From Egicoccus sp. AB-alg6-2 (lineage in GTDB: Bacteria; Actinomycetota; Nitriliruptoria; Nitriliruptorales; Nitriliruptoraceae), in contig NZ_JBGUAY010000007.1 in the NCBI RefSeq assembly GCF_041821025.1, positions 62,001 to 126,000 on the forward strand: a stretch of 64,000 bases of DNA, written 5' to 3'. Of this stretch, positions 1 to 64,000 are shown in pieces. Both the position numbers and the translations under genes were made by a program. Numbering within the stretch: position 1 is the stretch's first letter; the number at the start of each line of letters is the position of its first letter. The notes under the pieces were generated by a model. That model ran no database searches, was not told the origin of the DNA, and was given only the letters and a program-made list of their open reading frames with translations.

Positions 1-69
1 GAACACCAGCAGGAACGCCGCTGGTACGAGCAGTACCAGCCACCGTCCCGCCCGACCCGCGACGGTCAC
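1..69 (-). CDS. thiP: Thiamin ABC transporter permease, N-terminal fragment
   Basis: Only the first 23 codons are in the window and the gene continues past base 1. The GTG start (CAC on the plus strand at 67-69) overlaps the TGA stop of the upstream binding-protein gene, so the two are translationally coupled. The visible residues are a short basic stretch followed by a leucine/valine-rich segment (WLVLLVPAAFLLVF), as expected for the first membrane helix of a permease. The identity as ThiP is inferred from its position directly after thiB in a TPP-riboswitch operon. Confidence 0.6.
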   Translation of the reverse strand, partial: MTVAGRAGRWLVLLVPAAFLLVF

Positions 70-1208
70 CGGATGACCGTGCGCGTCCAGCCGTCGATCC
101 ACTCCTCGCGGCCCTCACCGATCGCGTCCGGCTCGAGCTGGTAGGCGTCGTCGGGGACGACCGCGTGCGTGGCGAAGACCTCGGGCAGCTGCGCGTCCGT
201 GACCACCGGGAACACGAACATGGTCAGCGGCAGGTTCTCCTGGAACTCGCGGCTGAGCAGGAAGTCGATCAGCAGCCGGGCCTCGTCCTCGTGCTCGGTG
301 CCCTGCAGGATCCCGGCGAACTCCACCTGTCGGAAGCACGACGCCTCGATGACCCCGGTCGGCGGCTCGTCGGGCTGCGGGTCGGCGAAGTAGACCTCGG
401 CGGGCGGGCTGGACGCGTACGAGACCACGAGCGGCCGATCGCCCTCGCCGGTGGCGCTGAACTCCTCGTAGTAGGCCTCCGACCACCCGTCGGTCACCAG
501 CACGTCGTTGGCGCGCAGGTCGGACCAGAAGTCGAGGTAGCCGTCTTCGCCGAACTCCTCGACCGTGGCGAGCAGGAAGGCGAGCCCGGGGGAGGAGGTG
601 GCGGGGTTCATGACCGTGAGCAGCCCGGCGTACGTCTCGGACGTCAGGTCCTGCAGGCTGGCCGGCACCTCGAGGTCCGACTCCTCGAACCAGGCCCGGT
701 CGTAGTTGAGGCACACGTCGCCGAAGTCGACCGGGGTGACGCGGTGCTCCTCGTCGAGCACGAACTGCGGGTCGACGTCGGCCAGTGCGGGTGACTCGTA
801 GGCGACGAACAACTCCTCGTCCAGCGCGCGCGAGAGGAACGTGTTGTCGACCCCGAACAGCACGTCGCCCAGCGGCGCGTCCTTGGTCAGGATGGCCTGG
901 TTCACGGTTGCACCGGCGTCGCCGGCCGGGGCGATGTCGACCCGGACGCCCGTCTGTTCGGTGAACGTGGCCAGGACCTCTTCCTCGACGTCGAAGGAGT
1001 CGTGGGTCACGAGCACGAGCGTGACCTGTTCGGGAAGGTCCTCCGGCGGCGTGTCGTCGCCCGGGCCGGTCTCGTCCTCGACCGCGTCCGGTTGCTCGAC
1101 CGCCGGATCGGCGTCACCGCAGGCGACGGCCACCAGGGTCGCGGCCAGGACCGCGGCCAGTGGGCGCAGCCGTGCGGAAGGGGTCGTCCACCGCTTCGAC
1201 AGGGACAT
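66..1208 (-). CDS. thiB: Thiamin-binding lipoprotein of ABC transporter (ThiB)
   Basis: This is the extracellular substrate-binding protein of a thiamin ABC importer, 380 aa. It has a lipoprotein signal peptide with lipobox VAVAC, an acidic Asp/Glu/Pro-rich linker, then a type 2 periplasmic-binding fold starting near VTLVLVTHDSFDV. Segments typical of ThiB are AILTKDAPLGDVLFGVDNTFLSRAL and the VTPVDFGDVCLNYDR region. The start at 1208 is chosen over the in-frame ATG two codons upstream because GAGGAG sits 5 bases before it. It follows thiN closely and overlaps thiP, forming a riboswitch-controlled operon. Confidence 0.9.
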   Translation of the reverse strand: MSLSKRWTTPSARLRPLAAVLAATLVAVACGDADPAVEQPDAVEDETGPGDDTPPEDLPEQVTLVLVTHDSFDVEEEVLATFTEQTGVRVDIAPAGDAGATVNQAILTKDAPLGDVLFGVDNTFLSRALDEELFVAYESPALADVDPQFVLDEEHRVTPVDFGDVCLNYDRAWFEESDLEVPASLQDLTSETYAGLLTVMNPATSSPGLAFLLATVEEFGEDGYLDFWSDLRANDVLVTDGWSEAYYEEFSATGEGDRPLVVSYASSPPAEVYFADPQPDEPPTGVIEASCFRQVEFAGILQGTEHEDEARLLIDFLLSREFQENLPLTMFVFPVVTDAQLPEVFATHAVVPDDAYQLEPDAIGEGREEWIDGWTRTVIR

Positions 1209-1217
1209 GGGCACTCC

Positions 1218-1904
1218 TCAGATGTCGGGTCCGGCGCTTCCGGGCTGCACGGCCAGCAGGACGCCGGCACGCACGGACACGGTCGCCCGGTCGGTCGTGA
1301 ACTGGTTGCTGATGCCACGGGTCGAACCCGCGGGAAGGGTCTCGTCGGCGAGCGCGAACCGCAGCCCCGTCGTGGTGATACCGGTCGCGGCGCCCTGGAC
1401 CGGCAGCAGGCTGACGTAGTCGCCCCGACGGCCCAGGAGTTCGCGTTCGCCACGGACGACGGTGATGGTCGCCTCGCCCACCTGCGCCGTGAGCGTCAGG
1501 TCGCGGTAGACGTCGGCGCCCAGCACCAGCGCGTTGCCGAGCAGGTGGTCGAGCCGGCCGCCGTGCCCGCCGAGCAGCGTCACCCGCGCCGGGGCGAACT
1601 GCCGTGCGGCGTCGAGCGCGATCGCGAGGTCCGTGCGGTCTTTGGCCACCGGATGCCGGTGGATGGGGACGCCCGCCGCGCGGTACTCCGCGAGGTACTC
1701 GGGCTGCACGGAGTCGAGGTCGCCGACGACGAGGTGGACGGGAAGGTCGAACTGTGCCGCCAGGTGCAGCCCGGAGTCGGCGGCGATGACGAAGGCGCGG
1801 TCGGGAAGCGGCGGGATGCGCTCCATCGGCAGGGGATCACCGCCGACGAGCACGACGACGTCGGCCGGGGCACCGTCCGCGGGTCGCGGGGCATCGGTCA
1901 GCAT
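1218..1904 (-). CDS. thiN: Thiamin diphosphokinase
   Basis: This cytosolic enzyme transfers diphosphate from ATP to thiamin to make TPP (228 aa). Family hallmarks are visible: an N-terminal AADSGLHLA segment, the metal/ATP motif VGDLDS, the KDRTDLAIAL segment and GGHGGRLDHLLGN. The C-terminal thiamin-binding half contains ISNQFTTDRATVSVRAG. The ATG at 1904 has a GGAGGGAGG purine run just upstream that also closes the TPP riboswitch. An in-frame ATG at 1928 would lie inside the riboswitch and is rejected. It is the first gene of the operon, so salvage kinase and importer are co-regulated. Confidence 0.9.
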   Translation of the reverse strand: MLTDAPRPADGAPADVVVLVGGDPLPMERIPPLPDRAFVIAADSGLHLAAQFDLPVHLVVGDLDSVQPEYLAEYRAAGVPIHRHPVAKDRTDLAIALDAARQFAPARVTLLGGHGGRLDHLLGNALVLGADVYRDLTLTAQVGEATITVVRGERELLGRRGDYVSLLPVQGAATGITTTGLRFALADETLPAGSTRGISNQFTTDRATVSVRAGVLLAVQPGSAGPDI

Positions 1905-1912
1905 CGTCACAC

Positions 1913-2034
1913 CTCCCTCCGCCGGCATTACCCGGCTCAGGTTCCGCGGGTCGGTGACGCTCAGGCGTCACGTGCCGTCTGGCACGCGTCGCGTGGCGGT
2001 CACCCTCTCAGCCCGGCTGTCCCGAGCTCCCCGG
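1913..2034 (-). promoter_or_regulatory. TPP riboswitch (THI element)
   Basis: Read on the minus strand, the leader contains the conserved blocks GGGGAGCT, GGCTGAGAGGG, ACCCGCGGAACCTGA and CCGGGTAATGCCGGCGGAGG in the right order and spacing. The variable P3 arm lies between them. The 3' end of the element contains the Shine-Dalgarno of thiN, so translational sequestration on TPP binding is the likely mechanism. Confidence 0.93.
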
Positions 2035-2128
2035 GTGTCGTCGCGTCGAGCGGCCAGGTGCCGCCCGAACCCGTAGCCTACCGTCGCGGTTACCGTCGTC
2101 GGACGCCCCCGAACGGAAAGCTGCCGCC

Positions 2129-2767
2129 ATGCGTGTCGCCATCGTCGGAGGGCACGGCAAGATCGCCCGCCATCTCGCCAGGATCCTGACGCAGAACGGC
2201 GACGAGGCGATCTCGATCGTCCGCAAGCGCGAGCAGTTCGAGGCGGTGCGCGTACACGGTGGCGAGCCGGTCCTGTGCGACGTCGAGGCGGCCGACGCGC
2301 CCACCCTCGCCGAGGTCATCGCCGGCGCGGACGCCGTGGTGTTCGCCGCGGGGGCGGGTCCCGGCAGCGGGGCCGAGCGCAAGGAGACGGTCGACTTCGG
2401 CGGGGCCGTGACGCTGATCGAGGCCGCGAAGTTCGCCCGTGTCCCGCGTTACGTGATGATCAGCGCGGTCGGTGCCGATTCCTCCCACCCCGGCGACGAG
2501 GTGTTCGACGTCTACCTGCGTGCCAAGGGGCGCGCCGACGACGAACTCGTCGCCAGCGGCCTCGACCACACCGTCCTGCGCCCGGTCGGGCTCACCGACG
2601 AGCCGGGGACCGGGCACGTGGCCCTCGCGGCCGACCGGGACGCGAAGATCCCGCGCGAGGACGTGGCCGCGGCGGTCGCCGTCGCGCTCGCCGAGCCGGC
2701 CACGATCGGACGCACGTACGTGCTCGCGAGCGGGGACACGCCGATCAGTGAGGCGTTGCGGGGCTGA
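2129..2767 (+). CDS. NAD(P)-binding SDR-like protein
   Basis: This is a single-domain atypical short-chain dehydrogenase/NAD(P)H-binding protein of 212 aa. The N-terminus has the dinucleotide motif VAIVGGHGKIARHLARIL, with IVRKREQF as the NADP-type strand-2 region. A mid-protein segment VPRYVMISAVGAD and a late HTVLRPVGLTDEPGTG segment match the YwnB/YtfG-like group of NAD(P)H-binding proteins. Substrate is unknown. A GGAAAG sequence precedes the ATG. The 3' end overlaps the convergent DUF1992 gene by 23 bases. Confidence 0.75.
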   Translation: MRVAIVGGHGKIARHLARILTQNGDEAISIVRKREQFEAVRVHGGEPVLCDVEAADAPTLAEVIAGADAVVFAAGAGPGSGAERKETVDFGGAVTLIEAAKFARVPRYVMISAVGADSSHPGDEVFDVYLRAKGRADDELVASGLDHTVLRPVGLTDEPGTGHVALAADRDAKIPREDVAAAVAVALAEPATIGRTYVLASGDTPISEALRG

Positions 2768-3194
2768 CGCTCCCGTCGGCGTTCCCCCGTGCGGCGGGCT
2801 CGTGGCCGCGGCGCCAGGCGGCCACGACGTCGTCGACGTCGAGCGCCGCCACCGAGGTCGACGGCCCGAACGTGACGGTCGCGTTCACCCGTCGGATGCG
2901 CACGTTGAGTGCTTCGACGAGCGCGCGGACCTCGCGTTCCGTGCGCGCGCGGGTGACCCGCTCCATCGTCTCGTCGCGTTCGTGCCGGATCGCCAGCGCC
3001 GGGGGCAGGGTCGCGATGCGCTCCCGCTCGATCTTCTTCTTGAGCCACCAGTTCTCGTCGCGCGGCGTGTGCAGGTCGGGAATCGGCCGACCCGCCCCGG
3101 GCAGCGCGTCGAAGTCCCCGCGCTCCTGCGCCTGGCGGATCTGGCGCTCGATCCACGACTCCCAGCTGACGCCGGAGGGCTTGCGTTCGGTCAC
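2745..3194 (-). CDS. DUF1992 (DnaJC28-like) protein
   Basis: A 149-aa protein with the DUF1992 signature WESWIERQIRQAQERGDFDALPG continuing into AGRPIPD, then a helical stretch NWWLKKKIERERI and a charged helix ending in a hydrophobic strand. This domain also occurs in DNAJC28 of eukaryotes, and its bacterial role is not established. The GTG at 3194 is chosen because the conserved domain begins about ten residues later and a GGGGAC sequence precedes it. Longer in-frame extensions have no family support. It overlaps the convergent upstream neighbour at their 3' ends. Confidence 0.75.
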   Translation of the reverse strand: MTERKPSGVSWESWIERQIRQAQERGDFDALPGAGRPIPDLHTPRDENWWLKKKIERERIATLPPALAIRHERDETMERVTRARTEREVRALVEALNVRIRRVNATVTFGPSTSVAALDVDDVVAAWRRGHEPAARGNADGSVSPATPH

Positions 3195-3289
3195 GTCGTC
3201 CCCGTTCGGCCGCGACGAGCACGTGGCAGGGTGGACCAGTGAACCGGATCCGCAGCCGCGGGTCCCGTCAGCGACGAGGAGCAGCACCC

Positions 3290-3478
3290 ATGGCCAGCCG
3301 CCGTCTCGATCGACCCCGCGCCGGACAGGGACGCATGCTCGCCGGAGTGTGCTCGGGCATCGCCCAGCACTACGGCTGGAGCCCCGGCATGGTGCGCCTG
3401 GTGTTCGTGCTGACCGGCCTGTTCGGTGCGGGCGAGCTGGCCTACCTCGTGCTCTGGATCGTGATGCCGAAGCGCTGA
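3290..3478 (+). CDS. PspC-domain membrane protein
   Basis: A small (62 aa) protein that is essentially one PspC domain: RMLAGVCSGIAQHYGWSPGMVRLVFVL, then a transmembrane segment ending in LVLWIVMPK, the usual C-terminus of the domain. PspC domains take part in envelope-stress sensing, and short stand-alone versions are common in actinobacteria. The ATG at 3290 has a GAGGAG Shine-Dalgarno 8 bases upstream. An in-frame ATG at 3239 lacks one. Confidence 0.82.
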   Translation: MASRRLDRPRAGQGRMLAGVCSGIAQHYGWSPGMVRLVFVLTGLFGAGELAYLVLWIVMPKR

Positions 3479-3481
3479 CCG

Positions 3482-4057
3482 TCACCGACGCTCGACGGCG
3501 TCGACCAGCTTCCAGCAGGCCGGGACGACCGCGGCGGCGGCCACCAGCTTGAGCGCGTCACCGGCCAGGAACGGCACCACGCCGGCCGCGACGGCGGCGG
3601 CGGGGGAGAGACCGAGCACGAGCGCCAGGCCGGTCGCCCCGCAGGCATAGATGACGAGATTGCCGAGCGCCATCGCGGTGACGACCTGCACCGGCGTACG
3701 CGATCCCGTCCGCCGGACGATGCCGCCGACGAGCGCGGCCGCCACCACGAAGCCGACCACGTAGCCGATGGTGTGCGGGCCGCCACCGGCGAACCAGGGC
3801 AGGCCGACGACGCCGAGGGCGAGGTAGAGCAGCGACCCGGCCGCGGCGCGGGTGCGTCCGAGCGCGATCGCACCGGCGAGCACGGCGAAGGTCTGTCCGG
3901 TGAAGGGCACCGTGGTCCCCGGCAACGCGAACGCCACCTGGGCGGAGGCGGCGATGGCGAGCGCGAACCCGACCGACAGCGCGACGTCGCGGACCCGGGC
4001 ACCCGGCAGGACGTCGGTCAGGACGCGGTGGTCGGTCTGGTAGGCGGCGCTCGACAC
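3482..4057 (-). CDS. bioY: Biotin transporter substrate-specificity component BioY
   Basis: A 191-aa integral membrane protein with about six helices. The BioY signatures are clear: VPFTGQTFAVLAGAIALG near residues 50-67, the glycine-rich GLPWFAGGGPHTIGYVVGF segment, and a C-terminal GVVPFLAGDALKLVAAA helix. BioY is the S-component of ECF-type biotin importers. No BioM/BioN gene is adjacent, so it would share an ECF module or act alone. GTG start with GGAGAAT upstream. This is the last recognisable housekeeping gene before the catabolic cluster. Confidence 0.9.
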   Translation of the reverse strand: MSSAAYQTDHRVLTDVLPGARVRDVALSVGFALAIAASAQVAFALPGTTVPFTGQTFAVLAGAIALGRTRAAAGSLLYLALGVVGLPWFAGGGPHTIGYVVGFVVAAALVGGIVRRTGSRTPVQVVTAMALGNLVIYACGATGLALVLGLSPAAAVAAGVVPFLAGDALKLVAAAAVVPACWKLVDAVERR

Positions 4058-4133
4058 GTTCGATTCTCCATGCCATCGGGGTTGCAGACGACGGGATCCT
4101 AGGGGGCCGGCGCCTCCCGGCGATCACCGGCCA

Positions 4134-5714
4134 TCAACTTCGGCCCGTCACCTTGCGAAGGACGGATTCGGGTTCTTCCGGCGCGGTGTCACCGGTCCAG
4201 ACGACGAACTGGTCGGGACGAACAAGCACCAGTCGGGCCGCGTACGAGGCGCGCCCGTCCGCGAAGCTGTCACGCACGATGTCGAGCGGCACGCCCGACG
4301 CGCGCGCGGCGTCGTGGAAGGCATGGACGTCGGCGTCCTGGGCATCGAACGCCAGCAACGTGAATCCCAGTCCCAGTCGCTCGAAGACGTTCTCGCCGGA
4401 CGACAGGACCTGCGGCGTGAGATGATGGCCGGGGCGGGCATCGAGAGCATGGTGGCCGTGTGCGCTGATGACGCCGTCTGGTGGTCCCACGACTACCGGC
4501 GAGCCTTCGTAGTGCGGCTCGAAGTTGCGCAGCCGCTTCCCGAAGCCCTTGGTGACCTCCTCGAAGTTGCGGGCGAACTCCTCGGGATCGCGGTCGGGGC
4601 GGTAGCGCTGCAGGAACTCCCGGTCATCGCGGATCCAGCCTCCGATGATGTCCTCGCCGACGTCCCGGAAGATGGCTTGCCGCTCCAGGCTGTACGAGTC
4701 GAGGAGTTGGTCCCCTCCCCAACCCTCGATGACCGCTGCCAGCTTCCAGCTGAGGTTTACCGCGTCCTCGAGGCCGTTGTTGAGACCGAAACCTCCGTAG
4801 GGAGGGTGCGTGTGGGCAGCATCGCCGGCGATGAAGACGCGACCGGCGCGATACCGCTGTGCCACCTGAACGCGCAGGTCCCAGAATCCGACGTGCTCGA
4901 GTTCGAAATCGAACGGAAAACCTGCGGCGCGGTGCAGCAGACCGGTGACGTCGAAGTCGCTCGTATCCGTGCCACGGGGCACCGGTGCGTGGAAGAAGAA
5001 CTCTTCACCGACATCGACGCGCCCGAAGAACATCCAGTAGCCCTCGAGCTCGGGGTGCAGGACGCGGTAGGTCGACCGGTCGGGAAACCGCTCGAGCGCC
5101 GCGTGCAGCTCGGGGGAGCGGAAGACGGCCAACGCGACCAGTTCTCCCCAGTCGGTTCCACTCCTCTGGATGTCCGCTTGTTCGCGTACCAGCGAATGGC
5201 CGCCGTCACAGCCGGCGACGTAGTCGCCGGCCAGATGCCGCCGTTCACTCCCCCGTTCCATCGTCACATGCACCCCGTCGGCGTGTTGCTCGATGTCCGT
5301 CGCGGTCCAACCGATGTAGCTGTCGACCTCGGGCAGCTGTGCCATCCGGCGTCGAAGGACCTCCTCGGTGCGGTACTGCGGCAAGCGTTCGTTCGCCTGG
5401 AAGTAATAGGACTGGACCAGTTCACGGCCAGGGGGCGCGTGCCAGTATTCGCCCATCAGGTTGTCGTAGACGGTCACCTGGCCGATGGGATAGCCCGGTG
5501 GCATTGCTCGTGCTGCGCGGATCTCGTCCGCGATACCCCAGAAGTAGAAGTGCTCGAGCGTTCGTTGCGCGAGCCCCTGCCCCTTCGGGATGCCCGACAA
5601 CTCGGTGCGGCGCTCGATGACGGCGCAGGTGATGCCGCGCCGGCCGAGGTCGACGGCGAGACCGACGCCGACGGGCCCGCCGCCCACGATGATCACCTGG
5701 TAGCTCTTCGTCAC
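4134..5714 (-). CDS. FAD-dependent aromatic hydroxylase (PheA/TfdB/MhpA family)
   Basis: A 526-aa class A flavoprotein monooxygenase that would use NAD(P)H and O2 to hydroxylate a phenolic substrate. The FAD-binding GGGPVG motif is at residues 11-16. The second FAD/NADPH motif region YVAGCDGGHSLVR and the ribityl-binding FIAGDAAHTHPPYGG segment are also present. The last ~100 residues match the thioredoxin-like tail of the phenol hydroxylase subgroup (DAFHDAAR, LVLVRPDQFVVWTGD). The GTG at 5714 is preceded by AAGGAG; longer in-frame starts are rejected because the FAD motif would be pushed far inside. It is transcribed away from a GntR gene with an operator in the shared promoter region. The precise substrate is unknown. 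Confidence 0.85.
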   Translation of the reverse strand: MTKSYQVIIVGGGPVGVGLAVDLGRRGITCAVIERRTELSGIPKGQGLAQRTLEHFYFWGIADEIRAARAMPPGYPIGQVTVYDNLMGEYWHAPPGRELVQSYYFQANERLPQYRTEEVLRRRMAQLPEVDSYIGWTATDIEQHADGVHVTMERGSERRHLAGDYVAGCDGGHSLVREQADIQRSGTDWGELVALAVFRSPELHAALERFPDRSTYRVLHPELEGYWMFFGRVDVGEEFFFHAPVPRGTDTSDFDVTGLLHRAAGFPFDFELEHVGFWDLRVQVAQRYRAGRVFIAGDAAHTHPPYGGFGLNNGLEDAVNLSWKLAAVIEGWGGDQLLDSYSLERQAIFRDVGEDIIGGWIRDDREFLQRYRPDRDPEEFARNFEEVTKGFGKRLRNFEPHYEGSPVVVGPPDGVISAHGHHALDARPGHHLTPQVLSSGENVFERLGLGFTLLAFDAQDADVHAFHDAARASGVPLDIVRDSFADGRASYAARLVLVRPDQFVVWTGDTAPEEPESVLRKVTGRS

Positions 5715-5772
5715 GCTCAGCTCCTTCTCAGCGGCATGCCTTCGCCCGGCCTCTCCGCCGCATGACTGTATA

Positions 5773-5783
5773 AGGTCATACCA
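5773..5783. promoter_or_regulatory. GntR-type operator site 1
   Basis: AGGTcatACCA lies between the divergent flavin hydroxylase and the first GntR gene. It matches the FadR-subfamily pattern with the GT-N3-AC core. On the minus strand a TATACA hexamer follows directly, so the site would overlap the hydroxylase promoter. Confidence 0.7.
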
Positions 5784-5869
5784 ATGTGGTTCGAACTCCG
5801 GGCCCGGCGGCGTCACGCTGCAGAGCCTGTGGCCCGCTAGGGTCCGGCGCCGAACGGGAGACGACATTG

Positions 5870-6607
5870 GTGGATTCGGGGATGTTCCGACCGGTTCGCA
5901 CCAATCGCGTGTCCGCCGAGATCGTCCAGCAGATCGAGGCTGCCATCGAGTCGGGCCATCTGGAGGTTGGGGACCGGCTCCCGACCGAGCGAGATCTGAC
6001 CGAGCGCTTCGGTGTCAGCCGCGTGACGGTTCGCGACGCCCTGCGCATTCTCGAAGCGACCGGGCTCGTCGAGGTTCGCATGGGCGCCCGAGGCGGGGCG
6101 TTCGTGACCGCGCCACAGCCGGACCGGCTCGGGCAGAACCTGGGTCGCATGCTGCAACTGTCGGCGGTCGAGCCGTGGGAGCTCGAGGAGACGCGGTCGC
6201 GGATCGAGCTGACCATCCTCGATCTGGCGGTCGAGCGTGCGACGGAGGAAGATTTCGCAGCGCTTCGCGAAATCTGTGACCGCACCGAGGAGGCGATCGC
6301 CGCAGGCGCCTACCACCCCCGACTGTCCGCCGAGTTCCATGTCCGGCTCGCCGGCTCGGCGCACAACCTGGCCATGACGTTGCTGTTCGACTCGTTGCAC
6401 GGCGCCATCCTGCTCAACCTGCTCCGGGCGCGGGCGACGGACCCCAAGCACGGCCCACGGGGACTGTCCGAGCATCGCGCGCTCATCGAGGCGATCGAGC
6501 GGCGAGACCGAGCAGGCGCGCGAGCAGTGCTGGCCGAACATCTGGAGCGCACCGCCCACCGGATCCGCTCGCGCCCCCGCCAAGATCTCCGGCAGGCGGT
6601 GGGATAG
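5870..6607 (+). CDS. GntR-family regulator, FadR/FCD type (regulator 1)
   Basis: A 245-aa repressor-like protein. The N-terminal winged helix includes LPTERDLTERFGVSRVTVRD, then ALRILEATGLVEVRMGARGG for the wing. The C-terminal all-helical FCD ligand/metal-binding domain (about residues 80-235) carries the spaced histidines of the family: SAEFHVRLAGSAHN and later LSEHRALIEAIERRD. The GTG at 5870 is preceded by GGGAG, with a TTG three bases upstream also possible. It is divergent from the flavin hydroxylase. Effector unknown, presumably an aromatic acid or pathway intermediate. Confidence 0.9.
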   Translation: MDSGMFRPVRTNRVSAEIVQQIEAAIESGHLEVGDRLPTERDLTERFGVSRVTVRDALRILEATGLVEVRMGARGGAFVTAPQPDRLGQNLGRMLQLSAVEPWELEETRSRIELTILDLAVERATEEDFAALREICDRTEEAIAAGAYHPRLSAEFHVRLAGSAHNLAMTLLFDSLHGAILLNLLRARATDPKHGPRGLSEHRALIEAIERRDRAGARAVLAEHLERTAHRIRSRPRQDLRQAVG

Positions 6608-6629
6608 ACGATCCTCAGCAATGGAGTTA

Positions 6630-6640
6630 TGGTAGTACCA
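6630..6640. promoter_or_regulatory. GntR-type operator site 2
   Basis: TGGTagtACCA, an exact match to the consensus within an extended palindrome (ATGGTagtACCAA), lies between the GntR gene and the MFS gene. It would place the transporter under the cluster regulators and possibly act at the 3' end of the regulator unit. Confidence 0.75.
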
Positions 6641-6692
6641 ATGTGCTCGTCGGGCGGAGTTGTGCCGCTCAGCACCGGTCTTGCCGAAGTGG

Positions 6693-7901
6693 ATGATGCG
6701 TCGTCAACTGGACGATCAAGCGGAAACGCCGGTCAGCTATCTCGACGTCCTGCGGTCGCGTTGGGCGCTGGTGTCGGCCGCAACGCTGCTGTACTGGACC
6801 GGCGCGCACGCACTTCGACCGCTGCTGCCGCTGCGACTCGACGACCTCGGCGCCAACGAAGCGCTGATCGGCGTGGTCCTGGCGTTGTTCCCCCTGAGTG
6901 CGCTCGGGCTGGCCATCCCGGGCGGCCGCCTCGTGGATCGCATCGGGGTCCGGCGCGTGCTGTTGGGCGGATTCGGCGGCATGGTCCTGCTCGGCCTCGG
7001 ATTCGCGCGCGCTTCCACCACGGCCATGGTGGCCTTCCTCACCGCCGGCATCGGCTTGTCCGAGCTGGCGACGTGGATCTCGTTGCAAGCGATGGCGAGT
7101 GCGGGTGGCCGAGGCCGCTTCCTCACCAAGCAGCTCGCCGTCTTCTCCCTGGCATGGGGTGGCGGCTTGGCGTTCGGGCCGGTCGTGGGAGCGGCCCTCT
7201 ACGACCGGCACGGTTTCGGCGCCGTCGGGGTGTTCTACCTCGCCTGTGGCGCGATTTCGATCGTGTTGATCGGCCTCGCCCCGCGGGTCACGGCCAGCTC
7301 ACGAGGTACGCCCGGCTCCATCCGCAGCGGTGTCCAAACCATGTGGGCCTCGGGTCCGGTGCGGGCCACACTGCTGTCGAGCTTCGTGGCGCTGTTCGTC
7401 GGGGGGGTCAAGGGATCGTTCTTTCCGCTCTACCTCGAACGCGCCGGCCTGTCCATTCCACGCATTGGGCTGATCCTGTCCATCATGGGGGTCGCGTCGT
7501 TGGTGATTCGCATGCCGCTGCCCTGGCTGCTGCGGCGCCTCGGTGCCCGAGCCGTACTCCTCGTGAGCATGTGGTTGGCGATCGTGCCGATGACCCTGGT
7601 TCCGTTCATCCACGGGTTCTGGGCCTGGGCGACGCTCGCGGTCCTCTCCAGCCTGGGGCTCGGTGTCAATCCGCCGGTAACCGTCGAACTGATGGCCAGG
7701 CATACGGATCGCGCGGAGCGCGGCCTCGCCATGGGCCTGCGCCTGACGGCGAATCGCATCGGTCAGGTGATCCAGCCGATGCTCTTCGGTGGCATGGTCG
7801 CGGTCACGGGCTTCGCCGGCGCGTTCGCCGCCGGCGGTCTGCTCCTCGCGGGCATCACCGCATGGACCCACCAGGTCAGGTTCGGACGTTCCGCCGCCTG
7901 A
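6693..7901 (+). CDS. MFS transporter
   Basis: A major facilitator protein of about 402 aa with twelve predicted hydrophobic segments. The loop 2-3 motif GGRLVDRIGVRRVLLGG marks the first half, and the related IRMPLPWLLRRLGARAVLL marks the second. It is most like drug/aromatic-acid type MFS proteins; direction and substrate cannot be read from the sequence. The start is uncertain: ATG codons at 6693 and 6696 are preferred, while a TTG at 6660 is possible. The 3' end overlaps the convergent aldolase gene by 26 bases with no terminator between them. Confidence 0.8.
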   Translation: MMRRQLDDQAETPVSYLDVLRSRWALVSAATLLYWTGAHALRPLLPLRLDDLGANEALIGVVLALFPLSALGLAIPGGRLVDRIGVRRVLLGGFGGMVLLGLGFARASTTAMVAFLTAGIGLSELATWISLQAMASAGGRGRFLTKQLAVFSLAWGGGLAFGPVVGAALYDRHGFGAVGVFYLACGAISIVLIGLAPRVTASSRGTPGSIRSGVQTMWASGPVRATLLSSFVALFVGGVKGSFFPLYLERAGLSIPRIGLILSIMGVASLVIRMPLPWLLRRLGARAVLLVSMWLAIVPMTLVPFIHGFWAWATLAVLSSLGLGVNPPVTVELMARHTDRAERGLAMGLRLTANRIGQVIQPMLFGGMVAVTGFAGAFAAGGLLLAGITAWTHQVRFGRSAA

Positions 7902-8628
7902 ACGGGCGCCGGCCCGGGCGCCTGCCGGCCGAACCGGAGTCGCCGGGCAGGCGGCGGACGAGGTAGTCCCATGCCTGTTCGAGCAATGCGTCGTTGTAGC
8001 AATGGTCCCGCTTGCGCAGGGCCTCGTCATCATCGGAGGCGGCGAGCGTGGAAGCCGCGCCGACAGCCAGCAGCTGGGTTCGGCATGCCCGCTCGAGCAG
8101 GATGGCGCCGAGCACCGCCGTGGGGACGTCCCGGCCCGTCGCCACGATGCCGTGGTTGACGAGGAACAGGGCGCGCTGGTCCCCGAGGGTGGCGGCGACA
8201 CGTGCGCCGAGTTCGGCTGTCAGGATCAGGTCGCCCGTTTCCTCGAACCGGGGAACCTCGGGCGGCGTGAACAGCGTGCCTTCATGGGAGATCGGCAGCA
8301 ACGGTGATCCCGTGGCCGCCAGGGCCACGGCGTGGGGCGCGTGCGTGTGCACGACGCTGCCGACGTCGGGTCGTGCCGCCAGGATTTCCGTATGGATGGG
8401 GAACTCGGCATGGCGGCGACCGGATCCGGCGATGACCGACCCATCGCGCGTCAGGAGCACCACGTCGTCGCGGGTCACTTCCTCGAATCCCCAGGTGGCC
8501 GCCTTCATCCATGTGCCGCGACCCTCGGGATCTCGCGCCGAGACGTGTCCCCAGATCAGATCGCCGTGGCCTTCCGATCCGAGAACCCGGCAGCCGGTGG
8601 CGACCAGGTCGCGCAGATCGTCCTGCAT
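7876..8628 (-). CDS. Class II aldolase/adducin-family protein
   Basis: A 250-aa zinc-type class II aldolase. Metal-ligand segments are visible: EFPIHTEIL, the HTHAPHAVALAATG motif (HxH plus third His) and LVNHGIVATG. These enzymes cleave or isomerise hydroxy-acid phosphates, and several aromatic-acid clusters use them as decarboxylases or aldolases. The ATG at 8628 follows GGAGGAGG, and a GTG five codons upstream is less likely. An operator at 8687 lies between it and the divergent Rieske operon, so both directions are probably co-regulated. The tail after residue ~225 is arginine-rich (RRPGRRPFRRRN). Confidence 0.8.
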   Translation of the reverse strand: MQDDLRDLVATGCRVLGSEGHGDLIWGHVSARDPEGRGTWMKAATWGFEEVTRDDVVLLTRDGSVIAGSGRRHAEFPIHTEILAARPDVGSVVHTHAPHAVALAATGSPLLPISHEGTLFTPPEVPRFEETGDLILTAELGARVAATLGDQRALFLVNHGIVATGRDVPTAVLGAILLERACRTQLLAVGAASTLAASDDDEALRKRDHCYNDALLEQAWDYLVRRLPGDSGSAGRRPGRRPFRRRNVRT

Positions 8629-8686
8629 GACGTCCTCCTCCACGGGAGTCGAGCGCGGTTGACCGGAGCGGAAGCAAGTGGAACAA

Positions 8687-8697
8687 TGGTACTACCT
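8687..8697. promoter_or_regulatory. GntR-type operator site 3
   Basis: TGGTactACCT, one mismatch from consensus, lies in the divergent promoter region between the class II aldolase (minus) and the eight-gene Rieske operon (plus). It is about 60 bases upstream of both start codons. Confidence 0.7.
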
Positions 8698-8757
8698 TTA
8701 GTTCGCTCTGGGCGAGGCGCGTCGTACGGCCACGCGCGAGAACAGACAGGACGTTCG

Positions 8758-10044
8758 ATGCTCAAGCAGGAGATCAACGAGCTGCTGACGCAGACCGGTC
8801 CGGGAACGCCCATGGGCGCGCTCTTCCGCCAGTATTGGCTTCCCGCCCTGCTGGCCGAGGAGTTGCCCGAGCCTGGCAGCCCGCCGGTGCGGGTCAAGCT
8901 GCTGTCGGAACGCATGATCGCCTTCCGTGACGATGACGGAAACTATGGCTTGATGGACGAGTTCTGCGCCCATCGCGGGGTTTCGATGTGGTTCGGCAAG
9001 AACGAGGGCAACGGCCTCCGCTGCGCCTACCACGGCTGGAAGTACGACGTCACCGGGCAGTGCATCGATGTGCCGTCGGAGCCGGCCGAGAGCGGCTTCT
9101 GTGAGAAGGTGAAGCTGACCAGCTACCCCCTCGTCAAGGTGGGTGACATCCTCTGGGCCTACATGGGTGACCCCGAGTCGCAACCGCCGCTGCCGGAGTG
9201 GGAGTTCGCGGTCGTCCCGCCGGAGCAGACCTTCACTTCGAAGCGCTGGCAGGAGAGCAACTGGCTCCAGGCCCTCGAAGGCGGTATCGACTCCAGCCAT
9301 GTCTCCTGGCTCCACAGCGGCGGCTTGAAGAACGACCCCCTGTTCAAGGGCGCCAAGGGCAACGAGTACAACCTCAACGACATGCGGCCCTTCTTCGAGG
9401 TCGTCGACGCCGACGGCGGCCTGTTCATCGGAGCGCGCCGTAACGCCGAAGAGGGTCACTACTACTGGCGTATCACGCCCTGGGTCATGCCCGCGTTCAC
9501 CATGGTCCCGCCGCGTGGCGACCACCCCGTGCACGGCCACTTCTGGGTGCCCATCGACGACGAGAACTGCTGGGTCTTCACGTTCGACTATCACCCGGTA
9601 CGCGCGCTCACGCCCGATGAGGTCCAGGCGATGAAGGACGGACACGGCGTGCACAACGAATACGAGCCCGGAAGCTTCCGTCCGCTGCAGAACAAGGACA
9701 ACGACTACCTGATGGATCGTGAGGCGCAGAAGCGCGGCGACACGTTCTCCGGGGTCAAGGGCATCGCGATGCAGGATGCCTCGTTGCAGGAGAGCATGGG
9801 GCCGATCGTCGATCGCACCAAGGAACGCCTGGTGTCCACGGATACGGGCATCATCAAGGCCCGCCAGAAGTTGCGCCGCGCCGCCGAGGCGCTACGTGAT
9901 CACGGCACGACGCCGCCCGGGGTGGATCCCGCACATCACCAGATTCGATCCGTGGCGATCGTCCTTCCCGAGGACCAGCCATTCATCGAGGGCAGCCGCG
10001 AAGACCTCAGGGTCCGACCGGGTGTTCGCCAGACGTCGGTGTGA
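8758..10044 (+). CDS. Rieske oxygenase, phthalate 4,5-dioxygenase / LigX type
   Basis: A 428-aa single-component oxygenase subunit. The Rieske [2Fe-2S] ligands are C70-x-H72 and C89-x2-H92, followed by YHGWKYDVTGQ. The mononuclear iron site is D178-x2-H181-x4-H186 in GGIDSSHVSWLH. The N-terminus (TQTGPGTPMGALFRQYW) and PPVRVKLLSERM are typical of the phthalate 4,5-dioxygenase/5,5'-dehydrodivanillate O-demethylase group. The enzyme would oxygenate or O-demethylate a carboxylated aromatic. It needs a reductase, and none is in the window. It is first of a tightly overlapping operon running to 15535. The next gene overlaps its stop (GTGA). Confidence 0.9.
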   Translation: MLKQEINELLTQTGPGTPMGALFRQYWLPALLAEELPEPGSPPVRVKLLSERMIAFRDDDGNYGLMDEFCAHRGVSMWFGKNEGNGLRCAYHGWKYDVTGQCIDVPSEPAESGFCEKVKLTSYPLVKVGDILWAYMGDPESQPPLPEWEFAVVPPEQTFTSKRWQESNWLQALEGGIDSSHVSWLHSGGLKNDPLFKGAKGNEYNLNDMRPFFEVVDADGGLFIGARRNAEEGHYYWRITPWVMPAFTMVPPRGDHPVHGHFWVPIDDENCWVFTFDYHPVRALTPDEVQAMKDGHGVHNEYEPGSFRPLQNKDNDYLMDREAQKRGDTFSGVKGIAMQDASLQESMGPIVDRTKERLVSTDTGIIKARQKLRRAAEALRDHGTTPPGVDPAHHQIRSVAIVLPEDQPFIEGSREDLRVRPGVRQTSV

Positions 10045-10604
10045 ACATGCGCAACCCGACACTGCTCAACAGTTGCGCCCGGGCGGCGACGGCCGCCGAG
10101 GCCCGGTTCCGTATCAACGGACCGGAGCCGGCGCCCCGCGCGACGCGTGTCATCGCGCTCGATCCGGGCGCCGCGGCTCTCGTCGCCGCGACAGCCGAGG
10201 ATCGTCCCTGGCACGGCGCCCACTTCCTGACGTACGAGTCCTCACTGCCGATGGGTGAGGGCCAGGAACTCACCGTCGACGCGGTGGTGCGGGGGCGGAC
10301 GACGGTGGACGCGGTTCTGCGAACCGCTGACGGCCGCGAGTCGCGGCTCAGCGACGAACTCGACGGTGCGGACGTGGCCGTCATGATCGCGACAGCGGAC
10401 GACCATGCCGAGGCCGCCTTGATGATCGGTGCCGCCTGCGCGCGACGCGGCATCATGACGGCCGGGCTCGTCGTCCCGAACGGCAACGGTGAAGCCGGCC
10501 GGATCGACCGCACGGTCTCGATGCTGCGGCCGTACGCCATGGTGCTGCTCGTCTCCAACGACAAGGACGACCTGCCGGAGGTGCTGGCCGCCTTGCGCGC
10601 CTGA
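10041..10604 (+). CDS. Unknown operon protein between Rieske oxygenase and PanB homologue
   Basis: A 187-aa protein without a confident family match. The GTG start overlaps the oxygenase stop by 4 bases, showing translational coupling. The C-terminal half looks like a small alpha/beta domain: a strand-helix unit with DVAVMIATADDHAEAALMIG, then MTAGLVVPNG and a further strand YAMVLLVSNDKDD. No signal peptide or membrane helix, so it is probably cytosolic. It may be a subunit or accessory factor for the PanB-like enzyme 42 bases downstream. This is inference from gene order only. Confidence 0.55.
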   Translation: MNMRNPTLLNSCARAATAAEARFRINGPEPAPRATRVIALDPGAAALVAATAEDRPWHGAHFLTYESSLPMGEGQELTVDAVVRGRTTVDAVLRTADGRESRLSDELDGADVAVMIATADDHAEAALMIGAACARRGIMTAGLVVPNGNGEAGRIDRTVSMLRPYAMVLLVSNDKDDLPEVLAALRA

Positions 10605-10645
10605 GTCATGCCCGCCCACGGCCGTCTTCCGAAGAAGTGAGTGAC

Positions 10646-11479
10646 ATGAGTTCCGAGGACCGGATCACCCTGCCTGCCGTGCAGCAGATGAAGCGCGATG
10701 GCCGCAAGGCGGTGTGTGCGGTGGCCTGGGACTACCAGATCGCCCGGATCGTCGATCGCGCGGGGGTCGACATCGTGTCGGTCGGCGACACGGTGGGCGT
10801 GAATCTCTGGGGACAGGCCAATCCCCTCGAGATCACCATGGAGCAACTGCTCGTGGTGGCCCAGGCGGTCCGTCGCGGCGTCTCGCGGGCACTGGTGAGC
10901 TGTGACTTTCCTTTCGGTCCCCTCCAGGAGGGCCCGGACGCGGCCGTGCGGGCCGCCATCCGGCTCGTGAAGGAGGCCGGCGTGGACATCGTGAAACTCG
11001 ATGGTGCGGCCGAGTTTCCCGAAGCGGTCGAAGCCATCGATCGCGCGGGGATACCCGTGTTCGCCCAGTTCGGCATTACGCCGCAGACCGCCCTGCGCCA
11101 TGGCATCGACTACCAGGCGGCCGCCGACGTCCAGGTCCCGCCCGAGATGACCGAGGAGATGGTCGCCCAGGCCCGGATGCTCGAGGAGGCGGGTGCGTCG
11201 CTGCTCAATTTCACCAACTCCGGACCGGTCGTCGGCCCTGAGGTGGTGGCTGCGGTCTCCATCCCCGTCCTCGGCGGCTTCGGCGGGGGGCCCTGGCTCG
11301 ACGGACGTATCCGGATGGCTCATGCCGCCATCGGGTACGCCGCGAAGAATCTTGATTCGCCGGCGGACACCTATGCCAACGTGGCACAGATCACGTACGA
11401 GGCGATCCAGGCCTACGCCGCGGATGTCCGCGCGGGACGCCAGATCAAGGGCGGCATTCCCGTAACGCCGCCGCAGTAA
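10646..11479 (+). CDS. Divergent ketopantoate hydroxymethyltransferase (PanB) homologue
   Basis: A 277-aa TIM-barrel protein of the PanB family. The GDTVG metal motif (D48), DFPF (D87) and VKLDG are recognisable. Key PanB residues differ: the usual VKLEGG glutamate is Asp (D119), GDSLG is GDTVG, GHxGLTPQ is AQFGITPQ. The segment that carries the catalytic Glu in PanB (VLExVP) is LLNFTNSGP. It sits inside an aromatic-oxygenase operon rather than with panC, so it is unlikely to make pantothenate. An aldol or retro-aldol step on a pathway keto acid is more plausible. ATG at 10646 preferred; GTG at 10637 possible. Confidence 0.75.
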   Translation: MSSEDRITLPAVQQMKRDGRKAVCAVAWDYQIARIVDRAGVDIVSVGDTVGVNLWGQANPLEITMEQLLVVAQAVRRGVSRALVSCDFPFGPLQEGPDAAVRAAIRLVKEAGVDIVKLDGAAEFPEAVEAIDRAGIPVFAQFGITPQTALRHGIDYQAAADVQVPPEMTEEMVAQARMLEEAGASLLNFTNSGPVVGPEVVAAVSIPVLGGFGGGPWLDGRIRMAHAAIGYAAKNLDSPADTYANVAQITYEAIQAYAADVRAGRQIKGGIPVTPPQ

Positions 11480-11504
11480 TCGCTCCGCAGCGAAGGGACA
11501 GCTC

Positions 11505-12356
11505 GTGCCGACGGTCACCATCGACGGAATCCAGACCGAGTACCGGTTGGTCGGAGAAGGCCCCCCGCTGCTGATGTTCTCGCCGGGGGGCTTCAACGCG
11601 GTGGCCGACAACTGGTCAGATCTCGGGGTGTACCGCCGGATTCGACTGCTCGACGAGTTGCCGCGCCGCCACACCTGCATCCTCTTCGATCGTCGCGAGT
11701 CCGGCCGCTCCGGCGGACGGGTCGAACGCCTCACCTGGGCGCACTACGTCGAGCAGGGGCGCGGCCTGCTCGACCACCTCGACATCGAACGCGCCCACCT
11801 GATGGGAGGCTGTGTCGGCTGCTCGGTCGTGGCGTCCTTCGCGGTCGCCTATCCCGCTCGGGTCGCCAGCATGGTCCTGTACTCCCCGGCGGGGGGCGCG
11901 AGGTACCGCATGACCAGTCGTGCGCGATTCGAGCGGCACCTCGCGTTCGTGGAGGAGGAGGGGCTCGGAGGCGTCGTCGAACTGGCTCGCTCCAGCGAGG
12001 ACGGATTCTCGAAGGACCCCCGACTCGGCCCCTGGGTCTCCGTGATCCGCAACGATCCCGGCTTCGCGGAGCGGTATGCCGACTACGACCCGGAGGCCTA
12101 CCGCATACTGGTGACCGGGCTCTCACGCGCGATGTTCGACCGCGACTCGGTTCCCGGCCCTGAACCCGAGGACCTGATGCTGCTCGACGTCCCCGCACTC
12201 GTCGTTCCCGGCAACGACGGCTCGCACGCCACGTCCGCAGCCCACTATCTCCACGAGTGCCTGCCGCGCGCCGAGTACTGGGACGTCCCGGTCGAGGAGC
12301 AGACCGCGACTTCTGCACCGTCGAGGATCGCGGGCTTCCTCGAAGCGCACGCATGA
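11505..12356 (+). CDS. Alpha/beta hydrolase with Cys at the nucleophile elbow
   Basis: A 283-aa alpha/beta-hydrolase-fold protein. The oxyanion-loop region MFSPGGFNAV and the segment ILFDRRESGRSGG are typical. The nucleophile elbow, normally Gly-x-Ser-x-Gly, reads GGCVGC, so Cys103 replaces serine, as in dienelactone hydrolases. The cap domain is about residues 135-215. The C-terminal VPALVVPGNDGSHATSAAHYL region should supply Asp/His. It could hydrolyse a lactone, enol-lactone or C-C bond of a ring-fission product. ATGA overlap with the downstream dioxygenase alpha gene. Confidence 0.8.
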   Translation: MPTVTIDGIQTEYRLVGEGPPLLMFSPGGFNAVADNWSDLGVYRRIRLLDELPRRHTCILFDRRESGRSGGRVERLTWAHYVEQGRGLLDHLDIERAHLMGGCVGCSVVASFAVAYPARVASMVLYSPAGGARYRMTSRARFERHLAFVEEEGLGGVVELARSSEDGFSKDPRLGPWVSVIRNDPGFAERYADYDPEAYRILVTGLSRAMFDRDSVPGPEPEDLMLLDVPALVVPGNDGSHATSAAHYLHECLPRAEYWDVPVEEQTATSAPSRIAGFLEAHA

Positions 12357-13678
12357 CCCGCTCGCAGGAGCACAACCGCGTGCCGGGGCAACAGGCGTCG
12401 CAGGACGACGACCCGTTCCCCCTCGACGATCTCGTCCTCGACGAGCCGTACCGCTTCCGTGTCGACGGACGGGTGTACACCGACGCACACCTGTTCGCGC
12501 TCGAGATGGACCGCATTTGGCGCCGATCGTGGCTGTACGTCGGTCACGAGTCAGAGATCCGCGAGCCAGGCGACTACCGCACCGCCGTGTTGGCTCGCGA
12601 GCCGATCATCCTCAGCCGAGGAGAAGATGGCGGCATCCATGCGGTCTTCAACCGGTGCATGCATCGCGGTGCTGCCCTCTGTCGTGACGACCGTGGTCAC
12701 GCCAACCACTTCCGATGTCCGTACCACAACTGGGTCTACCGAAACGACGGCACGCTGGTCGGCATGGCACAGAAGTCCGGGTACGGCAGTCACTTCGACA
12801 CTTCCGAACTGGACCTGGTTCCCGTCCCTCGGCTCGAGGCATATCGCGGGCTCATCTTCGCGAATCTCGACCCCGCCGCCCCGGCGTTGCAGGAGCGGCT
12901 GGGCCCGAGTGCCTGGTACATCGACCAGTGGGCGGACCGGTCGCCGACCGGGCAGATGTCCGTCGCCGAGGGCGTCCATCGGTATTCCTATCCCGGCAAC
13001 TGGAAGTTTCAGCTCGAGAACGGCGTGGACGGCTACCACGGAAACTACGTGCACGACTCGTTCGTCAAGATCCTGCACCGCGCCGGCGATCGCTCACGAC
13101 AGGACGTCGTGCGGGCCCGCAACCGGCTCGGCAGCAACGCTTCCGCGAAGGGACTGCCTCGCGGTGACGGCCTGCTCGAGCGCGAAGATGGCATGTTGGG
13201 CACGTTCGACTATGCGAGTCGTGACGAGTACCGCCGTTCCCTGGTCGAGGCGCACGGTTCCGCTCGCCTCCAGGACATCCTCACGCAGCGCAACCTGCTC
13301 ATCTTTCCCAGCGTCTATCTCTTCGAGTCGCACATTCGCGTCATCCGGCCGATCTCGCCGACGTCCACGATCGTCGACACCATCCCGACGCGGATCGAAG
13401 GCATCGACGACGCCATCAACACCGAGCGGCTGCGCGAGCACGAGCGCTTCTTCGGCCCCTCCAGTTTCGGTGCGACCGACGACATCGAGATCTTCGTGCT
13501 CAATCAGACCGGTGTTCAGGCCGAGGTGCCACGCTGGCTGGACTTCTCCCGAGGTCTGGAGCGCGAGCGGGTCGCGGACAACGGCGAGCGGATCGGGCAC
13601 TCCACCGACGAAGCTCCACAACGCGCCATCTACCGCGAGTGGAGACGAATGATGCTTTCGGGGGAGGGGCCGTCGTGA
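12353..13678 (+). CDS. Ring-hydroxylating dioxygenase, alpha subunit
   Basis: A 441-aa large subunit of a two-subunit Rieske dioxygenase (benzoate/anthranilate/toluate group). The Rieske site is C102-x-H104 and C122-x2-H125 (CMHRG ... CPYHNW). The catalytic iron site is D226-x2-H229-x4-H234 in GVDGYHGNYVH. The C-terminal domain contains RNLLIFPSVYLFESHIRVIRP-like family segments. It would cis-dihydroxylate an aromatic acid together with the beta subunit encoded immediately downstream. The start overlaps the hydrolase stop (ATGA) and the stop overlaps the beta start (GTGA). No reductase gene accompanies it. Confidence 0.9.
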   Translation: MTRSQEHNRVPGQQASQDDDPFPLDDLVLDEPYRFRVDGRVYTDAHLFALEMDRIWRRSWLYVGHESEIREPGDYRTAVLAREPIILSRGEDGGIHAVFNRCMHRGAALCRDDRGHANHFRCPYHNWVYRNDGTLVGMAQKSGYGSHFDTSELDLVPVPRLEAYRGLIFANLDPAAPALQERLGPSAWYIDQWADRSPTGQMSVAEGVHRYSYPGNWKFQLENGVDGYHGNYVHDSFVKILHRAGDRSRQDVVRARNRLGSNASAKGLPRGDGLLEREDGMLGTFDYASRDEYRRSLVEAHGSARLQDILTQRNLLIFPSVYLFESHIRVIRPISPTSTIVDTIPTRIEGIDDAINTERLREHERFFGPSSFGATDDIEIFVLNQTGVQAEVPRWLDFSRGLERERVADNGERIGHSTDEAPQRAIYREWRRMMLSGEGPS

Positions 13679-14193
13679 TCTCCGACGGGGCATCCGGGGC
13701 CGCCCTGTCGACCGAACGCGCTGAGGCGGTGCTGTTCGAGGAGGCGGCACGTCTCGATGCGCGAGCGTTCGACGCGTGGCTCGAACTCTTCACCGACGAC
13801 GCGATCTACTGGCTGCCGATGGGGGTCGAGGATCCCGCCCGAGAACCGTCGCTGATCTTCGACGACCGGGCTCGAATGGAGGAGCGGGTCTTCCGGCTCA
13901 TGGACACGGCTGCCCATGCACAACTGCCACCTTCGAGGACCCAACACGACATCACCAATGTCCGAGTGGTCGAGACGACGGCAGACTGGGCGCGGGTGGC
14001 GTGTCATCTCGTGGTCCACGAGGTTCGCATCGGTGATCCGTCACAGGTCGGTCTGGGTGACGTCCGATCCTTCCCCGGTCGCTGCGAATATGTCCTGCGG
14101 CATGGCGCCGAGGGGCAGTGGCTGATCGCCGAGAAGACCGTGCGGCTCCTGGCCCGCGAGCTGCCGCAGTACAACCTGACATTCATCGTCTGA
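13675..14193 (+). CDS. Ring-hydroxylating dioxygenase, beta subunit
   Basis: A 172-aa NTF2-like small subunit. The motif EAARLDARAFDAWLELFTDD followed by IYWLPM is the typical N-terminus of BenB/XylY-like beta subunits, and it ends in the strand LPQYNLTFIV. It has a structural role in the alpha3-beta3 dioxygenase. GTG at 13675 is preceded by GGGGGAGG and overlaps the alpha stop; an in-frame GTG at 13639 inside the alpha gene is less likely. Confidence 0.88.
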   Translation: MISDGASGAALSTERAEAVLFEEAARLDARAFDAWLELFTDDAIYWLPMGVEDPAREPSLIFDDRARMEERVFRLMDTAAHAQLPPSRTQHDITNVRVVETTADWARVACHLVVHEVRIGDPSQVGLGDVRSFPGRCEYVLRHGAEGQWLIAEKTVRLLARELPQYNLTFIV

Positions 14194-14213
14194 GGTGCGA
14201 GGGAGGCCCATGG

Positions 14214-14549
14214 ATGTGCGATGACGACGTGGGATTGCTGAGCGGCCTCGTCGGTGGGCGCCGGGGCGCCGACGACGTCGCCCTACGCCAGCGCGACGGT
14301 CGGCCGTATCTCGTCCTGCGCAACGAGTTCGCGACCGTCTGGCTCGGGATAGATCGAACGGCGAACGGCGTGCGCGTGCTGGTCACCGACCCCGAGACGG
14401 ACACCGTCATCGCGCTGGATCCACTCGAGCTCGAAGCGATATCGCGCATGACGCATCAGGATTTCGACGATCGCATCCTCGAGCGTGGGCCGGGCACGCC
14501 GAAGCGCGAGCCGACACGAGCCGTACACCACGGTCAGGAGAAGGCATGA
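14214..14549 (+). CDS. Small unknown protein of the dioxygenase operon
   Basis: A 111-aa protein, start chosen at 14214 from the GAGGGAGG upstream. It has a compact predicted beta-rich core, RPYLVLRNEFATVWLGIDRT then VRVLVTDPETDTVIALDP, followed by a helix LEAISRMTHQDF. No cysteines suitable for an iron-sulfur cluster beyond Cys2, so it is not a ferredoxin. Its position after the beta subunit suggests an accessory factor, which is inference only. The stop overlaps the next gene (ATGA). Confidence 0.6.
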   Translation: MCDDDVGLLSGLVGGRRGADDVALRQRDGRPYLVLRNEFATVWLGIDRTANGVRVLVTDPETDTVIALDPLELEAISRMTHQDFDDRILERGPGTPKREPTRAVHHGQEKA

Positions 14550-15535
14550 CCACGAAGGTTCCCGTGACGTTGGCGTGTGGCCCCTATGACCGCATGGAGG
14601 CGCTGCGGGAAGGCCTGGTACAGCCGGAGGGCGTGGCGCTCACCTATGTGCCGATCCAATCGCCGCCCGAACTGTTCGCTCGCATGGTCAAGCGGCAATC
14701 GTTCGATGTGTCCGAGATGTCGTTGTCGCTGTACACGCAGTTGCGTACCCGAGGCGAGTTTCCTTTCGTGGCGCTGCCGGTCTTCCCCTCGCGGATGTTC
14801 CGTCACGGCTACATCTTCGTCCATGCCGCGTCGGGCATCGAGCACCCGCTCGATCTCGCCGGCAAGCGGGTCGGGGTGCAGGAGTACCACCAGACTGCCG
14901 GCGTCTGGATTCGGGGGATCCTCTCGTCCCAGTACGGCGTCGATCTCGGCACGATCGCCTGGCGCGAGGGCGGCGTGAACGCGCCAAGGACCCCCGACGT
15001 CCTGGATCTGCGCCCGCGAGGTGAGTTGGACATCGAATTCGTGGGTGCGGACGTCAGCCTCGATGAATTGCTGGCAACCGGCGAAATCGACGCCTACCTC
15101 GGGGCTCGTCAGCCGCGGTCGTTCTCGACGTCGCCGGACGTGCGGCGTCTCTTTCCGGACTACCGGACGGTCGAGCGCCAGTTCTATGCAGACACGGGGA
15201 TCTTCCCCATGATGCACACCATCGTCATCCGTGAGGAGTTGCTGGAACGGCATCCGTGGCTGTCGGAGTCGCTGTTCAAGGCATTCGAGGCGGCCAAGAC
15301 CTGGTGTCTGGAGCAGATGCGCTTCTCCGGCACGGCGCGCTACACGCTGCCGTGGCTGCATGCCGACATCGAAGAGATCGATGAGGTGTTCGGTGGCGAC
15401 CCATGGCCGTACGGCCTGGAAGCCAACCGCGTGCCGCTGGAGGCATTCGTCGGGTATCTGGTGGAGCAACGGTTCCTCGACCAGCCGGTCGACATCGAGC
15501 GGCTCTTTCCGGCGCTCGAGCTGCGCAACGAGTGA
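14546..15535 (+). CDS. 4,5-dihydroxyphthalate decarboxylase family protein (copy A)
   Basis: A 329-aa protein of the Pht5/4,5-dihydroxyphthalate decarboxylase family, which has the type 2 periplasmic-binding (NMT1-like) fold but is cytosolic. Family motifs: TLACGPYDRMEALREG at the N-terminus, ALPVFPSRMFRHGYIFV, the GKRVGVQEY hinge, and ADTGIFPMMHTIVIRE. There is no signal peptide, which argues for an enzyme rather than a transport-binding protein. In phthalate degradation this step gives protocatechuate. Last gene of the 8758-15535 operon; SD AGGAG. Two further family members lie at 16031 and 19960. Confidence 0.82.
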   Translation: MTTKVPVTLACGPYDRMEALREGLVQPEGVALTYVPIQSPPELFARMVKRQSFDVSEMSLSLYTQLRTRGEFPFVALPVFPSRMFRHGYIFVHAASGIEHPLDLAGKRVGVQEYHQTAGVWIRGILSSQYGVDLGTIAWREGGVNAPRTPDVLDLRPRGELDIEFVGADVSLDELLATGEIDAYLGARQPRSFSTSPDVRRLFPDYRTVERQFYADTGIFPMMHTIVIREELLERHPWLSESLFKAFEAAKTWCLEQMRFSGTARYTLPWLHADIEEIDEVFGGDPWPYGLEANRVPLEAFVGYLVEQRFLDQPVDIERLFPALELRNE

Positions 15536-15542
15536 GCCAGCG

Positions 15543-16010
15543 CTATGACGTGTCTGACACCGGGAGCGTCTCGCCGCGTTCGAGCGCCGCGATCTGGTCG
15601 AGGCGGCGCTGGTGACGGCCCCCCTTGAACGGCGTGGCCAGCCACAACGCGACCAGGTCGCGCGCCCGTTCGAGGGAGACCACCTTGGCTCCGAGCACCA
15701 GGACGTTCGCGTCGTTGTGCGCCCGTGAGATCTCCGTCGTCAGCGGATCCTGGCCCAGGCCGGCCCGGATGCCGGCCATCTTGTTGAAAGCGATGTGCTC
15801 GCCAGAGCCCGTTCCTCCTATGAAGATTCCACGGTCGGCCGTGCCGTCCAAGATGCGCCGAGCCACCGCCTGGCAGAGCGGGGGGTAGTCGACAGGGGAC
15901 GCATCGTGGCCGCCGTGGTCGTCGACGGTATGTCCCTCGGCCTGCAACCACGCGGTCAGGTCGCTCTTGAACTCGATCCCGTTGTGATCGGCGGCGATGG
16001 CGATGTGCAT
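15543..16010 (-). CDS. RpiB/LacAB-family sugar-phosphate isomerase
   Basis: A 155-aa protein with the RpiB fold. MHIAIAADHNG starts the Rossmann-like core with the catalytic-site D8/H9. The loop GIFIGGTGSGEHIAFNK replaces the E. coli-type cysteine by glycine and supplies Glu71, as in the mycobacterial (Glu-dependent) RpiB subgroup. HNDANVLVLGAK is the phosphate-binding region. It could be ribose-5-phosphate isomerase. Its location directly after a decarboxylase-family gene in a catabolic cluster suggests isomerisation of another substrate. ATG with GGGAGG upstream; the gene before it ends 20 bases away. Confidence 0.8.
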   Translation of the reverse strand: MHIAIAADHNGIEFKSDLTAWLQAEGHTVDDHGGHDASPVDYPPLCQAVARRILDGTADRGIFIGGTGSGEHIAFNKMAGIRAGLGQDPLTTEISRAHNDANVLVLGAKVVSLERARDLVALWLATPFKGGRHQRRLDQIAALERGETLPVSDTS

Positions 16011-16030
16011 CAGCGCAGTCCTCCCGGTGT

Positions 16031-16981
16031 TCAGCCGATGAGCTCGTGGGTGCCGGCAGCGAACAACTCCTCCATCGTCGGGGGGCGATCCAAGATGTGT
16101 TGTGTGACGGCATGTCGGAGCAGCTCGTCGATCATGGCCCGGTTGGGCGCGATCCCGTACGGCAGCGGATCTCCGCCCGTCAGTTCCATGACCCGGCGGT
16201 GCATCGCATCGACCCGGGTCGGCGCCTCGAGCTCATCGGCTTCGAGGCGCTCCACGTAGCGACGCTTCGACGCTGCGAACGCCTCGAACAGGTCGGCTGC
16301 CAACCCGGGATGCTCGGCGAGCAGATCGTCGCGCACGACGACGAGGTGGTTGATGGGGTACAGGTCCCGCTCCGCCAATGCCTGGAAGCCCGCTTCGTCG
16401 GCATCCGGCAGCAGTGGACCGATCCGCTCGTCGTCGGTCTTGAGCCCACCGACCACGGCGTCCACATGCCCGTCGAGGAGGAGTTGGGACAGATCCTCGC
16501 CCTCGTGCAGGTCCTCGACGTTCGGGGGCGGGCGGTATCCGGCCACGTGCTCCTCGTCGGACCGCACCCACGTCACCGTATCGAGGTCGACGCCGTATTC
16601 GTCCTGCAGGATCGCGCGTGCCCAGACGCCGGTGGTCACGGTGTAGCCGCGGTTGACGCCGATCCGGCGACCAGCGAGGTCTGACGGCGGCGGCGACGGA
16701 CGCGTGGTGTCGTGCAGGATGGCGCCGTGGTGCAGGTCCCGCACCAAGAAGATCGGGAGCGCCGTGAAGCGTGCACCGTGGGCCTTCGCGCACAGGTAGG
16801 TCGTGAACGCCAGTTCGCAGACGTCGTAGCTCAACTCACGCACCATGCGCCTGAAGGCATGCACCAGGACCGGTACCTCCTCGAAGTCGAGGGAACACGT
16901 CGAGGGCGCGACGACGCCGGCCTTCAGGTCGGCATTGTTCCCCTGGCTCCGGCTGACGGCCGTGAGTCGCAGTTCCGCCAT
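16031..16981 (-). CDS. 4,5-dihydroxyphthalate decarboxylase family protein (copy B, divergent)
   Basis: A 316-aa relative of copies A and C, more diverged. The family pattern is kept as YDVCELAFTTYL, ALPIFLVRDLHHGAILH, GRRIGVNRGYTVTTGVWARA and DPLPYGIAPNRAMIDELL. The FPSRMFRHG motif of A and C is altered, so substrate or activity may differ. No signal peptide. ATG at 16981 has GGAGGAC upstream. It is divergent from the alcohol dehydrogenase operon and forms a two-gene unit with the RpiB-like gene. Confidence 0.75.
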   Translation of the reverse strand: MAELRLTAVSRSQGNNADLKAGVVAPSTCSLDFEEVPVLVHAFRRMVRELSYDVCELAFTTYLCAKAHGARFTALPIFLVRDLHHGAILHDTTRPSPPPSDLAGRRIGVNRGYTVTTGVWARAILQDEYGVDLDTVTWVRSDEEHVAGYRPPPNVEDLHEGEDLSQLLLDGHVDAVVGGLKTDDERIGPLLPDADEAGFQALAERDLYPINHLVVVRDDLLAEHPGLAADLFEAFAASKRRYVERLEADELEAPTRVDAMHRRVMELTGGDPLPYGIAPNRAMIDELLRHAVTQHILDRPPTMEELFAAGTHELIG

Positions 16982-17061
16982 GTACCCGTCCTCCAAATGA
17001 CAGACCATTGGACCTTCGCATAGAGTGTAACGCCACGAGACAGACGGGCGAGGAGCGCAGC

Positions 17062-18180
17062 ATGGCGGAGACGGTCTTGGCGGCGGTACGTACCGCCCCC
17101 GGCACGACGGAGTTGCGCGAGTTTGCCCGACCGTCCATCGACGCCGACTCCGCGCTGATGCGCGTGGAGGTCGCGGGCATCTGCGGCACCGATGTCAAGA
17201 TGTATGCCAAGCCGCCGTTCACCGACCCGGTCATCATGGGACACGAGAACATCGGTGTGCTCGCCGACGCCGGGCCCAAGTTCCTGGAACGGCACGGCCT
17301 GGAGGTCGGCGACCGCATCTTCGTCGAGCACTACGTCGCGTGCTACCGCTGCGACTGGTGCCACCTCGGCGAATACCGTCACTGCGAGAAGACCGACTGG
17401 CGAACCAATCCCGACGCGCGCCGCTACGGCTACACCTCGTCGGAGCATCCGGGCACGTTGTGGGGCGGGTTCTCCCAGTTCATGTATCTGCCGTGGAATG
17501 CCGTGATCCACCGGGTTCCGACGAACGTCTCGGCCGAACTGGCCGGCATCGTCACACCGTTGTCCAACGGCATCGAATGGGCCCTCATCGCCGCGGGCAT
17601 CGGCTACGACGCGAAGGTTCTGATCCAGGGGCCGGGGCAGCAGGGCCTGTCCCAGGTCGTCGCCTGCAGCCAGGCGGGTGCCTCCAAGATCATCGTGACC
17701 GGCACGACCAGGGACCGAGCGCGCCTGGAGCTGGCGGAGGAGTTGGGCGCGGACGTCACGGTGGACGTGCTCACCGACGACCCCCTCGGAAAGATCATGG
17801 AAGCGACGAACGGGGTGGGCGTCGACTACGTACTGGACTGCACGGCGGGGGCTGGTACGGCCCCGGTGCTGCTCGGTATCGACGCGCTGAAGCGGCGTGA
17901 AGGGACCATGCTCATCCAGGGCGAACTCGCGGCTTTCCCGGACTTCCCGATCAAGAAGCTCACGGAGAAGGCGATCACCATCAAGAGTGCCCGCGGGCAC
18001 AGCTACCGCGCGTGCGAGCTCGCACTACGTCAGCTCGCGTCGCACCGGTTTCCCCTCGAGAAGCTGTCGACACACACGTTCGGTCTCGACCAGGTCGACC
18101 GGGCCATTCGGGCTGTCGGCGGCGAGGTGGAGCAGGACGTCATCCATGTGTCGCTGCTGCCATGGGAGGGACAGGCGTGA
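17062..18180 (+). CDS. Zinc-dependent alcohol dehydrogenase (MDR family)
   Basis: A 372-aa medium-chain dehydrogenase. Catalytic zinc ligands are C41 (GICGTD) and H61-E62 (GHEN). The structural zinc site is C94, C97, C100 and C108. The nucleotide fold starts at [15 protein letters not shown]. It oxidises or reduces an alcohol/aldehyde with NAD(P). In context it could act on a semialdehyde or hydroxy-acid intermediate; no specific substrate can be named. ATG at 17062 with GGAG upstream. First of a six-gene operon; its stop overlaps the next start (GTGA). Confidence 0.87.
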
Positions 18181-18866
18181 GCGTCGTCGTCCGCAACATT
18201 CCGCGTGCCGATCGTGATGTCGTCGACGCTTTCTCCGGCGTCGGCGTCGCGACGGTCCACGAAGCCCAGGGTCGCACCGGCCTGCTGGCTCCGCAGATCG
18301 CCCCCATCTACTCCGGGGCCCATGTCGCCGGCTCAGCCGTCACCGTCAGCACGGCGCCGGCGGACAACTGGATGCTGCACGTCGCGGTCGAGTGGTGCCA
18401 GGACGGTGACGTACTGGTCGTCGCTCCCACGTCGTTCTCCGATGCCGGCTACTTCGGTGAGCTCCTCGCGACGGCACTCCAGGTTCGCGGCGTCCGGGGT
18501 CTCGTCATCGATGCGGGGTGTCGCGACGTGAGCGAGCTCACGGCCATGGGATTCCCGGTCTGGTCGAAGTGTGTGTCAGCCGAGGGAACGGTGAAGGAGA
18601 CCCTCGGTAGCGTCAATGTGCCGATCGTGTGTGCCGGTCAGGCCGTGCAGCCGGGGGATGTCGTCGTTGCCGACGACGACGGTGTGGTGGTCGTGCCGCG
18701 GCTCCGCGCGCGGGAGGTGTTGGCGTCATCCCAGGCGCGGGAGGAGAAGGAGGCGCGGGGTCGCGAGCGCTATGCCGCCGGTGAACTCAGCCTCGACGTC
18801 CACGGGATGCGGGAACGGCTGGAGCGGAAGGGCCTGCGCTACGTCGACCACCCCGAGGACGTCTGA
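18177..18866 (+). CDS. 4-carboxy-4-hydroxy-2-oxoadipate aldolase (LigK type, RraA fold)
   Basis: A 229-aa class II pyruvate aldolase with the RraA fold, which would split 4-carboxy-4-hydroxy-2-oxoadipate into pyruvate and oxaloacetate. Diagnostic segments are [20 protein letters not shown] (conserved Arg-Asp pair) and [20 protein letters not shown], then [16 protein letters not shown]. The length fits LigK/ProA rather than the ~160-aa RraA regulators. GTG at 18177 is preceded by GGGAGG and overlaps the dehydrogenase stop. The adjacent LigJ-like gene supplies its substrate. Confidence 0.88.
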
Positions 18867-18894
18867 GCCGCGAACCGACAGGGAGACCCCATCG

Positions 18895-19917
18895 ATGATC
18901 ATCGACGTCCATGGCCACTACACGACGGCACCATCGCAACTTCGGGAATTCCGCGATCGACAACTGGCGCGGCGCGGCGAGCCGGGCCGGGAGCGGCCGA
19001 TCCTGGCGGCGATCAGCGACGAACAGATCCGGGAATCGGTGGAGCGGAACCAGTTGCGGGTGCTGCGAGAGCGCGGTGGCGATCTGATGCTGCTCTCACC
19101 CAAGGCATCCGGCATGGAACATCATGTCCCGGACGAGGCGACAGCGACGGATTGGGCCCGGGCGAACAACGACCTCGTGCACCGGGTGACCCGGCTGTTC
19201 CCGCAACACTTCGCCGGTGTCTGTCAGCTCCCGCAGACGCCAGGCGGGCCACTGGGCCCCGTCGTCACCGAACTGCGCCGCTGCGTGGACGAACTCGGCT
19301 TCGTCGGCTGCAACGTGAACCCGGATCCGTCGGGTGGCCACTGGAACGGCCCGCCGATGACCGACGAGTACTGGTTTCCGCTGTACGAGGCGATGGTCGA
19401 CCTCGACGTGCCGGCCATGATCCACGTCTCGAGTTCCTGCAACGACAATTTCCACACCCTGGGGGCGCACTACCTCAACGCGGACACCGCCGTCTTCATG
19501 CAACTGCTCGAGGGTGACTTGTTCGGGCGCTTTCCAACGCTGCGTTTCGTGATCCCGCACGGCGGGGGAGCGGTGCCCTACCACTGGGGCCGTTTCCACG
19601 GCTTGGCCGCTCGCATGGAGCGCCCGCCGCTGGAGGAGCACGTGATGCGCAACGTGTACTTCGACACCTGCGTCTATCACCAGGCTGGCGTCGAACTGCT
19701 GCATCGGGTCGTCGGCACCGACCGTCTGCTGTTCGCTTCCGAGATGCTCGGCGCCGTCCGCGGCACCAATCCAGAGACCGGATCCGGTTGGGACGACACG
19801 AAGCGATACGTCGATGCGCTCGGGCTCGGCGACGACGAACGCGCACGGCTGTTCGAGGGGAACGCCCGCCGGGTGTATCCGCGTCTGGACACGCTGCTCG
19901 TGGCCCACGGCCGCTGA
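18895..19917 (+). CDS. 4-oxalomesaconate hydratase (LigJ type, amidohydrolase)
   Basis: A 340-aa amidohydrolase-superfamily enzyme that hydrates 4-oxalomesaconate to 4-carboxy-4-hydroxy-2-oxoadipate in the protocatechuate 4,5-cleavage pathway. It starts with the metal motif MIIDVHGHYTT (H6, H8). LigJ-typical segments are NVNPDPSGGHW, AMIHVSSSCN, HYLNADT, VIPHGGGAVPYHWGRF, YFDTCVYHQAG, LLFASEMLGAVRG and FEGNARRVYPRLD. The ATG at 18895 follows CAGGGAGA. Pairing with the LigK-type aldolase makes the assignment strong. Confidence 0.9.
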   Translation: MIIDVHGHYTTAPSQLREFRDRQLARRGEPGRERPILAAISDEQIRESVERNQLRVLRERGGDLMLLSPKASGMEHHVPDEATATDWARANNDLVHRVTRLFPQHFAGVCQLPQTPGGPLGPVVTELRRCVDELGFVGCNVNPDPSGGHWNGPPMTDEYWFPLYEAMVDLDVPAMIHVSSSCNDNFHTLGAHYLNADTAVFMQLLEGDLFGRFPTLRFVIPHGGGAVPYHWGRFHGLAARMERPPLEEHVMRNVYFDTCVYHQAGVELLHRVVGTDRLLFASEMLGAVRGTNPETGSGWDDTKRYVDALGLGDDERARLFEGNARRVYPRLDTLLVAHGR

Positions 19918-19959
19918 ACACGCGGAGTGGGGGCGTTCGAACGACGAGAAGGGAACGAT

Positions 19960-20952
19960 GTGGGCAACCTGACGTTGACGCTGGCCTGCGGTGACTACGA
20001 CCGAACCAGGGCGCTGCACGACGAGACCGTGAAGCCCGACGGGATCGATCTGACCTATCTGCGGCTCCCCGTCGAGGAGACGTTCTTCCGCATGATGCGC
20101 CACCAGGAGTTCGAGGTGGCCGAGATGTCGTTCTCGTCCTACGTCGTCTCGCTCCAGCGCGATCCCGCGCCGTTCATCGCGCTGCCGGTCTTCCCGTCAC
20201 GGATGTTCCGGCACGGCGGGATCTACATCAACACCCGTTCGGGGATCGAGCGACCAGAGGACCTGCGCGGAAAGGTGGTCGGCGTTCCGGAGTACCAACT
20301 GAGCGCCAATGTCTGGATTCGGGGCATGCTCGCGGACCGCTACGACGTGCCGGTCGACTCGGTGCTCTACCGGACCGGCGGTCAGGAGCAGGCCGGCCGG
20401 ATCGAAAAGGCGCGCATCGAGCTTCCGGACAACATCAGGGTGGTACCGATCGAGGCCACGCAGACGTTGTCGCAGATGCTGGCGGAGGGGGAGATCGACG
20501 CGCTGTACTCGCCGCGGATCCCTCGTCCGTTCGCCGATCGCGATCCCCGGGTCGCCCGACTCTTCCCCGATGTCGTGCAGGCCGAGAAGGACTATTTCGC
20601 CGCGACCGGCATCTTCCCGATCATGCACGTCGTCGCGTTGCGCCGCGACGTCTACGAGGCCAACCGATGGGTCGCCCAGTCGCTGACGAAGGCGTTCGTA
20701 CGCGCAAAGGCCGAGGTGTTCGACCGACTCTACGATTCGTCGGCGCTCCGGTTCATGCTGCCGTGGCTGAACCAGTATCTCGAGGAGGCACGCGACCTGC
20801 TCGGCGACGACTACTGGTCCTACGGCCTCGAGCCGAATCGCGAGGTGCTCGACACCTTTCTTCGCTACCACCACGAGCAGGGGTTGTCGAAGGTGCGCCT
20901 GACGCCGGAGGAGTTGTTCGCCCCGGAGTCGGTCGAGTCCTTCCTGATCTAG
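19960..20952 (+). CDS. 4,5-dihydroxyphthalate decarboxylase family protein (copy C)
   Basis: A 330-aa protein close to copy A: TLTLACGDYDRTRALHDE, FEVAEMSFSSYV, FIALPVFPSRMFRHGGIYIN, GKVVGVPEYQLSANVWIRG, ATGIFPIMHVVALRRD. No secretion signal. The GTG at 19960 is favoured by GAAGGGA. Its position right after ligJ supports a decarboxylation step feeding, or parallel to, the 4,5-cleavage branch. A role as solute-binding-like sensor is an alternative. Confidence 0.8.
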   Translation: MGNLTLTLACGDYDRTRALHDETVKPDGIDLTYLRLPVEETFFRMMRHQEFEVAEMSFSSYVVSLQRDPAPFIALPVFPSRMFRHGGIYINTRSGIERPEDLRGKVVGVPEYQLSANVWIRGMLADRYDVPVDSVLYRTGGQEQAGRIEKARIELPDNIRVVPIEATQTLSQMLAEGEIDALYSPRIPRPFADRDPRVARLFPDVVQAEKDYFAATGIFPIMHVVALRRDVYEANRWVAQSLTKAFVRAKAEVFDRLYDSSALRFMLPWLNQYLEEARDLLGDDYWSYGLEPNREVLDTFLRYHHEQGLSKVRLTPEELFAPESVESFLI

Positions 20953-20976
20953 CGTCACGCCACGGGGGGCGACCAC

Positions 20977-22224
20977 GTGTCCGCACGGCTGCCGCCACTG
21001 CTGCGCAACCGAGACTTCAACCTCTATTGGGCGGGGGTCGCGCTGTCCCAGATCGGGGTTCGTGGAACCACTGCGGTGAACCTGTTCCACGTCTACGACC
21101 TCACCGGGTCCACGGCCCTCGTCGGCATCGTGGGGCTCGTCCAGGGGATCGCCGTGGTGACGCTCTCGCCCCTGGGTGGAACCTTCGCGGACCGCGTCGA
21201 CCGTCGCCGGCTACTGCAGGCGACACAGATCGTGTCCCTGTTCGCGAGCCTTGCGCTCGCCGGGCTCTCCCTCGGCGGGACGATTGCGGCCTGGCACATC
21301 TACGTGGCGGTCCTCGTGAATACGGCCTCCTCGACCTTCGATCACCCCACCAGAACGGCGCTCATACCGGCCCTGGTGCCTCGTGCACAGTTGCCGCAGG
21401 CCTTCGCGCTGGTCAACCCCACGCGCGAACTCGCCATCCTGGCCGGTCCGGCACTGGGCGGCCTCCTGCTGGCGGTGAGCGGTCCGGCGGCCATGTACCT
21501 CTTCGACGCGATGACCTACGTCGTGCTCATTGTGGTGCTGAGCCTCTTGCGGGTGCCTCGCCTCGACGTCTCCGCCGCGAGGGCGATGCCCGTGCTCCGG
21601 AGCATGCGCGAGGGAGCCAGCTATCTGCGCCGCCGATCACTGATCTGGCAACTGCTCTCGCTCGACCTGTCGACGACCCTGCTCGCCGGCTGGCGGGTCA
21701 TCCTGCCTGCCCTCGCGGTCGACATCCTGGGGGCCGGGGAGATCGCCTACGGGCTGTTGGCGGCGGCGCCTTCGGCGGGAGCCCTCATCGGTACGGCGGC
21801 CATCCTGCCGCTGCTGACGCGCGCACCGGCAGGTCCATTGGTGCTGCTCGGCACCGCGGCCTACGGCCTGGCGTGCATAGCGCTCGCCCAGTCGCCGACC
21901 CTGTCGATGGCGCTGGTTGCCGGCCTTGGCATCGGTGCGATGGATGCACTGGCGAGCGCCATCCGGCACGCGGCGGTGCAGCTCGAGACTCCAGACGCGA
22001 TGCGTGGGCGGGTCACCTCTCTGGTCCAGGTGGCGTCTCGCGGCGGTCCGGCACTCGGCGACGCCAACGTGGGATGGATGGCGGCCTTGTTGGGACCGGC
22101 AGCAGCATTGACGCTGGGCGGGATCGTTCCCATCGTGTACGCAGCCGGGGTGGCGGTGTTCGGGGCGCAGGTGCGCTCCTATCGTGTCCTCGAGACGTCA
22201 ACTGAGCCAGGAAGGTCGACATGA
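20977..22224 (+). CDS. MFS transporter, EntS-like (paralogue 1)
   Basis: A 415-aa MFS protein of the MFS_3/enterobactin-exporter type. Starts LLRNRDFNLYWAGVALSQIG; the loop motif GGTFADRVDRRRLLQ follows helix 2; the C-terminal half contains RHAAVQLETPDAMRGRVTS. It closely resembles the protein at 33866 (same motifs and layout), so one arose by duplication. It may export or import pathway acids. GTG start with GGGGGG upstream. The last bases overlap the universal stress protein start. Confidence 0.85.
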   Translation: MSARLPPLLRNRDFNLYWAGVALSQIGVRGTTAVNLFHVYDLTGSTALVGIVGLVQGIAVVTLSPLGGTFADRVDRRRLLQATQIVSLFASLALAGLSLGGTIAAWHIYVAVLVNTASSTFDHPTRTALIPALVPRAQLPQAFALVNPTRELAILAGPALGGLLLAVSGPAAMYLFDAMTYVVLIVVLSLLRVPRLDVSAARAMPVLRSMREGASYLRRRSLIWQLLSLDLSTTLLAGWRVILPALAVDILGAGEIAYGLLAAAPSAGALIGTAAILPLLTRAPAGPLVLLGTAAYGLACIALAQSPTLSMALVAGLGIGAMDALASAIRHAAVQLETPDAMRGRVTSLVQVASRGGPALGDANVGWMAALLGPAAALTLGGIVPIVYAAGVAVFGAQVRSYRVLETSTEPGRST

Positions 22225-22634
22225 ACATCGTCGTCGGGTACGCCGACACCGGAGCGGGCAATGCTGCGCTCGAGGTGGGGCTCGCCGAGGCCACCTTGCG
22301 TGGCGCGGCGCTTCACGTCCGACACGTGGCCAGGATCGGCCTCCGGAACGAGCCGCCGGAGGCGATCGAGCGGATGCGCGCCCGACTCGCGCAGATCGAC
22401 CAGCAGATCGCTTCGCTGGGCCTCGATGGTGGGGCGGAACTGCGTCTCGAAGGCCGCGAAGCCGCCGACGTGCTGCTGGAGGAGGTCGGGGCGCTGGGAG
22501 CCGAAATGCTGGTCATCGGCGCGCGGCGTCGGAGTCCGGTGGGCAAGCTCGTTCTCGGCAGCACCTCGCAACAGCTGCTGTTGAGAGCCCCCTGCGCAGT
22601 GTTGGCCGTGAAGGCGCCGCACGAGCATTCTTGA
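22221..22634 (+). CDS. Universal stress protein (UspA family)
   Basis: A 137-aa single Usp domain. It has the opening strand MNIVVGYADTGAG, the late ADMLVIGAR-like segment EMLVIGARRRSPVGK, and the ATP-loop continuation LVLGSTSQQLLLRAPCAVLAVK. The ATGA overlap with the MFS gene shows co-translation. Usp genes next to solute transporters sometimes modulate them. That role is inference. Confidence 0.88.
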   Translation: MNIVVGYADTGAGNAALEVGLAEATLRGAALHVRHVARIGLRNEPPEAIERMRARLAQIDQQIASLGLDGGAELRLEGREAADVLLEEVGALGAEMLVIGARRRSPVGKLVLGSTSQQLLLRAPCAVLAVKAPHEHS

Positions 22635-22655
22635 CCGACCGGAGCGGAGGCCATA

Positions 22656-22666
22656 GGGTCATACCA
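22656..22666. promoter_or_regulatory. GntR-type operator site 4
   Basis: GGGTcatACCA, one mismatch in the left half, lies about 40 bases upstream of the TctC start codon and downstream of the Usp gene. It would give the TctABC importer its own regulated promoter. Confidence 0.65.
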
Positions 22667-22705
22667 TTCGACCCTTTCGAGGGGACACCTGCACGAGGGA
22701 GCGAC

Positions 22706-23797
22706 ATGCGTAGCGTGAGGCATCGCGGAATGCACCGGGCGGTGGGCATCATGGCGGCATGCGGCCTGCTGCTGGCCGCATGTGGAACCGATGGACAGAC
22801 GGCCACGCCGACCGACGAGTCGGACCAGCCTGCTGACGCCCCGGAACAGGGCGACGGTGATGGCGACGCAACTGGCGAGGGTCTGTTGGCCGGCGAGACG
22901 ATCACCTTCGTCGTCGGCGTCAGCCCGGGCGGCGGATACGACTCGTATGCCCGCATGATCGCGCCGTTCCTCGCCGAGGAATTGGGCGCGAACGTGGTCG
23001 TCGAGAACCAGCCGGGGGCGGGCGGGCTCGTCTCGCTCAACAACCTGTACGCGGCTGAGCCGGACGGGACCACCATCGCGTTGGCGAATGGATCCGGTAC
23101 GGGTGGCAACGTGCTCACCGGTGCCGAGGGCATGGAATTCGAGTACGGCGAGTTCAGTGCCCTCGGGAGAGTCGCCGGCGAGCCGAAGGTCCTCGTGGCC
23201 GCAGCCGACTCCGGGTACGAGTCGATGGAGGACCTGCTCGCCGACCCCGAGGGGTTCCGGTACGGCACGACCGGTCCGGGCGGTTCGACGCACACCGATG
23301 CGTTGTTGCTGCGCGCCAGCCTGGGGATTCCCGGAGAGCTCGTGTCCGGCTTCGACGGCAGTGAAGAGATCGGCCTGGCGCTGGCGGCAGGGGAGCTGCA
23401 GGGCACCATCGGAACCCTCGACAGCCACGTCCCCGACATCGAAGCCGGCGACCAGGTGCCGATCGCGATGATCGCGAACGAGCGCGCAGAGGACTTCCCC
23501 GACGTCCCGACGGTGCTGGAATATGTCGAGGACGAAGATCAGCGCGTCATCGCGGAAACGCACACCGCCGTCATCGACCTCGGGCGGGCGCTGCTCGCAC
23601 CCCCGGGACTTCCGGACGACATCCTGAACGAATTGCGGCAGGCGATCGAGAACGTCTTCACGAGTGAGGAGTTCCTGGCCGAAGCCGAATCGCAGAACCG
23701 GCCGATCGGTTTCCTCACGGGCGAGGAGCTCGCCGAGCGGATCCAGGTCGTCGTCAATGCGCCGGAGTCGGTGTTCCAGGCCCTCCAGGAGCAGTAG
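22706..23797 (+). CDS. tctC: Tripartite tricarboxylate transporter solute-binding lipoprotein (TctC/Bug)
   Basis: A 363-aa extracytoplasmic receptor. Lipobox LLAAC near residue 27, an acidic linker, then the Bug fold: FVVGVSPGGGYDSYARMIAPFL, VVENQPGAGGLVSLNNLY, and GTTGPGGSTHTDALLL binding loops. Members of this family bind carboxylates, including terephthalate and other aromatic acids, for TctAB uptake. ATG preceded by GAGGGAG. A strong intercistronic hairpin follows before tctB. Gene symbol denotes family only. Confidence 0.88.
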   Translation: MRSVRHRGMHRAVGIMAACGLLLAACGTDGQTATPTDESDQPADAPEQGDGDGDATGEGLLAGETITFVVGVSPGGGYDSYARMIAPFLAEELGANVVVENQPGAGGLVSLNNLYAAEPDGTTIALANGSGTGGNVLTGAEGMEFEYGEFSALGRVAGEPKVLVAAADSGYESMEDLLADPEGFRYGTTGPGGSTHTDALLLRASLGIPGELVSGFDGSEEIGLALAAGELQGTIGTLDSHVPDIEAGDQVPIAMIANERAEDFPDVPTVLEYVEDEDQRVIAETHTAVIDLGRALLAPPGLPDDILNELRQAIENVFTSEEFLAEAESQNRPIGFLTGEELAERIQVVVNAPESVFQALQEQ

Positions 23798-23808
23798 GAC
23801 GTTCAGGA

Positions 23809-23843
23809 CCGGGGTGGCGCGACGTTCGCCCGCGCCACCCCGG
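23809..23843 (+). terminator. Intercistronic hairpin between tctC and tctB
   Basis: A perfect 13-bp stem (CCGGGGTGGCGCG / CGCGCCACCCCGG) with a 9-base loop and no T-run. Placed after the binding-protein gene and before the membrane genes, it probably attenuates transcription or protects the tctC mRNA 3' end so the receptor is made in excess. Confidence 0.65.
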
Positions 23844-23863
23844 CCAACGAGGAGTTTCGGTAC

Positions 23864-24421
23864 ATGACGGGTCACGACGTCTCGGCGGCGGGCCTACGGC
23901 GGTGGTCGCCGCTGATCTTCGCAGTGACCCTCCTCGCGCTCGTGGGGTGGATGGTCTTCGCCGCGCTCGGGTTCGCCGAACAGGCGCGGCGCATCCCGCT
24001 GGTGGTCGGCGGCCCGACACTGGTCCTGATCGCGATGCAGGTGATCCGCGTCGCCATGGCTCGACCGGATCCCAGTCTCGAGGACGACACCGAGCTCGCC
24101 CGCGTTGCTGCGGATGCCGCCGATGCGCCCGAGGCCCTCGAGTCGGCGGAGATGGCGAGGCAGGCGCCACCACGGGCCGAGGGCACGACCGGGATGAAGG
24201 CGATCGGGTGGGTGCTCTTCCTCGCAGGCTCCGTGCTCCTGCTGGGTCTGCTCCCGACGGTGCCGTTGTTCGCCGCGGCGTTCATGCGTCGTTACGGACG
24301 CGAGCCGTGGTGGGTCATCGGTGCCGTCACGGCCGGGACACTCGCCGTCGTCTATGGGTTCTTCATCAGGGTGCTCGAGGTGCGGATCTTCGGCGGCTTC
24401 CTGTGGGAGTGGTTGGCATGA
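23864..24421 (+). CDS. tctB: Tripartite tricarboxylate transporter small permease (TctB)
   Basis: A 185-aa protein with four hydrophobic helices: the first at about residues 17-36, the second at 44-64, then a charged cytoplasmic loop rich in Ala/Glu, and a C-terminal pair (VLFLAGSVLLLGLLPTVPLF and AVTAGTLAVVYGFFI). This layout and gene order are those of TctB. GAGGAG lies upstream of the ATG. Sequence conservation in TctB is low, so position between tctC and tctA is the main support. Confidence 0.82.
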   Translation: MTGHDVSAAGLRRWSPLIFAVTLLALVGWMVFAALGFAEQARRIPLVVGGPTLVLIAMQVIRVAMARPDPSLEDDTELARVAADAADAPEALESAEMARQAPPRAEGTTGMKAIGWVLFLAGSVLLLGLLPTVPLFAAAFMRRYGREPWWVIGAVTAGTLAVVYGFFIRVLEVRIFGGFLWEWLA

Positions 24422-24477
24422 GGGTGCGCAGGCAGGCGCTTGACGCGATGTCGACGGCACGCGCAGGGGGGCGCTGA
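24418..24477 (+). CDS. Possible 19-codon coupling ORF between tctB and tctA
   Basis: An ATG at 24418 overlaps the tctB stop (ATGA), and the frame ends in TGA whose last base starts the tctA ATG (TGATG). The predicted peptide is basic (MRVRRQALDAM...). It may simply carry ribosomes across the gap so that TctA is translationally coupled to TctB. No evidence of a functional peptide. Confidence 0.3.
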   Translation: MRVRRQALDAMSTARAGGR

Positions 24478-25991
24478 TGGCTCCGCTCGACGGGCTGGCC
24501 CTGCTCAGCCCGACCGTCTTCGTGTACATGCTGCTCGGGGTGTTGTTCTCGACGGTGGTCGTCATCACCCCGGGACTCGGTGGGCTGTTCGCCATCGCCG
24601 TGATCCTGCCGTTCGCGCTCACGTTGGATCCCGTCGCGGGCATCGCGATGATCCTCGGTGTGAACGTCGTCAGCGGTACCGGGAACACGATCACGGCGAT
24701 CCTGTTCGGCATCCCGGGTTCGGCATCCGGGGTCGCCAGCACCTTCGACGGCTTTCCGATGTCGCGGCGTGGCGAAGGCGTACGCGCCGTGTCCGCCGGC
24801 CTCGTGGCCTCGGCCGTGGGCGGCCTCATCGGCGCAGCCGTCCTCGCACTCTCGCTGCCGGTCCTGCGACCGATCGTGCTCGCGTTCCGGCCTCCGGAGT
24901 TCTTCGCCTTGATCCTCGTCGCCATGGTGTTCATGGCGTTCGTCGGGGGAGGCGACCCGCTCAAGGGCCTCATCTCCGGAGGCCTGGGCCTCATGCTGGC
25001 CTTCGTCGGGCTGGAGAACAGCACCGCCCAGCAGCGCTACACGTTCGGTGAGCTGTTCTTGTGGGACGGCCTCCCGCTCGTCCCCATCGTCCTCGGCCTG
25101 TATGCGATCACCGAGATGCTGGCGCTCATCGAGCGAGGTGGGGCGATCAGTGGCGCCAAGCACCCCGTCGGGTGGGCGCACCAGATGCTCCGTGGCGCAA
25201 CGGACGTCTTCCGCCACTGGCAGGCCACGCTGCAGAGTTCCATCGCTGGGCTCTGGGTGGGCATGGCCCCGGGACTGGGCGACTCGGCCGCGCAGTTCGT
25301 CGGCTACGCGCAGGTCGCGAAGACGTCGAAGAACCGCGAGAACTTCGGGAAGGGCGCCATCGAGGGCGTCATCGCCGCGGACGCCGCCACCAATTCGAAA
25401 GAGGGCGGGGCCCTGATCCCGACCCTGGCGTTCGGCATCCCCGGAAGTTCGTCGATGGCGATCGTCATCGCCGCGTTTCTCGCGTTCGGTATCCAGCCGG
25501 GTCCGGAGATGCTGACGCAGAACGTCGACATCGTCTGGATGATCATCTGGATCCTGGTCTTCGCCAACCTGATCACGGCCGTGGTCTGTCTCGGCGTGAC
25601 GCCGGGAATCGCCAAGCTGACGCAGTTGCGAGCGTCACTGCTCGTGCCGCCGATCCTCGTGCTCAGTGTGTTCGGTGCCTACTCGTCCTCGAGTCGTCTG
25701 GGCGACATCCTGACGTTGTTCGGGTTCGGGCTGTTCGGGTGGCTCCTCAAGAGGTTCGGCTACTCGCGCGCCATCTTCTTGATCGGATTCGTGCTGGGCC
25801 CGATCCTGGAATCCAACTACCTGCTGTCGATGCGGATCTTCGGCCCGGCCTTCCTGCGCCGGCCCATCACGATGGTGTTGCTCGCGCTCCTGCTGCTCAT
25901 CGTGGTCGGCCCGGTGATGAAGCGGCTGCTCGACGGCTTGCGAACACCTCGCGCCGATGCGGAGAAGGCCAGCGGCGGCGAGGGCCGGTGA
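24477..25991 (+). CDS. tctA: Tripartite tricarboxylate transporter large permease (TctA)
   Basis: A 504-aa integral membrane protein with about twelve helices. The TctA signature regions are clear: ITPGLGGLFAIAVILPFAL, SGTGNTITAILFGIPGSASG near residues 60-85, the repeat-related AADAATNSKEGGALIPTLAFGIPGSSS around residue 305, and a terminal helix LLALLLLIVVGPVMK. It forms the transport channel with TctB for the substrate delivered by TctC, driven by ion gradient. SD AGGGGGG before the ATG. Confidence 0.92.
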   Translation: MAPLDGLALLSPTVFVYMLLGVLFSTVVVITPGLGGLFAIAVILPFALTLDPVAGIAMILGVNVVSGTGNTITAILFGIPGSASGVASTFDGFPMSRRGEGVRAVSAGLVASAVGGLIGAAVLALSLPVLRPIVLAFRPPEFFALILVAMVFMAFVGGGDPLKGLISGGLGLMLAFVGLENSTAQQRYTFGELFLWDGLPLVPIVLGLYAITEMLALIERGGAISGAKHPVGWAHQMLRGATDVFRHWQATLQSSIAGLWVGMAPGLGDSAAQFVGYAQVAKTSKNRENFGKGAIEGVIAADAATNSKEGGALIPTLAFGIPGSSSMAIVIAAFLAFGIQPGPEMLTQNVDIVWMIIWILVFANLITAVVCLGVTPGIAKLTQLRASLLVPPILVLSVFGAYSSSSRLGDILTLFGFGLFGWLLKRFGYSRAIFLIGFVLGPILESNYLLSMRIFGPAFLRRPITMVLLALLLLIVVGPVMKRLLDGLRTPRADAEKASGGEGR

Positions 25992-26008
25992 CTCCGCTGG
26001 GCGACAAA

Positions 26009-26019
26009 TGGTTAGACCT
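26009..26019. promoter_or_regulatory. GntR-type operator site 5
   Basis: TGGTtagACCT, one mismatch, in the 122-base gap between tctA and the bicupin gene. It would control the bicupin/EutA-like/dehydrogenase operon. Confidence 0.65.
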
Positions 26020-26113
26020 TTGACGGACCTTCTGATAGGTTCGTCGGAACGCGGGTGGCCGGCATCGTCGTGTCGGCGGCGCCCGATCGACAACGAGTGC
26101 GAAGGGCTTCGTT

Positions 26114-27250
26114 ATGGTCAAGGACGCGATCGTCAACGACAAGATGGCGGCCAAGTTCGCCACGGAGAAGGAAACGCCCTACACGCGCTGGGTGGCCTCC
26201 GAGGGTCTGGAGATCATCGCGGCGCACTATGTGCCCGACCTCCGCACCGTCGAGCTCAAGCCATGGGATCGCCGGGGGGGCAAGGGCGTGTTCATCAACC
26301 ATGAGGCGTCCCGCACCTCCAACGACTGCTACGTGTGCGAGATCCCGGCTGGGGGCAAGCTCGCCCCGCAGCGACAGCTGTTCGAGGAGATGATTCTCGT
26401 CCTCGAAGGGCAGGGATCGACTCGGGTTTGGAACGACGCCGGGGCCGAGGTGACGTTCGAGTGGCAAGCGGGCTCGATGTTCGCCATCCCCCTGAACACC
26501 AACCACCAGCACTTCAACGGCTCGGGCCAGAAGGCAGCGAGATTCGTCTCGTCGACGAACATGCCCCCCGTGGTGAACCTCTACGACGACGTCGACTTCG
26601 TGTTCGGTACCGCGCACGACTTCACGAACCGGTTCAACGGTGAGCCCGACTACTTCGCCCCGAAGGGGGAGCAGAAGGGTTTGCTCCTGGACACCAACTT
26701 CGTCGCGGACGCGGTCAACCTCCCGCTGATCGAAGCCAAGGAACGCGGAGCGGGTGGCGGCCACATTCGTTTTGCCATGGCCAAGGGGTCGATGAACAGC
26801 CACATCTCCCAGTTCCCGACCGCGACGTACAAGAAGGCGCACCGTCATGGCCCTGGTGCGCACGTGATCATCCTGTCCGGCACCGGATACAGCCTGATGT
26901 GGCCCGAAGGTGAAGAACCGCGTCGTTACGAGTGGGGGCCAGGGGCGATGATCGTGCCGCCGAACATGTGGTTCCACCAGCACTTCAACAGCGGCACGGA
27001 GCCGGCTCGCTACCTCGCGTTCAAGCACGAGGTCGTCTCGGTGCGCAACGCGCAAGGAGTGCCGAAGGCCTGGATCAGCCAGCGAATCGGGGGTGACCAG
27101 ATCGACTACGCCGACGAATCCGAGTTGGTGCGTTCGACCTTCCGTGACGCGCTCGCCGAGGTGGGTCTCGAACCGGCCATGGACGAGGTCTACGAGGCCG
27201 AACTCGAGGACCTTCCGCCCAAGCCGGACCACGCCGACGCGCCTGCCTGA
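26114..27250 (+). CDS. Bicupin protein (copy 1)
   Basis: A 378-aa double-cupin protein. The first cupin keeps the glutamate (FEEMILVLEGQG) and the closing PLNTNHQHFNG segment, but Gln replaces the His-x-His pair (PQRQLF). The second has HRHGPGAHVIILSGTGY and PPNMWFHQHFN, so it can bind metal although the usual Glu is His. Such bicupins include gentisate-type ring-cleavage dioxygenases, and related proteins next to EutA homologues are sometimes named ethanolamine ammonia-lyase activating proteins. Neither role is proven. SD GAAGGG. Eight bases separate it from the EutA-like gene. Confidence 0.7.
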   Translation: MVKDAIVNDKMAAKFATEKETPYTRWVASEGLEIIAAHYVPDLRTVELKPWDRRGGKGVFINHEASRTSNDCYVCEIPAGGKLAPQRQLFEEMILVLEGQGSTRVWNDAGAEVTFEWQAGSMFAIPLNTNHQHFNGSGQKAARFVSSTNMPPVVNLYDDVDFVFGTAHDFTNRFNGEPDYFAPKGEQKGLLLDTNFVADAVNLPLIEAKERGAGGGHIRFAMAKGSMNSHISQFPTATYKKAHRHGPGAHVIILSGTGYSLMWPEGEEPRRYEWGPGAMIVPPNMWFHQHFNSGTEPARYLAFKHEVVSVRNAQGVPKAWISQRIGGDQIDYADESELVRSTFRDALAEVGLEPAMDEVYEAELEDLPPKPDHADAPA

Positions 27251-27258
27251 TCCGGACC

Positions 27259-28836
27259 GTGACGGCGCCCAGCGGCGAGCCCGACGGTCGAGTGCACTCG
27301 CCGTATTCTCCCGACCATCACCACGACCACGACCACGACGCTCTCAGCCCGATCGAAGAGAACCCGATCTGGCAGCAGGACAACGTCGTCCTGCACAGCG
27401 TTGGCATGGATGTCGGTTCGTCCGGTACGCAGGTGGTGTTCTCCCGGCTGCACCTGCGACGGATCGGGGAGGAACTCACCAGCCGCTATATCGTGGTGCG
27501 CCGCGACACGCTGTATCACTCGCCGGTGGTGCTCACGCCGTACGCCGACGACGAGCGGATCGATGCCGCGCAACTCGGCGGGATCATCGACGAAGCGTAT
27601 GCCGCCGCAAACGTGCGACCCGAGGACGTGGACACGGGCGTCGTCATCCTGACCGGTGAGGCGCTTCGCCGGCGCAATGCCGAGCGAATCACCCAGATCC
27701 TCGCTGAACGCGGCGGTGAGCTCGTCTGCGCGAGCGCCGGTCACAACATGGAGGCGATGCTTGCCGCGTACGGGTCTGGTGCGGCGAAGGCGTCCTACGA
27801 GCAGCGCACCCGGCTGCTGAACATCGACATCGGCGGCGGGACCACCAAGCTTGCCGTCGTCGACCACGGTCGCGTCGTCGCCACCGCGGCCGTTCACGTG
27901 GGCGGGCGGCTGCAGGTCATCGACGAGGAAGGCCGCATCGTGCGGCTGGATCCCGCGGGCGCGGAACATGCCCGCCGCGCCGGCTTCGCCTGGCAGGTCG
28001 GCGAACACATCGACCCGCAACGACTGGACGAGGTGGCCGAAACCATGGCCGATGCGCTGCTGTCGGCGATCTGGGACCGACCGCTCGACGACGCCGTCGA
28101 GCAGCTCTACCTGACGGACGTCATCGCCGACCTCGGTCCGATCCACGGGGTGATGGTCTCCGGGGGGGTCGCCGAGTACGTCTATGACCGGGAACAGCGG
28201 CATTTCGGCGATCTGGGCCGGCCCTTGGGCAGGGCACTCCGAGAACGGTTCGATGCGCACGGGGTCCCACTGCTCCCAGCAGGGGAGTGCATCCGCGCGA
28301 CGGCGCTGGGAGCGTCGGAGTACAGCGTGCAGTTGAGCGGCAACACCGGATGGATCTCCAACCACGATGCCCTGCTGCCGCGCCGCAACCTGCAGGTGGT
28401 CAGGCCGCCGTACGTGCTCGACGACGAGATCCTGCCGGCCGATATCGCGACGGCCGTTCGGGACCACCTCGCGGCGTTCGACAAGGACCATCCGGATGCC
28501 GAGGTGGCGCTCGCGCTCCACTTCTCCGGTCCGCCGGCCTACGAGCGGCTGCACGCCTTCGCTGCGGGTGTCGCCCAAGGGCTGCGTACGCGTATCGACG
28601 GCGGCCATCCGCTGTACCTCATGCTCGATGGCGACGTGGCCATGACGCTCGGACGGTTGCTCGACGAGGAGTTCGGCGTGCGTGCCGACCTGCTGGTCAT
28701 CGACGGGCTCAGCCTGTGGGACTTCGATTTCATCGACCTCGGGCGCCTGCGGCATCCCTCCAACACGGTGCCCGTCACGATCAAGTCGCTGGTCTTCAGC
28801 GAAGACCCACGCCACGGCGGCAAGGCGCGGGTCTAG
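27259..28836 (+). CDS. EutA-like ammonia-lyase reactivating ATPase (orphan)
   Basis: A 525-aa protein of the EutA family of chaperones that eject damaged cobalamin from ethanolamine ammonia-lyase. Actin-fold ATPase motifs: phosphate-1 GMDVGSSGTQVVF (about residue 49), phosphate-2 NIDIGGGTTKLAVVD, and adenosine motif GVMVSGGVAEYVY. A His/Asp run (HHHDHDHD, residues 20-27) could bind metal. No eutB, eutC or other B12 enzyme is in the window, so its client is unknown. GTG start without a clear SD. Confidence 0.8.
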   Translation: MTAPSGEPDGRVHSPYSPDHHHDHDHDALSPIEENPIWQQDNVVLHSVGMDVGSSGTQVVFSRLHLRRIGEELTSRYIVVRRDTLYHSPVVLTPYADDERIDAAQLGGIIDEAYAAANVRPEDVDTGVVILTGEALRRRNAERITQILAERGGELVCASAGHNMEAMLAAYGSGAAKASYEQRTRLLNIDIGGGTTKLAVVDHGRVVATAAVHVGGRLQVIDEEGRIVRLDPAGAEHARRAGFAWQVGEHIDPQRLDEVAETMADALLSAIWDRPLDDAVEQLYLTDVIADLGPIHGVMVSGGVAEYVYDREQRHFGDLGRPLGRALRERFDAHGVPLLPAGECIRATALGASEYSVQLSGNTGWISNHDALLPRRNLQVVRPPYVLDDEILPADIATAVRDHLAAFDKDHPDAEVALALHFSGPPAYERLHAFAAGVAQGLRTRIDGGHPLYLMLDGDVAMTLGRLLDEEFGVRADLLVIDGLSLWDFDFIDLGRLRHPSNTVPVTIKSLVFSEDPRHGGKARV

Positions 28837-28891
28837 CACCGAGGTGGCAAGCCGCTCCGCCCGCCCGCAGTGTGTCGAAGGAGTATCCGCA

Positions 28892-29728
28892 ATGGACATG
28901 AACAGCCCGCGCGTAGGGCTCATCGGGCTCGGCCTGATGGGAGCGCCCGTCGCCCGAAACCTGCTGCAGGCAGGCGTTCGGCTGACCTGTAACGATCTCG
29001 ACGCATCCGCGGTTGCCGTTGCGGTCGAGCAGGGCGCGACGGCCGCCGCCACCGCCGCGGAGGTGGCCGCCGACAGCGATGTCATCCTGGTGATCGTGCC
29101 GACGAACGAGGACGCACGCGAGGTCGTCGCCGGATCGGACGGCGTGCTATCCACGGCCCGGCCGGGCTCGGTCGTCGTCCTGTGCAGTTCGCTCAGGCCC
29201 GACACCTGTGCCGAACTCGAGGAACGGGCACGGGAGGCGGGGGTCCACCTCATCGATGCACCCATGACGGGCGGTATCCGTGGCGCCGAGCAGGGCACGA
29301 TGACGCTGCTGGTGGGCGGTGACGTCGCCGCACTGCAGCGGGCGCGACCCGCCCTCGAACTCATCAGCAGCACGATCCACCACCTCGGTGGCATCGGCGC
29401 GGGGCAGGTGGGCAAGACGGTGAACAACCTCATCCACTGGGGAGAGGTCGTCGTCATCACGGAAGCCTTGGCGCTGGGTGCGAAGCTCGGCGTCGACGTC
29501 AGTCGTATGCGGCGAGCACTGATGGACGCCAGCGTCGACAGCAGGACGCTGCGTGAACTGGAGAAGATGAAGTTCACCTGGCATGCCAAGGACCTGGAGG
29601 ATGCCATGGACATGGCGGCCACCGTGGGACATCGCATGCCCGCAGCCGAGATGTCTCGTGAGGAGATGCTGTCGATCACTCCGGAGCGGGTGGCGCGACT
29701 GCTCGCCGACGAGGACTGGGACGCCTGA
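28892..29728 (+). CDS. Beta-hydroxyacid dehydrogenase (3-hydroxyisobutyrate dehydrogenase family)
   Basis: A 278-aa NAD(P)-dependent dehydrogenase. N-terminal GLIGLGLMGAPVARNLL dinucleotide motif; substrate loop DAPMTGGIRGAEQGTMTLLVGG; catalytic Lys in GAGQVGKTVNNLIHWGE. These enzymes oxidise 3-hydroxy acids to semialdehydes (or reduce tartronate-type aldehydes). ATG at 28892 with AAGGAG upstream. Third gene of the bicupin operon. The next gene is convergent after 18 bases. Confidence 0.87.
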   Translation: MDMNSPRVGLIGLGLMGAPVARNLLQAGVRLTCNDLDASAVAVAVEQGATAAATAAEVAADSDVILVIVPTNEDAREVVAGSDGVLSTARPGSVVVLCSSLRPDTCAELEERAREAGVHLIDAPMTGGIRGAEQGTMTLLVGGDVAALQRARPALELISSTIHHLGGIGAGQVGKTVNNLIHWGEVVVITEALALGAKLGVDVSRMRRALMDASVDSRTLRELEKMKFTWHAKDLEDAMDMAATVGHRMPAAEMSREEMLSITPERVARLLADEDWDA

Positions 29729-29746
29729 GTCGGTCGACACCGCGCG

Positions 29747-30835
29747 TCAGTTGCGGATGTCCTCGAGAAACCACTCGGTCGGGAACGCATGCCCGAGTCC
29801 TCGCTCGCGTGCCAGCTGCAGTGTCAGCCCGCCGACGGCCGCGAACTGCAGCCCCTGCGTCCCCGTGGTGACGAAGAGCGAGATCTGCTCATCAGAGGTT
29901 CGGCCGGGATGCCGCCCCGTGTGCAGATCGACGAGCGAGGGGTATACCCCACGCTCGGTGCCTCGTCCGGCCGGGATACGCCGACGCTCATCCGGACTGC
30001 CGGCGACGTAGGCGGCGAGGCTGCCCCGTGGCCACTGCATGCCCGGCACGGCCGCACCGTAGGGGACGGTACTGACGCCCAACTGCACGATCGGATCGGC
30101 GAGGTCGAGCAACTGCTGGCCGAGTTCGCGACGGGTCACGCACGTGACGTGGGCTCCAGGGGCGACCCATGTGGCATCGAACGTGGGCCCCATCGAGTCC
30201 GTGGCGGTCGCAACGATGTCGGCACCGCGCACGGCCTTTTCGGCCTCGTCGACAGCCACCACCCGCAGTCCCAACTCCTCGACGGCCTGACGGGCGAATC
30301 GATCGCGGTTGCTGCGCGTCGGGCTGAAGACGCGCACCTCCTCGAGCCTCCGTACCTGCATGATCGCTTCGACGTAGGTGCGCGCCATGCCGCCGGACCC
30401 CAACAGCCCGAGCGTGCGCGCGTCCGGTCGTGCGAGCACGTCGACGCCGATACCGGCGCTGCCGCCCACCCGCATGTGCTGCAGGTATCCGTCCTGGATC
30501 AGCGCGAGCGGTTCACCGTTGCTCGTGGCGTACAGGATGATCATGCCGGAGTAGGTCCCGGGCGCGACGCAGTACTTCTCCTCGGTGCGGCCGTCGGGCC
30601 AGGAGACGATGTCGGATTTGAGCCGCGTGGCGAGGACGCCGTAGCTGCGGCATGCCCCCGTCATGCTGCCGAACCGGTAGTAGTCGTGCTCCCCACCGGT
30701 CGGTGCGTACAGATCGATCCGGGGGATGTACGCGGCGTCGCCGACGGCCAGGTCGGCGTAGCCCACCCGAAGGGCGCGCAGCGTGGTCGGCATGTCGAGT
30801 ACCTCACGCACGTCATCGTTCCGTAGCAACAGCAT
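29747..30835 (-). CDS. Ornithine cyclodeaminase/mu-crystallin family protein (copy 1)
   Basis: A 362-aa NAD(P)-binding enzyme of the OCD family. ALRVGYADLAVGDA lies near the N-terminus. The family core LALIQDGYLQHMRVGGSAGIG leads into the Rossmann motif TLGLLGSGGMARTYVEAI, then DIVATATDSMGPTFDATWVAPGAHV. The family covers cyclodeaminases, alanine dehydrogenases and ketimine reductases, so function cannot be fixed. ATG at 30835 has AAGGAG upstream. Divergent from the MFS-AKR fusion across an operator. Copy 2 is at 44709. Confidence 0.83.
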   Translation of the reverse strand: MLLLRNDDVREVLDMPTTLRALRVGYADLAVGDAAYIPRIDLYAPTGGEHDYYRFGSMTGACRSYGVLATRLKSDIVSWPDGRTEEKYCVAPGTYSGMIILYATSNGEPLALIQDGYLQHMRVGGSAGIGVDVLARPDARTLGLLGSGGMARTYVEAIMQVRRLEEVRVFSPTRSNRDRFARQAVEELGLRVVAVDEAEKAVRGADIVATATDSMGPTFDATWVAPGAHVTCVTRRELGQQLLDLADPIVQLGVSTVPYGAAVPGMQWPRGSLAAYVAGSPDERRRIPAGRGTERGVYPSLVDLHTGRHPGRTSDEQISLFVTTGTQGLQFAAVGGLTLQLARERGLGHAFPTEWFLEDIRN

Positions 30836-30864
30836 GCAGCGCTCCTTCGGCGACTCGTGACATA

Positions 30865-30875
30865 TGGTTATACCA
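30865..30875. promoter_or_regulatory. GntR-type operator site 6
   Basis: TGGTtatACCA, exact consensus in an ATGGTtatACCAA context, in the 62-base divergent region between the OCD-family gene and the MFS-AKR fusion. The same central triplet occurs at site 10, in front of the other OCD gene. Confidence 0.78.
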
Positions 30876-30897
30876 ATCAAGTCTTGAAGGCGAGGTC

Positions 30898-33171
30898 GTG
30901 AAGCGTCGGTATCGAGGTGCGCGGAGGGGGAGCGGGCCGGCCATGGCGCCGTTGCGCGTGCCCGCCTATCGCCGTGTCTGGATGGCGATGACCGTCAGCC
31001 ATCTCGGCACCTACCTCCAGCTGAGTGCCGCACCGTGGTTGATGCACGAGATGACGCGGTCGCCACTGATGGTCAGCCTGGTGACGTCGGCCCTGCTGCT
31101 GCCCAGACTGGTGCTCACCCTGCCGGCCGGCGCGCTCTCGGACGTCATCGACCGCCGCACCATCATGCTGGTGGCCCAGGCGGTCAGCGCGCTGGCCACG
31201 GGAAGTCTCGCCGTCGTCGTCGCCATGGGAGCCTTGACGCCGAATTGGTTGCTCGCCTTCACCCTGTTGCTCGGTGTCGGCTCCGCGATCGACAAGCCGT
31301 CCCACCAGACCATGGTGCCGGACCTCGTGCCCGCCGCCATGCGTGCGCAGGCGATCACGCTGAATTCCGGCGCGCACCATGCTGCTCGCGTCGTAGGGCC
31401 CAGCATCGGCGGGCTGCTCGTCGCGCTCGAGGTGGCCGAACTCGCCTTCGCCGGCAATGCCGTGTCGTTCCTGCTGGTCATGGCCGTGTTGCGGACGTTG
31501 CCTCGCGATCGCGAGACCGCAGACGCCCGCCGGGCGGCCGGGAGGAACTCGGCCGCCGAAGGGATTCGGTTCGTCCGCTCGCAACGCGGGCTGCGACGAC
31601 TGCTCGTCATCACCGCGCTGTTCACCCTCAGCTCAGCGAGCGTGCAGGCGCTGCTGCCATCCGTGGTCGCCGAGGAACTCGGCATCGGGGCTCGCGGGTT
31701 CGGCGTGCTGTACGGCATCTTCGGCGCGGGCGCCCTCCTGGCGACGGTGTCCCGCGAACGGATGGCGATGCGGTGGGGCCCCCACATGGTCCCCGTCACC
31801 ATGGGCATCTTCGGCCTGGGTGCCATGGCCTTCGGCATGGCCGACGGTGCCCTCGCGGCTGGAGCTGCGCTCACACTGACGGGGTTGGCATGGGTCTGGA
31901 CCATGACCACGCTCAACGCCACCGTCCAGCTGTCGGCGCCGGCGTGGGTGCGCGGCAGAGTCGTCGCGCTGTATGTCCTGGCGGTCGCGATGAAACCCGT
32001 CGGCGCCTTCATCAGCGGCACCGTCGCCGAGGTGGTAGGCGCGGGGCGAGCGGTCACGGCCATGTCCATGACCACCGTGCTGCTGGCCCTGGCGGCGGCG
32101 CGCATGCACCTCCCCGTGTTGGGCGACAACGCGTCCGACGGATCGGAACCGACCATGTCCGAACACGCCGCGTCGACCTCGGCCAGTGCAGGGCGGTTCC
32201 GTTGGCCCGACGTGCCCTTCGCGGGCCGGTCGCTGCCACCCCTGGCGCTGGGCTGTATGAGCATGACCCATCCCGGCAGATCGGAGCGGGACGCTCGCGC
32301 AACGCTGCAGCACGCATTCGAAGCCGGCGTCCGGATGTTCGACACGGCCGACCGCTATGGGCGCGGACACAACGAGGTGCTCGTGGGTGAGGCGCTGCGC
32401 CACGTCCGCGACGAGGTCGTGATCGCGACCAAGTTCGGTTTCGTCGGCAAGCCAGGTCGCGACGAGCGGGTGGTCGACGGCTCGCCGGCGTACGTCCATG
32501 CCGCGTGCGAGGCGAGTCTCACCCGGCTCGGAACCGACCGCATCGATCTCTACTACCTGCACCGCGTCGACCCCGGCGTCCCGGTCGAGGAGACCGTCGG
32601 AGCCATGGCCGAACTCGTGACCGCCGGCAAGGTCGTGCAGCTGGGTCTCTCGGAAGTGGATGTGGGCACCTTGGAGCGCGCGAGGTCCGTCCATCCGATC
32701 GCCGCGGTCCAGAGCGAGTACAGCCTGACGACACGCGATGTCGAGCGCGGCGTGTTGCCGGCTTGTCTCAGGGGTGGCTCGACGTTCGTCGCCTACAGCC
32801 CACTCGGCATCGGTCTTCTCACCGGCCGGTATGGCGCTCCCCGGGAACTGCCGGAAGGCAATCGGCTGGCCCGCGGACCGCGGATGCAGGACGAGCATCG
32901 ACCGGGCAATCTGCGGCGCGTCGAGGAACTACGCCGTCTCGCGGCTGAGCTCGGCGCGACACCGGCGCAGGTGGCACTGGCCTGGGTGCTCGCGCACGGC
33001 GTGGTCGCCCTTCCCGGGAGTTCGCGACGGCAGCTACTCGAAGAGAACCTGGGCGCCCTCGAACTCGAACTCGACGACGACGTGCGCGAACGACTCGACG
33101 CGCTCTTTCCACCTGGCTCCATCAGCGGTGCGCGCAAGCCACCACCCGGACTCGCCCTCACCCCGGGTTGA
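30898..33171 (+). CDS. MFS transporter fused to aldo-keto reductase
   Basis: A 757-aa single open frame. Residues ~20-405 form a twelve-helix MFS domain (MFS_3-like; loop motif GALSDVIDRRTIMLV; RGRVVALYVLAVAMKP late). A Ser/Ala-rich linker (~410-435) leads to a complete aldo-keto reductase with catalytic tetrad D482, Y487, K512 and H555. AKR ends with the usual LEENLGALELELDDDVRERL. GTG at 30898 is preceded by GAAGGCGAGG. An internal ATG at codon 420 could allow separate AKR translation but lacks a good SD. No stop separates the domains. It suggests channelled reduction of an imported or exported carbonyl compound. Confidence 0.8.
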   Translation: MKRRYRGARRGSGPAMAPLRVPAYRRVWMAMTVSHLGTYLQLSAAPWLMHEMTRSPLMVSLVTSALLLPRLVLTLPAGALSDVIDRRTIMLVAQAVSALATGSLAVVVAMGALTPNWLLAFTLLLGVGSAIDKPSHQTMVPDLVPAAMRAQAITLNSGAHHAARVVGPSIGGLLVALEVAELAFAGNAVSFLLVMAVLRTLPRDRETADARRAAGRNSAAEGIRFVRSQRGLRRLLVITALFTLSSASVQALLPSVVAEELGIGARGFGVLYGIFGAGALLATVSRERMAMRWGPHMVPVTMGIFGLGAMAFGMADGALAAGAALTLTGLAWVWTMTTLNATVQLSAPAWVRGRVVALYVLAVAMKPVGAFISGTVAEVVGAGRAVTAMSMTTVLLALAAARMHLPVLGDNASDGSEPTMSEHAASTSASAGRFRWPDVPFAGRSLPPLALGCMSMTHPGRSERDARATLQHAFEAGVRMFDTADRYGRGHNEVLVGEALRHVRDEVVIATKFGFVGKPGRDERVVDGSPAYVHAACEASLTRLGTDRIDLYYLHRVDPGVPVEETVGAMAELVTAGKVVQLGLSEVDVGTLERARSVHPIAAVQSEYSLTTRDVERGVLPACLRGGSTFVAYSPLGIGLLTGRYGAPRELPEGNRLARGPRMQDEHRPGNLRRVEELRRLAAELGATPAQVALAWVLAHGVVALPGSSRRQLLEENLGALELELDDDVRERLDALFPPGSISGARKPPPGLALTPG

Positions 33172-33206
33172 AACACAGCAGGCATTCAGGCGCGCCAGCG
33201 CTCATC

Positions 33207-33225
33207 TGGTATAACTGTCGGACCA
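33207..33225. promoter_or_regulatory. Tandem overlapping GntR-type operator sites 7a/7b
   Basis: TGGTataACTG (33207-33217) and CTGTcggACCA (33215-33225) both keep the GT-N3-AC core and overlap by three bases. They sit just upstream of the isochorismatase-fold gene. Each has one good and one weak half. Confidence 0.5.
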
Positions 33226-33241
33226 ATAGACAGGGGTTGCG

Positions 33242-33838
33242 ATGCAGTACCTCGATCCGACGAAGACCGGATTGGTCGTCTTCGACATGCTCGAGTGTTA
33301 CCGCCCCAAGATCGAGGCCGCCGGGGCCGTCGAACCGATCCGGCGATTGATCCGGTCATGTCGCGACTTCGGGGTCCCCATCTTCTACGCCCGTGCGGAC
33401 CATCGGCCAGACGGTTCCGATTACAGCCGGGTGGTGACCGACACCGACAGCGAGTTCCGTCCGTACGACGACACCTACCAGCCCGCCCATCGCTTCGCGC
33501 ACCCGCCCGAGTCGATGGGCGTCCTGGAGGAATTCGCGCCAGAGCCGATGGACTACGACCTACCGAAGCATCGCTGGAACGCGTTCTTCCAGACCCCGCT
33601 CGATCTCAGTCTGCGGTCCCGGGGCGTGGACACCGTCCTGCTGGCCGGCGGCTCGACCCATGTCGGTATCGCCAGTACCGCGTTCGGCGCCCGCGACATG
33701 GACTACAACGTGGTCATCGTCCGTGACGGGCAAACGGGCTTCGAGCGTCAGCGCGAGTTCTTCCTCGACCACGTGTTTCCACGCATGGCCCGGGTTCGGA
33801 CCGTGTCCGAGATCCAGGCCATGTGGCGCGACTCCTAG
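33242..33838 (+). CDS. Isochorismatase-family hydrolase lacking the catalytic cysteine
   Basis: A 198-aa isochorismatase-fold protein. D15 (GLVVFDML) and K109 (DLPKHRWNAF) match the catalytic Asp and Lys. In the block that normally contains the cysteine nucleophile the sequence is GGSTHVGIASTAFGARD, with Gly142 at the Cys position. Cys-less members such as EntB/PhzD hydrolyse vinyl ethers instead of amides. A vinyl-ether-type or non-covalent hydrolysis is therefore more likely than amidase activity. SD CAGGGG; the downstream MFS gene follows after 27 bases. Confidence 0.8.
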   Translation: MQYLDPTKTGLVVFDMLECYRPKIEAAGAVEPIRRLIRSCRDFGVPIFYARADHRPDGSDYSRVVTDTDSEFRPYDDTYQPAHRFAHPPESMGVLEEFAPEPMDYDLPKHRWNAFFQTPLDLSLRSRGVDTVLLAGGSTHVGIASTAFGARDMDYNVVIVRDGQTGFERQREFFLDHVFPRMARVRTVSEIQAMWRDS

Positions 33839-33865
33839 TACCGGGATCGACGGCAAGGGAATGCG

Positions 33866-35170
33866 ATGGCACGGCCCGCAGTACTGCGACACCGCGACTT
33901 CAACCTGTACTGGTCTGGAGTGGTGCTCTCCGAGATCGGTACGCGTGGCACGTTCGCGGCGGTGCTCTATCACGTGTACCTCCTGAGCGGCTCGAGTCTT
34001 CAGGTCGGATTCGTGGGCCTCGCGCAGGCGGTCGCCCTGCTCGTGCTCTCACCCCTGGGCGGTGCGATCGCCGACCGCCTCGACCGTCGACGGTTGCTGC
34101 AGTTGGCGCAGTCGCTGTCGCTGCTTGCCAGCCTCACCCTGGCGGTGGTGACGCTGATCGGTGCGGTCGAGGTGTGGCACATCATCCTCGCGGTGTTGTT
34201 CAACACGGCTGCCGGATCGTTCGAGCGGCCGGCGCGTGACGCGCTGATCCCGGCGCTGGTGCCGCGGGAGCAACTCGTGCACGCCTTTGCGCTCCTCAAC
34301 CCTTCGCGGGAAGTAGCGATCCTGATCGGACCGGCGATCGCGGGCGTCCTCATGGCCGTGTGGGGGCCGGAAGCGATGTACCTGCTGGACGTCGTGACGT
34401 ACGTGGCGATCATCCTCGCGCTGTTCCTGATCCGGATCCCTCCGGTGGCGGCCACGAAGCCGAGCAAGAACCTCTGGTCGAGCATCGGCGAGGGTGTGCG
34501 GTTCGTCCGCGGACGCCCGATCATCCTGCAGCTGATGGCGCTCGATCTGTCGGCGACCGTGTTCGGCGCCTACCGGGTTCTGCTTCCCGCCCTGGCCACC
34601 GACGTCCTGGCGGTCGGTGCCACCGGGTACGGGATCCTGAGTGCCGCTCCCTCGGCAGGTGCCCTGATCGGGTCGGCGATCATCTTCCGTATGATGCACC
34701 GCCTGCGGGCGGGTCGTGTGGTGTTGGCGGCGACCGTGGCCTACGGAGCCATGGCGGTCGCCCTCGTCTGGGCCGGTCTCCTGCCGGTGACGGTGGCGTT
34801 CGTCGCCGCAATCGCGGCCGCCACCGGCCTCGGATTGTTCGACGCGATGGCAACCACCGTGCGGCACGCGGCCGTGCAGCTGGAGACGCCCGACGAGATT
34901 CGTGGACGAGTCACGTCCATCTACCAGATGGCTTCGCGAGGTGGCCCGGCGCTCGGCAACCTCAACATCGGCTGGCTCGCCAGCCTGCTCGGCCCGATCG
35001 GCGCGCTCACGGTCGGCGGACTCGTGCCGATGGCGGTTTCAGGCGCCCTGTTCGTCACGGGTGGACGCATCCGCGACTACGAGGTCGATGAACCTCACGA
35101 GGACGTCGAGGAATCCGCTCCGGACGTGGCGGTCGCGCCGGACGCCCGCCCCGACGTCCCCGAGGAGTGA
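33866..35170 (+). CDS. MFS transporter, EntS-like (paralogue 2)
   Basis: A 434-aa protein very similar in layout and motifs to the MFS protein at 20977: VLRHRDFNLYWSGVVLSEIG, GGAIADRLDRRRLLQ, AAPSAGALIG, RHAAVQLETPDEIRGRVTS. The C-terminal ~25 residues are an acidic Asp/Glu/Pro tail absent from paralogue 1. ATG with AAGGGA upstream. Probably co-transcribed with the isochorismatase-fold gene. Confidence 0.85.
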   Translation: MARPAVLRHRDFNLYWSGVVLSEIGTRGTFAAVLYHVYLLSGSSLQVGFVGLAQAVALLVLSPLGGAIADRLDRRRLLQLAQSLSLLASLTLAVVTLIGAVEVWHIILAVLFNTAAGSFERPARDALIPALVPREQLVHAFALLNPSREVAILIGPAIAGVLMAVWGPEAMYLLDVVTYVAIILALFLIRIPPVAATKPSKNLWSSIGEGVRFVRGRPIILQLMALDLSATVFGAYRVLLPALATDVLAVGATGYGILSAAPSAGALIGSAIIFRMMHRLRAGRVVLAATVAYGAMAVALVWAGLLPVTVAFVAAIAAATGLGLFDAMATTVRHAAVQLETPDEIRGRVTSIYQMASRGGPALGNLNIGWLASLLGPIGALTVGGLVPMAVSGALFVTGGRIRDYEVDEPHEDVEESAPDVAVAPDARPDVPEE

Positions 35171-35229
35171 CCTGGGGCCGCCGCGCCGCGAGTACGCGGC
35201 GTGGGAATGGGCTTGACATGAAGGCCGAA

Positions 35230-35240
35230 TGGTAGGACCA
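35230..35240. promoter_or_regulatory. GntR-type operator site 8
   Basis: TGGTaggACCA, exact consensus and part of a 13-base perfect-armed palindrome ATGGTaggACCAT. A TTGACA hexamer lies at 35213-35218 and TACGAT at 35241, so the operator fills the promoter spacer of the ABC-transporter operon (the 22-base hexamer spacing is long). Confidence 0.8.
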
Positions 35241-35289
35241 TACGATGGCCGGTCATTCACCGGCACCATCTGGGAGAGGGAGCAGCTTC

Positions 35290-36486
35290 GTGGGAAGAGG
35301 ACGAATCCGACCGCTGGTAGCGGCGAGTTTGCTGACCGTGGTATCGATGGTCGCGGCCTGTTCGGCCCCGCCGACGGCGGACGAGACCCAACCCGTCGCC
35401 GGTTCCGGTGAGGACGCCGAGGAAGTCGAGACCGTCGACCCGGAGACCGCCGAGGAGGCTGCCGATCCCGACTCGTCGCAGGCCGCCCTCGACGAGGTCA
35501 CGGCCGAGCTCGAGGGACTCGACCCCGATGCCCGACGCGAGCGCCTGATCGAACTCGCGCTCGAGGAGGGCGGCGAGGTCTCCTTCTACGGCTCGACCAA
35601 CATCGACGACATCGGCCCGGTGATCGACGCCTTCGAGGAGGACACCGGCGTCAGCATCAGCCACTACCGAGCCGGTGCGTCCACCGTCATGAACCGCATT
35701 CTCCAGGAGTCGGATGCAGGCTTTGCCGGATCCGACGTCGTGCAGATCAACGGTCCGGAGATGCTGATCCTCTCCGGGGAGGATCTGTTGCTCACCCTGG
35801 ACACCCCGATCGCCGACGACATCGTCGAGGCTGGTCGCTTCGACGACTGGCTGGCGCCGTACGTCAACGCCTTCATCGTCGGCTGGAACACCAACCGCGT
35901 CAGTCCCGAGGAGGCACCGACCTCGTACGAGGAGGCCTTCACCAATTTCTCCGGCACGCTGGCGATGGACGTCGACGACTTCGACTGGTTCGCCACGCTC
36001 GTCGACCAGTACTTCGTCGGAGAACTCGGCATGACGGAGGAAGAGGCGGTCGAGCTGTTCAAGGAAGCCGCCAGCGGCGCTTCGGTCATCCGCGGTCACT
36101 CGCTGGGTGCCGAGCTCGTCGTCGCGGGTGAATACGACGTCCACACCTCGCTCTACCACCACCACACCGCACGCCACGCCGACGGTCCGATGGACTGGCA
36201 GCCGCCCGTCGAACCGGTGGTCATCCGTCCCAACGGCGTCGGAATCGTCTCCACCACGACGCGACCTGCCGCTTCGCTGCTCCTGGTCGAGTACATGCTC
36301 ACCGACGGTCAGCAGTTCCTGGCCGACGTCGGTCGCACGCCCGGCAGTACGGCGATCGACGCCGGTCTTCCCGACGACATCCGCACCATCGGCGTCGACC
36401 TGCTCAAGCTCGAGGAGGAGCGCGAGAAGTGGGAGGGCCTGTACGAAGAGGTCGTCCGCGCCTCCGGATCCGCCGTCCGCGAGTGA
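35290..36486 (+). CDS. ABC transporter solute-binding lipoprotein (FbpA/AfuA-like)
   Basis: A 398-aa lipoprotein. Signal peptide with lipobox MVAAC near residue 29, a long acidic linker (residues ~32-85), then a type 2 binding-protein fold: EVSFYGSTNIDDIGPVIDAFEEDTG, SDVVQINGPEMLIL, NAFIVGWNTNRVSPEEAP. The family is usually ferric iron, but relatives bind polyamines, phosphonates and sugar phosphates, so the ligand is open. GTG at 35290 is chosen for its GGGAG; an ATG at 35245 overlaps the -10 region. A hairpin follows the stop. Confidence 0.8.
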   Translation: MGRGRIRPLVAASLLTVVSMVAACSAPPTADETQPVAGSGEDAEEVETVDPETAEEAADPDSSQAALDEVTAELEGLDPDARRERLIELALEEGGEVSFYGSTNIDDIGPVIDAFEEDTGVSISHYRAGASTVMNRILQESDAGFAGSDVVQINGPEMLILSGEDLLLTLDTPIADDIVEAGRFDDWLAPYVNAFIVGWNTNRVSPEEAPTSYEEAFTNFSGTLAMDVDDFDWFATLVDQYFVGELGMTEEEAVELFKEAASGASVIRGHSLGAELVVAGEYDVHTSLYHHHTARHADGPMDWQPPVEPVVIRPNGVGIVSTTTRPAASLLLVEYMLTDGQQFLADVGRTPGSTAIDAGLPDDIRTIGVDLLKLEEEREKWEGLYEEVVRASGSAVRE

Positions 36487-36492
36487 TTGACC

Positions 36493-36531
36493 TCTCGGGG
36501 GCGTGCTGCCTCAGGGCGCACGCCCCCGAGA
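36493..36531 (+). terminator. Intercistronic hairpin after the ABC binding-protein gene
   Basis: A perfect 14-bp stem (TCTCGGGGGCGTGC / GCACGCCCCCGAGA) with an 11-base loop and no T-run starts 7 bases after the stop codon. As in tctC-tctB, it probably limits read-through into the permease genes or stabilises the upstream mRNA. Confidence 0.7.
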
Positions 36532-36604
36532 CCAACTTCGACCGGGAGAGGTCGGAGACGTAGCTGTCCGGACGCCGAGCGCGTCCTACCCTGGGAGGTC
36601 ACCG

Positions 36605-38365
36605 GTGTCACAGGCCCCAATCACGGACCGGCCGGCGCTCGATCCACTGCCGACGGATGGGCCACCGCCGAAGCCGAAACGGATGCGCTTCGACTGGCAG
36701 AAGCTCCGCGACCCGAAGACACTCATCATCGTCGCGGTGGTGCTCGTCATCGGGTACCTGTCGCTGGTGCCCCTGCTCTACCTGCTGTGGGGCACGTTCT
36801 TCGACTCGACCGGACTCACCGGCGCGGCGTTCGAGCGTGCCTACGGCACGACCGGCCTCGGCGAACTCGTCTACAACTCGATGATCTTCGCCACCGGCGC
36901 AACGCTGGTCTCCGTGGTGATGGGCACGCTGCTGGCATTCCTGACCGAGCGCACCGACGTGCCGCTCAAGCGCCTGATCTTCGCAGGATCTCTGATCCCG
37001 CTGATCATCCCGGGCATCCTCTACACGATCGCCTGGATCTTCCTGGCCAGCCCACGCATCGGCCTGATCAACCGTTGGCTCGAGCCCTTCTTCGGACCGG
37101 GCACCTTCGACGTCTTCACCCTGACCGGCATGATCGTGGTCCAGGGGATGGACAACGCACCCCTGGTGTTCCTGCTGATGGTGGCAGCATTCCGCTCCAT
37201 GGACCCCTCGCTCGAGGAGTCGGCACTGATGAGCGGTGCCAGCCTGCCGCACGTCTTCCGGAAGGTCACGCTGCCACTGGCCAAGCCCGCCCTGTTCGCG
37301 GCCTTCCTCATCATGGCGGTCAAGAACATCGAGGCGTTCGAGACCCCGGCGCTGCTCGGGATGCCCAAGGGCATCTGGGTCTTCACCTCGCGCATCTGGC
37401 GCGTGCTGAGCCAGCACCCCGCTGATTATGGCCAGGCGGGCGCCTACTCGATCTCGCTGCTGCTCATCACCTCGGTCGGCATCTACTTCCAGACGCGGTA
37501 CAGCCGCCGTGGCAAGCAGTTCCAGACCGTGACCGGAAAGGGATTCCGTCCGCGTCCGATGCCCCTGGGGCGTTTTCGTGGTGTGATCGGCGGCGCCCTG
37601 CTGTTCTACTTCTTCATCGCCATCGTGCTGCCCGCGTTCATCCTGTTGTACATGTCGACGCAACCCTTCTACCAGGTTCCGTCCTTCGAGACGATGACGA
37701 ACCTGTCCCTGGACAACTACCGCTACGTCTTCGACCACTCACAGACGATGCGCGCCTTCCGGAACTCCTTCATCCTCGGGATCGGGTCGGCCACGCTGGT
37801 GATGTTCGGCACCGCGGTGGCGTCCTGGTTGGTGGTGCGGTCGAAGTTGCCCGGTCGCTGGATGGTCGACAACCTCGCATTCGTCCCCCTCGTCATCCCC
37901 GGCCTGGTGCTCGGTGTCGCGCTGCTGTTCGTCTACCTGCGCTTCCCCATCGCCATCTACGGCACGATGTGGATCCTGCTCATCTCGTACGTGACCCGCT
38001 ACATGCCGTACGGGATGCGCTACGCCTCGACGTCGATGTACCAGATCGGCGGTGAGCTCGAGGAGTCGGCCCAGGTCAGCGGCGCGAGCTGGTGGCAGAC
38101 CTTCCGGCGCATCAACCTGCCGTTGCTGGTACCGGGGCTGGTCGCCGGATGGATCTACATCGTCATGACCTCGGTGCGCGAATTGTCGAGTTCGATCCTG
38201 CTGTACTCGCCGGGTAACGAAGTGCTCGCGGTCATGATCTTCGAGCAGTACGAGAACGGACAGTTCACCGAGTTGGCCGCGCTGGGGACCCTGCTCATCG
38301 GCTCGCTCGTCATCTTGGTCTACGCGGCGCAGAGGCTCGGCGCGAACATCGGCGTCAAGTCCTGA
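36605..38365 (+). CDS. ABC transporter permease, two fused membrane domains (FbpB-like)
   Basis: A 586-aa permease with an N-terminal cytoplasmic stretch and twelve or so helices in two related halves. Each half has its EAA loop: EESALMSGASLPHVFRKVTLP in the first and EESAQVSGASWWQTFRRINL in the second. This fused arrangement is typical of ferric-type (FbpB/SfuB) importers. GTG at 36605 with GGGAGG upstream. Operon with binding protein and ATPase. Confidence 0.88.
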   Translation: MSQAPITDRPALDPLPTDGPPPKPKRMRFDWQKLRDPKTLIIVAVVLVIGYLSLVPLLYLLWGTFFDSTGLTGAAFERAYGTTGLGELVYNSMIFATGATLVSVVMGTLLAFLTERTDVPLKRLIFAGSLIPLIIPGILYTIAWIFLASPRIGLINRWLEPFFGPGTFDVFTLTGMIVVQGMDNAPLVFLLMVAAFRSMDPSLEESALMSGASLPHVFRKVTLPLAKPALFAAFLIMAVKNIEAFETPALLGMPKGIWVFTSRIWRVLSQHPADYGQAGAYSISLLLITSVGIYFQTRYSRRGKQFQTVTGKGFRPRPMPLGRFRGVIGGALLFYFFIAIVLPAFILLYMSTQPFYQVPSFETMTNLSLDNYRYVFDHSQTMRAFRNSFILGIGSATLVMFGTAVASWLVVRSKLPGRWMVDNLAFVPLVIPGLVLGVALLFVYLRFPIAIYGTMWILLISYVTRYMPYGMRYASTSMYQIGGELEESAQVSGASWWQTFRRINLPLLVPGLVAGWIYIVMTSVRELSSSILLYSPGNEVLAVMIFEQYENGQFTELAALGTLLIGSLVILVYAAQRLGANIGVKS

Positions 38366-38410
38366 CGGACGCACCAGAACCGTGTCGAACGTTCCAAGGA
38401 GCCAGACAAC

Positions 38411-39532
38411 ATGCTCACCATCAACGACCTGGTGAAGTCCTACCCGGGACCGAAGGGCGACAAGGCCAACCGGGTGCTCGCGGTCGACAACGTCTCGATA
38501 ACGGTCGAGGAGGGGCAGCTGTACACCCTGCTCGGTCCGTCCGGCTGTGGGAAGACCACCACGTTGCGCAGCGTCGCTGGGCTCGAGGACCCCGACTCGG
38601 GCAGGATCATCGTCGGAGACCGCACCTTCTACGACTCCGAGAAGCAGGTACAGGTGCCGGCGAACAAGCGCGGCCTCGGCATGGTGTTCCAGTCGTACGC
38701 CATCTGGCCCCACATGAACGTCTACGACAACGTCGCCTTCCCGCTGACCGTCGAGAGCCGGAACAAGCGACTGGGCAAGTCGGAGATGACTGAACGGGTC
38801 GAACGTGTTCTCGCCGTGGTGCAACTCGATCACCTCGCGGGAAGGCAGGCAACCGACCTCTCCGGTGGGCAACAGCAGCGCCTGGCGCTCGCCCGAGCAC
38901 TCGTCATGCAGCCACCCTTGCTGCTACTCGACGAGCCGCTGTCGAACCTCGACGCCAAGCTCCGCGAGGAGATGCGCTTCGAACTCAAGCGGCTGCAGCG
39001 CGATCTCAACATCACCGCGATCTACGTCACACACGACCAGGTCGAAGCGTTGGCGATGTCCAACGTGATCGCGGTCATGAATGGGGGAGTGATCGAGCAG
39101 GTCGGCAGGCCACGCGACGTCTACAACCGGCCGGCATCGAAGTTCGTGGCCGACTTCATCGGCAGCTCCAACTTCTTCGACGGGGTCGTCGGGCGTCGGG
39201 TCGACAGCGAGCGTTACACGGTACAGACGGACGAGGGCGAGATCATCGCGACGTCGCAGTATGACCTCGGCCCCGGGGCGAGGGTGACCGTCGCCATCCG
39301 TCCCGAACACGTGCAGATCGAGGAAGGCCGCCCCGTCGAGTCGCGACCGGGGGTGTGGGCCGGCAAGGTGACTGCTCGCGCGTTCCTCGGCGACTCTGTG
39401 GAACACAAGATCGAGGTGGGCAAGGTCGACCTCCAGGCCCGGTGCCACACCGATCTCAGCATCCCACCGAACACCGAAATCTCCATCGTGCTGCCGCCTG
39501 AATGGTGCTCGCTCATCCCCACGAATGAGTAG
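38411..39532 (+). CDS. ABC transporter ATPase (FbpC/PotA-like)
   Basis: A 373-aa importer ATPase. Walker A GPSGCGKTT (about residues 44-52), Q-loop MVFQSYAIWPHM, signature LSGGQQQRLALARAL, Walker B LLLLDEPLSNLD, H-loop VTHDQVEAL. A C-terminal TOBE domain (residues ~285-365, VTVAIRPEHVQIEEG) is present. AAGGAG precedes the ATG. It powers uptake through the permease upstream. Confidence 0.92.
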   Translation: MLTINDLVKSYPGPKGDKANRVLAVDNVSITVEEGQLYTLLGPSGCGKTTTLRSVAGLEDPDSGRIIVGDRTFYDSEKQVQVPANKRGLGMVFQSYAIWPHMNVYDNVAFPLTVESRNKRLGKSEMTERVERVLAVVQLDHLAGRQATDLSGGQQQRLALARALVMQPPLLLLDEPLSNLDAKLREEMRFELKRLQRDLNITAIYVTHDQVEALAMSNVIAVMNGGVIEQVGRPRDVYNRPASKFVADFIGSSNFFDGVVGRRVDSERYTVQTDEGEIIATSQYDLGPGARVTVAIRPEHVQIEEGRPVESRPGVWAGKVTARAFLGDSVEHKIEVGKVDLQARCHTDLSIPPNTEISIVLPPEWCSLIPTNE

Positions 39533-39546
39533 GCGGCGCCGACAGC

Positions 39547-40350
39547 ATGTCATCCACGGATCCGGACACATCCAAGGTCTCCCCACCGGGCGGCGGGCCG
39601 ACCTTCGACGGCAAGGTCGCCGTGGTCACCGGTGCCGGTCGGAACGTCGGTCAGGCAATTGCGGAACGTTTCGTGGCCGCCGGTGCCAACGTCGTGATCG
39701 CCGAACGGGACTCCAGCCGGGGTTCGCAGCTCGCCCGCCAGTTGAACGATCACCGCGCCGGTGCGGCGCGATTCATCCCTACGGACGTCGCTGACGAGCA
39801 CTCCGTGGCCGCCATGGTCGAGGCGAGCCTTGCGGCCTTCGGAAGCATCGACGTTCTGGTCAACAACGTGGCGGCAACCGACCGCGGACACACGGTGCTC
39901 GACCTCGATCTCGACGTCTGGAACGACGTCCTCAGGGTGACGCTCACGAGCGCCTACCTGTGCACCAAACACGTGGGCGCGGCGATGAAGGCCCGCGGCG
40001 GAGGATGCATCGTCAACATCGGGTCGACCTCAGCGCACGTCGGACGCGGAAATGCCGTGGCCTACGGTGTCGCAAAGGCCGGTCTCATGGCGCTGACCCG
40101 CTCCTGTGCCGCGCAACTGGGCCAGTTCGGCGTCAGGGTGAACACCGTCAGTCCGAACAAGGTGGGTTCACCCGTCGGGGAGGATCAGGAACCGGTGGAT
40201 CGGCAACGCGACAATGCACTCGGTCGCGGGGCAACTCCGGACGACATCGCCGGCGCCGTCCTCTTCATGGCCTCCGAATCCGCAGGTTTCGTCACCGGCG
40301 CCGAGTTGCTGGTGGACGGAGGGGCGCTGCTTCGGAGCGGTTCCGCGTAG
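39547..40350 (+). CDS. Short-chain dehydrogenase/reductase
   Basis: A 267-aa classical SDR. Cofactor motif TGAGRNVG; NNVAATD replaces the usual NNAG; the catalytic Ser lies in NIGSTSAH and the YxxxK in AYGVAKAG; terminal FVTGAELLVDGG. Could be a diol dehydrogenase or 3-oxoacyl reductase of the pathway. It follows the ABC ATPase by 14 bases and is convergent with the GntR gene. Weak SD. Confidence 0.85.
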   Translation: MSSTDPDTSKVSPPGGGPTFDGKVAVVTGAGRNVGQAIAERFVAAGANVVIAERDSSRGSQLARQLNDHRAGAARFIPTDVADEHSVAAMVEASLAAFGSIDVLVNNVAATDRGHTVLDLDLDVWNDVLRVTLTSAYLCTKHVGAAMKARGGGCIVNIGSTSAHVGRGNAVAYGVAKAGLMALTRSCAAQLGQFGVRVNTVSPNKVGSPVGEDQEPVDRQRDNALGRGATPDDIAGAVLFMASESAGFVTGAELLVDGGALLRSGSA

Positions 40351-40366
40351 GGCGATCGAGCACCGG

Positions 40367-41113
40367 TCAACGGTTGGCCTGGACGGCGCGGCCGAGCAAC
40401 CGTTCCGTACCGTCCGCAGCGGTACGTCCGCGGAGCAGGTGCGCGATGAGGGTGAGTCGCGCCCGGTCCGCATCCCCGGCTTCCAGTGCGTCGACGATCT
40501 CGGTGTGCTCCTCGACCGTCTTCTTGTGTGCGTTCCTACGCACCTCTTTCGACCGCATGGCACCCATGGCCAGGGGGCCGGAGAACGACTCGGAGAGCAT
40601 GCTGATGGCGGGATTGTGCGCGGCTTCGGCGAGGCGGCTGTGGAATGCCATGGACAGCTGCGTGTCGTAGCCGCCGGTCCGCAGCTTGCGCTTCGACTCC
40701 ACGCACATCTGCCGGAGGTCTGCGATGTCCTCGTCGGTGATGCGTTCCACCACCAGGGCGAAGATCCCGAGTTCGATGACCAGGCGCACTTCGGCGATCT
40801 GCTCCGGTTCGAAGCTGCGCATCACCAGCATGTTGGACAGCGTTTCCCCGATCACGTCCGGCGTCGGCGTCGTGACGAACGCGCCGCCGGCCGACCCGAC
40901 CCGGATCTCCACCAGCCCCATGACCTCGAGCACGCGCAAGGCGTCGCGGACCGTCACCCGGCTGACACCGAAGGTGCTGACCAGTTCGCGCTCGGCCGGC
41001 AGGCGGTCACCCGGACGCAGTTGCCCCTTTCGAATCAGGTCGGAGATCTGGTTGACGATCTGACCCGACATGCGGCCGCCCGTGACGGGCGTGAGAAAGG
41101 AGGACACGGACAC
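40367..41113 (-). CDS. GntR-family regulator, FadR/FCD type (regulator 2)
   Basis: A 248-aa regulator. Winged helix LPAERELVSTFGVSRVTVRD then ALRVLEVMGLVEIRVGSAGG, followed by an FCD domain with MAFHSRLAEAAHN and VEEHTEIVDALEAGD histidine segments. The recognition helix SRVTVRDALR is identical in regulators 1 and 3. GTG at 41113 with GGAG upstream. It lies 55 bases after regulator 3 on the same strand, so both may be in one transcript. Confidence 0.9.
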   Translation of the reverse strand: MSVSSFLTPVTGGRMSGQIVNQISDLIRKGQLRPGDRLPAERELVSTFGVSRVTVRDALRVLEVMGLVEIRVGSAGGAFVTTPTPDVIGETLSNMLVMRSFEPEQIAEVRLVIELGIFALVVERITDEDIADLRQMCVESKRKLRTGGYDTQLSMAFHSRLAEAAHNPAISMLSESFSGPLAMGAMRSKEVRRNAHKKTVEEHTEIVDALEAGDADRARLTLIAHLLRGRTAADGTERLLGRAVQANR

Positions 41114-41168
41114 AGTGATGCTCCGGTGGCGTTTCCGACACACTACTTGTTCGCGATCCGACCCTGCC

Positions 41169-41927
41169 TCACCCCATCCCGTCAGCCCGGGGGGTGCGTC
41201 GTGCCGGTTTCTCACTCCGGATTCGTTGCGCCGTTCGGCCGAGGTGCTGGCGCATGACGCGTTTGGCGCCGCGAACGTCACCGTCGGCGATCGCCGCCAC
41301 GAGGCGTCGGTGCTCGTGGACACCCGGGTCGCCCATGTGCGGATCGATCGCCTTCGCCTTGACCAGCGAGCGCAGCATCGGTTCCTGGAAGGCCTCGGTC
41401 ACCAGGCTGATGGCGACATTGTGACTGCTCTGCGCCAAGCGGATGTGAAACTCCGCGGAGAGTGCGACGTCGAACGTGCCTTGGCGTAGGGCGTGCTCCG
41501 ACCGGTCGCAGATCTCCGTGAGTGCCGCCAGGTCGTCGCTTGTGGCGCGCTCGCACACGAGCTTCAACGCACCGAGTTCGAACACCATCCGCGCTTCGGT
41601 GATGTCGGCAGGGGAGACCTGCGACATCATGAGCAGGTTGGCGAGTCCCTCGCTGACGTGGTCGGGTTCGGGGGCGGTGACGAAGGCGCCTCCGTGCGCT
41701 CCGACCCGGATCGCCACCAGGCCGTTGGCTTCCAGCACCCGTAAGGCGTCTCGCACCGTCACCCGGCTGACGCCCAGCTGGGCGGCGAGTTCGCGCTCCG
41801 GGGGTAGCCGGTCACCCGGGCTCAACTGCCCCGACTGCAGGGCGGCATGGATCTGTGCGACCACGTCCGCCGAGGCACGCCCCGTCGACACCTTCGTGAA
41901 CAGTTCGGTCGTCACCGGTGCACTCAT
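41169..41927 (-). CDS. GntR-family regulator, FadR/FCD type (regulator 3)
   Basis: A 252-aa regulator. DNA-binding half LPPERELAAQLGVSRVTVRD then ALRVLEANGLVAIRVGAHGG; FCD half with ALSAEFHIRLAQSSHN and VHEHRRLVAAIADGD. Closer to regulator 1 than to regulator 2 in the FCD motifs (AEFHxRLA.SxHN). The ATG at 41927 is preferred over that at 41960, which lies within the operator. Divergent from bicupin 2, with the operator between them, so autoregulation is likely. Confidence 0.88.
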   Translation of the reverse strand: MSAPVTTELFTKVSTGRASADVVAQIHAALQSGQLSPGDRLPPERELAAQLGVSRVTVRDALRVLEANGLVAIRVGAHGGAFVTAPEPDHVSEGLANLLMMSQVSPADITEARMVFELGALKLVCERATSDDLAALTEICDRSEHALRQGTFDVALSAEFHIRLAQSSHNVAISLVTEAFQEPMLRSLVKAKAIDPHMGDPGVHEHRRLVAAIADGDVRGAKRVMRQHLGRTAQRIRSEKPARRTPRADGMG

Positions 41928-41949
41928 CAGCCCCAGCCCTCTGGTCAAA

Positions 41950-41960
41950 TGGTCCGACAT
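41950..41960. promoter_or_regulatory. GntR-type operator site 9
   Basis: TGGTccgACAT: intact left half and AC core, weaker right half, between regulator 3 and bicupin 2. A further half-site ATGGTA follows at 41962-41967. Confidence 0.55.
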
Positions 41961-42019
41961 TATGGTAGCTTGCCATGAGCACGCAGCCGAGCAAGGCAGT
42001 CGAGCAAGGGAGTGTCGTC

Positions 42020-43072
42020 ATGGGTAAGAAGGGTCGGACGTTTGTCCGCGGTCTCGTTTCCGAGAAGTACGGTCTCGGCGAATTCCGCCGGGAACAGCTC
42101 GACAACGAGCGCGTACGCAACGACACGGTCGTCGTCGACGACGCCAGTGTGGGCCACTCGGGTGATTCGGCCGACTCGCGGACCTGGTGGAGGATCGGCC
42201 CGGGGGACGAGGAATTTCTGACCCAGACGATCCAGGTGCACTTCGTCGAACTGCCTCCGCACTCCTCCAATCACGGTCACGGCCACCAGAACGAAGCCGT
42301 GTTCTACATCCTCGAAGGTAAGGGATACGAGGAACACGATGGCAAGCAGTACCGGTGGGAAAAGGACGACCTCGTCGTCGTCCACACCGACTCGGTCCAT
42401 CGCCACTTCAACGACAGCGACGAGAAGGCTGTCGCCCTGGTCATGAAGGCGAAGTCCACCTGGATGTTCATGGGGCTGATCCAGCAGGCGAAGAGCGGGC
42501 CGAAGGGCGCCCCCGACCCCGCGCCGGTGCCCGATGAGGACCGCTTCGGTCCTCGCGAGGAGTGGTCGCAGATCTGGACCCCTGGCGTGCTGGACCTCAA
42601 CAAGGTGGTCAAGCCAGAGCACACCAAGTGGGAGACGACGCGCGACGGGCGCGTTCGCAAGCTCTCCGAGCCGGGCATGGACGTCCGCTGCCACAGCGTC
42701 GACGTCTATCAGCAGGAGATCGCCGCCGGCAGCCGCTCGGCGAAGCACTGGCACATGGCCGACGAGGTGATCTACATCCAGGAGGGCAGTGGCTACAGCC
42801 TGCACTGGGAGGTCGAGGCCGAGATCGCCGACAAGTACTACGCACGTATCGCCAAGGTGCCGACGCGCCACGAGTTCACGGCTGGCGACACCGTCTACAT
42901 CCCGCAGAACACCATCCACCAGCACTTCGCTGCCGACGGCACGCCCGTGAGCTTGCTCTCGGTGCAGAACCGACTGTTCCGCTACCTCGGGTACGACCAG
43001 GTCGCCTACCTCGAGGATGCTCCCGAGTACACGGCCGCCCAACAGCAGCAGTCGGTGCCGGCCGGCGTCTGA
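42020..43072 (+). CDS. Bicupin protein (copy 2), candidate metal-dependent dioxygenase
   Basis: A 350-aa double cupin with both metal sites apparently intact. Cupin 1 has H87-x-H89 and E92 with H127/H129 (HGHGHQNEAVFYILEG ... VHRHFN). Cupin 2 has H243-x-H245, E249 and H300/H302 (KHWHMADEVIYIQEG ... TIHQHF). Bicupins of this type include gentisate and hydroxynaphthoate ring-cleavage dioxygenases, so this is the best ring-cleavage candidate in the window. ATG at 42020 has AAGGGAG upstream; an ATG at 41975 is possible. Divergent from regulator 3; followed by a strong hairpin. Confidence 0.72.
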   Translation: MGKKGRTFVRGLVSEKYGLGEFRREQLDNERVRNDTVVVDDASVGHSGDSADSRTWWRIGPGDEEFLTQTIQVHFVELPPHSSNHGHGHQNEAVFYILEGKGYEEHDGKQYRWEKDDLVVVHTDSVHRHFNDSDEKAVALVMKAKSTWMFMGLIQQAKSGPKGAPDPAPVPDEDRFGPREEWSQIWTPGVLDLNKVVKPEHTKWETTRDGRVRKLSEPGMDVRCHSVDVYQQEIAAGSRSAKHWHMADEVIYIQEGSGYSLHWEVEAEIADKYYARIAKVPTRHEFTAGDTVYIPQNTIHQHFAADGTPVSLLSVQNRLFRYLGYDQVAYLEDAPEYTAAQQQQSVPAGV

Positions 43073-43092
43073 ACGCCACAGGCCCGCGTCAT

Positions 43093-43127
43093 GATGGCGC
43101 CGGTGGACACGGTCCACCGGCGCCATC
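43093..43127. terminator. Strong hairpin, probable bidirectional terminator
   Basis: A perfect 16-bp stem, GATGGCGCCGGTGGAC / GTCCACCGGCGCCATC, with a 3-base loop, 20 bases after the bicupin stop. No T-run. It could also end a minus-strand transcript covering 43339-43145. Confidence 0.75.
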
Positions 43128-43144
43128 CGCATGCTCGGGCGGAT

Positions 43145-43339
43145 TCATCGCAAGAACAGCACGAACCGATCGTGGAGACGGAGCGACTGCGCGTCGGCCA
43201 GTGCCGCGAGCCCGCGGTGGCGGGGGGTCTCGGCCGGCGCCTCATGCGCTTCCGGCGCCGTGGGCATTGGCGGCAGCTGCAGGGGACGGATCTCACGGCG
43301 GCCGTGCGGAGCGAACGTACGTTTGACGGACGTGGTCAT
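43145..43339 (-). CDS. Possible small unknown protein
   Basis: A 64-codon frame with ATG start and AAAGG nine bases upstream, ending just before the hairpin at 43093-43127. The peptide is basic at the start (TTSVKRTFAPHGRRE), proline/alanine-rich in the middle and has no recognisable domain. Support is weak: only SD, length and the terminator downstream. Confidence 0.25.
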   Translation of the reverse strand: MTTSVKRTFAPHGRREIRPLQLPPMPTAPEAHEAPAETPRHRGLAALADAQSLRLHDRFVLFLR

Positions 43340-43523
43340 GCAGAGACGCCTTTACGGGAGAAGGTGTGTCCGGCGAGCGTTGTGCGGCTCGCGGCGGCGC
43401 GCTTGCAGAAGTGCGCGCTCGTGAAGATTTTCTCAATCTACCACTCGGCACGCCGGCGTGCAGCCGGCCGCTGGTGCCCTCTGGGCGCTGCGAACCGTCC
43501 GCCCCGGCTCTCTGCGGCTCAGG
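43340..43523. other. Intergenic stretch without recognised gene
   Basis: Between the possible small ORF and the chromate-type transporter genes I see no coding frame with family support, no operator match and no convincing terminator. Part of a longer 450-base gap after bicupin 2. Confidence 0.5.
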
Positions 43524-44063
43524 TCAGCCGATGAGTAGCTGGACCCCTGACCAAAGGCCCCCCACGAGCACGGCTCCGAGGACGAGCAGGACCGGGCTGG
43601 CGTTGCGCCACGCCACCAACGCGGCGATGACGATCACGGCCGACACTTCGGCGATCCCGAGTCGCATCGGCTTGGCCGTTCCCCACGCGGCGGCGGCGAT
43701 GAGGGCGGCGAGCACGAATCCCGAGGACGGTGTGACGAGTCGGACCAGTCGTTGCAGTCGCGCGGCCGCGTAGCTCACCCCGGCCGCTCCGAGGCAGGTT
43801 GGCAGAGCCAATCCGGCGACGGCGATGATGGCCCCAGGGACTCCGGCGAGGTAATACCCCACGCCGGCGATGAACCCGGCCTTCGGGCCCGGCGTGAGGT
43901 GACTGAACGCCAGCGCCATGGAGAATCCGCCGGGGCTGAGCAGGCCTGACTCCACCCACTGCGCCTGCACCACGGGAATCTGGCCGTTGCCGCCTCCGAA
44001 CGAGAACAGGCTCGACAGCGCGACGAAGAAGAAGATCTCGAACAGGGGCACGCTAGCCGTCAT
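43524..44063 (-). CDS. Chromate-type transporter, second half
   Basis: A 179-aa CHR-domain membrane protein with about five to six helices. N-terminal FEIFFFVALSSLFSFGGGNGQIP and the SHLTPGPKAGFIAGVGYYLAG segment are the family's conserved motifs (FxxFGGG and GxTPGP-like). It works with the other half encoded immediately upstream as a two-protein ChrA. ATG at 44063 has GGAG upstream and overlaps the preceding stop by 11 bases. Substrate need not be chromate; the family moves oxyanions. Confidence 0.82.
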   Translation of the reverse strand: MTASVPLFEIFFFVALSSLFSFGGGNGQIPVVQAQWVESGLLSPGGFSMALAFSHLTPGPKAGFIAGVGYYLAGVPGAIIAVAGLALPTCLGAAGVSYAAARLQRLVRLVTPSSGFVLAALIAAAAWGTAKPMRLGIAEVSAVIVIAALVAWRNASPVLLVLGAVLVGGLWSGVQLLIG

Positions 44064-44649
44064 CGGAACGCTCCACGGGCTCACTGCTCGCTGCCGCGGG
44101 GCGTATGAATGCGGCGCCGACGCCGAATCCGACGAACGCCGCGACGATCAGCGGCACCCCAGCCACGATGGTGCCGAAAATGACGATGCTCAGGGCCACG
44201 CCGACGGTGCGTTGCCGCTTCGGCAGGCGTCCACTTCGAAGTTGGTGATACGCGTTGCCGAACAGCAGCCCCACTATCGCCGTGCCGACCGCGGTGTTCA
44301 GCGGTGCCAGAGCACCTTCCAGCAACTCCGGCCGCACCAGTGCGGCGCCCGCCACGACCATCGAGGCTCCCGGAGCGATGAGGCCGACGATCGCGCTGGC
44401 GGCGCCGGACCAACCATGCATCTTGAAGCCGACGAGTCCGCCCAGCGAGAGGAACTTCGGGGCGGGAATGAGGGTCGAGACGACCAGCAAACCTTGGAGT
44501 TCGTCACGGGTGAGCCATTGACGATGGGTTACGAGGTCGGCTTCGAGCTTGTGTGTTGCCGCCCACATGCCGCCGAACGTGGTGGCGCCGATGCCGAGAA
44601 AGGCCACGAGAATGCGCAGATTGCCCACCTTTCGGGCCATACCAGGCAT
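44053..44649 (-). CDS. Chromate-type transporter, first half
   Basis: A 198-aa CHR-domain protein: LVAFLGIGATTFGGMWAATHK and GLLVVSTLIPAPKFLSLGGLVG correspond to the domain motifs. The usual P-G-P in the second motif is P-A-P here. Forms an overlapping pair with the downstream half, like short-chain heterodimeric CHR systems. ATG at 44649 follows GGAGAAG. Transcribed away from OCD copy 2 with an exact operator between them. Confidence 0.82.
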   Translation of the reverse strand: MPGMARKVGNLRILVAFLGIGATTFGGMWAATHKLEADLVTHRQWLTRDELQGLLVVSTLIPAPKFLSLGGLVGFKMHGWSGAASAIVGLIAPGASMVVAGAALVRPELLEGALAPLNTAVGTAIVGLLFGNAYHQLRSGRLPKRQRTVGVALSIVIFGTIVAGVPLIVAAFVGFGVGAAFIRPAAASSEPVERSDDG

Positions 44650-44676
44650 GCGGCTTCTCCGAGACGATATGGTCAA

Positions 44677-44687
44677 TGGTTATACCA
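44677..44687. promoter_or_regulatory. GntR-type operator site 10
   Basis: TGGTtatACCA inside the perfect 13-base palindrome ATGGTtatACCAT, between the chromate-type transporter pair (minus) and OCD copy 2 (plus). An extra half-site TATGGT lies at 44668-44673. Confidence 0.8.
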
Positions 44688-44708
44688 TCGAGAAGGTGGG
44701 CAGGCGAC

Positions 44709-45779
44709 GTGACCCTCATCATCGACAACGACGCCGTGGAACAGGTGCTCGGCATGGGTGCATGCATCGAGGCCCTCGACACGGCGTTCCGTGCCTACGC
44801 CAGCGGTGGCGCGGTCAATCGGCCGAGGTCGCACACCTACACCGACCTGGGCGACGGACATCACTATCTCTTCAAGTCCATGGATGGGGCGATTGCCGAC
44901 CTGGGCGTGCACGCCATCCGGCTCTCGTCGGACCTCACGCATGAGTTCGAGCGCGGCGGCCGTCGACGCAGGACGAAGATCCCTGCGGCGCCGGGCGGCC
45001 GTTACGTCGGGATGGTGTTGCTGTTCGACATCGCCACGCTCGTTCCGTTGGCCATCATCCAGGACGGTTACCTCCAACGGATGCGTGTGGGTGCCACGAG
45101 CGCGCTCGCGGCGCGCCACCTCGCTGCTCCCCGCGCGCGCCGAGTGGGCCTGATCGGTACGGGTTGGCAAGCGGGGGCACAACTGCTCGGCCTCCACGAA
45201 CGAGGCGACATCACCGACTACCGCGTCTACAGCCCGAACGAGACCCGCTGTCGCTCGTTCTGTGAGGAGTTCACGGCGCGGTTGGGCGTGGAGGTGCGGC
45301 CGGTTCGTTCCGCCCGAGACGCGGTGGAGGGGGCTGACATCGTCGCTCTGGCCACCAACTCCCACGATCCGGTGATCGATGCGACCTGGCTTCAACCGGG
45401 GCAGCATGTGGGCTCCGTCCAGGGAGGTGAACTCGATGACGCCACGCTCGAACGCGCCGATGTCATCGGCGTGCGCAGCCGGGAGGAAGCCACCTTCCAC
45501 TACGCGACCGGACACGCACCCGTCGAGGCGGCGAACCGAAAACGACCGGCCGAGCACATTCGCGCCAAGATGGTCGAACTCGGTGACGTCGTCACCGGTC
45601 GGGCGGGGCGGACGGCGCCTGAGCAACTCACCCTGTTCACGGGTGGCGGCACCGGCGCGAGCTCGGGACTGGGCATCCAGTTCACCGCCGTCGCACATGC
45701 GGTCTACGAGGCGGTCTGTGCGGCCGGGGGCGGACGGGAGGTTCCGACCGAATGGTTCACCCAGGTCTACAAACCCTGA
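44709..45779 (+). CDS. Ornithine cyclodeaminase/mu-crystallin family protein (copy 2)
   Basis: A 356-aa OCD-family enzyme related to the one at 29747. YLQRMRVGATSALAARHL and the Rossmann motif VGLIGTGWQAGAQLLGL are clear, with DIVALATNSHDPVIDATWLQPGQHV and a C-terminus EVPTEWFTQVYKP similar to copy 1 (FPTEWFLEDIRN). GTG at 44709; the SD is poor. Operator site 10 is 22 bases upstream. Function within the family is open. Confidence 0.83.
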   Translation: MTLIIDNDAVEQVLGMGACIEALDTAFRAYASGGAVNRPRSHTYTDLGDGHHYLFKSMDGAIADLGVHAIRLSSDLTHEFERGGRRRRTKIPAAPGGRYVGMVLLFDIATLVPLAIIQDGYLQRMRVGATSALAARHLAAPRARRVGLIGTGWQAGAQLLGLHERGDITDYRVYSPNETRCRSFCEEFTARLGVEVRPVRSARDAVEGADIVALATNSHDPVIDATWLQPGQHVGSVQGGELDDATLERADVIGVRSREEATFHYATGHAPVEAANRKRPAEHIRAKMVELGDVVTGRAGRTAPEQLTLFTGGGTGASSGLGIQFTAVAHAVYEAVCAAGGGREVPTEWFTQVYKP

Positions 45780-45807
45780 GCGAACTCGCGGCGACGAGGT
45801 GTCGTGG

Positions 45808-45879
45808 AGCGGGTGAAGGGAATCGAACCCTCATCACCAGTTTGGAAGACTGGAGCTCTAGCCATTGAGCTACACCCGC
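45808..45879 (-). tRNA. tRNA-Gly (anticodon TCC)
   Basis: The minus strand gives GCGGGTG acceptor, TAGCTCAATGGCTAGAGC D-arm, CCAGTCTTCCAAACTGG anticodon arm with TCC, GGGTTCGATTCCC T-arm and CACCCGC acceptor, with discriminator T. No encoded CCA. It sits 28 bases after OCD copy 2. Confidence 0.95.
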
Positions 45880-46014
45880 GAGGCGTCCGGGAGGGTAGCG
45901 AACACGACGGGCGTGTCCGGATGCCGGCGGGTGGCGGCAGTGGACACCGCCGCGGGTGACCACGGCCTTCTATGGTCGGCCGGGCCAACATGCGCCGAAC
46001 CCGTGAGGAAATCC

Positions 46015-46338
46015 ATGACCACCGTTGCCGACCGGCTTCGCATCGTGCCCGAGTTCACGTCCGAGGATCGCGGCCGACTCGTGGACATCCTGTCCGGCAA
46101 GCTCGATCGCCGGTTTAAGCGGTGGGACCCCCAGCAGGTCGAACTCGAGATCTCGGCAAAGGGGCGCGACACCGACCAGCAACGGGTGGTCCTCGAGTGC
46201 TGGATCAGCGGCCTGCCGAAACTGGTGGCGACATCGGCCGAGGCTCGACTCGATGACGCCATTGCCGAGGTGCGAGACGACCTCTTCCGGCAGATCGACA
46301 AGCACGTGACCAAGCAGGAGGGCTCGCGCCGGCGGTGA
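46015..46338 (+). CDS. Ribosome hibernation factor-like protein (HPF/RaiA family)
   Basis: A 107-aa protein with the short HPF/sigma-54 modulation pattern: VEIEISAKG-like strand (VELEISAKGRDTDQQRVVLECW) followed by ATSAEARLDDAIAEVRDDLFRQIDKH, where the Asp-Ala-Ile helix ends in basic residues. Lacks the C-terminal domain of long HPF. GAGGAAAT precedes the ATG. It and the tRNA-Gly separate the last regulon gene from the rest. Confidence 0.6.
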   Translation: MTTVADRLRIVPEFTSEDRGRLVDILSGKLDRRFKRWDPQQVELEISAKGRDTDQQRVVLECWISGLPKLVATSAEARLDDAIAEVRDDLFRQIDKHVTKQEGSRRR

Positions 46339-46661
46339 GCCCCCATTCAGCTGCGTCAGGGGCAACCGAGCGCGTGAGGTCTCCGTACGGGTGGCCCTCT
46401 CCGGCACCGGCGGCACGCTGATCGATGGGGCCTGTCCGCGTCGGGACGCATCGTGTCGGAGGACCGTGTCCTCCATGCCTGCCACACCCTCTCGGCACGC
46501 TGGAGCCCCATTGCATGCGCGTCATCGCTGGGTGTGGGCGCAGCCGCCGGGCTAATGGTTTGACCTTATCGCTCGTTCGTGCTTGCGTAGCTCGGGGATC
46601 GCGCCGTCGGCACCTGCGGGATCCCCGATCGTCACTCGTGCGTGCCGAGGGAGTGGTCGAC
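46339..46661 (+). other. Leader/promoter region of the ThDP enzyme
   Basis: A 323-base gap with operator site 11 at 46556. The operator is 95 bases before the start codon, so a leader of some 80 bases is expected. I see no coding frame with family support. Confidence 0.5.
46556..46566. promoter_or_regulatory. GntR-type operator site 11
   Basis: TGGTttgACCT, one mismatch, upstream of the ThDP enzyme. It is the rightmost copy and links this gene to the cluster across the tRNA-Gly/hpf insertion. Confidence 0.65.
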
Positions 46662-48428
46662 ATGGGCGAAGGCGAAAGCGGCTCCAAGAAGTACCCCCGC
46701 GAGTACGGGTCCGACGTGATGGTCGACGCCATGCAGGCCTACGGCCTGAAGTACGCCGCCATGAACCCGGGCGCGACCTTCCGCGGCTTGCACGACTCGA
46801 TCGTCAACTACGGCGGAAACTCGCCCGAACTCATCGAATGTCCCCACGAGAAGATCGCCGTGAGTCTCGCGCACGGATATGCCAAGGCGTCCGGCGAACC
46901 CATGGCGGTCATCCTCCACAACGTGGTCGGCCTGCTCCAAGGAACCATGGGCATCTACTACGCGTACGTCGACCGCGTGCCCGTCATCGTCTTCGGCGGT
47001 ACGGGACCCATGGCGTACGAGCGCCGCCGGCCCAACATCGACTGGATCCACACGGCGAACGTCCAAGGCAACGTGGTCCGCGACTACACGAAGTGGGACG
47101 AGCAACCGACGAGCATCCATTCCGTCCACGAGACCGTCGCTCGCGGCTACCGCGTCGCGGTCAGCGAGCCCGCCGGGCCGGTGTACCTGACCCTCGACGC
47201 CGGTCTCCAGGAGGACCGACTCGAGGAGGACATCGAGCCCCTGGACGTCACGCGTTACAAGGTCCCGTCCCGGATCGGCCCCGATCCCGCTGCCTTGCGG
47301 GAGCTGGCCGAGGTGCTGGTTGCGGCAGAACGCCCGATCATGGTGACGGGCTACGCCGGCCGTGATCCCGACGCGTTCCACCAGCTCGTCGAACTCGCGG
47401 AGCTGCTCGGGATCGGGGTCATCGACACCAACTGGCGCCTCAACTTCCCCAATCGGCACCCGTTGAACATCACCGAGTCCGACGCGCTCTCGTCAGCCGA
47501 CGTCGTCTTCTTCGTCGACGTCAAGGACATGGGAAAGCCGACGCAGGAGCTCGACAAGACCACGCGGCGCGTGACGTCGCAGATTCCCGAGGATGCAAAG
47601 ATCCTCGACCTCGGGTTCCACGACATCGAGCTGTCCGCCTGGCTGCACGACTTCGCCCAACTTCACGCCACCGACGTGCAGGTGACGGCGGACACGGTCG
47701 TTGCACTACCCCAGTTGCTGGCGCTCTGTCGCGAACTGGAGGCGGCGGAACCGGAGCGACGAGACGCCCGCGAGGCGCGCCGACAGGAACTCGGACGGAT
47801 CCACGATGAACTGTGGGAGGGCTGGCGAGCGACGGCGGCGGCGAACTGGGACGCCTCTCCGGTCAGCACGCCCAGGTTCACCTCGGAGGTGTGGGAGGTC
47901 ATCAAGGACTACGACTGGGTTCTCACCGCCGGCACGGTGAAGAACTGGGCGCTCCGGATCTGGGACTTCGACGAGCCGTACCGCCACCCCGGGCGGGAAC
48001 TCGGCACCGCGACGCAGATCTCGATGTCGCTCGGGGTCGCGCTCGCGCACAAGGGGTCCGGGAGATTGGTCGTCGACCTCCAACCGGACGGCGACCTCAT
48101 GTTCGACCCGGGCGCCCTCTGGGTCGCCTCTTACTACAAGCTGCCGATGCTGGTCGTGATGTTCAACAACCGCGCGTACTACAACGACTGGGAGCACCAG
48201 GAACGGATGGCTCGTGCGCGCGGGACCGACCTCGACCTGGCCTACCTGGGCATGGAGATCGACAACCCGGCACCAGATTTCGCCGCCATTGCGAAGGCAT
48301 TCGGTTGGCACGCCGAGGGACCGATCGACGATCCCGACCAGGTCCAGGAGGCCGTACGACGAGCCGCGGAATACGTGACCGAGACCGGGCTTCCCGCCCT
48401 CGTCGACGTGGTGTGCCAGTACCGCTGA
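46662..48428 (+). CDS. ThDP-dependent enzyme (acetolactate synthase / benzoylformate decarboxylase superfamily)
   Basis: A 588-aa three-domain ThDP enzyme. Pyrimidine-binding domain with the catalytic glutamate in CPHEKIAVSLAHGYAKASGE (E63); central domain ~200-340 (RPIMVTGYAG); PP domain with the ThDP/Mg motif PDGDLMFDPGALWVASYYKL ... NNRAYYND. Family includes decarboxylases and carboligases acting on 2-keto acids. In this cluster a phenylglyoxylate- or oxalyl-type decarboxylation is conceivable. The ATG follows GAGGGAG. Convergent MFS gene begins 2 bases after the stop. Confidence 0.85.
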   Translation: MGEGESGSKKYPREYGSDVMVDAMQAYGLKYAAMNPGATFRGLHDSIVNYGGNSPELIECPHEKIAVSLAHGYAKASGEPMAVILHNVVGLLQGTMGIYYAYVDRVPVIVFGGTGPMAYERRRPNIDWIHTANVQGNVVRDYTKWDEQPTSIHSVHETVARGYRVAVSEPAGPVYLTLDAGLQEDRLEEDIEPLDVTRYKVPSRIGPDPAALRELAEVLVAAERPIMVTGYAGRDPDAFHQLVELAELLGIGVIDTNWRLNFPNRHPLNITESDALSSADVVFFVDVKDMGKPTQELDKTTRRVTSQIPEDAKILDLGFHDIELSAWLHDFAQLHATDVQVTADTVVALPQLLALCRELEAAEPERRDAREARRQELGRIHDELWEGWRATAAANWDASPVSTPRFTSEVWEVIKDYDWVLTAGTVKNWALRIWDFDEPYRHPGRELGTATQISMSLGVALAHKGSGRLVVDLQPDGDLMFDPGALWVASYYKLPMLVVMFNNRAYYNDWEHQERMARARGTDLDLAYLGMEIDNPAPDFAAIAKAFGWHAEGPIDDPDQVQEAVRRAAEYVTETGLPALVDVVCQYR

Positions 48429-48430
48429 AC

Positions 48431-49633
48431 TCAGGCGGTCGCGGGGGTCCCGCGGGCCTTCAACCAGCCGTAGTAGGCGAAGAACACGATCGGTATGCCG
48501 AGCCCGGCGAGCAGGAAGGTCGCCTCGTAGCCGAACGCGTCCACCGAGAACCCCCCCAGGACCGGGCCGACGATCTTGCCGATGTCGAGACCGGACATGT
48601 AGACGCCGGACGCGGCTCCGCGCCGCCTCTGTGCACCGGCCGACGCGTCCATGACCAGGGCGGCTGACGCTACGCGCAGGATGGCCCGACTCGCACCGAT
48701 GCCAATCCATGCCGCGGCCAGGACGGCGAACAGTCGCGAGATCGTCAGGGCCGCCGTTGCCAGCCCCCCGAGCAGCACCATCCAGGGCAACAACCGACGG
48801 TACGGCACACGCCTGAAGAGGGCGGGTGTCGCGAACCGGAGCGCCGAACTGACGGCCGAGCTCGTCCCCGACAACGAGCCGACCTGCGTGAGGCTGAGCC
48901 CGATCGCAAGTCCGTACAGCGGGAAGTACGCATGCAACACGCCACTGAGGAGGTTGATGTGGAGCGCGCAGAAGAACGCGAGCAGTACGAACGGGCTCAG
49001 GCGGCCGAGCGCCCGGACTCCTCGGGGACGGCGAGGGGCCGCAGCGGCCGGGGGTGTGTCGTGCACGTCGTCAGTGATGTGCCAGGCCGCTGCCGCCAGG
49101 CCGGCGGCCGCCACGACCGGCAGGACCGCCAGGACGGAAATGGCGCGGGGGATGCCGAGCGTGTCGCCGGCGAAGCCCCCGAGAAAGCTCGATATGGCGT
49201 ACCCCGCGCCGATGCAGCCCGTGTACCACCCCATCAGCACACCAGCGTCGCTGGCAGGTCGAAGTTCCATCACGGCGGCCAGGCCGCCGGTCGACGCGAT
49301 CGCGAAGCCGATGCCGTTAGTGGCCGTCGCGGCGGCGAGCACCCCGGCGGACGAGCTGTTCGCAAGGACGACGAATGACAGCGACTGGAGTAGGCAGCCC
49401 CCTGGCACCAGGTAGCGGATCCGGTCGGCGCGATACACCGCGCCGGTGACGAAGCGGAAGAACAACGCGCCGACGCTGTAGGCGGCGACGATCGGGCCGA
49501 TCCTGGTGGTGGTGATGCCCTGCCCCTGCAGGTGTGGAGCGATCAGGATCTGGATGCTGCCGTCGCCGATCGTGAACACCATCGAGGCGAGAAACAGCAC
49601 GACGAGTGGCCGGCGTGCGCGGCCAGCCACCAT
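48431..49633 (-). CDS. MFS transporter
   Basis: A 400-aa MFS protein with twelve hydrophobic segments. VFTIGDGSIQILIAPHLQGQG opens helix 1; GLDIGKIVGPVLGGF lies in the last third. Different subfamily from the EntS-like pair. No operator was found upstream, so membership in the regulon is uncertain. It abuts the ThDP gene tail-to-tail without a terminator. Confidence 0.8.
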   Translation of the reverse strand: MVAGRARRPLVVLFLASMVFTIGDGSIQILIAPHLQGQGITTTRIGPIVAAYSVGALFFRFVTGAVYRADRIRYLVPGGCLLQSLSFVVLANSSSAGVLAAATATNGIGFAIASTGGLAAVMELRPASDAGVLMGWYTGCIGAGYAISSFLGGFAGDTLGIPRAISVLAVLPVVAAAGLAAAAWHITDDVHDTPPAAAAPRRPRGVRALGRLSPFVLLAFFCALHINLLSGVLHAYFPLYGLAIGLSLTQVGSLSGTSSAVSSALRFATPALFRRVPYRRLLPWMVLLGGLATAALTISRLFAVLAAAWIGIGASRAILRVASAALVMDASAGAQRRRGAASGVYMSGLDIGKIVGPVLGGFSVDAFGYEATFLLAGLGIPIVFFAYYGWLKARGTPATA

Positions 49634-49759
49634 GCCACCCCGAACCGGCCCTGCCCGCTCGTCCTCGCCGATGATTCCCCCAAGCTCGCGCGTAGGGTGC
49701 CGGGCGGCCCGTGTGCGAGCGACCGGACCTCGTGCGCACGACGTCCTTCGGCCTCGTGG

Positions 49760-49833
49760 TCGGGGTGGCCGGATTCGAACCGACGGCCTCCTGCTCCCAA
49801 AGCAGGCGCGCTACCAAGCTGCGCCACACCCCG
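49760..49833 (-). tRNA. tRNA-Pro (anticodon TGG)
   Basis: The minus strand gives CGGGGTG acceptor, GGCGCAGCTTGGTAGCGC D-arm, CCTGCTTTGGGAGCAGG anticodon arm with TGG, and CGGTTCGAATCCG T-arm, closed by CACCCCG with discriminator A. No encoded CCA. Marks the right edge of the accessory region. Confidence 0.95.
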
Positions 49834-50111
49834 TGGCGCGCGGAGCCTACCGCCGACCGGCGACGTGGCAGCACGCTGCCGCCGGAGTGGAATGGACAGT
49901 TCGCGCTCCAGATGGAACCATTCGGGTCCCGACCGGTCGCGGCCGGCGCACCCGCCTGCCGCGGTGCCTGCTCGTCCAACGAGGCACCGCCGGCTCCCGC
50001 ACCACGTTGCCAGGCACGGGGATCCCGACCGCGCCGCACAGGACGTCGGCGGCGCTCGAAGCACGAGCGCCCCGGTGTCGTCGGCCCGAATGCAGACGAA
50101 AGCCACCCATC

Positions 50112-51524
50112 GTGAAGACGTCCGTCGAAACCCTCGACCCCGTGAAGGTCAAGCTGACCGTCGAGGTCGAGCCGAAGCGCGTGAAGCAGGCGTTCGACCG
50201 CGCCGCCCGTGAGCTCGCCAAGCAGGTCAACCTGCCCGGCTTCAGGCCGGGCAAGGCGCCGCGCCGCCTGATCGAGCAGCGCTTCGGCGAGGGCGTCATC
50301 GCCCAGACCGCGATGGAGGGCGCGCTGTCGGACTACTACGTCGAGGCGCTGCGCACCGAGGAGATCGACGCGGTCAGCCAGCCCGAGGTCGACGTCGAGC
50401 ACTTCGACGAGACCGAGGGATGCACGTTCACCGCCACGATCGAGGTGCGCCCGAGCTTCGACGCCCCCGAGCCCGACGGCATCAACGTCAGCTTCCCCGA
50501 GTGGGACGTCGAGGACGAGGACGTCGCCACCCAGCTCGAGCAGCTGCGCGAGCGCTTCGCCGAGGTCGACGAGGTCGAGCGTGCCGCCGCCTCGGGCGAC
50601 ATGGTGACCCTGGACCTGCGGGTCGAGGTCGACGGGACCGACCTCGAGTCCGGCCGGGTCGAGGACGCGCTCTACGAGATCGGGTCGCAGGGCGTCACCC
50701 CCAAGCTCGACGACGAATTGATCGGCAAGAGCGCCGGCGACGAGTTCTCCTACGAGGACGCGCTGCCCGAGGAGTTCCCCGAGCACGGCGGCGAGCAGGC
50801 CACGTTCTTCGTCACCGTCAAGGACGTGCGCGAGAAGACCCTGCCGGAGCTCGACGACGACTTCGCCCAGACGGCCTCGGGCTTCGACACCCTCGACGAG
50901 CTGAAGCAGGACCTGCGCAACTCGCTGCTGCGCCGCAAGGTCGAGGAGGCGCAGCACGAGCTGCGCGGCCGCATCCTCGAGGCCTACCTCGCCCGCGTGG
51001 ACGTGCCGCTGCCGCCCTCGATGGTCGAGGCCGACAAGCAGGGGCGGATCCACCAGCTCGAACACCAGGCCGAACGGTTTGGCATCGAGGTCGACCAGCT
51101 GTTCGCGATGGAGGGCAGCTCACGCGAGGAGTTCGAGGCCAACGCCCAGACGCAGGCGGAGGAGACCGTCAAGGCCCAGCTGGTCCTCGACGCGCTCGCG
51201 AGCCGCCTCGACCTCGACCTGCAGCCCGGTGACATCGACCAGGAGATCGTGCGGCACGCCCAGTCCAACGGCGTCTCCCCGCAGGAGATCGCCCAGGTCA
51301 TCCAACAGCAGGGCAGCCTGCCGGCGCTGGTCGGCGACATCCTGCGGCGCAAGACCATCGACCACATCGTCGCCGCCGCCGACATCGACGGTGGTCCGTC
51401 CGATGAGGTGCTGATCGAGCTGGGGCTGCTCGACGACCCGGCCGCCGCCGAAGCGGACGCCGCCGCAGCAGACGTCGACGCCGAGGCGGACGCTGGAGCC
51501 GACGCCGAGCCGACCGAGGACTGA
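50112..51524 (+). CDS. tig: Trigger factor
   Basis: A 470-aa ribosome-associated folding chaperone. N-terminal ribosome-binding domain with the signature GFRPGKAPRRLIEQRFG (about residues 38-54), FKBP-like PPIase domain (~150-245; GDMVTLDLRVEVDG), and a long helical C-terminal domain. Ends in an Ala/Asp/Glu tail (from ~residue 440) typical of actinobacterial versions. GTG at 50112 gives the normal N-terminus KTSVETLDPVKVKL. Directly upstream of the clp genes as usual, apart from an intervening lipoprotein. Confidence 0.95.
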   Translation: MKTSVETLDPVKVKLTVEVEPKRVKQAFDRAARELAKQVNLPGFRPGKAPRRLIEQRFGEGVIAQTAMEGALSDYYVEALRTEEIDAVSQPEVDVEHFDETEGCTFTATIEVRPSFDAPEPDGINVSFPEWDVEDEDVATQLEQLRERFAEVDEVERAAASGDMVTLDLRVEVDGTDLESGRVEDALYEIGSQGVTPKLDDELIGKSAGDEFSYEDALPEEFPEHGGEQATFFVTVKDVREKTLPELDDDFAQTASGFDTLDELKQDLRNSLLRRKVEEAQHELRGRILEAYLARVDVPLPPSMVEADKQGRIHQLEHQAERFGIEVDQLFAMEGSSREEFEANAQTQAEETVKAQLVLDALASRLDLDLQPGDIDQEIVRHAQSNGVSPQEIAQVIQQQGSLPALVGDILRRKTIDHIVAAADIDGGPSDEVLIELGLLDDPAAAEADAAAADVDAEADAGADAEPTED

Positions 51525-51536
51525 CCTCCACGCAAC

Positions 51537-51573
51537 ACGACGGGCGCCCGCCATCTCGGCGGGCGCCCGTCGT
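51537..51573. terminator. Terminator after tig (bidirectional)
   Basis: A 16-bp perfect stem (ACGACGGGCGCCCGCC / GGCGGGCGCCCGTCGT) with a 5-base loop, starting 12 bases after the tig stop and followed by CGTTTCG. It also lies just beyond the end of the convergent lipoprotein gene. Confidence 0.85.
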
Positions 51574-51590
51574 CGTTTCGCGGGTCGCGG

Positions 51591-52346
51591 TCAGCCGTCG
51601 TCGCCCTCGCCCCCATCGGTGTCGGGTCCGGCCGGCTCGTCGCCGGTCGGTTCCTCGCCGAGGCCCTCCTCGGGCATCATCGGCTGTGGCGCGGGCGGCT
51701 CGCTGTCGGGATCGATCCCGGCACCCTCGAGCATCAGGTCGGCGATCGACTCGTCGAAGCTGTCGCTCGGTGCGGCGTAGTTGAACAGCGCGATCCGGCC
51801 GTCGCCGTTGTCGGCGAGGATCAGGTCGAGCCAGAACTCGGGCTGGTCGGGCAGGGCGACGTCCTCGAACCGCAGGCGGTGGGCCTGCTCGGCGCCCTCG
51901 ATCTCGATCGCCTCGTCGACGGTCGGCGCGATGTCGGCGTCGAGCTGTTCGAACTGCGTGCGCTGCATCTCGAGCAGGTCGTCGAACTCGACCTCCTCCT
52001 GCTCGCTCAGGGCGCTGGCGTCGACGGCCTGCGCTGCGAGCTGCTGGCTCGCGTCGTCGTCCGAGACGGCCACCACCAGCCCCTGCAGCAACGCGATCTC
52101 GTCGACGCTCCAGCCGTCGGGGAGGGGGAGCACGACGCCCTGTCCCCGGAACTCGCCGTCGGTGATGAACTCCTCGGGGTCGGGCAGATCGGGTTGTGCG
52201 GCCGGGTCGTCCGGTGAGGGATCGGCGGTCGTCGCGTCCTCGTCGGTCCCGGGAGCCGCCTCGGGATCGCTCTCGTCGGCGGCGCCGCCGCAGGCGGCGA
52301 GCAGCACCGCGGCGGCGGCCGCGGCGGTTGCTTGTCGAAGTCGCAC
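51591..52346 (-). CDS. Lipoprotein of unknown function
   Basis: A 251-aa predicted lipoprotein: signal peptide with Ala run and lipobox LLAAC, then a very acidic low-complexity linker (Asp/Pro/Glu). A globular middle includes GQGVVLPLPDGWSVDEIALLQGLVVAVSD and PEFWLDLILADNGDGRIALFNY. A second acidic Gly/Pro/Asp tail follows. GTG start with AGGAG 7 bases upstream. No family recognised. The composition is unusually acidic, as in other secreted proteins of this genome. Confidence 0.75.
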   Translation of the reverse strand: MRLRQATAAAAAAVLLAACGGAADESDPEAAPGTDEDATTADPSPDDPAAQPDLPDPEEFITDGEFRGQGVVLPLPDGWSVDEIALLQGLVVAVSDDDASQQLAAQAVDASALSEQEEVEFDDLLEMQRTQFEQLDADIAPTVDEAIEIEGAEQAHRLRFEDVALPDQPEFWLDLILADNGDGRIALFNYAAPSDSFDESIADLMLEGAGIDPDSEPPAPQPMMPEEGLGEEPTGDEPAGPDTDGGEGDDG

Positions 52347-52616
52347 GGATGCTCCTGAAGATGGGCAGGCAGAAGAAACGGGTCGGTCCTCCACCGCGAC
52401 GGTAGGGGCCCCGCGGTCGGGCACGGTGCGCCGCTCGTCCGATCGGCCGGGGCAGCGGCCACGTCGCGACCGCGGCCGGATCCCCATGAGGCACACGGAC
52501 GCAACCCCGCGGAAGCCCCGGACCGCACGGGTACAGTCGCCGGCCAGCATCGCCCCACGGGGGCGGACCCGCCCAACCTCGTCCGCGAGGCGGCCGACGT
52601 AGCGAGAGGAACCGCG

Positions 52617-53255
52617 GTGGACTTCATCCAAGCGACGCCGTCGCCGACCAACTACCTGGTCCCGACCGTCATCGAGCAGACCAACCGCGGCGAGCGCGCG
52701 TTCGACATCTACTCGCGCCTGCTGCAGCAGCGGATCATCTTCCTCGGCACGCCGGTCAACGACGAGATCGCCAACGTCATCATGGCCCAGCTGCTGCACC
52801 TCGAGTCCGAGGACCCGGAGAAGGACATCGCGCTTTACATCAACTCCCCGGGCGGATCGATCACGGCGCTGTTCGCCATCTACGACACGATGGAGTTCAT
52901 CAAGCCCGACGTGCAGACCATCTGCATGGGTCAGGCGGCCTCCGCCGCCGCCGTGCTGCTCGCCGCTGGAACGCCGGGCAAGCGGCTCGCGCTGCCCCAC
53001 GCCCGCGTGCTGCTCCACCAGCCCTCCGGCGGTGCCGAGGGCCAGTCGGTCGACATCGAGATCCAGGCGCGCGAGATCCTGCGCATGCGCGACCTGCTCA
53101 ACGAGATCCTGGCCGAGAAGACCGGCAAGACCGCCGAGCAGATCAACCTCGACACCGACCGCGACTTCATCCTCGACGCGCAGGCCGCCAAGGACTACGG
53201 CATCGTCGACGACATCATCGCGACCCGGAAGGCCCAGGAACGCGCCGTCCGCTGA
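52617..53255 (+). CDS. clpP: ATP-dependent Clp protease proteolytic subunit
   Basis: A 212-aa serine protease subunit. Catalytic triad: S109 (GQAASAAA), H134 ([12 protein letters not shown]) and Asp of NLDTDRD (D179). Family segments [18 protein letters not shown] and [11 protein letters not shown] are intact. GTG start with AGAGGA upstream. Followed by clpX; only one clpP copy is present here, whereas actinobacteria often have two in tandem. Confidence 0.96.
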
Positions 53256-53422
53256 GTCGACCCGGGTGCGCGGCCAGCCGACCGCCGGTGCGTACCGCCA
53301 CGGCCTGACAGCACGCGACGACGACGGTCGTTACCATCGCCGACGAGCGGTGGGCGCCGGTCGGGGGAAGCCGACGGTGCGGGCGATCTGCTCGCGTTCC
53401 GCTCGAGACACGGAGGGCCGCG

Positions 53423-54703
<1,281 letters not shown>

Positions 54704-54738
54704 GCGGCTCGTTCGACCGGCGCGGGTAGCGTCGTGGC

Positions 54739-55701
54739 ATGGATGCCGTCACGCGCGAGGACGTCGGGGCCGCGGCCGAACGCATCGCCGGCGCGGTGCG
54801 ACGGACGCCGGTGCTGACCCTGGAGCCCGATGCCCTCGGCATCGGGGTGCGGCTGCACGCCAAGCTCGACCTCTTGCAGCCGACCGGTTCGTTCAAGGTC
54901 CGTGGCGCGATGTCGTTGTTGACCGGCGCCGACGTGCCCGAGGCCGGGGTCGTCGCCGCCTCGGGGGGCAACTTCGGGCTCGCGGTCGCGTGGGCGGCGC
55001 GTCGGCTCGGCCACCGCGCCGCCGTCTTCGTGCCCGAATCGTCCCCACCCGCCAAGCTGCGACCGCTGGCCGAGCTCGGGGCCGACGTCCACGTCGTTCC
55101 CGGCTACTACGCCGAGGCGTTGGCCGCCGCGGACGCCCACGTCGCGGCCACCGGCGCGCTGTCTGCCCACGCCTACGACCAGCCCGAGGTCGTCGCAGGG
55201 CAGGGCACCGCCACGGCGGAGCTGCTGGCGGATGCTCCCGGCCTCGACACGTTGCTCGTGGCGGTCGGTGGTGGTGGGCTGATCGCCGGCGCCGCCGCCT
55301 GGGTGACCGACGAGATCCGACTCGTCGGCGTGGAGACCGACGGCACGCCGGCGATGCATGCCGCCAGGGCCGCCGGTCGTCCCGTCGACGTCGAGGTCGG
55401 CGGTCTGGCCGCGTCGTCGCTCGGTGCGCGCCGCCTCGGCGCGCTGGCCTGGGCGGCGCAGCCGTGGGTCGACGACGCCCTGCTCGTCTCGGACGCCGAG
55501 GTCGTACAGGCCCAACGACGCCTGTGGGCAGCCGCCCGCCTGGCGGCCGAGCCGGGCGGGGCGGTCGCACTCGCCGCGCTGACCTCGGGCCGCTACCGCC
55601 CGCGACCCGGTGAGCGGGTCGGCGTGCTGGTCTGTGGCGGCAACGTGGATCCGGCCACCGTGGTGGATGCGGCGGATCCCTCAGCACCGTCTGGGGGCTG
55701 A
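54739..55701 (+). CDS. PLP-dependent threonine/serine dehydratase-like enzyme
   Basis: A 320-aa fold-type II PLP enzyme. The PLP lysine is in TGSFKVRGA; the cofactor loop ASGGNFGLAVAWAA resembles SxGNH; the glycine-rich phosphate loop is VGGGGLIAG. Shorter than biosynthetic IlvA (no ACT domain), so a catabolic dehydratase or racemase is likely. A TAGCGT hexamer 6 bases before the ATG and no SD suggest a leaderless mRNA. Confidence 0.85.
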   Translation: MDAVTREDVGAAAERIAGAVRRTPVLTLEPDALGIGVRLHAKLDLLQPTGSFKVRGAMSLLTGADVPEAGVVAASGGNFGLAVAWAARRLGHRAAVFVPESSPPAKLRPLAELGADVHVVPGYYAEALAAADAHVAATGALSAHAYDQPEVVAGQGTATAELLADAPGLDTLLVAVGGGGLIAGAAAWVTDEIRLVGVETDGTPAMHAARAAGRPVDVEVGGLAASSLGARRLGALAWAAQPWVDDALLVSDAEVVQAQRRLWAAARLAAEPGGAVALAALTSGRYRPRPGERVGVLVCGGNVDPATVVDAADPSAPSGG

Positions 55702-55770
55702 CCCCCCTGCCGCTCGCGGGCGCAGGAAGGGATGCTGGCCGAACCCGACCCCGTGCAGCGAGGAGTCCGA

Positions 55771-56751
55771 ATGTCCGACCTCGACACCAGCGTGCGTGCC
55801 TGGCACCGGGCCGGTCTCATCAGCGAGCAGCAGGTGTCCGCCATTCTCGCCTTCGAAGCGTCCGACGCGGACGGCACGAACCCGATGTCGGGGAAGGAAC
55901 GCCGCGGACTCGCCTCCGAGGCGCTCGGGTACGTCGGCGCCGCGTTGGCGCTGGGCGCCATCGTCCTGCTGTTCAGCGAGCTGTGGCAGCAACTGACCGA
56001 CGGTGCGAGGTTCACCCTCGCCGCGGTGCTGGCCGCGGTGCTCGTCGGCGCGGCCCTCGCGATCCGCGACGTCGCGCGCGAGCCCGTCCAACGGTTGGCC
56101 AGCCTGCTGGGCGCGGCCGGGGTCGCCGCCGCGGCCTGGGCCGCCGCGATCGCGACCGGCGATTTGTTCGATGTGCGCAACGCTTCCGCCGGCGTCCTGG
56201 TCGCCGCGGTGGCCGTCGCCGTGGCGACCCCGCTCCATCTGCTGCGCCCGCGCCCGCTGCCGCAGCTGACGTTGCTGGTGTCCGTCGCCAGCCTCCTCGG
56301 GTGCCTGCTCTCACTGCCCCGTCTGCCCGTGGACGGTGGCTGGTACGGGCTCGCGGGCATCGGGCTGGGTGCCGCCTGGTTCGCTCTCGCGGCGGGCGGA
56401 TGGCTGCCGCCGCGCCGGGTCGGCGAGGCGGCCGGGGCCGCCGTCGCGCTGATGGCGTGCCAGTCGACCTTTGCGACCCTCCCCTCGGCGACCCTGCTGT
56501 TCGGCACGCTCGCCGCCACGGCGCTCGTCGCACTCGCCGTGCATCGTGAGGAACTGCATCACCTCGTCGTCGGCGCCCTCGGGCTGTTCTTCACCATGCC
56601 GAGGCTGGTGTTCGAATGGTTCGGGGACACGATCGGCGCCCCGGCGCTGCTGCTGCTGGTCGGGATGCTGCTGGTGTTGCTGTCCGTCGGGCTCGGCCGG
56701 GCACGACGGCACATCGACGACGGGGCCGACCTCGCGGAGGTGCGGCGATGA
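55771..56751 (+). CDS. DUF2157 membrane protein
   Basis: A 326-aa membrane protein. The N-terminal soluble stretch (VRAWHRAGLISEQQVSAILAFE) is the DUF2157 start, followed by about ten hydrophobic segments. Role unknown. ATG at 55771 with GAGGAG upstream. Stop overlaps the next start (ATGA), so the two are a pair. Confidence 0.78.
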   Translation: MSDLDTSVRAWHRAGLISEQQVSAILAFEASDADGTNPMSGKERRGLASEALGYVGAALALGAIVLLFSELWQQLTDGARFTLAAVLAAVLVGAALAIRDVAREPVQRLASLLGAAGVAAAAWAAAIATGDLFDVRNASAGVLVAAVAVAVATPLHLLRPRPLPQLTLLVSVASLLGCLLSLPRLPVDGGWYGLAGIGLGAAWFALAAGGWLPPRRVGEAAGAAVALMACQSTFATLPSATLLFGTLAATALVALAVHREELHHLVVGALGLFFTMPRLVFEWFGDTIGAPALLLLVGMLLVLLSVGLGRARRHIDDGADLAEVRR

Positions 56752-57428
56752 CCGGATCGGGTGCCGACCTCGCCAGGGTGGACACGCGCAGCCGGCGACT
56801 GCTGCTGCTCGCCGCCTCCGTCGTCGTGGTCACGGTCGCACTGGTCCTCGTCTTCGGGGTTCAGCGCCCACCGGCCCTGGAACGCGTCGCCGACGTCCCG
56901 TCGCCGACCCCGCCGACGGAGGTGGCCTGGACCGCCTGGAAGGACACCGGGACGTGCGTCCACGTGGCGCGGCCGGACGGTGGCGTCGACGAACCGTGGT
57001 GCGGCACGGGCAGCGTCGAGATCGACGGCTTCGCCGAGGACGCCGTCGTCGTCCGCCGTTGGGACGGCGGTCGGCGCCTGGTGCGGGTCGACCTCGTGAC
57101 GGGCGCGGCGACCGAGACCGCGGACGACGAAGACCACGACCCGCTTCCGGCCGGCGAGCGTGACGCCATCGAGGTCGAGCGCCTGGACGGTCAGCTCGTG
57201 GTGAGGAACGGCGCGTCGGGGCGTGAGCTGTGGCGTACCCGGGCGCCGGAGTCGTATGCGATCCAGGCGTCGGTGCGCTCGCCCGACGGCGACTGGCTCC
57301 TGCTGGTCGACACCGCCCGGCGCCTGCTGGTCGTCCCCGCCGACGGGTCGGTGGCGCCGCGGGTGTGGGCGGAGGACGTCCCGGCCTGGCGGGCACCGGT
57401 CTGGCGGGGGTCGCGCGCCCAGGGCTGA
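56748..57428 (+). CDS. Membrane-anchored protein of unknown function
   Basis: A 226-aa protein with one N-terminal transmembrane segment (LLLLAASVVVVTVALVLVFG, residues ~18-37) and an exported C-terminal domain that looks beta-propeller-like (WAEDVPAW, SVRSPDGDWLLLVDTARRLLVV). Two spaced cysteines in GTCVHVARPDGG and EPWCGTG could form a disulfide. Translationally coupled to the DUF2157 gene. No family named. Confidence 0.7.
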   Translation: MTGSGADLARVDTRSRRLLLLAASVVVVTVALVLVFGVQRPPALERVADVPSPTPPTEVAWTAWKDTGTCVHVARPDGGVDEPWCGTGSVEIDGFAEDAVVVRRWDGGRRLVRVDLVTGAATETADDEDHDPLPAGERDAIEVERLDGQLVVRNGASGRELWRTRAPESYAIQASVRSPDGDWLLLVDTARRLLVVPADGSVAPRVWAEDVPAWRAPVWRGSRAQG

Positions 57429-57571
57429 CGCACGGGGCCCGGGCCCGCGAGTCCGGCGGTGCGCGCATCGACCGGGATCGGCTCGGGTGGGCTGGCGGCC
57501 ATCGCTACGCTCGACCGATGCCGCGCATCGCGCGGGACGCCGACGTTCGAGCCTGCCGAAAGCCAGCCGCC

Positions 57572-60226
57572 GTGACCGAGTTGTCCAAGGCCTACGACCC
57601 CGCCGCCGTGGAGCCCGCGTTGTACGCCGACTGGATCGCGGCGGGGCTGTTCCACGCGGAGCCGGACGCGCCCGGCGAGCCGTACGCGATCGTGATCCCG
57701 CCACCGAACGTGACCGGCTCCCTGCACATCGGGCACGCGCTGGACAACGCCATCCAAGACGTCCTGGTCCGGCGGGCCCGCATGCAGGGCAAGAACGCGG
57801 TCTGGATCCCGGGCACCGACCACGCCGGGATCGCGACCCAGAACGTGGTGGAGAAGCAGCTCGCGGACGAGGGCACCGACCGCCACGAACTGGGACGCGA
57901 AGCCTTTCTCGAGCGCACCTGGCGCTGGCGCGAGGAATCCGGCGGCGTCATCCTGCAGCAGCTGCGCAGGCTGGGGGCGTCGTGCGACTGGGAACGCGAG
58001 GCGTTCACCTTCGACGAGGCGCGCTCACGGGCGGTGCGCGAGGTGTTCGTCTCGCTGTACGAGCAGGGCCTGATCTACCGCGGCAACCGCCTCATCAACT
58101 GGTGTCCGAGGTGCCGGACCGCCCTGTCCGACATCGAGGTCGAACACGAGGACACGACCGGCGAGCTGGCCACCTTCCGCTACCCGCTGGTGGACACCGA
58201 GGGCGCCGGCGACGGTCCTGACGCCATCGAGGTGGCGACGACCCGCGCCGAGACGATGCTCGGCGACACCGCCATCGCGGTCCATCCCGAGGACGAGCGC
58301 TACGCCGGCCTCGTCGGCCGCGAGGTCCGCCACCCGTTCCAGGACCGCACCTTCCCCATCGTCGCCGACGACTACGTCGACCCCGAGTTCGGCTCCGGCG
58401 CGGTCAAGATCACCCCGGCCCACGACCCCAACGACTACGCGATCGCGCAACGTCACGACCTGCCGATGATCGACATCATGGACGACGACGCGCGACTCAC
58501 CGACGTGGTGGGGGACCGGTTCGCCGGCATGGACCGCTTCGAGGCGCGCCGCGAGGTGAAGTCGGCCCTCGACGACCTCGGCCTGCTCGTCGGCGTCGAG
58601 GACCACACCCACGCGGTCGGCCGCTGCGAACGGTGCAAGACCCCGGTCGAGCCGCGCCTGTCGGACCAGTGGTTCGTGTCGGTGCGGCCGCTGGCGGACA
58701 AGGCGGCGCAGGCGATCCGGGACGGTCGCATCGCGTTCGTGCCCGAGAGCCGCGCCAAGCCGTTCCTCGAGTGGCTCGACAACCTGCATGACTGGTGCAT
58801 CTCGCGTCAGATCTGGTGGGGTCACCGCATCCCGGCCTGGTATGGCCCCGACGGCGAGATCGAGGTGTCGCGGACCGACCTCGACCGGAACGGCTGGGTG
58901 CAGGACGCCGACGTCCTCGACACCTGGTTCAGCTCACAGCTGTGGCCCTTCACGACGCTGGGATGGGAGGGCCCGGACACCTCGACGCCGGAGCTCGACA
59001 CCTGGTTCCCGACCTCGGTGCTGGTCACGGGCTACGACATCAACACCTTCTGGGTCAGTCGGATGGTGATGATCAGCCTGTGGCTGCACGACGAGGTCCC
59101 CTTCCGGGTGGTGCACAACCACGGCCTGGTCCGCGACGAGTTCGGCAAGAAGATGTCGAAGTCGTTCGGCAACGTGATGGATCCGCTGCTCCTCATCGAC
59201 CGCTACGGCGCGGATGCGACCCGCTTCGCGCTGCTGCGCTCCGCGGGGCCGGGTGCGGACGTGCCGCTGGCCGAGGAGTGGGTCGAGGGTGCCAAGCGGT
59301 TCGCCAACAAGCTGTGGAACGTGGGCTCGTTCGCCTTGCAACGGCTGGAGGGGACCCGTCCCGGTGCGCTGCCGCCGGCCGATGACCTGACCCTCGAGGA
59401 CCGCTGGATCCTGTCGCGGCTGGCGTCGGTGCGCGCGGAAGCCGATGCCGGATACGACGCCTACGACTGGCCCGTCGTCAGCCGCTCGCTGTACCACTTC
59501 GCCTGGGACGAGCTCGCCGACTGGTACCTCGAGGCCATCAAGGTGCGCCTGTCCGGTGACGACGCGGCGGCCGCCGACGTGGCCCGACGGGTCCTGGCCG
59601 TGGTCCTCGACGACCTGCTCCGGTTGCTCGCGCCCGTCATGCCCTTCGTCACCGAAGCGCTGTGGCGGGTGCTGACGGGAGCCGAGGGTGGGACGGACTC
59701 GCTGATGGTCGCGTCGTGGCCGTCGGCGCGCGACAGCCACGACCCCGAGGCCGAGCACGACTTCGACGTGGTGCAGGACCTGGTGTCCGAGGTGCGCAAG
59801 TTCCGCTCGCAGAACGGCATCGTGCCCTCGGCGAGGTTCGGGATCACGATCGCCAGCGGGCAGCGCGAGCTGCTGGAGTCGCAGGAGGTCCTGGTCCGCT
59901 GGCTGGCGGGGCTGTCGGGCCTGACGTTCGTCGACGCGATCGAGGAGCGTCCCGGGACGTCGACGATCGTGTTCGGCAGCGGGAGCGCGCAGGTGGCGCT
60001 CGCCGGCCTGATCGACGTCGAGGCGGAGCTCGGCCGGCTCAACCGCGAGCTGGCCAAGGCCGAGGGGGAGTTGCAGCGGGTCGAGGGCAAGCTCGGCAAC
60101 GCGTCCTTCGTCGAACGTGCGCCCGCCGAGGTCGTGGACCGGGAGCGTGAGCGCCGCGAGGAGCTGCGCCTGCAGATCGGCCAGCTGCGCGAGCAGGTCG
60201 ACGCGCTGTCGGCGTTGGACGGTTGA
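57572..60226 (+). CDS. valS: Valyl-tRNA synthetase
   Basis: A 884-aa class I synthetase. HIGH motif GSLHIGHAL, ValRS-specific IPGTDHAGIATQ, zinc-type NWCPRCRTALSDIEV, WWGHRIPAWYG, and KMSKS in FGKKMSKSFGNVMDP. The C-terminal coiled coil (residues ~815-884) is rich in Leu/Glu/Arg. GTG at 57572 fits the family N-terminus. An in-frame ATG at 57518 with a TACGCT hexamer 6 bases upstream suggests a leaderless longer form as alternative. Confidence 0.95.
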   Translation: MTELSKAYDPAAVEPALYADWIAAGLFHAEPDAPGEPYAIVIPPPNVTGSLHIGHALDNAIQDVLVRRARMQGKNAVWIPGTDHAGIATQNVVEKQLADEGTDRHELGREAFLERTWRWREESGGVILQQLRRLGASCDWEREAFTFDEARSRAVREVFVSLYEQGLIYRGNRLINWCPRCRTALSDIEVEHEDTTGELATFRYPLVDTEGAGDGPDAIEVATTRAETMLGDTAIAVHPEDERYAGLVGREVRHPFQDRTFPIVADDYVDPEFGSGAVKITPAHDPNDYAIAQRHDLPMIDIMDDDARLTDVVGDRFAGMDRFEARREVKSALDDLGLLVGVEDHTHAVGRCERCKTPVEPRLSDQWFVSVRPLADKAAQAIRDGRIAFVPESRAKPFLEWLDNLHDWCISRQIWWGHRIPAWYGPDGEIEVSRTDLDRNGWVQDADVLDTWFSSQLWPFTTLGWEGPDTSTPELDTWFPTSVLVTGYDINTFWVSRMVMISLWLHDEVPFRVVHNHGLVRDEFGKKMSKSFGNVMDPLLLIDRYGADATRFALLRSAGPGADVPLAEEWVEGAKRFANKLWNVGSFALQRLEGTRPGALPPADDLTLEDRWILSRLASVRAEADAGYDAYDWPVVSRSLYHFAWDELADWYLEAIKVRLSGDDAAAADVARRVLAVVLDDLLRLLAPVMPFVTEALWRVLTGAEGGTDSLMVASWPSARDSHDPEAEHDFDVVQDLVSEVRKFRSQNGIVPSARFGITIASGQRELLESQEVLVRWLAGLSGLTFVDAIEERPGTSTIVFGSGSAQVALAGLIDVEAELGRLNRELAKAEGELQRVEGKLGNASFVERAPAEVVDRERERREELRLQIGQLREQVDALSALDG

Positions 60227-60229
60227 CAT

Positions 60230-60266
60230 GGGGCTACGGTCCCGTAACTTACGGTGACGTAGCCCC
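60230..60266. promoter_or_regulatory. Tandem TACGGTNNCGTA elements upstream of the desaturase
   Basis: Two copies, TACGGTccCGTA (60235-60246) and TACGGTgaCGTA (60250-60261), 15 bases apart, inside a larger inverted repeat GGGGCTACG ... CGTAGCCCC. They begin 4 bases after the valS stop and 27 bases before the desaturase ATG. Likely operator of a fatty-acid/desaturase regulator. Binding protein unknown. Confidence 0.65.
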
Positions 60267-60292
60267 TTCTCCCGCCCCGCCTGGAGCCGTGC

Positions 60293-61240
60293 ATGGCCGT
60301 CCGCCTGACCGACCGAGAGTTGCTCGCCGAGCTCGAGCCCGTGGCCGAGGAGGAGCTGCGTCGGCACGAACAGATCGCCGACGAGTGGTTCCCGCACGAC
60401 TACATCCCGTACTCGATGGGTCGTGACTTCGACAAGGACCCGTGGACGCCGGACCAGTCCCGCCTCACCGGCGTCGCGCAGACGGCCTTCGAGGTCAACC
60501 TGCTGACCGAGGACAACCTGCCGAGCTACCACCGCGAGATCCACGAGATGTTCGGGCACGGTGACGGGGCCTGGATCAACTGGGTCCACCGCTGGACCGC
60601 CGAGGAGGGCCGTCACTCGATCGTGCTGCGCGACTACCTCGTCGTCACCCGCGCCATGGATCCGGTCGAACTCGAGCGCGGCCGGATGCAGCAGGTCATG
60701 ACCGGGTACGACAAGGACGGCAAGGACACCCTGCGCGGCATGGCCTACGTGTCGTTCCAGGAGCTCGCGACCCGGATCAGTCACCGCAACACCGGCCGCT
60801 ATTCGCAGGACCCCGTGGCGGACCGGATCATGGCGCGGATCTCGAAGGACGAGAACCTGCACATGATCTTCTACCGCAACCTGCTGACCGCCTCCATGCG
60901 GCTCGACCCGTCGCGCGCGGTGGAAGCCATCGCCGCCGAGGTGATGGCCTTCGAGATGCCGGGGGCGGGCATGCGCAACTTCCAGCGCAAGTCGGTCGAG
61001 ATCGCCACGGCCGGCATCTACGACCTGCGGGTCCACCACGACGAGGTCGTGTGGCCGTTGCTGCGCCACTGGCGGATCTTCGAGCTCGAGGGGCTCGACG
61101 AGGCCGCCGAACAGGCACGCGAGCAACTCGCCGGCTTCCTCGAGGGGCTCGACCAGCTCGCGACCCGCTACGAGGACAAGCGTGCCGCCCGCGAGGCGCG
61201 CCGGGCCGCGGCCGCCGCGACGGCGGGCGCCCGGGCCTGA
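60293..61240 (+). CDS. Acyl-ACP desaturase (DesA type, diiron)
   Basis: A 315-aa soluble diiron desaturase that introduces a double bond into acyl-ACP using O2 and reduced ferredoxin. Diiron ligands sit in two Glu...ExxH sets: VNLLTEDNLPSYHREI and WTAEEGRHSIVLRDY, then FQELATRISHRN and SKDENLHMIFYRN. The Ala/Arg-rich tail from residue ~290 is low complexity. Typical of actinobacterial DesA1/DesA2. Separate promoter with a tandem inverted repeat. Confidence 0.9.
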   Translation: MAVRLTDRELLAELEPVAEEELRRHEQIADEWFPHDYIPYSMGRDFDKDPWTPDQSRLTGVAQTAFEVNLLTEDNLPSYHREIHEMFGHGDGAWINWVHRWTAEEGRHSIVLRDYLVVTRAMDPVELERGRMQQVMTGYDKDGKDTLRGMAYVSFQELATRISHRNTGRYSQDPVADRIMARISKDENLHMIFYRNLLTASMRLDPSRAVEAIAAEVMAFEMPGAGMRNFQRKSVEIATAGIYDLRVHHDEVVWPLLRHWRIFELEGLDEAAEQAREQLAGFLEGLDQLATRYEDKRAAREARRAAAAATAGARA

Positions 61241-61292
61241 CGCCGACACCCACTAGCCTCGGACGCAACTCCCACCGTTCCTGCCGAGGCCC

Positions 61293-62792
61293 GTGTTGAC
61301 CCCGACCGACCCCGACTTCGCCCGCGCCCTCGAGGTGCTCGGTTCCCGTGGGCCCGGACGCATGATCCCGGACCTGTCGCGCATCACCCGCCTGGCCCAG
61401 CTCCTCGGCGATCCCCAGCTCGCCTATCCCTCGGTGCACGTCACGGGCACCAACGGCAAGGGGTCGGTCGTGCGCATGGTCGGCGCCCTGTGCTCGGCCG
61501 CCGGGCTGTCGGCCGGCACCTACACCTCGCCGCACCTGCAGACCATCCGCGAGCGCCTGTCGCTGGCCGGCCGCCCGATCTCCGAGGCGCGCTTCGCCGC
61601 AGTCCACGACGAGGTCGAGCTGCTCACCGACCTGCTCGACCAGGCCGCCCGCGAGGCCGGTGGTCCCGGCGCCGACCGGGTCACGTTCTTCGAGCAGCTG
61701 ACCGCCATGGCCTACTGGTGGTTCGCCGACGTCCCCGTCGACGTCGGCATCTTCGAGGTCGGCATGGGAGGCCGTTGGGACGCGACCAACCTCGTCCGTG
61801 GCGAGGTCGCCGTGATCAACGAGATCGACCTCGACCACCCCCAGCTCGGCGGGACACCCGCCGAGATCGCCACGGAGAAGGTCGGCATCATCAAGCCGGG
61901 CGCGCACGTGGTCGTCGCGCGCCAACACCCCGAGGTCGACGCGGTCATCGACGAGGCCGTAGCCGCCGCCGGCGCCACGCTCTGGCGCGCCGGCGAGGAC
62001 TTCGACGTCGTCGACCGTCGCGTCGCCATCGGCGGACAACTGCTCGAGCTTCGGGTCGGCGAGCGCACCGTCGACGACGTGCTGCTGCCCCTGTTCGGCG
62101 AGCACCAGGCCCGCAACGCGTCGCTGGCCCTGGCGGCCTTCGTCGCACTGACACGCGACAGCTTCGCCGCCATGGAGGACGACGTCGTCCGCCACGGCCT
62201 CGGGGCGGTCGTCGTCCCGGGTCGGCTCGAGATCGTCCACCGCGAGCCCACCATCGTCCTCGACGGCGCCCACAACCCGCACGGTGCACGGGCGTCCGCC
62301 GCGGCCCTCGACGAGGCGTTCGGCTTCCGCGAGTTGGTGCTCGTCGCCGCGTGCCTCGACGACAAGGACATCCCCGGCATCCTGCGCGCGTTCCGCGACG
62401 TCGCCTCGCACGTGGTCGTCACGGTGGCCGACTCGCCGCGCGCCGCCGACCTCGCCCGCATGCGGGACGCGGCGGTCGAGGTGTGGGACGGCACGGGCAC
62501 CGCCGTCGAGGTGGCCGACGACGTCGGCGCCGCGCTGGCGCTCGCCGAGAGCGTCGCCGGCGAGGGCGACGGCATCCTGGTCGTCGGCTCGCTGCACACC
62601 GTGGGCGCCGCCCGCGACCGCTACCTGCCGGTCGAGGACGACGGCGACGAGGTCGTGCTCGAACCCGACGACCTCGACGACGCCGACATGCGGGGCGACC
62701 TCGCCGACGAGGCCGACGAGCTGTCGGCGTTGCTCGCCGACGACGACGCCTTCCAGCGGGCCCTCGACCGGCTGATCGACGAGGACCCCTGA
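61293..62792 (+). CDS. folC: Folylpolyglutamate synthase / dihydrofolate synthase
   Basis: A 499-aa Mur-ligase-family enzyme. ATP loop [14 protein letters not shown] (about residues 49-62), [13 protein letters not shown], folate/Mg loop [15 protein letters not shown]-like segment ([16 protein letters not shown]), [14 protein letters not shown] and [12 protein letters not shown]. It adds glutamates to folates. The last ~50 residues form an acidic Asp/Glu/Leu extension not usual for the family. GTG start. Confidence 0.92.
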
Positions 62793-62872
62793 TCGGCGAG
62801 TTGTCGCCGCCGTGCCCGACCGGGCACGCTTCCGCGCCCCATCCCTTTCCTCCCGATGCAAGGACTGCCCCC

Positions 62873-63286
62873 GTGGCCATCGAACGCACCCTCATCCTCG
62901 TCAAGCCCGACGGCGTCAAGCGCGGCCTGGTCGGCGAGGTCGTCGCCCGTATCGAGCGCAAGGGCTTCACGCTCGAAGCCATGGAACTGCGCACCCTCGA
63001 GCGCGAGAAGGCCGAGGAGCACTACGCCGAGCATGCGGACAGGCCGTTCTTCGGTGAGCTGGTCGACTTCATCACCTCGGCGCCGCTGGTCGCAATGTGC
63101 GTTTCGGGCGAGGGTGCGATCGCCGGCATGCGCACGCTGATGGGCGCCACCAACCCGCTCGAGGCGACGCCCGGCAGCATCCGCGGCGACTTCGCGACCC
63201 AGATCGGCGAGAACATCGTGCACGGCTCCGATGGGACCGAGAGCGCCCAGCGCGAGCTCGGCATCTTCTTCCCCGGCCGGTTCTGA
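62873..63286 (+). CDS. ndk: Nucleoside diphosphate kinase
   Basis: A 137-aa complete [22 protein letters not shown] at the N-terminus, phosphorylated histidine H117 in NIVHGSDG, and family loop [21 protein letters not shown]. Transfers gamma-phosphate among NTPs. GTG with AAGGA upstream; usual neighbour of folC in actinobacteria. Confidence 0.96.
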
Positions 63287-63428
63287 GCCGGCGGCGGTGA
63301 CGGTCGTCGCGGTCCGCGGCTGCCGTGCCACGCGGTGGCCGCGGTCCACAGGCTGACGACGGCCCGGGCACGGGGGTGACCGGCCGTGGGGCAGGCTTCG
63401 GCCTGTTCCACCGCCCAGGAGCCCGCGC

Positions 63429-63944
63429 TTGGACACCGTCGCCGCCACCACCCACCCCGCATCCGCCGCCGTCTGGCGCCACGGCGCCGCCTCGGGCGCC
63501 GTGGCGCACCTCGACACCCCCTGTGCGGCCTGCGCCCCGACGGCGTTCGTCGCCGGACCGCCCGGGCGGACCGCGGTGACCGGCCCCGAAGCGGCGGCGG
63601 ACGTGCTCGTCCCCCAGCTGGCCGTGCGCGACCGCGAGCGTTGTGTCGCGGCGTTCCTCGACACCAAGCACCGGCTGCTCGGCACGACGACGGTCAGCAT
63701 CGGCTCGATCGACCACACGTTCATGGCCCCGCGCGAGGTCTTCCGGGACGCGTTGCTCGCCAACGCCTCGGCGCTGGTGCTGGCGCACAACCATCCCTCC
63801 GGTGACCCCGAGCCGTCGCAGGACGACGAACTGGTGACCCGGCGACTTGCCCGGGCGGGGGAGCTGCTGGGGGTCGCCCTGCTCGACCACCTCGTCGTCG
63901 GCGGCGCCGACTGGGTCAGCCTGGCCCGACGCGGCGTGATCTGA
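63429..63944 (+). CDS. RadC-family JAB/MPN+ domain protein
   Basis: A 171-aa protein containing the RadC C-terminal metalloprotease-like domain: AAFLDTKHRLLGTTTVSIGSI, the AHNHPSGDPEPSQDD metal motif (HxH plus Asp) and HLVVGGADWVSLARRG. The N-terminal helix-hairpin-helix part of full RadC is missing; instead there is an Ala-rich stretch with CAAC. TTG start with AGGAG upstream, no better start seen. Function of RadC domains is unresolved. Confidence 0.8.
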   Translation: MDTVAATTHPASAAVWRHGAASGAVAHLDTPCAACAPTAFVAGPPGRTAVTGPEAAADVLVPQLAVRDRERCVAAFLDTKHRLLGTTTVSIGSIDHTFMAPREVFRDALLANASALVLAHNHPSGDPEPSQDDELVTRRLARAGELLGVALLDHLVVGGADWVSLARRGVI

Positions 63945-64000
63945 TGCCCGGCCCACGTCCGCACCCTCCGGCGCGACCCGACGGACGGCGACCCGCGCGG

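Follow-up and report, generated by a model that had tools for sequence, protein, structure and literature searches.

A PanB-like protein without the usual catalytic residues has very probably joined a gene cluster for aromatic-acid breakdown that is widespread in bacteria

The window analyzed here, a 64,000-nucleotide stretch of the Egicoccus sp. AB-alg6-2 genome, carries a set of genes that includes a Rieske oxygenase and a relative of the pantothenate biosynthesis enzyme PanB. The features are as follows.

8758..10044, + strand: Rieske oxygenase of the isophthalate/phthalate dioxygenase type (LigXa_C; PF19301, 119.5 bits; 461 bits to IPDO, 9ina)
10041..10604, + strand: u187, a 187-aa degenerate relative of the FtsZ/tubulin GTPase domain (VIA-align Z 12.2; hhalign 93.9%; intermediate sequence over the PF00091 cutoff)
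10637..11479, + strand: PanB-like protein without the catalytic Glu and His (280 aa; PF02548; signature in 80/80; clade support 100/100)
11505..12356, + strand: alpha/beta hydrolase with a Cys nucleophile (GGCxG; PF00561; Cys in 69/70)
14546..15535, + strand: SBP1, substrate-binding-protein-like, paralogous to SBP2 and SBP3 (PF12974, 28.1 bits; blastp matches among SBP-family proteins of the loci)
15543..16010, - strand: RpiB/LacAB-type sugar-phosphate isomerase (above the PRK05571 cutoff)
16031..17008, - strand: SBP2, decarboxylase-like, conserved in the cluster (blastp targets in common with SBP1)
17062..18180, + strand: medium-chain Zn alcohol dehydrogenase (ADH; PF08240, PF00107)
18168..18866, + strand: LigK-type 4-carboxy-4-hydroxy-2-oxoadipate (CHA) aldolase (TIGR02798, 338 bits, above the cutoff of 304.5)
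18895..19917, + strand: LigJ-type 4-oxalomesaconate hydratase (465 bits to 6dxq)
19927..20952, + strand: SBP3, 4,5-dihydroxyphthalate decarboxylase family (310 bits to 9jp7)
26114..27250, + strand: cupin protein of the cluster (PF07883)
27259..28836, + strand: EutA-like protein of the cluster (PF06277, 382 bits)

Searches with the Rieske protein used 8752-10041, its ATG at 8758 being taken from the alignment; the ADH domains were scored on the ORF at 17008-18180, and the start at 17062 was judged by eye. SBP2 matched no Pfam family at E 1e-4. Among solved structures, LigJ is the nearest relative of the 18895-19917 protein and well ahead of other amidohydrolases, with 465 bits compared to 198 for the next enzyme. 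Both ORFs singled out in an earlier note on this DNA, 10041-10604 (187 aa) and 10637-11479 (280 aa), are present, and the Rieske operon that it described is real. The GTG start of u187 overlaps the Rieske stop codon by 4 nt.

Conservation of the gene cluster

Neighborhoods were counted in the 45 PanB-like loci flanked on each side by 8 kb or more. The hydrolase was found in all 45, followed by the Rieske oxygenase (38), ADH (36), u187 and SBP2 (33 each), LigK and LigJ (31 each), the cupin (21), the EutA-like protein (19), and the RpiB/LacAB-type isomerase (15). The hydrolase gene lies directly behind the PanB-like gene in 64 of 77 cases, and the alpha/beta hydrolase, not u187, is the tightest neighbor of the PanB-like protein. 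Streptomyces flaveolus NRRL B-1589 (L081) is one actinomycete with the cluster. Rhizobial clusters contain a closely similar gene set without the PanB-like gene; this protein is thus dispensable for some versions of the pathway.

Active site, fold, and ancestry of the PanB-like protein

The PanB-like protein scored 211.8 bits against PF02548, above the Pfam cutoff of 28.7, but fell below both NCBIfam thresholds for PanB, with 189.6 against 272 for PRK00311 and 154.8 against 207.55 for the panB equivalog. Alignments with PDB sequences show where it departs from PanB: it has VKLDG in place of VKxEG, AQFGITPQT in place of GHxGLTPQS, and LLNFTNSGP in place of VLExVP, and the earlier note had read all three segments correctly. 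E. coli PanB has the metal-site residues Asp45 and Asp84, Lys112, the catalytic residues Glu181 (LExVP) and His136 (HxGLTPQ), and Glu114, the metal-site Glu. The catalytic Glu of PanB abstracts a proton from ketoisovalerate. Among 80 PanB-like orthologs, retrieved out of 160 relatives, the position of Glu181 is occupied by Thr in 79 and Gln in 1, that of His136 by Gln in all 80, and that of Glu114 by Asp in all 80, whereas His and Glu181 are kept in 46/46 of the canonical PanBs compared. D51, D90, K120, D122, Q144, F192, and S195 are invariant in 80/80, the first three being the retained metal-site Asp pair and the Lys of PanB. Because this pattern is fixed over 80 orthologs, the replacements are not due to chance.

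Five AlphaFold models of the PanB-like protein had pLDDT values of 88 to 74, with lower certainty in a loop near 150-170 and in the region 210-220. In the structural comparison with PanB advocated by the earlier note, Foldseek matched the model to 1oy0 at E 4e-20, and rows 1 to 28 were all PanB; the rows that followed were PA4872 oxaloacetate decarboxylase, methylisocitrate lyase, and dimethylmalate lyase, with E values of about 1e-9 to 1e-10. The protein thus has the isocitrate lyase/PEP mutase superfamily fold. Phylogenetic placement put the 80 sequences in a clade of their own with 100/100 support. The stem of this clade is long (1.23 + 1.87 changes per column), and its members belong to Actinomycetota, Pseudomonadota, Acidobacteriota, and a single candidate phylum. 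One locus (L042), in which the reading frame is broken in the contig, was left out of the alignment (A5) and the tree. Louvain clustering broke the family into pieces, and those cluster sizes were left unused.

The earlier note had made its reading depend on the presence of another panB in the genome. A canonical panB was found on another contig (384 bits), and 39 of 40 genomes tested carry one alongside the PanB-like gene; the one genome in which none was found (G118) is a MAG of 2.0 Mb. It could be argued that the PanB-like protein still works as a second ketopantoate hydroxymethyltransferase despite sequence drift, given the common fold, the shared metal-site Asp pair and Lys, and the score above the Pfam cutoff. 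However, an enzyme of this kind would have to work without the catalytic Glu and His in 80/80 orthologs, beside a canonical panB in all but that one genome, in a catabolic neighborhood, and below both NCBIfam cutoffs, and we consider this extremely improbable. Ketopantoate synthesis itself is very unlikely, since the catalytic Glu and the neighboring His are lost.

The same losses could indicate a catalytically dead fold that serves the hydrolase encoded behind it as a subunit with a structural or regulatory role, and the close coupling of the two genes would fit such a role. Yet across several phyla there is no variation in the metal-site Asp pair, the Lys, or many further positions; D122 and Q144 are fixed, not drifting, and a new active site is therefore favored over a dead fold, which we regard as unlikely. 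The fold, residues, ancestry, and gene neighborhood of the PanB-like protein can be read directly from the comparisons above, and its identification as a neofunctionalized protein from the PanB branch of the isocitrate lyase/PEP mutase TIM-barrel fold is well supported. Neofunctionalization had been proposed in the earlier note, and the fully supported clade, the invariant loss of Glu and His, the separate canonical panB, and the conserved catabolic neighborhood bear it out.

The 187-residue protein behind the Rieske gene

The u187 protein found no family match in the Pfam and NCBIfam libraries, and to this extent its earlier description as belonging to no known family stands; distant FtsZ/tubulin relatives are nevertheless detectable. 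In VIA-align the top 50 rows were all FtsZ (Z 12.2, 134 residues, rmsd 3.9), the shared fold being that of the FtsZ N-terminal domain over FtsZ residues 10-198. A profile comparison with hhalign gave 93.9% for FtsZ; reversed FtsZ reached 0.04%, and none of 12 other families exceeded 0.23%. In a genome scan with the u187 profile the next best matches were FtsZ itself. The u187 alignment (A4) comprised 37 copies, those with long false 5' extensions having been left out. While PF00091 (Tubulin) did not match the u187 of the window at E 1, an intermediate sequence (L176:9719-10273), which has a Rieske gene close by on its own strand, scored 45.3 bits against a cutoff of 33. The GTPase T4 motif GGGTGTG is present in 0/62 family members, T1 is mostly lost, and u187 extends no further than the position matching FtsZ residue 198, short of the C-terminal domain and T7 loop, which FtsZ needs for polymerization.

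One could suppose that u187 resembles FtsZ only through a shared Rossmann-like arrangement, without kinship: the single-sequence signal is weak, no member has the T4 motif, and the window protein lacks a Pfam Tubulin match. This is distinctly unlikely in view of the all-FtsZ top 50 rows of the structural search (Z up to 12.2), the gap between 93.9% and the reversed and unrelated controls, the return to FtsZ in the profile scan, and the intermediate above the PF00091 cutoff near a same-strand Rieske gene. We conclude that u187 is a degenerate relative of the FtsZ/tubulin GTPase domain without GTPase motifs. A defense role was considered, and PADLOC gave no match for the window protein; its weak match to the intermediate (14.8 bits, E 0.0057) was taken as chance.

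The earlier note had assigned u187 to the PanB-like protein as a dedicated partner, and the two genes are indeed adjacent on the same strand, the PanB-like start lying within 600 nt of the u187 end in 37/80 loci. Adjacency was counted from aligned ends, as stop-to-stop ORFs gave mostly artifactual nonadjacent cases. This assignment did not survive the wider comparison, and a dedicated enzyme pair now seems highly unlikely: u187 immediately follows a Rieske gene in 53 of its 62 occurrences, the four rhizobial clusters examined have it but no PanB-like gene, and in several Pseudomonadota it follows ADH and a CobW-type gene. By profile, 53/80 PanB-like loci contain u187, a count that replaces the 48/80 obtained with Blast, which missed divergent Pseudomonadota copies; u187 was not detected by profile in the remaining 27, of which 18 have 2.5 kb or more of sequence upstream. 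Five matches of u187 are on plasmids, H43 among them.

A proposed pathway and its relation to known systems

Lyases of the isocitrate lyase/PEP mutase superfamily perform C-C chemistry on 2-oxo acids. Since the metal-site Asp pair and the Lys are retained, the PanB-like protein is predicted from its sequence to bind Mg2+ together with a 2-oxo acid and to stabilize its enolate; against Mg binding stands the change of one metal-site residue from Glu to Asp. The protein is most likely a lyase or isomerase of 2-oxo acids that acts ahead of LigJ, and the aldolase-type step named in the earlier note may be what it performs. Together with the downstream Cys hydrolase, it would act as a Mg-dependent C-C lyase/isomerase on a branched, carboxylated 2-oxo acid.

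We infer every reaction of the following pathway, including the order of its upper steps. An isophthalate-dioxygenase-type Rieske enzyme would act first, followed by the Zn-ADH as a diol dehydrogenase and by a dihydroxyphthalate-decarboxylase-type protein. Ring opening would come next, after which the hydrolase and the PanB-like protein would act, and LigJ and LigK would yield pyruvate and oxaloacetate. The u187 protein most likely serves the Rieske system, perhaps as an assembly, stability, or electron-transfer factor that works without GTP hydrolysis. We put the probability of the explanation as a whole, with the PanB-like protein as a neofunctionalized Mg-dependent lyase/isomerase in this pathway and u187 serving the Rieske system, at somewhat better than even (about 0.55). 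A bolder version is a long shot: a widespread aromatic-polycarboxylate pathway, hitherto undescribed, in which non-oxygenolytic, metal-dependent C-C cleavage by the PanB-like protein would replace the ring-opening dioxygenase LigAB, and a GTPase-dead FtsZ domain would be a Rieske assembly/electron-transfer factor. Dipicolinate degradation, on which a literature search gave nothing of relevance, was also considered as the pathway and dropped, LigJ and LigK being better suited to a benzenoid tricarboxylic intermediate.

Databases would label genes of this clade panB and thereby predict vitamin synthesis for what, in several phyla, very probably serves catabolism. The clade provides both a clean natural example of a rewired PanB active site and a testable set of pathway genes. 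If our reading of u187 is true, the tubulin fold would have been put to an unexpected use outside the cytoskeleton, in a protein derived from FtsZ, devoid of GTPase motifs, and tied to oxygenase operons. The open-licence literature, which leaves subscription journals mostly outside, yielded no paper describing the clade of PanB-like proteins, their gene cluster, or an FtsZ-like protein encoded in a Rieske operon.

Compared with the FtsZ GTPase domain (PF00091), u187 shares the fold over residues 10-198 but differs in lacking T4, in having mostly lost T1, in ending before the C-terminal domain, and in its linkage to Rieske and ADH genes. Two FtsZ-like families are described in the accessible part of PMC2875224: FtsZl2, which keeps all motifs, and FtsZl1, which lies beside vWA-domain and kinase genes. 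Relative to these accounts, u187 is set apart by the absence of T4 in 62/62 and by its place beside Rieske and ADH genes.

The Rieske protein resembles IPDO, the isophthalate dioxygenase of Comamonas testosteroni KF1 (9ina), whose carboxylate anchors are given as R234 and H257 in the accessible part of PMC12445078. With residue numbers placed by hand counting on the alignment (offset 23), R234 is found in 67/68 rows and H257 in 66/68, and G172 and V178 are also conserved. In contrast, the specificity residues reported there are replaced in the family, F249 by Arg (65/68), L198 by Asn (65/68), and F333 by Ile (66/68), and the substrate is therefore probably other than plain isophthalate.

The cluster shares both end enzymes, LigJ and LigK, with the lower pathway of protocatechuate 4,5-cleavage. 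It differs in that a search for LigA alone did not find it in the Egicoccus genome or in 17 of 25 others tested (18/26 genomes), which makes protocatechuate 4,5-cleavage a less likely origin of 4-oxalomesaconate.

PanB itself (EC 2.1.2.11; 1oy0, 1m3u) has in common with the PanB-like protein the fold, about 30% identity, the metal-site Asp pair, and the Lys. The PanB-like protein is distinguished by Thr for Glu, Gln for His, and Asp for the metal-site Glu, by a longer loop after TPQ, by its catabolic neighborhood, and by its separate clade. The 2,3-dimethylmalate lyase 3fa3 and PA4872 (3b8i) match its fold at E values of about 1e-9 to 1e-10, with 13-18% identity, much below that to PanB.

Relationship of the PanB-like protein to PanB

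Both reading frames described in the earlier note are present in the window, and the GTG start of the smaller one overlaps the stop of the preceding gene:

8758-10044, Rieske oxygenase gene
10041-10604, plus strand, 187-aa protein (u187)
10637-11479, plus strand, 280-aa relative of ketopantoate hydroxymethyltransferase (PanB-like protein)

We found that the PanB-like protein scores above the Pfam PF02548 cut-off (211.8 bits) and falls below the NCBIfam cut-offs for PanB. Alignment to solved PanBs confirmed the replacements named in the earlier note (the missing catalytic-Glu segment, Asp for the metal-site Glu, and Gln/Phe in the GHxGLTPQ motif). Its AlphaFold model (pLDDT 88) matched PanB first (1oy0, E 4e-20), followed by lyases of the isocitrate lyase/PEP mutase superfamily. 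The proposed neofunctionalization had been made to depend on another panB in the genome, and a canonical copy (384 bits) was found on a different contig of this 3.74-Mb, 98% complete assembly.

Among 84,980 species genomes scanned, 160 relatives turned up, and the best 80 (65-92% identity) were analyzed. This set spans Actinomycetota, Pseudomonadota, Acidobacteriota, and one Candidatus Eremiobacterota genome. When 40 of these 80 loci were taken for a genome search, all 40 genomes had a PanB match over the cut-off, and 39 carried both a PanB-like copy (188-222 bits) and a canonical PanB (265-380 bits), the sole exception being a 2.0-Mb MAG (G118); in G125, the canonical PanB is split in two pieces. 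In an alignment of the window protein with 79 relatives (n = 80; one locus with a broken frame was left out), D51, D90, K120, D122, Q144, F192, and S195 show no variation, and Glu181 is replaced by Thr in 79 sequences and by Gln in 1; the His and Glu are kept in 46/46 canonical PanBs. A maximum-likelihood tree splits the two groups with 100/100 support, and the stem between them is long, at 1.23 + 1.87 changes per column. The clade lacks the residues that define PanB and stays below the PanB cut-offs, so it is better regarded as a new form within a known fold family than filed as PanB. Neither the clade nor u187 was found in the open-licence literature searched.

A same-genus genome carries a PanB-like copy with one in-frame TGA (L011, G003:C8:163314-164123), either a pseudogene or a sequencing error. 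Two loci that contain the cluster, with 65-66% identical PanB-like proteins (L082 and L084), lie on MAG contigs titled Klebsiella pneumoniae, a species label that looks doubtful.

The surrounding cluster and its possible substrate

Further window genes entered the comparison:

11505-12356, alpha/beta hydrolase
12347-14193, two-subunit (alpha and beta) Rieske dioxygenase of the benzoate/3-phenylpropionate type
14546-15535, 16031-17008, and 19927-20952, three paralogues of the 4,5-dihydroxyphthalate decarboxylase/substrate-binding-protein type (SBP1, SBP2, SBP3) in one cluster
17062-18180, Zn-ADH
18168-18866, LigK
18895-19917, LigJ
26114-27250, cupin
27259-28836, EutA-like reactivating-factor homologue

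Twenty-four window proteins were compared with the ORFs of the 80 loci. The 45 full loci (at least 8 kb on each side) contained the hydrolase (45), Rieske enzyme (38), ADH (36), u187 (33, by BLAST), SBP2 (33), LigK (31), LigJ (31), SBP3 (23), cupin (21), GntR (21), EutA (19), and RpiB (15). The hydrolase gene lies immediately 3' of the PanB-like gene in 64 of the 77 loci with enough downstream DNA, and 69 of 70 hydrolase sequences have a Cys nucleophile. The second Rieske oxygenase sits within the cluster in the window but does not belong to this core, and neither do the window's FAD monooxygenase and MFS genes; L032, the closest relative, is the only one of the 80 loci with both subunits of that oxygenase. 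The adjoining cupin and EutA-like genes recur with the cluster, and no EutB/EutC gene was noticed near the latter.

The RraA-like protein exceeds the LigK equivalog cut-off (338 versus 304.5), the amidohydrolase resembles LigJ (465 bits to 6dxq versus 198 for the next enzyme), and SBP3 groups with 4,5-dihydroxyphthalate decarboxylase (310 bits to 9jp7). The nearest match of the Rieske enzyme is isophthalate dioxygenase (IPDO; 461 bits to 9ina), whose carboxylate anchors, R234 and H257 according to PMC12445078, are retained in 67/68 and 66/68 aligned sequences, respectively. IPDO F249 is replaced by Arg, and L198 by Asn, each in 65/68. Because an engineered F249H was intended for ortho carboxylate binding, as described in PMC12445078, the substrate may resemble isophthalate and carry an extra acidic group, though this is no more than a fair guess.

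Eighteen of the 26 genomes searched, the window's own included, yielded no LigA. In four loci that lack LigK (L051, L054, L067, and L106), a putative HpcH/HpaI aldolase (judged by eye) takes its place, so the last aldolase is probably not the PanB-like protein. The latter has the PanB fold, keeps the Asp pair and Lys, has lost the Glu and His, and stands in a catabolic context. It would bind Mg2+ and a 2-oxo acid and may use enolate chemistry, as a lyase or isomerase acting upstream of LigJ. Four rhizobial clusters lack the PanB-like gene yet contain Rieske (73-75% identity), u187, hydrolase (56-58%), ADH (63-65%), and LigJ-like (58-59%) genes, with a more distant RraA (32-33%); among the matches listed from plasmid records (399 records, all below 60%), none exceeded 35.5% identity to the PanB-like protein. 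These clusters speak against a fixed requirement for it, and it may therefore serve a single substrate as a module, or another enzyme may be able to replace it.

Association of u187 and its probable kinship to FtsZ

The suggestion that u187 is a dedicated partner of the PanB-like protein was not borne out. Across 88 loci (the 80 PanB-like, 4 rhizobial, and 4 further loci), 60 yielded 62 u187-family matches, of which 53 directly follow a same-strand Rieske gene, at a median distance of 12 nt between aligned ends. The PanB-like start falls within 600 nt of the u187 end in 37/80 loci, and u187 was undetected in 27/80, although 18 of these loci include 2.5 kb or more of upstream sequence. On these counts, u187 is associated with the pathway, most often with the Rieske gene, rather than with the PanB-like gene. 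In several Pseudomonadota, it follows ADH and CobW-type GTPase genes (L035, L050, L106; probably L054 and L067). The CobW-type gene (L035 14687-15745, L050 5457-6545, and L106 15765-16892) is immediately 5' of the u187-like gene, and its motif, TGYLGAGKTT, occurs in 13/80 loci.

No Pfam or NCBIfam match of u187 passed the cut-off. A profile of 37 copies retrieved FtsZ in 24 of the 26 PDB matches listed (best E, 0.0038). With the AlphaFold model (pLDDT 85, pTM 0.79), FtsZ filled all 50 rows listed by VIA-align (Z 12.2 to 11.0), and residues 31-186 superposed on FtsZ 10-198 (6umk) over 134 residues at an rmsd of 3.9 A; Foldseek alone gave an E of only about 1e-3. The hhalign comparison with 28 FtsZs reached 93.9% (E 2.6e-8, 154 columns), versus 0.04% for reversed FtsZ and at most 0.23% for 12 other families. 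Over 296 genomes of the phylum, the profile matched in 13: three through u187, one through an intermediate, eight through FtsZ itself, and one through a response-regulator-like protein. The FtsZ matches carry GGGTGTG, which is found in 0/62 members of the u187 family; a T1-like glycine stretch is kept in 6/62. The intermediate (L176, 9716-10273, minus strand) exceeds the Pfam Tubulin cut-off (45.3 versus 33). It follows an ADH gene, and a 58%-identical Rieske gene precedes it by 4.1 kb on the same strand. One locus (L038) has, alongside a typical u187, a second, more divergent FtsZ-domain-like ORF at 3430-3858.

The setting of u187 differs from that of the FtsZ-like families as outlined in PMC2875224; if confirmed, the protein would add a new branch to the tubulin superfamily.

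Follow-up and report, generated by a model that had tools for sequence, protein, structure and literature searches.

A EutA-like ATPase encoded beside a bicupin in Egicoccus sp. AB-alg6-2: a recurrent gene pair with a candidate role in metal exchange

Introduction

On what does a EutA-like protein act in a genome in which the EutB subunit of ethanolamine ammonia-lyase has no match? The question is raised by a 64,000-nucleotide stretch of DNA from the actinobacterium Egicoccus sp. AB-alg6-2 (contig NZ_JBGUAY010000007.1, positions 62,001 to 126,000; hereafter ‘the window’), in which a gene of the EutA family directly follows a gene for a bicupin. EutA carries out the ATP-dependent removal of damaged cofactor from its enzyme (PMC5821096). 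Nickel chaperones, HypB among them, insert metal with the help of nucleotide hydrolysis, and cupins are prone to mis-metallation, a textbook case being MncA, whose metallation is governed by metal availability (PMC4192464). An earlier note on this DNA, made from the letters alone, called the EutA-like gene an orphan and proposed that the pair may be a metallochaperone/ATPase system for one of the oxygenases of the region or for a distant client. In our literature search, we found no paper that joins EutA to a cupin client or to Rieske oxygenases. In one paper that does mention ‘EutA’ beside a cupin, the name belongs to another protein, of ectoine utilisation.

Results

The bicupin and EutA-like genes

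The two genes lie on the plus strand, separated by a gap of 8 bp, and span exactly the interval that the earlier note had assigned to them (26114–28836). The His/Asp run that it reported in the EutA-like protein is also found precisely at residues 20–27.

26114..27250, plus strand: type-1 bicupin, the proposed client (ORF, 378 aa, ATG start)
27259..28836, plus strand: EutA-like ASKHA ATPase, type 1 (ORF, 525 aa, GTG start)
27316..27339, plus strand: codons of HHHDHDHD, residues 20–27, a putative metal-binding tail (from the sequence)

The EutA-like protein matched the Pfam family EutA (PF06277) with 382 bits over profile positions 3–474 of 475, and it is the only full-length match to this family in the window's genome. 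It missed the NCBIfam equivalog cut-off for EutA, with a best score of 307 versus 598 bits. Its phosphate and adenosine motifs DVGSSGTQ, NIDIGGGTTKLA and SGGVAEY are intact. Foldseek matched its structure model, which is of middling quality (pTM 0.59), to PPX, HgdC-type activators, MreB and EutJ. Thus, by both Pfam and Foldseek the fold is that of the ASKHA ATPases, and a P-loop G-domain is absent. A match to Hydantoinase_A was weak (14 bits). Between tctA and the cupin gene we found no promoter of the sigma-70 type, and the window has no Rfam match to a cobalamin riboswitch or other such RNA control. At 60605–60672 on the minus strand, Rfam gave a match to the mycobacterial sRNA family ASdes, in a genome that does not look mycobacterial.

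In the bicupin, Cupin_2 was matched in two stretches (Pfam, 41.6 bits). The loss of the His pair from the first cupin, which the earlier note had pointed out, extends to its aligned homologues: QRQLFEE occupies the HxH position in the window's protein, and HxH is gone in 14/14 aligned homologues. In the second cupin, H243, H245, H288 and H290 are retained by every aligned homologue (n = 14). Invariant H243, H245 and H288, together with the alignment to 3bu7, define a site of the form HxH...H without a Glu ligand, and the missing Glu favours a 3-His dioxygenase over an oxalate decarboxylase.

In a profile search, the nearest solved sequence was gentisate 1,2-dioxygenase 3bu7, which has in common with the bicupin KAHRH, GxGYS and a WxHxN-like pattern. 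The predicted structure is a bicupin fold (pTM 0.81), and Foldseek matched it to bicupins of the OxdC/MncA type (E about 1e-17); these matches are generic bicupins only, and the two domains superpose poorly (rmsd about 10). The bicupin thus resembles the 3-His bicupins of the gentisate 1,2-dioxygenase group (3bu7, NF049978, TIGR02272) in its fold, in its HxH...H site without Glu and in its aromatic-degradation context. However, its scores against this group are 18.8 to 34.7 bits, far under the equivalog cut-offs (18.8 versus 442 bits for the gentisate 1,2-dioxygenase equivalog), and its predicted metal site is confined to the second cupin. With oxalate decarboxylase and MncA it shares the overall bicupin fold (Foldseek), but the identity is about 10%, the TM about 0.47, and neither the Glu ligand nor a first metal site is present here. 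On the basis of its motif and its cluster context, the bicupin is probably a 3-His ring-cleaving dioxygenase. The window also encodes a second bicupin of another kind (41975–43072), distantly like 5-aminosalicylate and gentisate dioxygenases and found also in L011 and L019 of the related loci described below; judged by its sequence, it may provide the cluster with an alternative means of ring cleavage.

The surrounding cluster

The pair is part of a larger group of genes on the same strand, most of which recur in related loci.

8332..10044, plus strand: Rieske oxygenase alpha subunit, phthalate 4,5-dioxygenase-like (Pfam Rieske and LigXa_C; recurs in related loci)
10041..10604, plus strand: uncharacterised protein of roughly 180 aa, found after the Rieske gene in most clusters (conserved)
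10637..11479, plus strand: PanB-like enzyme (PF02548), conserved neighbour (Pfam and related loci)
17008..18180, plus strand: zinc-type alcohol dehydrogenase, conserved neighbour (Pfam and related loci)
18616..19917, plus strand: amidohydrolase-2 family enzyme, conserved neighbour (Pfam and related loci)
19927..20952, plus strand: 4,5-dihydroxyphthalate decarboxylase homologue, conserved neighbour (9jp7)
22803..25991, plus strand: tripartite tricarboxylate transporter TctC-TctB-TctA, directly upstream of the pair
28883..29728, plus strand: 3-hydroxyisobutyrate-dehydrogenase-family gene, downstream of the pair (not strictly conserved)

The Rieske gene product scored 337 bits against 7fhr and 461 bits against 9ina; homology starts at residue 142 of the ORF, and the true start is probably internal. 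The protein of roughly 180 aa that follows this gene, in the window and in L010–L027, has no Pfam match above the cut-off and is possibly a small subunit or maturation factor. The decarboxylase homologue matched 9jp7 over nearly the whole protein (E 1.9e-91, 310 bits). Three paralogues of the 4,5-dihydroxyphthalate-decarboxylase type are present in the window (14546–15535, 16031–17008 and 19927–20952), and such proteins are easy to misannotate as ABC substrate-binding proteins. TctB and TctA were identified by Pfam, and TctC by similarity to related loci. The conserved neighbourhood further includes an alpha/beta hydrolase, RraA-like and RpiB-like proteins and a GntR regulator. From the sequences of these genes, the substrate of the cluster is likely an aromatic or similar carboxylic acid.

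Distribution of the pair and absence of EutB

Related loci were collected by searching for the EutA-like protein in contigs of one genome per species. Because the His run served as part of the seed in this search, His-bearing members are favoured in the sample; as a correction, we sampled 240 alphaproteobacterial genomes by Pfam profile, without using the His run. Genes in the fetched loci were taken from our own ORF calls and similarity searches, and their starts are uncertain for that reason.

The 17 related loci belong to Actinomycetota, Alphaproteobacteria and Paenibacillus, and a bicupin is encoded near the EutA-like gene in all of them (17/17). The 240-genome sample yielded five new genomes with 13 EutA-like copies, 10 of which adjoin a bicupin gene. 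The remaining three are two type-3 copies accompanied by a small single-domain cupin and UbiD (L090 and L098) and one type-2 copy without a cupin nearby (L101); the EutA-like types are defined in the next section. In L090 and L098, the EutA-like gene lies beside UbiD decarboxylase genes, and the single cupin has 124–131 aa; in L098 the adjoining gene encodes a NicO permease. The EutA-like/bicupin pair is recurrent in several phyla and is not an orphan accident, so the word ‘orphan’ used in the earlier note does not apply.

EutB had no match in the window's genome (98.4% complete), and the E. coli positive control was matched in the same search. Hence eutBC elsewhere in this genome, which by the earlier note's own account would speak against its reading, was not found. 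Its remark that no eutBC or other B12 enzyme is present stands for EutB across the genome. As regards other B12 enzymes, it is true of the window only, because five B12-binding-domain proteins scored over the cut-off in this genome, all of them encoded off the window's contig (C7). As for the cobalamin-dependent lyases that the note proposed to look for, the search was negative for EutB, with the control matched, and also for diol dehydratase, which was searched without a positive control.

We then considered the phylum to which Egicoccus belongs, where full-length EutA occurs in 9 of 296 sampled genomes. In five of these nine, eutB comes immediately after a gene for classical EutA (about 500 bits or more); the remaining four genomes (the window's own, G080, G152 and G189) encode the lower-scoring EutA-like form and no EutB. 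EutB is likewise missing in 13/17 genomes of the related loci and in all five of the further alphaproteobacterial genomes with EutA-like copies. Altogether, EutB is missing in 22/26 genomes with EutA-like genes, and the bicupin is usually adjacent, in agreement with the conservation that the earlier note suggested looking for in genomes lacking eutBC; the four genomes that do have eutB carry it on other contigs.

Corresponding types of EutA-like proteins and bicupins

A tree of 46 EutA proteins splits eutBC-linked EutA from the EutA-like clade with 100/100 support, and the window's protein groups outside the eutBC-linked clade. We ruled out that the gene is an orphan eut remnant, because eutB is absent and the clade is both separate and recurrent. 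Within the EutA-like clade, types 2 and 3 are well supported, and type 4, which is linked to formate dehydrogenase, is nested in type 1. The bicupin tree has three corresponding types, of which 2 and 3 are well supported and type 1 less so. Type-4 EutA-like genes were observed in L076, L077 and L078; they have an N-terminal His/Asp run, and we found no cupin nearby. Their neighbours include TRAP transporter genes (L077 and L078) and formate dehydrogenase-like genes (L076 and L078). A 700-aa neighbour of type-4 EutA was examined as a possible partner and rejected, since its sequence reads as UvrC.

Among EutA–bicupin pairs within 1.5 kb, the types match in 29 of 34. Of the five mismatches, four are EutA1/Cup2 neighbours that face in opposite directions in Rhizobiales-type loci; in the fifth, the two genes are 1.1 kb apart. 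In same-strand pairs within 700 bp, the types agree without exception (28/28), and this figure includes both pairs in each of the two-pair loci L021, L027, L028 and L066. The distance matrices of EutA and bicupin are correlated with r = 0.62 (0/5000 permutations as high), and within type 1 with r = 0.47 (1/5000 permutations as high); the species history shared by both genes adds to these correlations, and the two-pair loci are free of that effect.

Histidine-rich runs and nickel/cobalt permeases

An N-terminal run of the DHDHxHD type is present in 18/20 type-1 members, the exceptions being L016 and L068. The run, for example PDHDHxHDD, immediately precedes a conserved PxExNPxWxQDNV element, and it keeps its place before PxExNPxW in distant phyla. 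All three type-4 members have an N-terminal His/Asp run, most type-3 members have a shorter FDHEH form, and no member of type 2 has a His run. Given that L016, L068 and all of type 2 are without it, the run is not essential to the whole clade. Several alphaproteobacterial type-1 members, including L097, end in C-terminal tails of 11 to 29 His, and such tails are restricted to the EutA-like clade among the members examined. Among eutBC-linked EutAs whose start is clear, the N-terminus is short and the His/Asp run is missing; His residues counted in two proteins of this set apparently belong to an upstream frame that is not translated. The His-rich tails resemble those of metal-delivery proteins, and metal binding is predicted for them on this ground.

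Genes for nickel/cobalt uptake are found close to some of the EutA-like genes. On a Phyllobacterium plasmid, a Ni/Co permease gene lies beside EutA2 together with NikR; in G012, about 7 kb separates EutA2 from a Ni/Co permease gene, and NikR is on the other side. NicO is encoded 10 bp after EutA3 in G522 and is the sole NicO of that genome, and the Paenibacillus cluster has a Ni/Co permease gene about 11 kb upstream, beside acetaldehyde dehydrogenase and DmpG-like genes. Four linkages of NicO within 15 kb, compared with 0.6 expected (P about 0.003), are suggestive but statistically weak. A linked NicO permease is missing from most clusters; the window's genome has no NicO permease, and it has CbiM.

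Discussion

The observations are a recurrent gene pair with matching types, a clade separate from eutBC-linked EutA, the absence of eutB, intact ATPase motifs and conserved His tails. Because the EutA-like protein is recurrently paired with a bicupin in aromatic-acid clusters and frequently carries a His-rich tail, we propose that it may be an ATP-driven metal loader or reactivator. More specifically, there seems to be an even chance that it is a dedicated ASKHA ATPase for the adjacent 3-His bicupin and exchanges its metal, nickel or cobalt being favoured. The protein would act on the bicupin as EutA does on ethanolamine ammonia-lyase: ATP would be used to open or remodel the bicupin, so that a lost or wrong cofactor could be replaced, this cofactor being a metal ion and not adenosylcobalamin. 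The His/Asp-rich tail would hold the metal and hand it over to the bicupin. Linkage favours nickel or cobalt as the metal, and iron or manganese would be possible. The bicupin would in turn cleave the ring that the cluster's own Rieske oxygenase and decarboxylase produce. Gene linkage supports the bicupin as client, and we infer from sequence the interaction, the use of ATP, the binding and identity of the metal and the ring cleavage. The cupin-less copies, namely three of type 4 and one of type 2 (L101), count against a dedicated ATPase. So do the two type-3 copies with a small single-domain cupin, the members that lack the His run, the scarcity of linked NicO genes and the four genomes that have eutB on other contigs.

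Several known systems resemble the proposed one in part. EutA of ethanolamine ammonia-lyase (PF06277) is alike in the full-length family match, in the ASKHA motifs and in having an operon partner as its presumed client, whereas the protein described here belongs to a separate clade and has a bicupin partner, no eutBC and His/Asp-rich tails. HypB, UreG with UreE, and CooC with CooJ likewise combine an NTPase and a His-rich tail beside a candidate metal enzyme, and, as with nickel metallochaperone NTPases, a Ni/Co permease and NikR sometimes adjoin the EutA-like genes. However, HypB, UreG and CooC are P-loop (SIMIBI) GTPases or ATPases, and the EutA-like protein has the ASKHA fold and a metal role that is predicted. 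HgdC/HadI of the 2-hydroxyacyl-CoA dehydratases, RACo and HscA are also ASKHA ATPases that serve metallo-cofactor enzymes. They either contain a [4Fe-4S] cluster or have Fe-S or corrinoid proteins as their targets, whereas the EutA-like protein has His/Asp tails instead.

We also considered a different client: the EutA-like protein would serve the Rieske oxygenase, or some other enzyme encoded in the cluster, as metallochaperone or activator, and the bicupin would be an adaptor or sensor that binds metal. The Rieske gene and the small protein behind it do recur in most type-1 clusters, and just one His site is intact in the bicupin. However, that site is invariant and enzyme-like, and pairs occur without a Rieske gene nearby (L013, L068, L074, L079 and L091–L094). 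Many Rieske oxygenases function without such a factor, which also speaks against this client, and we regard the explanation as unlikely. Given that the types match one to one and that pairs occur without the Rieske gene, the adjacent bicupin is a likelier client than the oxygenases or a distant enzyme that the earlier note had in mind. Its metallochaperone idea is otherwise largely supported, with the neighbouring bicupin as the probable client, by the His/Asp run found across phyla, the His tails and the Ni/Co permeases.

Strict pairing would also suit an enzyme complex comparable with acetone carboxylase or the hydantoinase-type enzymes. In such a complex, the substrate would be phosphorylated or activated by the ASKHA subunit, and the bicupin would carry out the rest of the reaction. 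The HyuA/AcxA family offers a general precedent for ASKHA subunits with substrates as their targets, and it is accompanied here by the weak Hydantoinase_A match of 14 bits. Nevertheless, the protein is a full-length member of EutA, a chaperone-like reactivase family, and not of the HyuA family; a complex would leave the His-rich tails and the cupin-less type 4 unexplained. We find this explanation somewhat harder still to favour.

Another explanation is that the EutA-like protein reactivates an adenosylcobalamin enzyme, such as a mutase or other lyase, that is encoded elsewhere, and that the bicupin is a mere genomic neighbour. Membership of PF06277 and the five B12-binding-domain proteins of the genome agree with this, but EutB is absent, the clade stands apart from the eutBC-linked EutAs, the types of the bicupins match those of the EutA-like proteins, and no cobalamin riboswitch was found in the window, so that we consider it improbable. 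It is very improbable that the His/Asp runs are functionless low-complexity tails and the EutA-like protein a generic folding factor: the run varies in length and some members are without it, but it occupies the same place before PxExNPxW across distant phyla, and C-terminal His tails occur only in the EutA-like clade among the proteins examined.

Returning to the proposed metal exchange on the bicupin, the more general claim is that these proteins form an unrecognised, widespread class of ASKHA ATPases, annotated as EutA, for ATP-driven loading or exchange of mononuclear nickel or cobalt in cognate bicupins. They would be metallochaperones or reactivases outside the P-loop GTPase families, in ATPase–cupin pairs that co-diversified for different substrates. 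This joint claim, which extends from sequence comparison, falls slightly short of an even chance in our estimate. If it is true, the name ‘ethanolamine ammonia-lyase reactivating factor EutA’ would be wrong for many database entries from environmental bacteria. Cupin enzymes, with their classic problem of mis-metallation, would then possess an ATP-driven helper of their own, and the scope of the EutA family would widen from cobalamin exchange to metal exchange. The bicupins themselves are candidates for uncharacterised enzymes in the degradation of phthalate-like aromatic acids in Actinobacteria, Alphaproteobacteria and Paenibacillus.
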